Source: Planctomycetaceae bacterium (GTDB lineage: Bacteria; Planctomycetota; Planctomycetia; Planctomycetales; Planctomycetaceae). Taken from it: a DNA stretch of 34,408 nt. The notes under the pieces are model-generated. The model was not told the DNA's origin. It saw only the letters and a list, made by a program, of their open reading frames with translations, and searched no databases. The position numbers and the translations under genes were made by a program. The stretch is taken from contig JAQGHS010000138.1 of the NCBI GenBank assembly GCA_028291605.1, forward strand, positions 1 to 34,408, read 5' to 3'. Positions 1 to 34,408 of this stretch are shown piece by piece. Numbering within the stretch: position 1 is the stretch's first letter; each line of letters opens with the position of its first letter.

Positions 1-905
1 GGAACGAAGCGCCCCCTCAACATTGCATCGCCTTGCGAAGTCGGCGACAAAATATGAGACACGCTCCAGAAGTGACGCACGTACCGACTCGCGAGGCGGC
101 ACTTACATAGACTTATGCGTGCGGTCGTAGCGTAAACAGAGAATTCATCGGATTGATGTTCTTCAGATTGCTTGGTGAACCGACTAGTCCGAGATGCATT
201 ATCGATATTAACTGCACTGAAGTATCATCTGGAGAATGACTTCTGGCGATAAGATCGCGGGCAAATGCAATGGCAGCCGAGTCAGAGTATCTTCAAGGTT
301 GGATTGGCTGTTTAGCCTAACTTCGGTAAAGGTCGCGTGTTCAGTCCAGGCCGCCTCCACTCGAAGGGCACATGCGAGAATTCGCAAGCGCCCTTTCTTA
401 TTGCATTTGCGGAATTCACCGCTAGCCAATTTTTGCCTGGAACTTAGCAGCGATCGGTTTTGTACCAGCCAGACCTCAACAATTTGCTTTTCAGTTCTTT
501 TGAAGAGCGAATCCCAGCACCCCTGTGAACAGTCACCGGCATTCTTCCGACAGTGGAATCTCAACTCCACGACTTCCCGATACGGTGCCTCGCCGGTAGG
601 GAACCTCCTGATTTCACTCGCTGAAATGTTTTCGTCACATAATTACAGTAGTCATGTGTGCCCCAAGTGTGAATTGCCGCGTTAACAATTGGAGACACCC
701 TTCGGTTGGTGGCGTTCAACTTATTGAACACCGATCCCCCAGACGCTGGCCCTCATTGAATTCAGATCGCGGATTGCCGAGCCGAGGAGATCGAAGCGAT
801 GACCGCCAGCGATTAATCGTAATTTTGGAGTGCTTGGGAACAAAGAATGCGTCGAAAACCTGCTTTGTCGCGTGTCCAAATCGAGAAATCCCACGCTGGC
901 AGGCC

Positions 906-2687
906 ATGGAAGCAAATATGATTGCGACTTCGCTGGGGCGCATCTCGACCGTCTTCAGTTTTCTGGTTCTCCAACTTGCGCTGTCTCGTGCGGCGCTCAG
1001 CTCGGCTGAACGTGCCGGTCTGGAAGCATCAGATCCGATCTCATTGCACATCGCTTGTGCCGAATCGCAACTCGCTGTGTCTTTAGCCGAGAAACGATTG
1101 GCAGAATGGCGCCACCGGGGGCATGCGCGCTTATACCATGAGGGCCATGGGAGTTGGATCAACCAGGCCCAGGCAGACTCGGCCTTTCAAATTGCGGCGT
1201 CCAGGACAATCCATGCCCAACGGTATTGCGACTGGCTGAAGGCATTCGCTGCCGGGAATGCTCGCGAGGGAGATCACGAGGCTTCGAACTCACTCGCACA
1301 GGGCACAGATCGAATCGATGTCATGATCCCTGGATCCCGTGCGGTTATTGGCTGGGTTCGGCCGATGGCGCTGCCTCCAGAATTCCGATCAGCAATCCTC
1401 GACCTGATGCGGCTGCGAGCTGATGTGTGCCAAATCGATCCACACGCTCTGGATCATTCGATTCAGGCAGTCGACGAGGGTAAAGCGGCGGTGCAGTCTC
1501 TGAAGTCCGCGGCAGGATCAATTTCCGAAGTGCAGCACACTGAACTGAAGAGGGATCTCGCTGTGGCCGAGTTGCAGCGCATCAGAGCAGAACAAGATCT
1601 GCGAGAGTTCGAGTTTCAACAACTGAGTCAGTTTGCCGAGGTGAGTATTCTCAATGACACTGATGTTGCTCATGACGCCACGCCAACTTCGGAACGCTGC
1701 CAGATCGCTCTGTTTCGTCAGGCGCGAGAGATCCTTGATCGTGAAATCGGCCAGCAGGGAATGGAGCAAGCCATGCGAGTGAATACTGAGTGGACTCAGC
1801 ACCGACGACAGGCAGCGTTGCGATTCCGGGAGTCTCGGCATTCGATGGCTGACGCGTCAGTGCCGGCCTTATCGCCGAATACTGAACCGGGGGCAAATCA
1901 GGCGGACGCGCGCCGTGCCTGGTTGTCTCAATGGCTGATCAGACTTGATGCAGCAGCGAAGTTTGCAGATTTGCCTGACACCGTCGTCCAGGCCGGGCAT
2001 CAAACTGAATCAATTGGTCAAACGGTTTCCTCTCACGCGGACGTAGTGGACATTCTGCCTGTAAAATCGGTTCCACACGAGCTTCGACGGGATTTGAGAA
2101 GCTGCAAGCGTCTGTTGGAATTGGTGAGGGAGTGGTATGGTGCGGAAGCAAATGTCGCCGCGGCCAGAATTGACTGCGACTTGAGATCTAGGGTGTTGAC
2201 CCGGGTCACAACATCGGCGAGATCTAATCAGCAAGAGTCGGCACAGTTGAGGTACTCAACGGAATTAAAACAAGCAGAACTGAAGATTGCCGAAGACGAT
2301 CGGGATCTGATCGCAATGCTGATTCGACACGCACTGGAGTCGCCGCCACACAGCCCCCTGCCCGCGTCAAACCTGCGTTTAATCGATGCTGAATTGAGTC
2401 ACATTCTGCTGCAGACGGCAAGACACCGAGTGCTGGCGGCAGCTCATCCCGCAAACGAAGACGTCACGCGTGCCAAGTCTCGGCGCGATTCGCTGGTGGA
2501 ACTCCAGAAGGAGGGGCAAGCCTCGCACGCTGAAGTTCAAGCCGCCGAGGTCCATGTCCGGCAAGCCGTGTTGCGTTGGAGAGCCAGCGATCAACAGCAG
2601 CGGCTGGCCGAGATTGATGCCCGATTGATGGCCCAAATCCTCGCCCTGCGGACCACTCACGCGACCACGGAAACGAACGGAAAGTAA
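906..2687 (+). CDS. Secreted/periplasmic alpha-helical (coiled-coil) protein with repeated helical-hairpin segments; function unknown
   Basis: ORF 654..2687; the ATG at 906 (or 918) gives MEANMIATSLGRISTVFSFLVLQLALSRAALSSA, a plausible signal peptide. The rest is rich in A/E/R/Q/L heptad-like helices. The upstream 84 residues of the ORF look non-coding. Confidence 0.65.
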   Translation: MEANMIATSLGRISTVFSFLVLQLALSRAALSSAERAGLEASDPISLHIACAESQLAVSLAEKRLAEWRHRGHARLYHEGHGSWINQAQADSAFQIAASRTIHAQRYCDWLKAFAAGNAREGDHEASNSLAQGTDRIDVMIPGSRAVIGWVRPMALPPEFRSAILDLMRLRADVCQIDPHALDHSIQAVDEGKAAVQSLKSAAGSISEVQHTELKRDLAVAELQRIRAEQDLREFEFQQLSQFAEVSILNDTDVAHDATPTSERCQIALFRQAREILDREIGQQGMEQAMRVNTEWTQHRRQAALRFRESRHSMADASVPALSPNTEPGANQADARRAWLSQWLIRLDAAAKFADLPDTVVQAGHQTESIGQTVSSHADVVDILPVKSVPHELRRDLRSCKRLLELVREWYGAEANVAAARIDCDLRSRVLTRVTTSARSNQQESAQLRYSTELKQAELKIAEDDRDLIAMLIRHALESPPHSPLPASNLRLIDAELSHILLQTARHRVLAAAHPANEDVTRAKSRRDSLVELQKEGQASHAEVQAAEVHVRQAVLRWRASDQQQRLAEIDARLMAQILALRTTHATTETNGK

Positions 2688-2690
2688 GCC

Positions 2691-3179
2691 ATGTTCCATC
2701 ACTATTTGAAAAGTCACGTCGCCCTCTTGATCTTCGTGGCGTGCTTTGCCAATGCAGGGGGAGTCTGTGTTGGAGGCGACCCGTTTTACTACTCAACATG
2801 GTATTCCCAGCCGAGTCCGGCACTCAGTTGGGCGAGTGCTTCGGTGATGCCGGGGGATCGGTTCGGCCCGGTGTATTCCGGCGCGTTGCCGGCGAATTTC
2901 GACTCGCCGTTGTTCTATCAACCGGGATACGGTTATGTGACACCGGCCTCCCCTTTTCGATCCACGCTGCGCTATTACGGCCAGGGATATGCCTATGGGG
3001 GATTGTCCTATGGCACCAGGCCGGGTGCGTTTCTCAATCCAGGCTCCGGAATCGGGGGGTACTCATCAATTGGCATCCAGAATCGTTTTGGCGGAGTGAA
3101 TACCCTTGGGATGCTGCACCCACCTTATTACCTTCCTGGCTCACCGGGAAATGACCGCGAGTTCCTCTTCCGCTGGTGA
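2691..3179 (+). CDS. Small secreted Gly/Tyr/Pro-rich protein, function unknown
   Basis: ORF of 162 aa starting 3 nt after the stop of the preceding CDS; N-terminal hydrophobic signal (HVALLIFVACFANAGG), then low-complexity G/Y/P/S-rich mature region. Confidence 0.6.
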   Translation: MFHHYLKSHVALLIFVACFANAGGVCVGGDPFYYSTWYSQPSPALSWASASVMPGDRFGPVYSGALPANFDSPLFYQPGYGYVTPASPFRSTLRYYGQGYAYGGLSYGTRPGAFLNPGSGIGGYSSIGIQNRFGGVNTLGMLHPPYYLPGSPGNDREFLFRW

Positions 3180-3512
3180 TTTGTAGCGAGTGTAACCGAA
3201 CAGATTCACCTCCAGTGCGTGCATTGCCTAAAGCTGGCGAAACGCTCGCGTGCCCGCATATTTTCACCAGCCAGCAAAGTTTCCCCAATGCGAATTAAGT
3301 TGACTTTTCCGGATATACGCTTTATGCGGGGCGTATGCCCCCAGTCGCAGTAGTAAACGAAATTATGGCTGGCCCGGTCACAACCAAAAGGCGCGTTGAA
3401 GGGAACTTACCGATCATTCAGATGCAAAGAGTTGTAACGATCATTCCGCGATTCAGTTCGTCTCGATGGAAATCGCCCTTGGCCACGGCGGTAAGGAAAC
3501 GCAGCACGGATT

Positions 3513-5747
3513 ATGGGATCAAGCGCAGTCACGCCCGTTGGAGAACGCGTCAGGGAGAACCTGAGAGCGGGCGCGCTTCGATTCGTTCCACGGGTCTGGC
3601 CTTATCTCATCCTCATGTTGCTACACACAGCATGGGCCGTTAACAGTTTCTCGCAGGATCGGTCGAAGGGACGAACGCTGCTGCCGGACAGTCCTCCAGA
3701 GAGGACCAGTTCCAGCGTTCGAGTTCGTCCGACCGCGTCCGAGGACACGGGCGACAGACGGTCGCCAGTACAGACTGTCGCCCCGAATCGCAGGCCGATT
3801 CGGCAGGGAACTGTGCCGGTTCAGCCGGATTTCGTCCAGGCCTCGCAGCAATCAGAGCAGCGCGACCCTGCGCCTGCACGCGGGCGCGATGCCGCCGATG
3901 TTGAATCGACACCCGGGAATATCGTGAAATCCGTTGAACCCTGGTGGCATAAAGAGGTCCAGGCCCAAACTCGAGATGTCCCGTCGACGGTGCCGGTGAC
4001 CCTGGAATCACTGATCCTTAGTGCGTTAAGTAGTTCGTCGCAAATCCGCGTCTTCAAGGAATTGCCGTTGATTCGGGAGACGGCCATCTATGAGGCGGAC
4101 GCTGCATTTGATTCGGCAGCGTTCGTGGAATCACGTTGGGACGACACCAACGACCCCGTCGGCAACTTGCTGACGACTGGTGGTGCGTCGAGATACAAAA
4201 ACCATCAATGGTCGGGTGCCGCTGGCATGCGAAAGCGGACTCGGGTGGGTGGTACGCTCGAAGTGTCCGACCGCTTCGGCTGGCAGCGGACGAACTCAAT
4301 CTACTTTCAACCTCCGGTACAAGGGACATCAAAACTGGCCATCAGCTACTCACAGCCGCTGCTGCGGGGGCGTGGCAAGTACTACAACGAAAGCCTGATT
4401 GTTCTGGCGGGCATTGATCACTCGGTGTCGGAAAACGAGTTCTCCCGACAGCTTCAAGCGCACATACTGGATGTCGCCCGCGCCTACTGGAATCTCTATC
4501 TGGAACGAGCCAACCTGGTCCAGAAACAACGAGCGGTATTACGCGCGACCAGCATTCTCAAGCAACTCTCCGCACGCGCGGATCTCGATGCCGTGGCCTC
4601 GCAAATTCAACGGGCCGAAGCAGAAGTAGCGACCCGCGAATCGGATCTCCTGCGTGCCGAAATGGCCGTTGAGAACGTCGAGGCGAATATCAGGACTCTG
4701 GTCAGCGACCCCGCACTGGGGTCGAGCGAATCGGATGTCGAGCTGCTCCCGATGGAGATGCCCAGTGACGAGAGAATTCCGGTCGACATGCAATTGGCGC
4801 TGACCGTCGCCCTGGAGACGCGACCGGAAATTGAGCAGGCGTTCCGGCAAGTAAAAGGGGGGATGGTTCGGGCCGACATGTCGAAAAGCGAAATACTTCC
4901 CATCTTAACACTAATTACCGAGGCCTATGTCGCCGGCCTGCAGGGGGGCGGCAGCATTGGCGATGCCTTTACCGACCAGTTTCGGGTCGGTGGACCGGGC
5001 TACTCAATTGGTCTCCAGTTTGAAGTCCCCCTCGGAAACCGTGCAGCACTGTCCCGCAACGAACGCCGTCAGTACGAACTGCGACAGCTTCGTAATCAAT
5101 ACGCCTCGACTGTCAGCACGGTCTCGCTGGAAGTTGAAGTGGCCGTGCGCGAGGTGGAGACATCCTATAACGAAATGCAGGCTCAGCGACGAGCCATGAT
5201 TGCCAGCAGATCCCAGTACATCACTCTGCTGCGACGCTGGGAATTACTCCCCGGTGAAGAGAACACGGCCTCCCTGATGCTGGAGAATCTGTTGATTGCC
5301 CAGGAACGCCTGATGAGTTCCGAGATCGCTTACACACAGGCTTGGACAACCTATAACTTGTCCCTCATCTATCTGCGGAAGGCGACCGGCGAATTGTTGC
5401 AGTCCTGCGGGATCTCGTGGGCAGACTATCTGAAGGACTGCCAGGCCTGTGACGGGGAGTTCCCATTAGATCCTCGCCTGATGCAGCCTGCTTCGCCAGC
5501 TAAAGCCCAAGCTCCACCTGCACCGAAGGTCGCCCAGCAACAGCAACAGAAACAGCAGACAACCAGGGGAAGTGCCGCGCAAGTCGCCGAGGAGTATGAG
5601 ACGACAAGCGACGCAGTTGAGCCGCGGGCAGTGCCCGGACAGCGCGATGATTCCAGGATCAAGAAGTCGTCTCCAGTGACGGAGCGGAAGGTCGCGCCGG
5701 TCAGACGTTCGATTTTCGCTCGTCCGGCAAAGCCCAAGCCACAATAG
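3513..5747 (+). CDS. TolC-family outer membrane efflux protein with long variable N-terminal extension
   Basis: 744 aa; LESLILSAL...SSQIRVF...LIRETAI, PLLRGRG, DVARAYWNLYLERANL, RPEIEQA, and a second repeat with AYTQAWTTYNLSLIYLRKATGELL, all typical of OEP/TolC proteins. Gln-rich C-terminal tail (QQQQQKQQ). Confidence 0.85.
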   Translation: MGSSAVTPVGERVRENLRAGALRFVPRVWPYLILMLLHTAWAVNSFSQDRSKGRTLLPDSPPERTSSSVRVRPTASEDTGDRRSPVQTVAPNRRPIRQGTVPVQPDFVQASQQSEQRDPAPARGRDAADVESTPGNIVKSVEPWWHKEVQAQTRDVPSTVPVTLESLILSALSSSSQIRVFKELPLIRETAIYEADAAFDSAAFVESRWDDTNDPVGNLLTTGGASRYKNHQWSGAAGMRKRTRVGGTLEVSDRFGWQRTNSIYFQPPVQGTSKLAISYSQPLLRGRGKYYNESLIVLAGIDHSVSENEFSRQLQAHILDVARAYWNLYLERANLVQKQRAVLRATSILKQLSARADLDAVASQIQRAEAEVATRESDLLRAEMAVENVEANIRTLVSDPALGSSESDVELLPMEMPSDERIPVDMQLALTVALETRPEIEQAFRQVKGGMVRADMSKSEILPILTLITEAYVAGLQGGGSIGDAFTDQFRVGGPGYSIGLQFEVPLGNRAALSRNERRQYELRQLRNQYASTVSTVSLEVEVAVREVETSYNEMQAQRRAMIASRSQYITLLRRWELLPGEENTASLMLENLLIAQERLMSSEIAYTQAWTTYNLSLIYLRKATGELLQSCGISWADYLKDCQACDGEFPLDPRLMQPASPAKAQAPPAPKVAQQQQQKQQTTRGSAAQVAEEYETTSDAVEPRAVPGQRDDSRIKKSSPVTERKVAPVRRSIFARPAKPKPQ

Positions 5748-5800
5748 ATTGTGATTGCGAATCGCACGGAGCATCCCGAAAAATATTGGAATGTCATGCC

Positions 5801-7744
5801 ATGCCAGACCAGACCCAACACAATTTGATCAAGGCCACTGCAGCATGGCGCGGCTGGGTGGCCGTATCTGTGATGGGATGGATGATCTGCTGCATCCTGG
5901 CTGTGTCCCTCGTTGCTGATGACGATGTCCCCCGGGGCGCGACTGTTCGTCAGTCGAATCTCAAGCAGCCTCCATCCGATAGATTTAAATCAGTCGAGCG
6001 CAGGTTGCCGCTACATTCTCCAGTTGCCTCGGCCACTCGATCAAACAAGGAACAACGGGCGCCGATCAGGACTGCGGAGCAAGTTCAGCCCGTACCAGCG
6101 AGGGGGCATTCCGTACCGAATGTGAAACCCGTTCACAATGTTTCGACAGCAGATGTTGTCCCGGCCGAATCTGAGCAGTCCTGGTGGCTGAAGCCCATGA
6201 TGGAGCCCATGCGTAACGACGCCGAAACTCTCTCCATCTCTCTCGAGTCAGTCCTGGTCCGCACTCTGCAGCACTCCTACCAGATCAAGTTCTTCAGCGA
6301 CGTCCCGTTGATTCGCGAAACGGGCATCGTCGAAGCGGAAGCGGCTTTCGACTGGTATGGATTCCTCGAGAGTCGCTGGGATGACACGAATGATCCCGTC
6401 GGTAGTGTCTTAACCGGTGTACCGCAGGGGGGCAGGTACAAGAATAACCAGTTCTCAAGCTCGACCGGTGCACGCAAGCGAACACTGGCCGGCGGCCAGT
6501 TAGAGGCGGCTCAAAGCTTTGGCTTTCAGCAGAGTAATTCGGTCTACCTGGTGCCATCGCCGCAGGGAACTGCTCGCTTATCGCTGGGCTACACGCATCC
6601 GCTGATGCGTGGACGCGGTCAGGTCTATACCACAAGCCTGGTTTGCCTCGCGCAGATCGACAAGGCCATCTCGGAGCAGGAATTCTCGCGTCAGATACAG
6701 TCGCATCTCATGGATGTGGCCCGGGCGTTCTGGCAGTTGCACATTGCGCGGGCCACGGTCATACAGAAACGCAGGTCGCTCAAGTTGATAACCAACCTGG
6801 CCAATCAACTTCGCGAGCGCTCTGAGATCGATATGGCCGTGACGCAACTCGAACGTGCCGATGCGGAAATTGCCACGCGTGAGGCTGAGTTTACCCGAGC
6901 CATTACTGCCATGCGAAATGCCGAGGGGCGGCTGCGAGCTCTGGTGAACGACCCCGAACTGGGATCCTACCAAGACGTCGAATTGATCCCGCTCGACGTT
7001 CCGCTCAGGGACTCGATTCCCATCGATATGCAAATGGCCCTGACCCGGGCCCTGCAGTTTCGACCCGAGCTGCAGCAGGCGCTGGAACAGATCAAGGCGG
7101 CCGCAATTCGCCTGGACATATCACAGAATCAGATCTTACCGCTGTTGAATCTGACCACTGAAGTCTATGTCGCCGGTCTGCAGGGCGGCGCCAGTGTGGG
7201 CGATGCCTGGGTCGACCAGTTCTCGGTCGGCGGTCCCGGATATGCGATCAGCAGCACCTTTGAGTACCCCCTCGGTAATCGGGCCGCTCGGACCCGGGCC
7301 GATCGCCGCACCCTGGAACTGCGGCAAATGCAGGCGCAGTATGAAACCACGCTCAAAGTGCTGAAGCTGGACGTCGGGACCGCGATCCGCGAACTCCGGA
7401 CGTCGTACGCCGAAATGCTGGCCCAGGGAAAGGTGGCGGAAGCGACGGTCGCACAATTGAGCGACATCGTCGAGCGTTGGAATTACCTGTCTGGTGAAGA
7501 CGGTAATGGGACGTTGATTCTGGAGAATATGCTGCGAACTCAGAATCGAGTCACGAATGCGGAAGCGGCTTACCTGAAAGCGTGGGTGACATATAATCTG
7601 GCACTCATCAACATCAAGAAGTCTACCGGAGAATTGCTGCAGCACGAGCGAATGAGCTGGAAGGACTACTACAACGAGTGCGAAGGGATCAAGACCCGGA
7701 CACTCGAAAAGCCCGACCTTGGTCTTCAAGGCTGGCGCCCGTAG
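5801..7744 (+). CDS. TolC-family outer membrane efflux protein, tandem paralogue of the preceding CDS
   Basis: ORF 5786..7744 (ATG also at 5801). Shares ESRWDDTNDPVG, RKRT..GG, PLMRGRG, SEQEFSRQ, DVARAFWQL, TEVYVAGLQGG.S.GDA..DQF.VGGPGY and STGELLQ..(M/I)SW.DY with the 3513 CDS. Confidence 0.85.
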   Translation: MPDQTQHNLIKATAAWRGWVAVSVMGWMICCILAVSLVADDDVPRGATVRQSNLKQPPSDRFKSVERRLPLHSPVASATRSNKEQRAPIRTAEQVQPVPARGHSVPNVKPVHNVSTADVVPAESEQSWWLKPMMEPMRNDAETLSISLESVLVRTLQHSYQIKFFSDVPLIRETGIVEAEAAFDWYGFLESRWDDTNDPVGSVLTGVPQGGRYKNNQFSSSTGARKRTLAGGQLEAAQSFGFQQSNSVYLVPSPQGTARLSLGYTHPLMRGRGQVYTTSLVCLAQIDKAISEQEFSRQIQSHLMDVARAFWQLHIARATVIQKRRSLKLITNLANQLRERSEIDMAVTQLERADAEIATREAEFTRAITAMRNAEGRLRALVNDPELGSYQDVELIPLDVPLRDSIPIDMQMALTRALQFRPELQQALEQIKAAAIRLDISQNQILPLLNLTTEVYVAGLQGGASVGDAWVDQFSVGGPGYAISSTFEYPLGNRAARTRADRRTLELRQMQAQYETTLKVLKLDVGTAIRELRTSYAEMLAQGKVAEATVAQLSDIVERWNYLSGEDGNGTLILENMLRTQNRVTNAEAAYLKAWVTYNLALINIKKSTGELLQHERMSWKDYYNECEGIKTRTLEKPDLGLQGWRP

Positions 7745-7849
7745 CCCGTTCGAACAACACGTTGGCCCCGTTCGCCAGGAGTTGGACCAGAACGCGGGCT
7801 TCCCGCCCATCGGTAAGCATTGCCACGAAACCAGCAGTGTGCCGTCGGC

Positions 7850-10300
7850 TCATGCCGTTCCTGCCAGCGCCGGTTCCTGCCGCGCAGCGCGTGCCCGATT
7901 GCAGAAGGAGGCCTGTGTTCGTCGGCAGTGTTCCATCAGCCTGTTGGTTGCGTGAATCATCGAAAGCACGTCGCCGCGCTGAGCGGATTGCTCGAGTTCG
8001 GACGCTTCCGAGGCGAGTTCATCCAGCCCGTGTCGGGCAGCCATCGTCTTAACATGCTCCGCCAACGCCCCCAGCCTGTCGAAGTCTTTGGCGTCAACCG
8101 CAGCAGCGATGCGTTCCATTTGCATTCCAATGGACAAGGCCACCTGATTGGTTACTGGCGTCGCCGACAAGCTTTGGCCCTTGAGTGTCAGCGAGACAAC
8201 TTCGATGAATCGTTCTACGAGTTCGGGATCAAACTGGGTATTCGCGCAGCTTCGCAGCTCAGCGAACGCTTCGCTCGCGGATCGTCCCTTCCGGTAGACC
8301 CGATCCGACACCATTGCATCAAACGAATCGGCGATCGTCAGGATCCGCGCCCCCAGTGGGATATCCTGCCCCTCGGGAAGTGCCAGATCGCGCGCGGTCC
8401 CTCCGAAGAATGCATGGTGCATCTCGATGATCTCGGACAATTGATCGGAGGCAAATGAGGCGCGGATAATCTCGACGCCGATGTGATCGTGCCTGTGCAT
8501 GACCTGCCACTCCTCACGCGTCAGTGGCCCCGGTTTCAGCAGAATATGGTCAGGCACCCCAATCTTGCCTATGTCATGCAGCAGGGCGGCCACTTCCAGC
8601 ACATAACATTCGCTCATCGACATGAGCCCTTGAGCCACCGCCACGCACAGGTCCGCGACGCGCCAGCTATGTTCGGCGGTCGAGAGGTCTCGATAAGCGA
8701 GAGACGAAACCAGGGCCGTCACCGCCGGGTACGGAATCGGCATCGATTCGGCAATCGGATTATCACGGCTGGGCTTTTTGGCCGCCGGTTTTTCGTGCAG
8801 CAATTCTGGGGGGATGAGGTCCCAGCGCATCACGCGGTTGCGGCCGGAACGTTTCGCCCCGTACAAGGCCTTGTCCGCCTGTTCGAGCATGTCTTGAAGT
8901 GTCGTGGCAGCAAACGCCACGCTGGAAATCCCCAGGCTCCCGGTCACTGGGATCTTGGGAATATCCAGGCAACTCAACGTTTTGCGGATTCGTTCCGCGA
9001 CGATTGCGGCCTGATCTGCGTCGGCCCCAGGCAAGAGTGCCGTGAATTCCTCACCACCATAGCGGCAGACCAGATCGACATCACGGACCGCCTGCTGCAA
9101 AGCGTCGGCGGCCATTTTTAACACCATGTCACCGGCACCATGTCCATGGTTATCGTTAATCGCCTTGAAGTGATCCAGGTCCACCATGATACACGACAGC
9201 GGCTGCTGCAGGCCGACTGCTTTGTCCCATTCCTTGTTCGCAATCTCGAAGAACGAACGCCGGTTCAAACAGCCTGTTAAAGGGTCACGCGTCGCCAGTC
9301 GTTCGAGTTCCTGGTTCTGAGTTCGGATCATCACCAGGCTCTCATTGAGGTCTCCCAACATGTCCACTAACTGTCGTTTGTTCTTCTCCAACTCGGTCAC
9401 GTCTTCGAAACTGGCGACGACTCCCCGGCAATGTCCGGCGTCGTCCATGATGGGAGCACTGTTGACGATAAACATCTGCTTGTGCTCATAGTCGGCAACC
9501 GACTCGACCACGGTGCCATGATACGGTCGGCTATCCCGCAGCACTTTCGACCACGGTTCCCATTCGGAATTCTCTTTAAGTTCCGCGGAATTGCCCATCA
9601 GGGGGAGCCGCGAGACCGGTTGCCCAATGAGCTGTTCCTCGGTGAACCGCAGCTTTTCTCGAAAGGCACGATTCGACATCACTATTCGCTCATTATGGTC
9701 CAGCAGCAGCAATCCCTCACCCAGTGTATCGAGAGCCGCCCGCACACGTTGTGGAACAACTCGTGATGGATTCAGCATCGTGAGTACGCGACTAAGGTAC
9801 AGACAGTACGCCAGCGTTCCCAGCAGGGCATAGGCGACGGACAGCTTCAGTAACGGACTTTCCAGCCAGCCCCGCCATCCTGCAGCTCGAATCGGCTGGA
9901 ACGCGATCTCCACTGTTCCCCAGCGTTTCTTATTGAAAGTGATGGGCACTCGCATGTGTGTTTCGGTGGAGATGTCGTGCGAGGCCCCTTCCCATTCCTG
10001 GGCGTGATTACCGATGAAGCAGATTAGCTGTCCGTTTGCCCGGCGGATCCCCAGTGCTTTCATGTCGGGATTTCGATCCCGGGTCGCCTGCAGCATCGCC
10101 TGCAGCGCCTCCGAGTCTTCGTACTTGGCCAGCGACGAACAGCCGATAGCGACCGATTCACAAAGACGTCCGCGCGATCGCAACGTCATCGCATAGTCGT
10201 CTGGGATCAGGCCCAGCGAAAATGCTGCGCATAGCAGGGACAGGGTCACCCCCACCAGGCTGACGGAAATCATGAACAAAGTGATGTAGCGTCTGATCAT
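7850..10300 (-). CDS. Membrane sensor with PAS, GGDEF (diguanylate cyclase) and HD-GYP-type phosphodiesterase domains plus a C-terminal HPt-like helical segment
   Basis: 816 aa; N-terminal TM, extracytoplasmic segment, second TM, PAS-like (LDTLGEGLLLLDHNERIVMSNRAF), GGDEF (DPLTGCLNRRSFF...VDLDHFKAINDNHGHGAGD...RDVDLVCRYGGEEF), HD (HDIGKIGVPDHILLKPGPLTREEW, HHAFFGG, LGARILTIADSFDAMVSDRVYRKG). Confidence 0.9.
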   Translation of the reverse strand: MIRRYITLFMISVSLVGVTLSLLCAAFSLGLIPDDYAMTLRSRGRLCESVAIGCSSLAKYEDSEALQAMLQATRDRNPDMKALGIRRANGQLICFIGNHAQEWEGASHDISTETHMRVPITFNKKRWGTVEIAFQPIRAAGWRGWLESPLLKLSVAYALLGTLAYCLYLSRVLTMLNPSRVVPQRVRAALDTLGEGLLLLDHNERIVMSNRAFREKLRFTEEQLIGQPVSRLPLMGNSAELKENSEWEPWSKVLRDSRPYHGTVVESVADYEHKQMFIVNSAPIMDDAGHCRGVVASFEDVTELEKNKRQLVDMLGDLNESLVMIRTQNQELERLATRDPLTGCLNRRSFFEIANKEWDKAVGLQQPLSCIMVDLDHFKAINDNHGHGAGDMVLKMAADALQQAVRDVDLVCRYGGEEFTALLPGADADQAAIVAERIRKTLSCLDIPKIPVTGSLGISSVAFAATTLQDMLEQADKALYGAKRSGRNRVMRWDLIPPELLHEKPAAKKPSRDNPIAESMPIPYPAVTALVSSLAYRDLSTAEHSWRVADLCVAVAQGLMSMSECYVLEVAALLHDIGKIGVPDHILLKPGPLTREEWQVMHRHDHIGVEIIRASFASDQLSEIIEMHHAFFGGTARDLALPEGQDIPLGARILTIADSFDAMVSDRVYRKGRSASEAFAELRSCANTQFDPELVERFIEVVSLTLKGQSLSATPVTNQVALSIGMQMERIAAAVDAKDFDRLGALAEHVKTMAARHGLDELASEASELEQSAQRGDVLSMIHATNRLMEHCRRTQASFCNRARAARQEPALAGTA

Positions 10301-10363
10301 AACTTAGTGTCACAGGTTTGTACGTTTACGATTACGATTGGCAGAACTCTGGTAACGCGAGGC

Positions 10364-13300
10364 TCATGTTTCAGCGGGAGGTCGCCGTTCGGGTTCGGAA
10401 TCTACCGACGATTTCGACATCCGCGACGCGACGAGGGACAGCAAGGAATCGTCGGACTGATCAGCGTCATTGGCCTTGCGGCCGGGGTCACCCAGCGAAT
10501 CGAGTATGGGTAACGGATCCAGAGCAATCCACGACGGTGCCAGTGACAGCATGGTCGCCACTAACGTGCCGCTGCGAAGGATCCAGATCACATAACCGAC
10601 GGAGAACACACCCGTCACAAGTGTCGCAGCTCCAGCGACGAACTGATCCGTCAGTTGTTGGTCCTTCGCTCCTCGCTCAAGTTCTTCCTGGAATGAATCC
10701 AGATTGTCCTGCAGCTCGTCGTTACGGACGGTCCTGACTTCACTGGTTGCAGCCGTCTTAGATGTCGTGAGTCGGGCCGTGCGATTCAGCGGCTTCTCTT
10801 CGTTCAAGTAAATCAGGAGATCGTCTTCACCGTAGACATCGCCTGCTGATTCGATCGACGCCAGTCGTGGACTCTTGAAGCCGGGACTTGTGCCAGTGAT
10901 GAGATAGTCGTCATCCAGCAAAGTATTAGAAGGTGTGGACAAGATGGGGACATGGCCATTGTTGTTGGAAATGGGTGTCCCCGGGTTGGGGGTAACTATC
11001 GATGGCAGGTGATTGCCTGTATTGATGGGATCTTCCGAGGTGGTCACTCCATTTCCCCCCTGTGTGACCGTGATGTCTACCGTGACCACGGCGCTCGTGG
11101 CCGAACCATCGAACGCCACATAGGTAAACGTATCGCGTCCCAGGAAGATCTTATCTGGGATGTACTCGAACGAGCCATCGGCATTCATTCGTACGGTACC
11201 ATGCTCGGGCTGCTGAATCACTTCTGCAGTCAACTGTGTGTTGTCGACATCCGTGTCATTCGAGAGCACACCGGTATCCACGGGAATATCCAGCGACGCA
11301 TACTGGTTCGTCGTGTACTGGTCGACGGTGGCGACAGGGGCGTCGTTGACATCGGTAAATGTGATCGTAGCCGCAGCCGGGCGAACCAGACTGTTTCCGT
11401 CAGTGACCGCAACGGAGTAAGTCGGCGCCACTTCACCACCGTCGTGAACAAAGAGGATCCGGCCGGCGTCGATGTCTAATTGAGTGAAAGTCGTGATACT
11501 TACGCCCTCAGCGCCCACGACTTCAAAGTACCCATGCGTGACATTCGACACCGTGTAGGTGAGGTCCTGCCGGGGGTTGTCAGAATCGGTGGCGTTCAGG
11601 TTGCTCGCGGTGACAACTGTCGTTTGTCCTTCAGTGACTGTCAGCTGGTTACTCAGGATGACAGGAGCATCATTCAGGGCATTCAGTGTGATCACCGCGC
11701 TGTCGGTGTCAGTCAGCGTGCCACCCAAGCCGGTATTATGCAGGTCGCTGACGAGAAGGGTCAGCGTGTCAGTCGGGGGTGGAGTATCACTGTCGATAAA
11801 GTAGGTCAACGTTCCGGACAGGTTCCCTGCTAACAACTCATTGATCTGACCGACTATCCCGGACAGCGTGACCGCGTTGGTGCCGTTCCCCGATATCGTC
11901 ACCCCGGTGGTCCCGGCCTCAGCCGTGAGAGTGCCCGAAATGACGGAAAGGGTCGCCTGAACCGTGCCCGAACCCGCATCCAGATCCGCGATATTGAGAC
12001 CCGTGCCATGCAGAATCAGCGTGGTCTGCTCGTCCACGACAAAATTGCCGGCAGCGATCACCGCCGTCGGCGCGTCGTTGACTGCGGCCACATTAATGGT
12101 GGCAAAGTCACTGGCGATCAATGCGCCCCCCAGTCCAGTATTTCCCAGGTCACTGACTTCGAGAGTCAACGTGTCGGTGGCGGCTGGCGTGTCGCTGCCA
12201 TTGAAGTAGGTCAGCGTTGCCGCCAGGTTTCCCGCCAGTAGATCATTGATCTGGCTGAGCGTTCCTGAGAGGGTAATGGTGTTCGTTCCAGTGCCTGATA
12301 CCGACACGCCGGTCGTGCCTGCCGATGCGGTCAAAGTCCCCGCGACGACAGAGAGCGTGGCCTGAACCGTGCCCGAACCCACATCGATATCCGCGATGCT
12401 CAGACCAGTACCCTGAAGAACCAGAGTCGTCTGCTCGTTCACGGCGTAGTTGGCAGAAATGATCGTGGCGGACGGAGCATCGTTGACCGCAGCCACCGTG
12501 ATGGTCGCCGAGTCACTCGCGGTCAATGGCCCACCCACGCCCGTATTGCCCTGGTCGCTGACGGCCAGTGTGAGTGTGTCCGCTGCCACCGGAGTATCGC
12601 TATTGTTGATATAGGTCAGGGTCGCTGACAGGTTGCCTGCCAGCAAGCTGTTGATCTGGCTGACCGTTCCTGACAGGGTAATCGTATTCGTGCCGTTGCC
12701 GGTCACGACCGCGCCAGTGCTCCCCGCTGACGCCGATAGTGTCCCTTCAGCAACCGATAAGAGCGCCTGCACGGCGCCGGATCCTGCATCGACATCAGCG
12801 ATACTCAGCCCCGTGCCGTGCAGAGTCAGCGTCGTTTGTTCGTTCACCGAATAGCCGGCAGGAGTCATGGTAGCCGTCGGCGCATCATTGACGGCGGTCA
12901 GCGTAATGGTGGCCGAGTCACTGCCGGTCTGCGCTCCTCCCGAGCCCGTATTGCCCAAGTCACTGACGCTGAGAGTCAATGTGTCCGATGCGGCCGGCGT
13001 ATCGCTGCCATTGAAGTAGGTCAGTGTTGCAGACAGGCCGCCAGCGAGCAAATTGTTGATCTGGGTGATCGTTCCTGACAGCGTGACCGCGTTTGTGCCG
13101 CTACCCGACACCGACACACCGGTCGTCCCGGCGGTGGCCGTTAAAGTGCCGGAGACGACACTCACCGTCGCCTGAACGGTGCCGGATCCCGCGTCCACAT
13201 CCGCGATACTCAGCCCCGTGCCATGCAGAGTCAGCGTCGTTTGTTCATTCACCGCATAGCTGGTAGGGACGATCGTGGCCGTTGGGGCATCATTGACTGC

Positions 13301-16300
13301 AGTCACTGCAATTGTGGCCGAATCACTGGATGTCAGCGTACCTCCCACACCCGTATTACCCAGATCGCTGACAGCCAGAGTCAACGTGTCGGATGCCGCG
13401 GGCGTGTTGCTGCTGTTGATGTAAGTCAACGTTGCCGTCAGGTTCCCCGCCAGCAAATTGTTGATTTGAGAGACAGTTCCGGACAACGTGATCGAACTCG
13501 TTCCACTGCCTGACACCGACACGCCGGTAGTTCCCGCCGCAGCCGTGAGCGTTCCTGATACCACCGACACCGTCGCCTGAACCGTACTGGAAGTTGCATC
13601 CACGTCCACGATACTCAGGCCAGTCCCCTGCAGGGCTAGTGCTGTTTGTTCATTGACCGAATAGCTGGCTGGAACGATGGTCGCTGTCGGCGCGTCGTTG
13701 ACTGCCGAAACCGTGATGATCGCTGAATCACTGGCGGTCAGTGTTCCACCCGATCCAGTGTTTCCCAGGTCACTGATGGCGAGTGTCAGTGTGTCAGATG
13801 CCGCCGGGGTGTCGCTGCCGTTGATGTACGTCAGCGTGGCGGCAAAGCTTCCGCCCAGCAAATTGTTGATTTGACTGACCGTTCCCGAGAGGGTAATCGT
13901 GCTCGTGCCGCTGCCCGACACTGACACGCCGGTCGTCCCCGCGGACGCTGTGAGCGACCCCGAGACTACGGTCACTGTCGCTTGAACGATGCCAGCCCCG
14001 GCGTCGATATCGGCAATACTCAGGCCGGTACCATGAAGAACTAGAATCGTCTGCTCGTTCACGGCGTAGCTGACAGGAACGATGGTGGCGGTCGGTGCAT
14101 CATTGACTGCAGTCACGGCAATGGTGGCCGAATCACTGGAGGTCAGGACTCCACCGGTTCCGGTATTGCCCAAGTCACTGATGGCGAGCGTCAGTGTGTC
14201 GGTCGCTGCCGGTGTGTCACTGCCGTTGATGTAGGTCAGGGTCGCAGACAAACTTCCGGCCAGCAAATTGTTGATCTGGCTGACGGTCCCCGACAGCGTG
14301 ATCGAGTTCGTTCCACTACCTGTCACCGACACCCCGGTCGTGCCCGCCAAGGCGGTCAGTGTCCCCGAGACCACCGACACAGTTGCCTGGACCGTACCGG
14401 AAGCTGCGTCCACGTCGGCAATACTCAGGCCAGTTCCGTGCAGGGTGAGCGACGTCTGCTCATTGACCGAATAGCTGGGGAGACTAATCGTGGCGGTCGG
14501 TGCGTCGTTGACTGCAACCACGGTGATGGTGGCCGTATCACTGGCAGTCAACGCTCCGCCAGATCCGGTATTCCCCAGATCACTCACCATGAGCGTCAGC
14601 GTGTCCGATGCGGCCGGCGTATTGCTACTATTGAAGTAGGTCAGGGTCGCGGCCAGATTCCCGGCCAGCACATCATTGATCTGGCTGATTGTTCCGGACA
14701 GCGTGATTGTGCTCGTGCCGCTGCCCGAGACGACGACCCCCGTGGTCCCCGCCGTCGCTGTCAGTGCGCCCGATACAACTGATACCGTGGCTTGAACTGT
14801 TCCGGAACCGGCATCGACATCGGCAATACTGAAGCCAGTACCGTGGAGCGTGAGTGTCGTCTGCTCATTGACCGAGTAGCCAGGAAGCGAGATCGTGGCC
14901 GTAGGAGCATCATTGACCGACGCCAGGACGATGCTCGCGGTATCACTCCCCGTCAGTATTCCGCCTGATCCTGTATTGCCCAGATCGCTGACCGCCAGAG
15001 TCAGCGTGTCGGATGTCGCGGGTGTGTTGCTGCTGTTGATGTAGGTCAGCGTGGCCGTCAAATTCCCGGCCAGCAAATTGTTGATCTGGGAAATCGTTCC
15101 CGACAGGGTGATCGAGTTCGTACCATTGCCTGCTACCGACACACCGGTCGTACCCGCCGAGGCGGTCAGCGTCCCGGAGACCACCGACACAGTTGCCTGG
15201 ACCGCACCGGAAGCGGCATCCACGTCAGTGATACTCAGGCCAGTCCCCTGCAGGGTGAGTGTCGTTTGTTCGTTGACCGAATAGCTGGCCGGAACGATGG
15301 TCGCCGTCGGTGCGTCATTGATGGCGGTAACCGCAATCACCGCTGTGTCACTTCCGGTCAGCGAGCCGCCCGACCCCGTGTTGCCCAGATCGCTAACTGT
15401 CAGCGTTAGAGTGTCGGATGCCGCCGGAGTGTCGCTGCTGTTGAAGTAGGTCAGGGATGCGGACAGGTTTCCGGTCAGCAAGTTATTAATCTGAGTGATC
15501 GTCCCCGACAGCGTGATCGTGCTGGTACCGCTGCCCGACATCGCTACGCCAGTCGTTCCTGCTGCTGCCGTTAAAGTTCCAGACACGACCGAGACCGTGG
15601 CTTGAACTGTGCCGCTACCGGCATCGACGTCCGCGATACTCAGTCCGGTGCCGTGTAAAGCCAGCGTCGTTTGTTCGTTCACCGCATAGCTGGCCGGAAC
15701 AATGATGGCCGTCGGCGCATCATTGACGGCGGTCAGCGTGATGGTCGCCGAGTCACTGCCGGTCAATGCTCCACCCGAGCCGGTGTTACCCAGGTCGTTG
15801 ACATTAAGAGTCAGCGTGTCCGATGCGGCTGGTGTATTGCTGCCGTTGAAATAGGTCAGGGTTGCGGCCAGATTTCCTGCCAGTAGATCGTTGATCTGGC
15901 TGATCGAGCCCGACAGAGTGATCGTGCTGGTACCACTGCCAGACACAGATACTCCGGAGGTCCCTGCGGATGCGGTGAGCGTTCCCGAAATCACCGATAC
16001 CGTGGCCTGGACCGTGCCACTTCCGGCATCGACGTCCGCGATACTTATCCCCGTGCCGTGCAGCGTCAGTGTCGTTTGTTCGTTCACCGCATAGCTGACC
16101 GGAACAATCGTGGCCGTGGGGGCGTCGTTGACGGAACTGACCGTGATGGTCGCCGAATCGCTGGCGGTCGACGCTCCACCCGTGCCGGTGTTACCCAGGT
16201 CACTCACTGCGAGAGTCAGCGTGTCCGACGCCCCTGGTGTATTGCTGTTGTCAACGTAGGTCAAAGTGGCGGACAGATTGCCCGCGAGCAGATTATTAAT

Positions 16301-19300
16301 CTGACTCAAGGTCCCCGACAGAGTGATCGAGTTCGTGCCGCTGCCTGACACTGACACCCCAGTGGTCCCTGCGGCGGCCGTCAGGGTCCCCGCGATCACC
16401 GAGACAGTGGCCTGGACCGTTCCGGAACCGGCATCCACGTCCGCGATGCTCAGGCCAGTCCCGTGAAGGATCAGCGTCGCTTGTTCACTCAGAGAGTAAC
16501 TGGCCGGAACGATGGTGGCTGTCGGCGCATCGTTGACAGCCGTAATGGTGATGCTGGCCATGTCACTTCCCGTCAGGACTCCACCAGTCCCGGTGTTACC
16601 GAGGTCACTCACCGCGAGCGTGAGTGTGTCGGACGCTGCCGGAGTATCGCTGCTATTGAGGTAGGTCAACGTCCCAGACAGGTTTCCCGCCAGCAACGCG
16701 TTAATCTGCGAGACTGTTCCCGTCAGCGTGACAGTGCTGGTCCCGCTGCCTGACACCGACACGCCCGAGGTCCCTGCCGCTGCAGTAAGCGTTCCCGAGA
16801 CAACAGATACTGTGGTCTGGACGGTGCCGGCACCCGCATCCACATCGGCGATACTCAGGCCAGTGCCGTGCAGTGTTAGTATCGTCTGTTCATTGGCCGA
16901 GTAACTGGCGGGGACGATGGTCGCTGTCGGCCCATCGTTGACGGCAACCAGTGTGATCGTCGCCGAGTCGCTCGCGGTCAACGTTCCACCGGAACCGGTA
17001 TTACCCAAGTCGCTGACGGAGAGGGTCAACGTGTCGTTCGCGGCTGGTGTATCGCTGCTGTTGAAGTAGGTGAGCGTGGCAGCTAGGTTCCCGGCGAGCA
17101 GAATGTTGACCTGACCGACCGTTCCGGACAAGGTGACCGAACTCGTGCCACTGCCCGACACCAAAACGCCAGTCGTTCCTGCCGCTGCCGTCAAAGCTCC
17201 CGATACCACCGATACGGTGACCTGCACCGTGCCGCTTCCGGCGTCGACATCGGCAATGCTCATTCCGGTACCCTGCAGGGCCAACGTCGTCTGTTCATTT
17301 ACGGAGTAGCTGGCCGGAACGATGGTCGCCGTCGGTGCGTCGTTGACCGCGGTGATTGTGATGACGGCCGTATCATTTCCCGTCTGCGCGCCACCTGAGC
17401 CAGTATTACCCAGATCGCTGACCAGCAAAGTCAGCGTATCAGAGGCCACTGGAGCATCGCTGCTGTTGAAGTAGGTCAAGGTTGCAGACAGGCTGCCAGC
17501 CAGCAGATTGTTGATCTGGGTGATCGTTCCCGACAGCGTGATCGAGTTTGTGCCGCTACCAGACACCGACACACCGGTCGTCCCGGCGGTGGCCGTTAAT
17601 GTGCCGGAGACGACACTCACCGTCGTCTGAACTGTCCCAGGGCCCGCGTCCACATCTGCGATACTCAGCCCCTGGCCATGGAGAGTCAGTGTCGTCTGTT
17701 CGTTCACCGCATAGCTGGCCGGAGCAATGGTGGCTGTCGGGGCATCATTCACGGCGGTCACCGCAATCGTGGCGGTATCACTGCCCGTCAGCACTCCGCC
17801 TGCTCCGGTATTGCCCAGATCACTGACGGACAGAGTCAGCGTGTCGGATGCCGCGGGTGTGTTGCTGCTGTTGATGTAGGTCAGCGTGGCCGTCAAATTC
17901 CCGGCCAGCAAATTGTTGATCTGGGTGATCGTTCCGGACAAAGTGATCGAGTTCGTACCATTGCCTGCTACCGACACGCCGGTTGTGCCTGCCGAGGCCG
18001 TCAGTGTCCCCGAGACCACCGACACAGTTGCCTGGACCGTACCGGAAGCGGCATCCACGTCGGCAATACTCAGGCCTGTCCCCTGCAGGGTGAGCGTCGT
18101 CTGTTCGTTGACCGAATAGCTGGCCGGAACGATGGTCGCTGTCGGTGCGTCGTTAACTCCGGTTACCGTGATACTGCTACTGGCCGTATTACTGCTAAAC
18201 GGGGTGGAGTTTCCATTCAGCGATGCGTCGGCAGTCAGTCCCGCGGTTCCGCCGGTCTGGTCCCAGGCACGGAATGTGAAACCATTGGTGACCGTCCCGT
18301 TCCAGTTCGCATTCGGCACGAATCGCACATACGTGTTGCTGTCAGCGATCAACAACCGGGCGGCAGTCGAGGAGGGTGTGCCGAAGTTGCTCCAGTCATA
18401 TCCACCGTTGGCCGACCATTGCCACATCCCGTTCGTATTGTCGAGTGCCGTTACGGCTACTCCGCCCATGGCGCCGGCATCCGAATCGGTGACGTGACCG
18501 GAGACGATCGTCGACAGCAACGTGCCCGGATTGGAGACTGGATCTTCCGTGATCGTCGTGAAATTATTGGCTCCGGAAAGTGCCGGCGCATGGTTGGACA
18601 CGACGATGGTCAATGCATCCCACTCTTCGCCCCCAGCACTGATGCCGACGTCCGAGCCCTGAAGCAGCAAGGATGCAGTGGAAGTCGTGGTCGAGCCGGC
18701 CTGAATCACATCCAGTACGAACAGATCAAACTTGGTCACTGGCAGGTTGTTGTCGCCCACCGTGTCGTTACCCAACACGCTTAATACCAACTGCCCCGCC
18801 TGGAGGGTAACGTCCCCCAGGGTCATTGTCTGATTGACGAACTCAAAGGCGCCGATCTGCTGAGTAAATCCAAAGCTCGTGCCGGCGAACGTTCCCGCTG
18901 TCGTGCCGTCCCCGACACTTGTCGCCCTGAATAGCCAGACATTCTTGTCATACGCCGACCCTTCCTGGGTCATCAGTAAGTCACCCGCATTGAGCGTGTA
19001 GCCGCCAACAGTGATCGTCGATTCGACGAGTGAGATGTCTCGGATTTTGCTAGCGGTGGGACTATTGATCAAAATCGAAAAGGTGCCGGTGGACTCGTCA
19101 CCAGGAGTCGTGGGACGGAACAGCCACACGTCCTTATTGGTTCCCACAACCCCACCGAATGATTCGTTGTCCTCGGTCGTAAACAGGATATCGCCATTTT
19201 GCAGCGTGACGCTGCCCCCGCCGGTGCCGATCGTTGTCGTACTGTGAACCAGAGACAGTCCGCGCACCTTCGCATTACCGTCTCCGGCAAAAGTATCGAT

Positions 19301-21733
19301 ATCAAATACCGGCGAGAACGTGCCGGAGGTCGTGCCGGGTTCGAATGCCAGCCCGGGATCACTCAGATTGACCACGGTGCCGTCGGTCCAGCTCACTCCG
19401 CTACTGCTCGTGGCATTGGTTACGGACGAGAGCCACAGACCAGAATCCTGAGTCGGTGGCCCCAGCGATACCGTCGTATCATAAATCGCGCTGGTCCCTC
19501 CGTCTCCGTCGGTCAATACCATGCTGACCGTGCGTGCCCCGAGGGTCGGATTGCTCAAATCCGAGTTCCGGTAAGTAATGTTCTCGATCAACGCGGCCGT
19601 ACTGATTTCATCAGCGTTCGTATTGAGCGTAATGACCAGATCGACTCCGTCCGAACCGCCGGTCAATGTCCCAATGATCGTTCCGCCGTAGGTGACGTTG
19701 GTCCCGGACACTCCGATTTGCCCTGCATCGGTCCCTTGATTGCGCACGTTCAGGATGTCTTCGGCGGAGTCACTGCCCGAGGCTAACGACACGGTCAGTG
19801 TGCCGGTATTGAAGTTGGGCGAATCGATGTCGGTGATGGTCGTATCGGATCCCCGCTCGATGACGATGGGCCCGCCCCCCGCCGTATAGCGCAGGAGGTC
19901 TCCTTCCAATCCAGAGATCGCTGGGCCACTGGTGTCCGAATGGACCGAGATCATGGCGACGGTCCAGTCATCTCCATCCAGGGTCCAGGAGTTGGTGACC
20001 GACGCGGCGCCCGCTGTTACCGTTCCACCGCCATAAGAAATGTCCCCGACGTCATCCCAGTACTCAGTCTGGCCTGCGCCGGGTGTGGAAGTGGTACCGT
20101 GGTGTGCATGGACGACCCCGAACACCAGATCGCCAGTCTGAGACGCGATCGTTGCCGAGCCGAAGCTCGAGTCACCATTTGTTGTTGCGAAATGTTGTAC
20201 GGGATTGGACTGATCTACGCCGGTGAACGTCATGACGCCAATCACCGCGCCATGGTAGCTCGACCCTGTCAGATTGACGACCACATTGTGGGTGCCGGGC
20301 GTCGGTGACAGCAGTTCCCAGAACTCCATGCGCGAATGGGTACCGACTTGACTTCCGACACCGATGCGAGTCAGCGCAACTCCGTTATAGGTGACCGAGC
20401 TGCCAATGCTGCCGTGCGGGTCAATGGCGATGCTGACCAGCATCAGCCGATTACTTCCCGACGTCGTGTGCGACAGTGTGGTTGAAAGCACTCCATCAAT
20501 TGCGACACTGGAAGCGGAATCCACTGCAACATTCAGCAGATTCGTCCAATTCTGCTGTACGGTGTCGCTCACCGCGACGGCTGTCTCAATACTTCCCGTG
20601 CTGTATTCCAGATTCCAGTCACCGCCAAACAGGGCACTGCCTGTGTTGTTGGAACTGGCGCTGACATCCGCGCTGGTCAGTTGGCTTAACGTGCCCAACA
20701 ATTGGACTCCACCAGCACTGGCTGCCACCTCGCAACCGTAGAGCAGAATGTCGGCATCAGTTGATAGCGCAGCCTGCCAGGACTGAAATTCGCCTTGGTA
20801 GTTCGCGACCAGATCCTGTGTCAGCCAGACGTCCCCCATTTTGACCGCACCCGCGGTCCCGTGCGAAAATACGTGAATTGCATCGATGTCATGCCGTCCG
20901 CGCAGGGTATCCGTGATCTGCTCGATTCCATCATGCCCGCTATCGAGAACGATCACTTCGATCTGTCGATCAGACGTGGACTGGCTTTGTAAATCCGCGA
21001 CGATCTGCTGGTAGTTATCAACCTGAGAATCGACAAACGCCACTTCGGTGCGGTGCGTGGCAGGCTGCGGCGCAGACACGAGTACAAGGCCGCTGCCGAT
21101 CGATCCGGTATGGTCAGAGTCGTCCGCGTGCTGGCTGGGTGCTGTCTGTGAATCGATCGTGGCGGGTACATCGGTGCTTGTCTGCTGTGCCGCGCCCGGC
21201 ATCGGTGCAGCATCAGGATGCTCGCTGCTGGTCCCCTGCAGCGTGTCGTCGGCTGGAGATTCCAGCGAGTTACCCGCGACTGGCCCATCAGTCGTGGATT
21301 GGCTCGGTGAGCCCATCAAGTCGGAGTACAACTCTTCGTGAGGAGCCGCTTCCACCCCGGGGTCAACCAACTGCTGCTCGGTCTGAGACGCCGCTAACTC
21401 ATGGAAAGCGGCCTGCTCGGAAGTCGATTCCACGGCAGTCGAAGACGTCGCAGCTTGTGGCGAGACCGAATCGGCACTGGCCTTCTGGCTGCCACTCGAA
21501 TCCGTAGCAGCAATTTGATCGGTCCGAACTTGCTCGGTCGGCGCCGATTCTGCCGAGTCAGGGGCTGGGACCGCCATCGGACTGGCACTCAATAACAGGC
21601 GATCTTCGAGCGCGATGATTTCCACCGCAGACTTCCGCGCCTCGGCCGCCTTTGATCTCCAGGCTTTCCTCAGGGCGTGGCGCAGCTCACTGGTTGCGAG
21701 TTGCGCACGAAATAGCAGATTTCCGAATTGCAT
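10364..21733 (-). CDS. Giant (3789 aa) repetitive surface protein: LEPR-XLL-like N-terminus, DUF4347-like domain, 16 tandem 135-aa repeats, cadherin-like domains, C-terminal TM anchor
   Basis: Single uninterrupted ORF. N-terminus ...VEIIALEDRLLLSASP; DUF4347-type VFSHGTAG...DILLYGCEVAASAGG...LFGGDWNLEYSTG; 16x VNDAPTATIVPASYSVNEQTTLTL... repeats; CSPG/cadherin-like DVNDAPVATVDQYTT...GVLSNDTDVDN; C-terminal hydrophobic segment ATLVTGVFSVGYVIWILRSGTLVATMLSLAPSWIALDPLPIL. Confidence 0.9.
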   Translation of the reverse strand: MQFGNLLFRAQLATSELRHALRKAWRSKAAEARKSAVEIIALEDRLLLSASPMAVPAPDSAESAPTEQVRTDQIAATDSSGSQKASADSVSPQAATSSTAVESTSEQAAFHELAASQTEQQLVDPGVEAAPHEELYSDLMGSPSQSTTDGPVAGNSLESPADDTLQGTSSEHPDAAPMPGAAQQTSTDVPATIDSQTAPSQHADDSDHTGSIGSGLVLVSAPQPATHRTEVAFVDSQVDNYQQIVADLQSQSTSDRQIEVIVLDSGHDGIEQITDTLRGRHDIDAIHVFSHGTAGAVKMGDVWLTQDLVANYQGEFQSWQAALSTDADILLYGCEVAASAGGVQLLGTLSQLTSADVSASSNNTGSALFGGDWNLEYSTGSIETAVAVSDTVQQNWTNLLNVAVDSASSVAIDGVLSTTLSHTTSGSNRLMLVSIAIDPHGSIGSSVTYNGVALTRIGVGSQVGTHSRMEFWELLSPTPGTHNVVVNLTGSSYHGAVIGVMTFTGVDQSNPVQHFATTNGDSSFGSATIASQTGDLVFGVVHAHHGTTSTPGAGQTEYWDDVGDISYGGGTVTAGAASVTNSWTLDGDDWTVAMISVHSDTSGPAISGLEGDLLRYTAGGGPIVIERGSDTTITDIDSPNFNTGTLTVSLASGSDSAEDILNVRNQGTDAGQIGVSGTNVTYGGTIIGTLTGGSDGVDLVITLNTNADEISTAALIENITYRNSDLSNPTLGARTVSMVLTDGDGGTSAIYDTTVSLGPPTQDSGLWLSSVTNATSSSGVSWTDGTVVNLSDPGLAFEPGTTSGTFSPVFDIDTFAGDGNAKVRGLSLVHSTTTIGTGGGSVTLQNGDILFTTEDNESFGGVVGTNKDVWLFRPTTPGDESTGTFSILINSPTASKIRDISLVESTITVGGYTLNAGDLLMTQEGSAYDKNVWLFRATSVGDGTTAGTFAGTSFGFTQQIGAFEFVNQTMTLGDVTLQAGQLVLSVLGNDTVGDNNLPVTKFDLFVLDVIQAGSTTTSTASLLLQGSDVGISAGGEEWDALTIVVSNHAPALSGANNFTTITEDPVSNPGTLLSTIVSGHVTDSDAGAMGGVAVTALDNTNGMWQWSANGGYDWSNFGTPSSTAARLLIADSNTYVRFVPNANWNGTVTNGFTFRAWDQTGGTAGLTADASLNGNSTPFSSNTASSSITVTGVNDAPTATIVPASYSVNEQTTLTLQGTGLSIADVDAASGTVQATVSVVSGTLTASAGTTGVSVAGNGTNSITLSGTITQINNLLAGNLTATLTYINSSNTPAASDTLTLSVSDLGNTGAGGVLTGSDTATIAVTAVNDAPTATIAPASYAVNEQTTLTLHGQGLSIADVDAGPGTVQTTVSVVSGTLTATAGTTGVSVSGSGTNSITLSGTITQINNLLAGSLSATLTYFNSSDAPVASDTLTLLVSDLGNTGSGGAQTGNDTAVITITAVNDAPTATIVPASYSVNEQTTLALQGTGMSIADVDAGSGTVQVTVSVVSGALTAAAGTTGVLVSGSGTSSVTLSGTVGQVNILLAGNLAATLTYFNSSDTPAANDTLTLSVSDLGNTGSGGTLTASDSATITLVAVNDGPTATIVPASYSANEQTILTLHGTGLSIADVDAGAGTVQTTVSVVSGTLTAAAGTSGVSVSGSGTSTVTLTGTVSQINALLAGNLSGTLTYLNSSDTPAASDTLTLAVSDLGNTGTGGVLTGSDMASITITAVNDAPTATIVPASYSLSEQATLILHGTGLSIADVDAGSGTVQATVSVIAGTLTAAAGTTGVSVSGSGTNSITLSGTLSQINNLLAGNLSATLTYVDNSNTPGASDTLTLAVSDLGNTGTGGASTASDSATITVSSVNDAPTATIVPVSYAVNEQTTLTLHGTGISIADVDAGSGTVQATVSVISGTLTASAGTSGVSVSGSGTSTITLSGSISQINDLLAGNLAATLTYFNGSNTPAASDTLTLNVNDLGNTGSGGALTGSDSATITLTAVNDAPTAIIVPASYAVNEQTTLALHGTGLSIADVDAGSGTVQATVSVVSGTLTAAAGTTGVAMSGSGTSTITLSGTITQINNLLTGNLSASLTYFNSSDTPAASDTLTLTVSDLGNTGSGGSLTGSDTAVIAVTAINDAPTATIVPASYSVNEQTTLTLQGTGLSITDVDAASGAVQATVSVVSGTLTASAGTTGVSVAGNGTNSITLSGTISQINNLLAGNLTATLTYINSSNTPATSDTLTLAVSDLGNTGSGGILTGSDTASIVLASVNDAPTATISLPGYSVNEQTTLTLHGTGFSIADVDAGSGTVQATVSVVSGALTATAGTTGVVVSGSGTSTITLSGTISQINDVLAGNLAATLTYFNSSNTPAASDTLTLMVSDLGNTGSGGALTASDTATITVVAVNDAPTATISLPSYSVNEQTSLTLHGTGLSIADVDAASGTVQATVSVVSGTLTALAGTTGVSVTGSGTNSITLSGTVSQINNLLAGSLSATLTYINGSDTPAATDTLTLAISDLGNTGTGGVLTSSDSATIAVTAVNDAPTATIVPVSYAVNEQTILVLHGTGLSIADIDAGAGIVQATVTVVSGSLTASAGTTGVSVSGSGTSTITLSGTVSQINNLLGGSFAATLTYINGSDTPAASDTLTLAISDLGNTGSGGTLTASDSAIITVSAVNDAPTATIVPASYSVNEQTALALQGTGLSIVDVDATSSTVQATVSVVSGTLTAAAGTTGVSVSGSGTSSITLSGTVSQINNLLAGNLTATLTYINSSNTPAASDTLTLAVSDLGNTGVGGTLTSSDSATIAVTAVNDAPTATIVPTSYAVNEQTTLTLHGTGLSIADVDAGSGTVQATVSVVSGTLTATAGTTGVSVSGSGTNAVTLSGTITQINNLLAGGLSATLTYFNGSDTPAASDTLTLSVSDLGNTGSGGAQTGSDSATITLTAVNDAPTATMTPAGYSVNEQTTLTLHGTGLSIADVDAGSGAVQALLSVAEGTLSASAGSTGAVVTGNGTNTITLSGTVSQINSLLAGNLSATLTYINNSDTPVAADTLTLAVSDQGNTGVGGPLTASDSATITVAAVNDAPSATIISANYAVNEQTTLVLQGTGLSIADIDVGSGTVQATLSVVAGTLTASAGTTGVSVSGTGTNTITLSGTLSQINDLLAGNLAATLTYFNGSDTPAATDTLTLEVSDLGNTGLGGALIASDFATINVAAVNDAPTAVIAAGNFVVDEQTTLILHGTGLNIADLDAGSGTVQATLSVISGTLTAEAGTTGVTISGNGTNAVTLSGIVGQINELLAGNLSGTLTYFIDSDTPPPTDTLTLLVSDLHNTGLGGTLTDTDSAVITLNALNDAPVILSNQLTVTEGQTTVVTASNLNATDSDNPRQDLTYTVSNVTHGYFEVVGAEGVSITTFTQLDIDAGRILFVHDGGEVAPTYSVAVTDGNSLVRPAAATITFTDVNDAPVATVDQYTTNQYASLDIPVDTGVLSNDTDVDNTQLTAEVIQQPEHGTVRMNADGSFEYIPDKIFLGRDTFTYVAFDGSATSAVVTVDITVTQGGNGVTTSEDPINTGNHLPSIVTPNPGTPISNNNGHVPILSTPSNTLLDDDYLITGTSPGFKSPRLASIESAGDVYGEDDLLIYLNEEKPLNRTARLTTSKTAATSEVRTVRNDELQDNLDSFQEELERGAKDQQLTDQFVAGAATLVTGVFSVGYVIWILRSGTLVATMLSLAPSWIALDPLPILDSLGDPGRKANDADQSDDSLLSLVASRMSKSSVDSEPERRPPAET
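10500..10650 (-). other. C-terminal transmembrane/anchor segment of the giant protein
   Basis: Hydrophobic stretch ATLVTGVFSVGYVIWILRSGTLVATMLSLAPSWIALDPLPIL followed by a charged tail. Confidence 0.6.
11678..18157 (-). repeat. Sixteen tandem in-frame repeats of exactly 405 bp (135 aa) inside the giant CDS
   Basis: The Val/Ile codon opening each (V/I)ND(A/G)P unit begins at + coordinate 12080 + 405k for k=0..15 (12080, 12485, 12890, ... 18155). The next related boundary (LNDAP) is at 11675. 16 x 405 = 6480 bp. Confidence 0.95.
20560..21050 (-). other. DUF4347-like domain within the giant CDS
   Basis: VAFVDSQVDNYQQIVADLQ...IEVIVLDSGHDGIEQITDTL...DAIHVFSHGTAGAVKMGDVWL...WQAALSTDADILLYGCEVAASAGGVQLLGTLSQLTSADVSASSNNTGSALFGGDWNLEYSTGSIET matches my recollection of DUF4347. 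Confidence 0.75.
21578..21618 (-). other. LEPR-XLL-like N-terminal motif of the giant protein
   Basis: IIALEDRLLLSASP near the N-terminus, similar to the LEPR.LLS consensus described for giant planctomycete/proteobacterial proteins (from memory). Confidence 0.6.
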
Positions 21734-22011
21734 CAGTCGAACCGTCTATTCTTCGGGGCGCAGTGAATTGTTTCACCACGGACTTTCGTCTCCGAAACCC
21801 TAAGTCAGAATTCGAATCCCCACGCGGAGGCGGTTTCCGCAACCGATATTGGGTGAACAGTTAAGTTACGCAAATGTTGATCGTGAGGGTTTTAACGAAA
21901 ACGAGGGTCGGTCTCTCATCTGTCTTTCGCATGCTATAGATAAAGCAGGGATGCCAACGATGTATCAATACTTGAGGACATCCAGTCCGAGCGATTACCT
22001 CGGCATGCTGG

Positions 22012-23982
22012 TTGTCAGTTTCTTCCAGTTTGCTGCTGGACGGTTTCGAGGCCGCAATGCCCGCTAGTTTGTTTCATCGACATCGGAACCCAGCATCTGT
22101 GCATCTGAACAATCCGCAGTGGATTGGCACGATGATCGAGAAAATTCGAAAAACCGTTCCGTCATTGCACGGCAATACGGATAGTGAGCTGAGTGTCCGC
22201 TCGGAAACTCTGAGTGAGACCGTCTGCGGCGGCGTGTCGATTCTGGACGAATCCATTCTGATCCCCGGCCTCGCACTCATGACCGAGGCACTGCGGCGGC
22301 GCACTGGAAAACTGGTTTACGACGTTCAACTGCAGGCGGCCATGGCACTGGCAGTTGGCAGCAGTGTCGAAATGCAGACAGGTGAGGGGAAAACCCTATC
22401 CGTGGGATTGGCCGCCTACCTGCACGCGCTGCAGCGTCGCGGTGTGCATGTCGTCACAGCGAACGCGTATCTGGCCGAGCGCGACTGCCACGATCTGGGG
22501 CCGGCCTACGAAATACTCGGCCTGACCTGCGGTTTCCTGCCGGAAGGCAACAATCTGGCCCTGAAGCGGGCCGCGTATGAATGTGATCTCACCTATGGAA
22601 CTGGATACGAATTCGGTTTTGACTACTTGCGAGATCAAGTTCAACTGCGAAATCATCGCGGCCGCCGCCTCGGCGAAAAGTGCCTCAGCAACTGCCAGCG
22701 TTCCATTTTCAGTGTACAAGAAACGACCCAGCGAGGTTTATGGCGGGCGATCGTCGACGAAGCGGACAACGTCTTGCTGGACGATGCCTGCTCACCACTG
22801 GTGCTGAGCGGCAACACCGCAATGACGGCGGTCGATGAGCAGGCGCATCAACTGGCTCGCCGTACCGCAGCCAATTTACATTGCAATCACGATTTTCGTT
22901 TTGATCACGAGTCCCGTCGCGTGGCGTTGACCGATGTCGGAGTTGAAGCCGTCCACGGCTGCGACCTCAATTCCATTGAACATGTCCTCCAGCGTCCCTG
23001 GATCGATTATGTCGAGCACGCGCTCCAGGCAGAATGGTTGTACCATCGTGACGTGCACTACATCGTGCGCGAGGCTCAGGTGCAGCTTGTTGATGGCACC
23101 ACGGGGCGAGTCTTCGAAGACCGCAAATGGTCTGCCGGTTTACATCAGGCCGTAGAAGCCAAGGAAGGAGTGCTTATCACGGCGGAATCACAACCCCTGG
23201 CCAAGGTGACGCGGCAGCGCCTTTATAAGTCGTACCAAACGCTGACGGGGCTGACAGGGACCGCCACAGGAAGTGAGAGTGAGTTCTTGGATATTTATGG
23301 TCTCCGCGTCATTTCCGTTCCCCTGCGCGTGCCGTCTCAACGGCGCATGGAACGTCCGCGATTCTTCGTAGATGGAGCTGCAAGACTAAACGCGGTGGCG
23401 GCAGAAGTAGGCGAACTTCATCGCACGGGACGACCGGTCCTCGTCGGCACGCGCAGTATCGCAGAGACCGGCGAGCTTTCGGCGCTGCTGAAGCAGCAAC
23501 AAGTTGCACATCAGGTATTAAGCGGAGTTCAGGACGCGGACGAAACCGCCATCATTAGCGCGGCGGGAAATCCAGGTTCCGTTACGATTTCAACCAATAT
23601 GGCCGGCCGAGGCACCGACATCCAGTTGTCCCCCAGGTCTGCCGCTTTGGGGGGGCTGCACGTCATCGTTTCTGGGCGGCACGAAGCCAGTCGAATCGAC
23701 CGGCAGATAATCGGCCGCGGGGCGCGCCAGGGCGACCCCGGATCGGCCCGAGTTTACTGCTCGGGTGACGACTGGCTGGTGCAGTCGTATGGCCCGTGGA
23801 TTCGCGATGCCTTGCGCCGCTACGCCGATTCCCGCGGTGAAGTCGCTCAAGACTTCTCGGTGGCGTTCGACCGAGCCCAACGGAGTTGTGAGCGACAACA
23901 GTGTCAGATACGAAGGCAACTGTACCAGGAGGACCGTCGACGTACTGAAGTCCTGGTGAAACTGGATAGTCGATTAGCATGA
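22012..23982 (+). CDS. Short SecA-like preprotein translocase ATPase (accessory SecA paralogue lacking the canonical C-terminal tail)
   Basis: 656 aa (start uncertain; ATGs at 22057 and 22132 are alternatives). Walker A EMQTGEGKT; DEADNVLLDDACSPLVLSG (cf. SecA DEVDSILIDEARTPLIISG); YIV...VDGTTGRVFEDRKWSAGLHQAVEAKEGV; GLTGTA; TISTNMAGRGTDI; GRGARQGDPGSARVYCS. Confidence 0.88.
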   Translation: MSVSSSLLLDGFEAAMPASLFHRHRNPASVHLNNPQWIGTMIEKIRKTVPSLHGNTDSELSVRSETLSETVCGGVSILDESILIPGLALMTEALRRRTGKLVYDVQLQAAMALAVGSSVEMQTGEGKTLSVGLAAYLHALQRRGVHVVTANAYLAERDCHDLGPAYEILGLTCGFLPEGNNLALKRAAYECDLTYGTGYEFGFDYLRDQVQLRNHRGRRLGEKCLSNCQRSIFSVQETTQRGLWRAIVDEADNVLLDDACSPLVLSGNTAMTAVDEQAHQLARRTAANLHCNHDFRFDHESRRVALTDVGVEAVHGCDLNSIEHVLQRPWIDYVEHALQAEWLYHRDVHYIVREAQVQLVDGTTGRVFEDRKWSAGLHQAVEAKEGVLITAESQPLAKVTRQRLYKSYQTLTGLTGTATGSESEFLDIYGLRVISVPLRVPSQRRMERPRFFVDGAARLNAVAAEVGELHRTGRPVLVGTRSIAETGELSALLKQQQVAHQVLSGVQDADETAIISAAGNPGSVTISTNMAGRGTDIQLSPRSAALGGLHVIVSGRHEASRIDRQIIGRGARQGDPGSARVYCSGDDWLVQSYGPWIRDALRRYADSRGEVAQDFSVAFDRAQRSCERQQCQIRRQLYQEDRRRTEVLVKLDSRLA

Positions 23983-24134
23983 GTTCAATCCGGCAAAGCC
24001 CGTAGTGGGTAGCCATGCTGCTAGAACGCAATGGTGACACTGATTAGAGGTCGAAGCGGAATGTTGGACAGGCCGTTATTCGGCATGCTGTGAAAGTGAA
24101 TGCTGTGAAAGTGAATACAAGGGGCGGTATCGCT

Positions 24135-24989
24135 ATGCAACGATTAGTAATTTCATTCCTGTGCATTTCGCTCACGCTGTTCTGTCATGTCCAAACCGTG
24201 TTGGCAGACAACCTCGAAGGCTTCACTGAGCCTTTCCGTCAAATTGATATCGCGTTTGCGGAAGCCGGAGTGATCGATACGATTCAGGTGTCCGAAGGGG
24301 AAGTGGTCCGCCCCAATCAGGTCCTGGCAGAACTGCGGAAGGAAGTCTTGATTGCGTCACTCGCGGTGGCAGGCAAGTTGAAAGACGCCCGTGGTAAGCT
24401 CAATTCCGCCGCGGCGGAACTGCGTCAACGGAACGCCTATCTTGTGAAGGTGGAAAAGCTACAAGGCCATGTCTCTTCAGAGGAGCTGGCGAAGGCCGTT
24501 CTCGACAAGGACGTCGCAGAGGCACAGTTGCTGGCCGTTAAGGAAGAACTCGAGGTGCGGGAGCTCGAGTATCAGCGGATTCAGGAAGAAATTGATCGTC
24601 GACGAATCCGCTCGCCGATCGGTGGCGTGGTGACTCAGATTCAGAAGGACGTTGGCGAGTATGCTTCGCCGACACATCCAGTCGTCATGACGGTCGTTCA
24701 GCTCAACCCGCTGATGGCCGTGTTCTCGGCGACACCGCAAGCTGCGGGAACTCTCAAGGCAGGCAAGAGCGTCAAGGTCGCGGTGGGAGCCGATACGGCC
24801 AACGCAGATGCGATCGTGCACTTTGTCTCGCCCGTGCTGGATGCACAAAGCGGAACAGTCTTGTTGAAAATTCAAATCCCCAATGCCAACGGGAAGTTTC
24901 GCAGCGGTGATAAATGTCGATTGATGTTGGATACAACCCGAACCGAAGTCACCAAGGCCGAGCCGCGCAAGCCTGCCAAGAAACCTTGA
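24135..24989 (+). CDS. HlyD/RND-type periplasmic adaptor (membrane fusion protein) with signal peptide
   Basis: ORF 24090..24989; ATG at 24135 gives MQRLVISFLCISLTLFCHVQTVLADN. Split lipoyl domain (EAGVIDTIQVSEGEVVRPNQVLAELRKEV ... RRRIRSPIGGVVTQIQKDVGEYA), helical hairpin (GHVSSEELAKAVLDKDVAEAQL), and C-terminal FRSGDKCRLML. Confidence 0.85.
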   Translation: MQRLVISFLCISLTLFCHVQTVLADNLEGFTEPFRQIDIAFAEAGVIDTIQVSEGEVVRPNQVLAELRKEVLIASLAVAGKLKDARGKLNSAAAELRQRNAYLVKVEKLQGHVSSEELAKAVLDKDVAEAQLLAVKEELEVRELEYQRIQEEIDRRRIRSPIGGVVTQIQKDVGEYASPTHPVVMTVVQLNPLMAVFSATPQAAGTLKAGKSVKVAVGADTANADAIVHFVSPVLDAQSGTVLLKIQIPNANGKFRSGDKCRLMLDTTRTEVTKAEPRKPAKKP

Positions 24990-25123
24990 CGATACCTCGA
25001 CCACCGTTGAGCTTGTCCACATTTAGTGGTCGTGTAAATTACTAACAGACTTCACATTGCCTGCTCGACCTTTGGTTCCCCCTGCTCTGTCCTGTGTCGG
25101 TGAGATCTTTGAAAGTACGCTCG

Positions 25124-26545
25124 ATGATCGCCTCCGAACAGACTCCCGAACTCATCACACCGCCGTCCATCCCGGCCGGCGCTGTGATTGAGGACCGGCT
25201 GCAAGTCGAGGCGATGGCGGCCGTCATCGATTTGATCGATCGCCTGGCCGGCGCCAGTTCAATGCAGGCCACCTGCCAGCAACTGGCGGTGGCGCTCCGA
25301 GAGTACCTGGAGTGCAGCGAAGTCTATGTTGGAGTGCCGTCCACGCAAGACGGCCCAGTTCGCATTGTCGGTATCTCGGACAGCAGCCAGAGATCGGACA
25401 ACACTCAATTGGCAGAACTCGCCGACGGAGTGTGCGAAGAAGTGGCACTCCGGCAAAAGCCGGCGGTCTGGCCGCCTAAGGGGCGCGACCGGGGGGGCCT
25501 GCGGATCCACCGTCGCCTGCTCGAGGAACTGGGCGCCACCGAACTCATTTCGGTTCCTCTGATCGATGATCGCGGAGTGCTGCGGGGAGTCTGGTTGCTC
25601 GTGTGGAGAGAGCAACAGCCGTCGCTTCGACGCGACCTCTTCCTCCGTATTGCCCCCGCGCCGATCGCGTCGTTGCTGGAAGTAATCCAACGCGCCGAGC
25701 CACACTGGCTGGCGCGCCAAGTTTCCAAGCTGATCCGTCCAGGCTCGTATCGTCGCTGGCAAACCGTCGTGGCGAGTGTCGCACTCATCACATTGTTAAT
25801 GCTGATTCCCGTGCCGCACGTCGTGACATGTGAGTGCGAATTACAGCCCGTGACTCGCCGGTTCGTCGCCCCACAATTTGATGGCAAATTGGAACGCTCG
25901 TTCGTGAAGCCGGGCGATGTGGTGACTCGCGATCAACTTCTCGTCAAATTGGATGCCAGCGAACTGCGAATGGAGCAGGCGGCCTTGCAGGCCGAACATC
26001 ATCGCACCGCCAAGAAGCGGGACGGTGAACTCGTCGAACGGAACTTTGGAGCAGCATCCGTCTCCAGGCACGAGCTTGATCGCTTCACCACCAAGCTGGA
26101 GCTGCTCGAGCAACGCATTCACAATCTCGAAATCCGCAGCCCCATCGATGGCCTGGTGGTCACCGGCGACCTGCAGCGTGCCGAGGGGATGCCGGTCACG
26201 CGTGGCCAATCCCTGCTCGAAATCGCACCACTCGACAAACTGGCTGTCGAAATTGCCATCCCGGAAGCGGAGGTTCGCCATGTGCACGAAGGGATGCGCA
26301 TCGACATCTCGTTTGAGTCTGGGGCCGACGCTCCGCGATCAGAGAATCTGGGTAGAATCCATCCCCGATCCGAGATTCGCTACGACCACCACGTCTTCAT
26401 CGCCGAGACGGAACTGCCGAACGAGCAGGCCAGGCTGCGACCCGGGATGCATGGTCAGGCTCGAATCCACGTGGGTACCTGTTTTCTGGGCTGGAAGTTG
26501 TTCCATCGCGTTTGGGAACGGCTGACACTGATGGTAGGGTGGTAA
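25124..26545 (+). CDS. GAF-like sensory domain fused through one TM helix to a HlyD-type adaptor
   Basis: ORF 25094..26545 (ATG 25124). N-terminal ~190 aa GAF-like (AVIDLIDRLAGASSMQATCQQLAVALREYLECSEVYVGV...LGATELISVPLIDDRGVLRGVWLLVWRE), TM (WQTVVASVALITLLMLIPVP), then FVAPQFDGKLERSFVKPGDVVTRDQLLVKLD ... LEIRSPIDGLVV ... LRPGMHGQARI. Confidence 0.8.
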   Translation: MIASEQTPELITPPSIPAGAVIEDRLQVEAMAAVIDLIDRLAGASSMQATCQQLAVALREYLECSEVYVGVPSTQDGPVRIVGISDSSQRSDNTQLAELADGVCEEVALRQKPAVWPPKGRDRGGLRIHRRLLEELGATELISVPLIDDRGVLRGVWLLVWREQQPSLRRDLFLRIAPAPIASLLEVIQRAEPHWLARQVSKLIRPGSYRRWQTVVASVALITLLMLIPVPHVVTCECELQPVTRRFVAPQFDGKLERSFVKPGDVVTRDQLLVKLDASELRMEQAALQAEHHRTAKKRDGELVERNFGAASVSRHELDRFTTKLELLEQRIHNLEIRSPIDGLVVTGDLQRAEGMPVTRGQSLLEIAPLDKLAVEIAIPEAEVRHVHEGMRIDISFESGADAPRSENLGRIHPRSEIRYDHHVFIAETELPNEQARLRPGMHGQARIHVGTCFLGWKLFHRVWERLTLMVGW

Positions 26546-26546
26546 C

Positions 26547-28703
26547 GTGGGCGGCACCGTCGACCTATCGACTCGAGACCTGGCGCAATTGCGGCTCAAG
26601 CTCGCCGACCATCTGACGTTTGCTCCGAATCGATATGGGGGCACTACTTACTTTCATCTGGAGGATCGGGCCGGGTCGCAATACTTCCGGCTCGGTTACT
26701 CGGAATATGTCTTCATTTCCCTCCTGGACGGAGCCACGACAGTCAGTGAAGCGCTCGCCGCCACCGCGCGCATACTAGGGCGAAATGCTCTGTCCGAAGC
26801 CCATGCCACGGCCATTTGTAGTTGGCTGATTCGGCAGGACCTGGTCCAGACATCGGGATCATCGATCCGTACCGCCACCAACCGTCCCACATCCAAACCT
26901 GCCGGATCATTGCTGCAGAGCGTGTTTTGGACTCGCATTCCCCTCTGTCATCCTGATTCGCTGCTGAAGCAATTCGTGCCATTCTGCGGTTGGTTGTATG
27001 CTCCCGTCACGTTCGTAGCGTGGCTGCTGGTGATGGCGTGTGCGGCATTCGCCGTCAGCGGTCAATGGGATCGGGTCGTGGCGGCATCGAGTGGCGTGTT
27101 TAGTTCTGGAGCCTGGTATCAACTCGTGATCGCCTGGGCGTTCCTCAAGGTGTTTCATGAATTGTCCCATGGCCTGGCCTGCCGCCGTTTTGAAGGCCGT
27201 GTGGGGGCCATGGGCATCGTGCTGATCCTGTTGGCACCTCTGGCCTACATCGATGTCTCCGCTTCCTGGCAACTGTGTTCCAAGTGGCAGCGAATCATTG
27301 TCGCCGCAGCCGGGATCTACATGGATCTGTGGATCACGGCCCTCGCCGCCATCCTCTGGGCGCAGACAAGTTCTGTCGTTTATGCCTCGTTTTTGCACGG
27401 CCTGGTGATGATGGGAATTGTCACCCTCATCTTTAATGGCAATCCATTGATCCGTTCCGACGGGTATTACATCCTCGCCGACATCCTGGAAATCCCCAAT
27501 CTGGCCAATCGATCGGCAATGCATCTGAAGCGCTGGTGCCTGCGTTGGCTGTTCGGCGTTCATCAGGGTATCCCCGACGATGTATCCTGGCGCTACTATT
27601 TCATGCTCGGTTATGCTGTCGCGGCACTGGTCTGGCGAGTGCTCGTCTGCGTCAGTCTCGTCCTCGGCTGCACCGTCATGTGGCAGGGAGCCGGTCTGAT
27701 AGTCTCACTCATCGGAGTCTTCTGCTGGGGCTTCCTTCCGCTCGGCCAGTTCCTGTCCTATCTCTGGCACCTGGCCAGAACCAATGTCCCGAGTCTGCTG
27801 AGGGGACTTACCTTCCTGACGATCGCCGCCAGCGTCTCAGGCCTGTTGAACTATATCCCGTGGCCAACGGCGTTCCAGTCGCCTGGAATCGTGGAATACT
27901 CCGATCTTGCAAGCGTCCGTGCATGTGTCCAGGGGTTCATAAAGAGTATTCACGTCCATGACGGGCAAGTTGTTCGAGAGGGCGAGCTATTGCTTGAGCT
28001 GAGCAGCGCGGAGCTCAAGCTCGAATGCCGGGACCTCGAACTCGCCGTCGATCAGGCAGAGGCCAAGTTTCGCGTCGCACAGAATTCCGGTCAGTTTGGA
28101 ACGGCGCAAGTCGAAGAACAGAATCGGCAGGCGCTCGCCAGGCAGCTTGAGGAAAAGGTTCACCAACTTTCGCAACTGGAAGTTCGCGCTCCGAGATCTG
28201 GACGCATCATTACCCGACAGTTGGCCTCTCGCCAGGGAACGTTCGCCAAAGAGGGTGACATCTTGCTTGAGATTGGCGACGAGGAAGACAAGGAGATTCG
28301 ATTTTCAGTTGCCCAGCGGTCACTATTTGCATTTGAACGCGAGCAGCAGGTGGCAGTCCGCCTGATGGATGGCACGAGATTCCAGGGCGCCCTGAAGACC
28401 CTTTCACCACGAGGATCCGATGAGCCGCCTCACCCAGCGCTCTGTGCCCCGCTTAGCGGTCCCTTGACTGTCGTTGAGCGGGCAGCGACTGACGACAAGC
28501 AGAAACATCAGAAAGAATACCGCTTCCCCGAACCGCGCATGTCGGGAACCTGTTCAATTCCACAATCGGTCTCAACCACAATTCACGCTGGTTCCATCGT
28601 GTCTGTGTCACCCATTGGAAGCCGTCAGACAATCGGCCAGGCGCTGTTTCAATGGATGTCGGTGACGTGGAAAGGACTCAACGCGGAGCGGGATGCCCTG
28701 TAG
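26547..28703 (+). CDS. PqqD-like domain / M50 site-2 protease / HlyD-type adaptor fusion
   Basis: 718 aa, GTG start 1 nt after the previous stop. N-terminal PqqD-like (FAPNRYGGTTYFHLEDRAGSQYFRLGYSEYVFISLLDGATTVSEAL); M50 zinc motif FHELSHGLACRRF plus FNGNPLIRSDGYYILAD; multiple TMs; C-terminal lipoyl halves (VQGFIKSIHVHDGQVVREGELLLEL ... LEVRAPRSGRIITRQL). Confidence 0.85.
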   Translation: MGGTVDLSTRDLAQLRLKLADHLTFAPNRYGGTTYFHLEDRAGSQYFRLGYSEYVFISLLDGATTVSEALAATARILGRNALSEAHATAICSWLIRQDLVQTSGSSIRTATNRPTSKPAGSLLQSVFWTRIPLCHPDSLLKQFVPFCGWLYAPVTFVAWLLVMACAAFAVSGQWDRVVAASSGVFSSGAWYQLVIAWAFLKVFHELSHGLACRRFEGRVGAMGIVLILLAPLAYIDVSASWQLCSKWQRIIVAAAGIYMDLWITALAAILWAQTSSVVYASFLHGLVMMGIVTLIFNGNPLIRSDGYYILADILEIPNLANRSAMHLKRWCLRWLFGVHQGIPDDVSWRYYFMLGYAVAALVWRVLVCVSLVLGCTVMWQGAGLIVSLIGVFCWGFLPLGQFLSYLWHLARTNVPSLLRGLTFLTIAASVSGLLNYIPWPTAFQSPGIVEYSDLASVRACVQGFIKSIHVHDGQVVREGELLLELSSAELKLECRDLELAVDQAEAKFRVAQNSGQFGTAQVEEQNRQALARQLEEKVHQLSQLEVRAPRSGRIITRQLASRQGTFAKEGDILLEIGDEEDKEIRFSVAQRSLFAFEREQQVAVRLMDGTRFQGALKTLSPRGSDEPPHPALCAPLSGPLTVVERAATDDKQKHQKEYRFPEPRMSGTCSIPQSVSTTIHAGSIVSVSPIGSRQTIGQALFQWMSVTWKGLNAERDAL

Positions 28704-29073
28704 AGATTTCAGCCTCCAGCAACTTTGAAGACCTCTCCGAACGATATGGGAACGGACGAAAGAAACTCGGGCGCGAGACGCGAGCAATCGGTTCGCGCCT
28801 GCTTGTTTTCCTCCTGGGGTTACCGGGCCGCCCCTCAGAACCCGGCGATTCGCACCAAGCTTGAGTCGCGCCTCGGCCCGAGACTGTCGCAATCCTGAAC
28901 TACCCTCGGAGTCGACTTCCGGCAGATTCTGCCGATTCACCATCGCACACAGATTGGTATAGCCTCGACCCTAACCCCTCATATCCCCAGCGCCACTTAT
29001 CTCTAGACGCTTTAATCGTTAATGTCTTCCTAATCGGCAATTCCTTTCAAATCGGCAAATCCGCGCGTCGATA

Positions 29074-29087
29074 ATTAACTAGTTAAT
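29074..29087. promoter_or_regulatory. Perfect 14-bp palindrome ATTAACTAGTTAAT just upstream of the TolC lipoprotein gene
   Basis: Read directly at 29074..29087; lies in the only long (~390 bp) gap between + strand genes of the SecA-to-TolC run. Confidence 0.4.
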
Positions 29088-29134
29088 CGTTGCTTGCGGA
29101 GAGGGTGCGCTTGATTCGTTCTTACTTGAGTCGA

Positions 29135-31012
29135 ATGCCGAGCCGATGTGAAAAGCTGATACTGGCCCTGGGGTTACTTGCGGCTGGCTGTCACACGGCC
29201 CCACTGCGCACCGAGCCATCGCCCGTCCCCGCAGAGTCCGTGGTCAGCCTGACACCGGAACGCTCGGTGTTGAATCGGTACTACGCGGAAACCGTACGCC
29301 CCGTAAATCTCCCCAGTATCCCGCTTCCCGAAATCGTCGTGACTCCCGAATCCAATGAGTTCTGGCCACTGACCTTGCGCGAGGCGGTCAACATTGCCCT
29401 GAGGAATTCTCAGGTCATTCGGACTCTCCAAGGAGACCAAGTCACATCGACGGGTGTCACGAACTACGACCCCGCCATCTACCAGGCGACCCGCGACGCA
29501 GCGGTCGCGGCGTTCGACGCCAGCGTGAATTTGAACTATACCGCGGATCGATTCAATCAACCTCCCGCCACCGTGTTCGGCCCGGGCATTCCCGCCAATA
29601 CCCGTCGTGATGATGCCACCCTCTCGGCCTCGCTGGTTAAGCCGTGGGCCACTGGTGCGACGACGTCCGTCGCCTACAATCCGAATCCCGGTTATCTCTT
29701 TTTCCCCAATGGCACCAGCGGTCTCTACAATCCCAAATACGCCTCGAATACCGAGCTGTATATCAAGCAACCGTTGTTGCGCGGAGCTGGTATCGACGTG
29801 AATCGTGCTCCCATCCGGATCGCGCAATTACAAGCCGACCAGTCCATCTGGGACGTCAAACAGGCGACCCTGTCGCTCGTTCGCAGTGTCGAAGAATCGT
29901 ACTGGTCATTGCAGGCATCGCGAACGGCCTTGCAGGCCATTGAAGATATTTTGCCGTTACTGGATAGCATCGTGCGAATTCAGCAGGAGCGATTCGAAGA
30001 AGAGCGAACGATCCGGGCGGAAGTGGCCAAGGCGCGAACCCAACAAGCCGCCTTTCGGCAAGCCGCCATTGATGCTCGCTCCAACGCCCTGAACCAGGAA
30101 TTGCATCTGCGGAATCTCCTGGGACTGCCTCCCAACGATGGACTCACGATTGACCCGACTGACCGGGCCTCGGAATCACCTCTGAAATTCGACCCCGTTC
30201 AAATCATCCAGACCGCGGCCGACAACCGGCCCGAATTGATGCGTCAACGGCTGGGGATCCGGATCGGCGAGATGAACCTGATCGTCGCGGAAAATGGCTT
30301 CAAACCTCAACTTGATCTGCAAGGGCTGTATCGCACCAATGGTCTCAGCGACAACGTCGGTGATTCGCTGGATATGATGTTTCAGAACAAATTCACCGAC
30401 TGGACGGCGGGTGCCTCATTTTCGATGCCGATCGGCCGTCGGGCAGCACGCGCGAACCTGCACGCTGCGGAATTGGAACTCACCCGCGAGAGAATCATCT
30501 TGCGGCAGAAAATGCACGCCACGGCGCACCGCCTCAGTGATGTCCTGCGTCAACTCGAATCGGTGCGCTACCAGTACGACGAAGCGAAGGTCCGCGTGGA
30601 AGAATCAGCGATCTGGATGGAAGGTTCTCGCGGACGGTATGAGGAGCCTCCCCCCAGCAGCGACGGTGGGGATTGGTTACTGGCGGCCCTGAATGACTAT
30701 CTACTATCACTGCGTTCGCAAGCCGACTCGATCACCTCACGGGCGCAATTGCTCGCACAGTACAACACGTTGCTCGCGACTCTCCAGGAGGTCCAGGGGA
30801 CACTGCTCGCCAACTATGACATCCAGCTGGAAGGGGACCCGATCACCCAGGCGCGGAATAGCCGGTGGCTCCCGGAGAGCGAGCGGGTGATTGACCCGGA
30901 GATCTGGAATCTCGACGCGGGAACCCCTGGATCGCCCTTCGCCGCTCCTGCCACGCCGCCTCCCCCAACCGTGCCAGCGTCCCGGCCGCTGCCTGGACGT
31001 TATGGCTTTTAG
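29135..31012 (+). CDS. TolC-family outer membrane efflux lipoprotein
   Basis: ORF 29090..31012 (TTG) with ATG at 29135: MPSRCEKLILALGLLAAGCHTAP has a lipobox (LAAGC). OEP features LREAVNIALRNSQVIRTL, QPLLRGAGIDVNRAPIRIAQL, VEESYWSLQASR, RPELMRQRLGI, LLAQYNTLLATLQEVQGTLL. Confidence 0.85.
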   Translation: MPSRCEKLILALGLLAAGCHTAPLRTEPSPVPAESVVSLTPERSVLNRYYAETVRPVNLPSIPLPEIVVTPESNEFWPLTLREAVNIALRNSQVIRTLQGDQVTSTGVTNYDPAIYQATRDAAVAAFDASVNLNYTADRFNQPPATVFGPGIPANTRRDDATLSASLVKPWATGATTSVAYNPNPGYLFFPNGTSGLYNPKYASNTELYIKQPLLRGAGIDVNRAPIRIAQLQADQSIWDVKQATLSLVRSVEESYWSLQASRTALQAIEDILPLLDSIVRIQQERFEEERTIRAEVAKARTQQAAFRQAAIDARSNALNQELHLRNLLGLPPNDGLTIDPTDRASESPLKFDPVQIIQTAADNRPELMRQRLGIRIGEMNLIVAENGFKPQLDLQGLYRTNGLSDNVGDSLDMMFQNKFTDWTAGASFSMPIGRRAARANLHAAELELTRERIILRQKMHATAHRLSDVLRQLESVRYQYDEAKVRVEESAIWMEGSRGRYEEPPPSSDGGDWLLAALNDYLLSLRSQADSITSRAQLLAQYNTLLATLQEVQGTLLANYDIQLEGDPITQARNSRWLPESERVIDPEIWNLDAGTPGSPFAAPATPPPPTVPASRPLPGRYGF

Positions 31013-31034
31013 AGCGTTTCTACGACCTGCGGGA

Positions 31035-33536
31035 TTACCACCAGAACTCAGTCCGGACATATCGCAGAATCTGCATTCCGGCCATGCTGCGTAGAGTCTG
31101 CTGGCCACGATAAATTCGTCCGTAGCCACTCATGCCGGACCGCAGTTGGGATTGCGGATTGTCGACCCGACAATAAACAGTGACCGTGCCTTGCTGATCC
31201 GAGGGTGCGGCCGTAGCAGTACCTGCCGCCGTGGCAATGGGCGCAATCCGATCCACGCGGCCGGTGAATGTTTGCAGCGGAAAGGCGCGGGCCTTCAGGT
31301 TGATCGTTTGACCGATTTGAACCCCTTCCATCTTGTCCTCGGGAATATCGATTTCCGCCTCAAGACTGGTCAGATCCTCGATGGTGCAAATGAGTGTACC
31401 TTTTTCCAGAAACTGTCCCACTTTTTCCCGCAACCGGGGGGTCGTGACAAAGCCGGTCAGTGTCGAACACAATGCCTGTTTCGACTGCAAATCGCGATTG
31501 TAGTCCAGCTCTTCTTGGAACTTCTCTAGTCGAGCACGTTCCGCTTCGAGCTCCTGGGGGCGGGCACCCGCAGTCAGCAGGGCCAAGGCGGCTTCGGTAT
31601 CCGCCAGGTCTTTCACGCGTTTGGCGAGTTCCGCTTCAAACTGGAGATTCCCCGATGCTTCGCGAGTTCTCTTCTGGGAGAGCGCTTGCTGCAACAAGCC
31701 TTCAGCCACCTGGACCTTTTTCTTTTCCGATCGCAATTGCTCGCCCGCGAGGACCCCCTTGCGATACAACCGCTCTGAAATTGTGACTGACTGCTGGGCA
31801 AACGCGACCTCGGCCTGATGCAGAACGATCTGTTGATCGAATCGGGCCAATTCTTCTTTCAATCCCTGCTGTGCGCGTTCCAAGTCTTTGACCGCGAGAT
31901 CGCGCCATTGACGCGCCCGATCCACTTTGGCGCGCTGCTCCTGAACTTCTTCCGGGCGGGATCCGATTTCGAGGCGCTGCAGATTGGCGCGGACTTCGCG
32001 CACGGCGGCATCTTTCTGGGCGATCAAGCTTTGTAAATCGGGAACCTCAATCCGAGCCACCAGCGCGCCGGCAGAGACTTTATCTCCCTCATCGAAATGC
32101 ACTTCTTTCAAGAAGCCCGCGACCTCGGCTCGGACTTCCAGCCGCTTACCGGTCCGCACGTGAAATGTGCCTCCAGCACGCTCATCGATGCGAACGGCCC
32201 CCATCACGAGGGGGACCGCAATCAGCAGCGTCAACCACATTGCAATTCGAAGGGGCCGTCCAGTGATCATCTTGCGAACCTCGCCATTGTTAAAACCTCG
32301 AAACAGACGCTTGATCGTGAAAACTGCCAGAAACAGGGCGAATGCGACACCTAACACACCACCCCGGGATTGGGCGAGTCGGGTCACATTGACGAACACG
32401 AAAACCAGAAACATTAGAGAAAATGTCCAACTGATCATGCCATACAATGTGACGGCAAAGTCGCGCGGCGCCGGGGAAGGCCTCGGAGCCCCCCACAGCA
32501 CGCAGCGCAGCCAGGCCAGCCACCGCTCCCAGCTGCGACCGCGTAAATTTGGGATCTCCAGCCAGTCGCTCAACAGGTAGTAGCCGTCGAGCTTTAAGAG
32601 TGGATTAAAATTCATAAACACGCGGGCGCCGCAGACCGACAGCACGACCGACGCCAGGTAGTTGACGAACGAGTCCATCACCGTCAGCCGCCAGATGAAT
32701 GTGGCGACCGCCCAGATACACAGATCGCACCAGGCGCCGGCTAACGTCACCCATAACCGGGGCCACTTGCTGGGAATCAACCAGGCATCGGAAACATTGC
32801 AATAGAGGCACGGCGTAAAAAACATCATCAGGAAGCCCACTTCGTGGACCTCGCCACCATGATGCTTGCAGGTCAGGCCATGAGCAAATTCATGGCAGAT
32901 TGTCGCCGCGATTAATGTGAACCAGACGAACGCAAATGTCTCCCAGCGCATCGCCTGGGGAAATGCAGCCAGAAACGACAACCGATGCGCCCAGAGTTCC
33001 GCCCCTGCAGCCGCGATGACAATGCACGAGCCAACAAAGAATTCGAGGGTCCAAACCCACCGCAGTAAGGGCTCAACCCGGTTGAAGAGTCGGTCGGGAT
33101 CGAAAAAATTGTAGCGCCAGTAGAGAATGCTCTGCCTGGACTTCTTGCCGGAACCCGCGGACGCGTCATTCCAGTTCTCATCTTCTGAGTCGACATAACT
33201 CTTGCTGCGCGGCCGGCTGCCGGCTTTGTCCTTTAACAGATGGCGCTGCGATACCATCTCGATGAAGTCGTCGAGATCTTCCGACGACAGCTCTTCACCG
33301 AACTTGGCCTCGAAGGCATTCAGCACGGAGGATGAGGTTGCGGTCGCGTCTAACTGCGACAGCAGAAACCATTCCTGCTCACCGATTTGAAAATAGGCTT
33401 CGGTGACCGGATCTTTAATAACGTACTGATTCCCGGCGACCGAGCGCACGACCAGATCATCGCGCCGGCTGGGGAGCGATCGCTTCTTCGGTGCTGCCGC
33501 CGACGCGGGCACCGGTTCTGCAATAGCGGTCGCCAT
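31035..33536 (-). CDS. PqqD-like domain / M50 site-2 protease / HlyD-type adaptor fusion (second copy)
   Basis: 833 aa; PqqD-like N-terminus (DDLVVRSVAGNQYVIKDPVTEAYFQIGEQEWFLLSQLD), ICHEFAHGLTCKHHGGEVHEVGFLMMFFTPCLYCNVSDAWLIPSKWPR, NFNPLLKLDGYYLLSDWLEIPNLRGRS, HlyD half-motifs (VAGFLKEVHFDEGDKVSAGALVARIEV), long hairpin with KGVLAGEQLRSE. Confidence 0.88.
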   Translation of the reverse strand: MATAIAEPVPASAAAPKKRSLPSRRDDLVVRSVAGNQYVIKDPVTEAYFQIGEQEWFLLSQLDATATSSSVLNAFEAKFGEELSSEDLDDFIEMVSQRHLLKDKAGSRPRSKSYVDSEDENWNDASAGSGKKSRQSILYWRYNFFDPDRLFNRVEPLLRWVWTLEFFVGSCIVIAAAGAELWAHRLSFLAAFPQAMRWETFAFVWFTLIAATICHEFAHGLTCKHHGGEVHEVGFLMMFFTPCLYCNVSDAWLIPSKWPRLWVTLAGAWCDLCIWAVATFIWRLTVMDSFVNYLASVVLSVCGARVFMNFNPLLKLDGYYLLSDWLEIPNLRGRSWERWLAWLRCVLWGAPRPSPAPRDFAVTLYGMISWTFSLMFLVFVFVNVTRLAQSRGGVLGVAFALFLAVFTIKRLFRGFNNGEVRKMITGRPLRIAMWLTLLIAVPLVMGAVRIDERAGGTFHVRTGKRLEVRAEVAGFLKEVHFDEGDKVSAGALVARIEVPDLQSLIAQKDAAVREVRANLQRLEIGSRPEEVQEQRAKVDRARQWRDLAVKDLERAQQGLKEELARFDQQIVLHQAEVAFAQQSVTISERLYRKGVLAGEQLRSEKKKVQVAEGLLQQALSQKRTREASGNLQFEAELAKRVKDLADTEAALALLTAGARPQELEAERARLEKFQEELDYNRDLQSKQALCSTLTGFVTTPRLREKVGQFLEKGTLICTIEDLTSLEAEIDIPEDKMEGVQIGQTINLKARAFPLQTFTGRVDRIAPIATAAGTATAAPSDQQGTVTVYCRVDNPQSQLRSGMSGYGRIYRGQQTLRSMAGMQILRYVRTEFWW

Positions 33537-33594
33537 AGTGGATCTCGCTCGCGCCGAGCGTCAGGGGCCGGGAATTTGCCAGGGACGTCCGCGA

Positions 33595-34017
33595 CTAGGA
33601 TGAGGTGGTCGATTCCAACTCGGGTTTCATGGGGCCTTTCAGCAACACCGTCTCGCTCTCTTCGTCCGTCAACAGATAGACGAAGAACGGAATCTTCAGT
33701 TGCAGACAACGAGCCGCACGGTGATGGCCGTCGATCAGCACGTGTCCGCGCACCAACTCGCCCGTTTCGGTGCGATACGTGATGTGGGCAATGATGCCCG
33801 GATATTTCGTATTAACGTGCGGCAGGTGCCCGGCGTGGATCACACTCGTGTCGACGGAATGTTGCACGCTCTCGTCGTCGAGTTCCACTTCCTCACGCCC
33901 ATCACGCACCAGCGTACGCGCGAGATCGACGTCGTAGAGATACTTATGGGCCATGTACCAAAACGTTTCGCGACCCGTAACGCAATGCGGACAATCTTTT
34001 TTGGCTTTAGCGGACAT
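33595..34017 (-). CDS. Small ParB/Srx-like protein with CxxC motif
   Basis: ORF 33595..34092. ATG at 34017 is preceded by a good RBS-like GAGG (gtccgaggtcaacATG). Contains DCPHC, and RGHVLIDGHHRAARCLQLKIPFFVYLLTDEE resembling the ParB-like DGHHR motif region. Confidence 0.65.
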   Translation of the reverse strand: MSAKAKKDCPHCVTGRETFWYMAHKYLYDVDLARTLVRDGREEVELDDESVQHSVDTSVIHAGHLPHVNTKYPGIIAHITYRTETGELVRGHVLIDGHHRAARCLQLKIPFFVYLLTDEESETVLLKGPMKPELESTTSS

Positions 34018-34097
34018 GTTGACCTCGGACAAAAGTGTGACAATCGGGGCGTTTGGATCAACCGCAACGCACGCAACATAAACATAGCTCATGAAGT

Positions 34098-34140
34098 CAA
34101 AAGAAAAGGCAGCCCGGACACAGATGGTCGCTGGGCTGCC
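34098..34140 (-). terminator. Rho-independent terminator downstream of the Gly/Cys-repeat peptide gene
   Basis: Perfect 8-bp stem ggcagccc (34108..34115) / gggctgcc (34133..34140), 17-nt loop; on the - strand it is followed directly by TTTTCTTTTG (34107..34098). Confidence 0.75.
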
Positions 34141-34216
34141 ATTTCTTCAGATGATTCCGTTCTTAATCCCGGCAATCACGTTGCGGGACAAGAACTTAGA
34201 GAACCGCGGCGACTGA

Positions 34217-34408
34217 CTACTTGCACTTGCCCTTCGGGGGAGCACAGTACTTGTTGCTGCCACCCTTCTTGCTGCCACCGCACTTGTTGCTGCCGCCCTT
34301 CTTGCTGCCACCGCACTTATCGCTGCCACCCTTCTTGCTACCACCGTGGTTGCTGCCGCCACACTTGTTGCTACCGCCGTGGTCACTGCCACCACACTTG
34401 TTGCTGCC
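34217..34408 (-). CDS. 3'-partial CDS for a Gly/Ser/Lys/Cys-repeat peptide (gene enters from the right edge of the window)
   Basis: - strand translation: GSNKCGGSDHGGSNKCGGSNHGGSKKGGSDKCGGSKKGGSNKCGGSKKGGSNKYCAPPKGKCK* (63 aa visible, TAG at 34219..34217). Strongly biased repeat units GGS(N/D)KC and GGS(K/D/N)(K/H). Not in the ORF track because no start lies inside the window. Confidence 0.7.
   Translation of the reverse strand, partial: GSNKCGGSDHGGSNKCGGSNHGGSKKGGSDKCGGSKKGGSNKCGGSKKGGSNKYCAPPKGKCK

Follow-up and report, generated by a model that had tools for sequence, protein, structure and literature searches.

RESULTS

Genes at the locus

The window analyzed here is a 34,408-nt stretch of DNA from a Planctomycetaceae bacterium (contig JAQGHS010000138.1, the entire contig C165 of our genome G000). 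At its right edge, the minus strand carries the 3′ part of a gene encoding a Gly/Ser/Lys/Cys repeat peptide, together with genes for a ParB-like small protein and for a PqqD-M50-HlyD fusion, and a TolC-type outer membrane efflux protein (OEP) is encoded convergently (Table 1). The repeat frame was present exactly as quoted in the original prediction, with six Cys and a stop at 34217, and is open at the contig end. The period of approximately 33 bp that had been read from it was recovered by TRF as a 33-bp tandem repeat across the frame (score 171). Since the window spans the contig from end to end, the truncation of the gene is due to the assembly and not to biology.

Table 1. Features of the peptide module and its probable continuation on a second contig
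Feature	Position	Strand	Remarks
TolC-type outer membrane efflux protein (OEP)	29090..31012	+	PF02321, 6.2e-34; convergent with the M50-HlyD gene
PqqD-like + M50 intramembrane metalloprotease + HlyD membrane-fusion protein	31035..33536	-	833 aa; C-terminus RTEFWW
ParB-like small protein	33595..34017	-	140 aa; N-terminal CxxC; DG[HN]HRAARCL box
Hairpin + T run, probable intrinsic terminator	34099..34140	-	just 3′ of the peptide gene; z -5.2
Leader-peptide gene, 3′ part	34217..34408	-	63 codons + stop; Gly/Ser/Lys/Cys repeat core; interrupted by the end of the contig
Probable 5′ part of leader-peptide gene	G000:C204:9336-9388		outside the window; encodes MSNTPSKKSRFHIERLE

Elsewhere in the window, two tandem long open reading frames (ORFs) on the plus strand (3513-5747 and 5786-7744) resemble, by eye, TolC-type outer membrane efflux proteins. 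The minus strand at 10364-21733 encodes a giant protein of 3,789 aa, whose gene contains a 405-bp repeat 16 times over and whose N-terminal sequence reads LEDRLLLSA; it scored 15.6 bits against the LEPR-XLL model NF012209 (cut-off, 17 bits) and is another LExR-tagged protein beside M50-HlyD genes. SecA-like, HlyD, GAF-HlyD and M50-HlyD genes at 22012-28703 (plus strand) make up a secondary-SecA/type I-like locus of the type in PMC4452313, and the SecA-like protein (22012-23982) belongs to this neighboring locus, not to the peptide module.

The repeat frame is a real gene

In a comparison with its relative L002, the window frame exhibited 4, 4 and 15 differences at codon positions 1, 2 and 3, respectively, corresponding to 15 synonymous and 6 nonsynonymous codons, and all indels were in-frame. 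Because of the third-position differences, the synonymous excess and the restriction to in-frame indels, the frame is coding and the gene is real. The alternative of a spurious frame running across a DNA tandem repeat has in its favor that the repeat is open in other frames too, but it is refuted by the codon-position pattern and the conservation of the leader taken together; the start, the terminator and the neighboring genes are conserved as well, and we give this alternative practically no credence.

The N-terminus, expected beyond position 34408, was found as a leader in complete relatives. The N-terminal half missing from the window is present in L002 (MAG Planctomycetaceae D1_Bin_8; MSNTTSKKSRFHIERLEDRIAPSVYAWGGDSCCDNGGSNHGG...CAPPPKTKCK) and L003 (Planctomicrobium piriforme MAG; MSTNNSAKKSRFQIERLEDRIAPCAYAW...), and the last 53 bases of contig C204, from the same genome as the window, encode its probable counterpart, with the contig end falling inside ATGAGCAACACC...CGCCTCGAAGA, that is, MSNTPSKKSRFHIERLE. 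It therefore seems that C204 and C165 hold one peptide gene split by an assembly gap within its own repeats. Contigs also end inside the same peptide gene in genomes G048, G082, G084 and G004. A ribosome-binding-like GAAAGG precedes the ATG on C204, L002 and L029. The lack of a start or ribosome-binding site, or a frameshift, had been named beforehand as grounds for abandoning the gene, and no such defect was found.

The hairpin 3′ of the peptide gene was missed by a simple scan because its loop limit was 8 nt. Terminator hairpins were found in relatives too (z -3.4 to -7.0), and the hairpin probably sets the peptide gene apart as its own transcription unit. Upstream regions of 19 peptide genes from the window's family were scored for a -24/-12 element of the sigma-54 type (TGGCACG-N4-xTGC); in 13 of them it scored 20 or more (background, 1.8%), at a distance of 75 to 121 nt from the gene, and RpoN was encoded in all seven of the genomes of this family that were tested. 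In other families the element was found in 0 of 9 cases. It is therefore lineage specific, and sigma-54 control was rejected as a general feature. On C204 (locus L079), such an element precedes the ATG at 9336 by about 106 nt, and a truncated ORF for a sigma-54 activator lies at L079:3794-4558.

A conserved leader precedes a hypervariable basic core

Complete relatives of the repeat peptide are about 69 to 245 aa long and share one layout, in which a hypervariable tail rich in Gly/Ser/Lys comes after a conserved N-terminus (F.[IM][ET]RLE[DE]RI[AV]P). The sixteen members aligned could be aligned only in this N-terminus, where F11, R15, L16, E17, R19, I20 and P22 (L002 numbering) were invariant. 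The leader is about 22 aa long, with no strongly hydrophobic stretch of the Sec signal type visible at the N-terminus. The core that follows is of low complexity, with 30 to 51% Gly plus Ser and 10 to 33% Lys plus Arg, and includes in some relatives (SSKK)n or, outside the window's family, (GGSSGGRK)n. Net charge was +5 to +36 in all Gly/Ser/Lys members except L071, whose core carries an acidic Asp/Glu/Pro insert and has a net charge of -4. Most C-termini have a Cys within the last three residues, and three have a Trp after a basic stretch. A plasmid search for the leader peptide gave no match.

A metal-binding role had been considered typical of such a tail. The six Cys of the window fragment, and the 7 to 9 Cys and 3 to 8 His in the cores of relatives from the same genus, would suit a Cys/His-rich secreted metal-binding peptide. 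Across the family, however, the number of core Cys ranges from 1 to 10, many relatives have 1 to 3, and some cores outside the window's family have none; the Cys spacing seen in the window peptide is a feature of its genus, and no core residue, Cys included, is conserved in number or spacing. What the family has in common is the leader and the basic Gly/Ser/Lys low-complexity tail, and Cys chemistry or metal binding by Cys is therefore not the shared function. As an account of the peptide, metal binding is highly improbable.

Two further kinds of tagged ORF were noticed beside these peptides. In L061 (8740-9258, plus strand) and L062 (335-868, minus strand), another protein family carrying RLE[DE]R[IV].P (LLWQGGL... 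MPAWAEDLLLEIQQEV), which is without repeats or a Pfam match, is encoded divergently to the Gly/Ser/Lys peptide. In L071 (4555-5142, plus strand), a second tagged ORF (HKLEDRVVPGSMW) with DESPVDETPVDET repeats lies beside the Gly/Ser/Lys peptide and is cut by the contig end.

The leader resembles the planctomycete LExR signal

A planctomycete-specific N-terminal export signal, RRLxxExLExRxLLA (PF07595), is said to have been proposed by Studholme in 2004. The leader shares with the LExR signal its N-terminal position and its spacing (hydrophobic-x-hydrophobic-x-x-L-E-x-R-x-x-P); it differs in having Phe at the first position and Ile/Met at the third. The same spacing is that of the cell surface export motif LxLExLExRxxP of Tuwongella (PMC8567305), to which the leader (F.I[ET]RLEDRI[AV]P, seven invariant columns) is conservative and not identical at the hydrophobic positions. 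Neither PF07595 (Pfam) nor NF012209 (NCBIfam) matched a leader peptide at E values up to 10. Whereas the LExR signal occurs on large surface proteins, the leader described here is found on short basic peptides tied to one locus.

The PqqD-M50-HlyD protein and its partners

That the neighboring gene would encode an M50-HlyD fusion with a PqqD-like domain was supported. The 833-aa protein matched HlyD (1e-19); across 20 sequences, its RTEFWW end was invariant, as were the two M50 motifs, HExxH and DGYY. The RTEFWW C-terminus was also seen in most of the class-wide loci. The match of the PqqD-like N-terminus to PF05402 had an E value of 0.015 for the window protein; for the relative L069, it was 6.5e-7. 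AlphaFold models of the PqqD domain (three sequences) were poor (pLDDT 52) and were rejected, and the assignment therefore rests on the Pfam match. The HlyD adaptor and the TolC-type channel are both present and conserved, the latter also in its position among the compared loci. This pair recalls type I secretion, which differs in its ABC transporter: none was found among the window ORFs scanned (other loci were sampled only), and nothing in the window's module could be recognized as an energy source, whether an ABC-type ATPase or another kind.

Loci combining M50-HlyD with a secondary SecA have been described before (Kamneva 2015, PMC4452313), and the peptide module resembles them in the fusion of M50 to HlyD and in the nearby OEP. 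Its M50-HlyD protein nevertheless belongs to another subfamily (27% identical, RTEFWW end), and the module differs from the secondary SecA/M50-HlyD/GAF-HlyD loci in lacking a SecA-like gene of its own and in carrying genes for a ParB-like protein and a small substrate. The NCBIfam model closest to the 833-aa protein was that of the daptide metalloprotease (NF041824; residues 29-416, 1.5e-59), with 202 bits against a curated cut-off of 300 bits; the LiaK/YydH model matched at 4.9e-8. Like these daptide and epipeptide proteases, which are M50 membrane proteases acting on small leader peptides, the protein has an M50 part, but it is fused to HlyD, and their modification enzymes were not seen nearby.

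The original prediction had envisaged an exported or modified, RiPP-like peptide. A true RiPP, its core modified before leader removal and export (e.g., by Ser, Lys or Cys chemistry, perhaps catalyzed by the ParB-like protein), would agree with the short gene, the conserved leader and variable core, the PqqD-like (RRE) protein encoded adjacently and the kinship of the M50 part to daptide and epipeptide maturation proteases; Ser kinases among the ParB-fold relatives would also fit. RiPP loci differ, however, in their tailoring enzymes: no YcaO, radical SAM, lanthipeptide or ATP-grasp enzyme was found among the Pfam-scanned neighbors (window ORFs and sampled loci), leaving the ParB-like protein, of unproven ParB kinship, as candidate. 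With the core residues, Cys included, also variable, we regard a modified product as unlikely; the exported half of the prediction is favored by the linkage described below, while the modified half was not supported.

The ParB-like neighbor was present as predicted, with its CxxC and DG[HN]HRAARCL box invariant among the homologs, and its kinship to ParB, a matter of motif, is less secure. No family model matched these proteins, including PF02195 at E values up to 10. In hhalign the similarity to ParB was weak (P = 0.03), with the DG[HN]HRAA box in register with the ParB GERR box. An AlphaFold model (pLDDT 46) had no Foldseek match; being too poor for matches to have meaning, it was rejected as evidence of a ParB fold. 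A relationship to ParB is thus weakly suggested by the box together with a single weak profile alignment. Among ParB-fold relatives are two Ser kinases, SerK and SbnI (PMC12704722). The box in register is what the protein would share with small ParB/Srx-fold proteins (SerK, SbnI and Srx), from which it differs in its unique CxxC and conserved His and in having no match to a solved structure.

The peptide co-occurs with the module

By tblastn and ORF inspection, the order leader peptide/ParB-like/PqqD-M50-HlyD, usually with a convergent TolC-type OEP, was found to be conserved; in the permuted loci of G048, G082 and G084, the peptide fragment is on the OEP side. The ParB-like profile matched 20 of 171 genomes of the window's family, in 13 genera. 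A leader peptide was found in 17 of these 20 (16 from the family-wide peptide search plus G099 from locus inspection), and a leader-containing match was found in none of the 151 ParB-like-negative genomes. Nine of the latter gave repeat-only matches, which were set aside because the leader was absent. Among the positive genomes, G084 has a Gly/Ser/Lys fragment at a contig end, and in G050 and G059, where contigs end close to the module, no leader peptide was seen. The peptide or its fragment is on the module's contig in 14 genomes. In G114, peptide and module are each found at a contig end, oriented compatibly with one locus; in G002, the ParB-like gene ends 61 nt from a contig end; and G060 and G120 have peptide and module on separate contigs.

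As a check set, loci not used in forming the hypothesis were collected by a class-wide ParB-like profile search, a search with a single ParB-like protein having matched only its own family in the phylum. Ten further ParB-like loci were found in other families. In all eight of those that include a PqqD-M50-HlyD gene, a peptide with the RLE[DE]R leader and a basic tail rich in Gly/Ser or Gly/His is encoded no more than about 400 nt away; L224 has two such peptides, encoded divergently. The locus L227 is cut by a contig end. The short contig L226 (898-3831) has no PqqD-M50-HlyD gene, and what comes after its ParB-like gene is an ORF of 800 aa with a tag typical of planctomycetes, LEPLEDRITP, at its start, which suggests that the ParB-like protein may serve other LExR proteins too. 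Locus order was kept across at least five families; the proximity of the peptide to M50-HlyD and ParB-like genes, whose absence from other genomes would have spoken against the prediction, was found in many genera.

Leaders of one type group together in the M50 tree (support for the ERLE clade, 1.00), a pattern that fits coevolution but is also explained by shared descent. A phylum-wide rule placing M50-HlyD genes beside LExR genes was rejected: 4 of 40 test regions had such a neighbor versus 1 of 37 controls, which is not significant, and one of the four matches was spurious, lying inside an M50-HlyD protein. Since M50-HlyD paralogs are not enriched beside LExR genes across the phylum, the link is special to the RTEFWW subfamily.

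DISCUSSION

The analysis established the reality of the gene, the conservation of its leader, its linkage to the module and the domain content of the latter. On balance, we think it probable that the repeat ORF encodes the substrate of a dedicated leader-dependent export locus. According to this proposal, the gene product would be a small precursor whose N-terminal leader, about 22 aa long, is a variant of the LExR signal specific to planctomycetes. The PqqD-like domain of the fusion protein would dock the leader, the M50 intramembrane metalloprotease would cleave it near its RI[AV]P end, and the HlyD part, together with the adjacent TolC-type OEP, would move the basic, flexible Gly/Ser/Lys tail through the periplasm and the outer membrane. 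Once exported, the tail may serve as a polycationic peptide of the surface or matrix. An accessory role, perhaps as a nucleotide-binding switch, would fall to the ParB-like protein.

The peptide might instead be an ordinary surface protein using the general LExR pathway, with neighbors (for instance, in envelope maintenance) that are merely coregulated. The signal does occur on many proteins without such neighbors (52 genes in Tuwongella), and both the phylum-wide result and the two genomes with the peptide away from the module would be in keeping with this. The near-perfect co-occurrence and adjacency in two independent sets, and the locus order kept over families, argue against it, and we judge it quite unlikely. 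Returning to the dedicated export locus, we offer more tentatively the possibility that it is the first identified machine reading the LExR tag, with PqqD-M50-HlyD serving as receptor, peptidase and adaptor in one chain, together with a ParB-like cofactor, for polycationic (possibly modified) peptides. Among the open-access papers searched, none dealt with the leader peptide, with its ParB-like partner or with a pairing of the tag and such a machine, and none named a receptor or peptidase of the LExR tag.

The LExR tag, a non-Sec N-terminal tag proposed in 2004, is carried by many planctomycete surface proteins. The locus links a small LExR-tagged substrate to one fusion protein with candidate receptor, protease and adaptor, a minimal system in which the reading of this surface protein tag becomes testable. 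Strongly basic peptides of low complexity also emerge from it as a widespread family.
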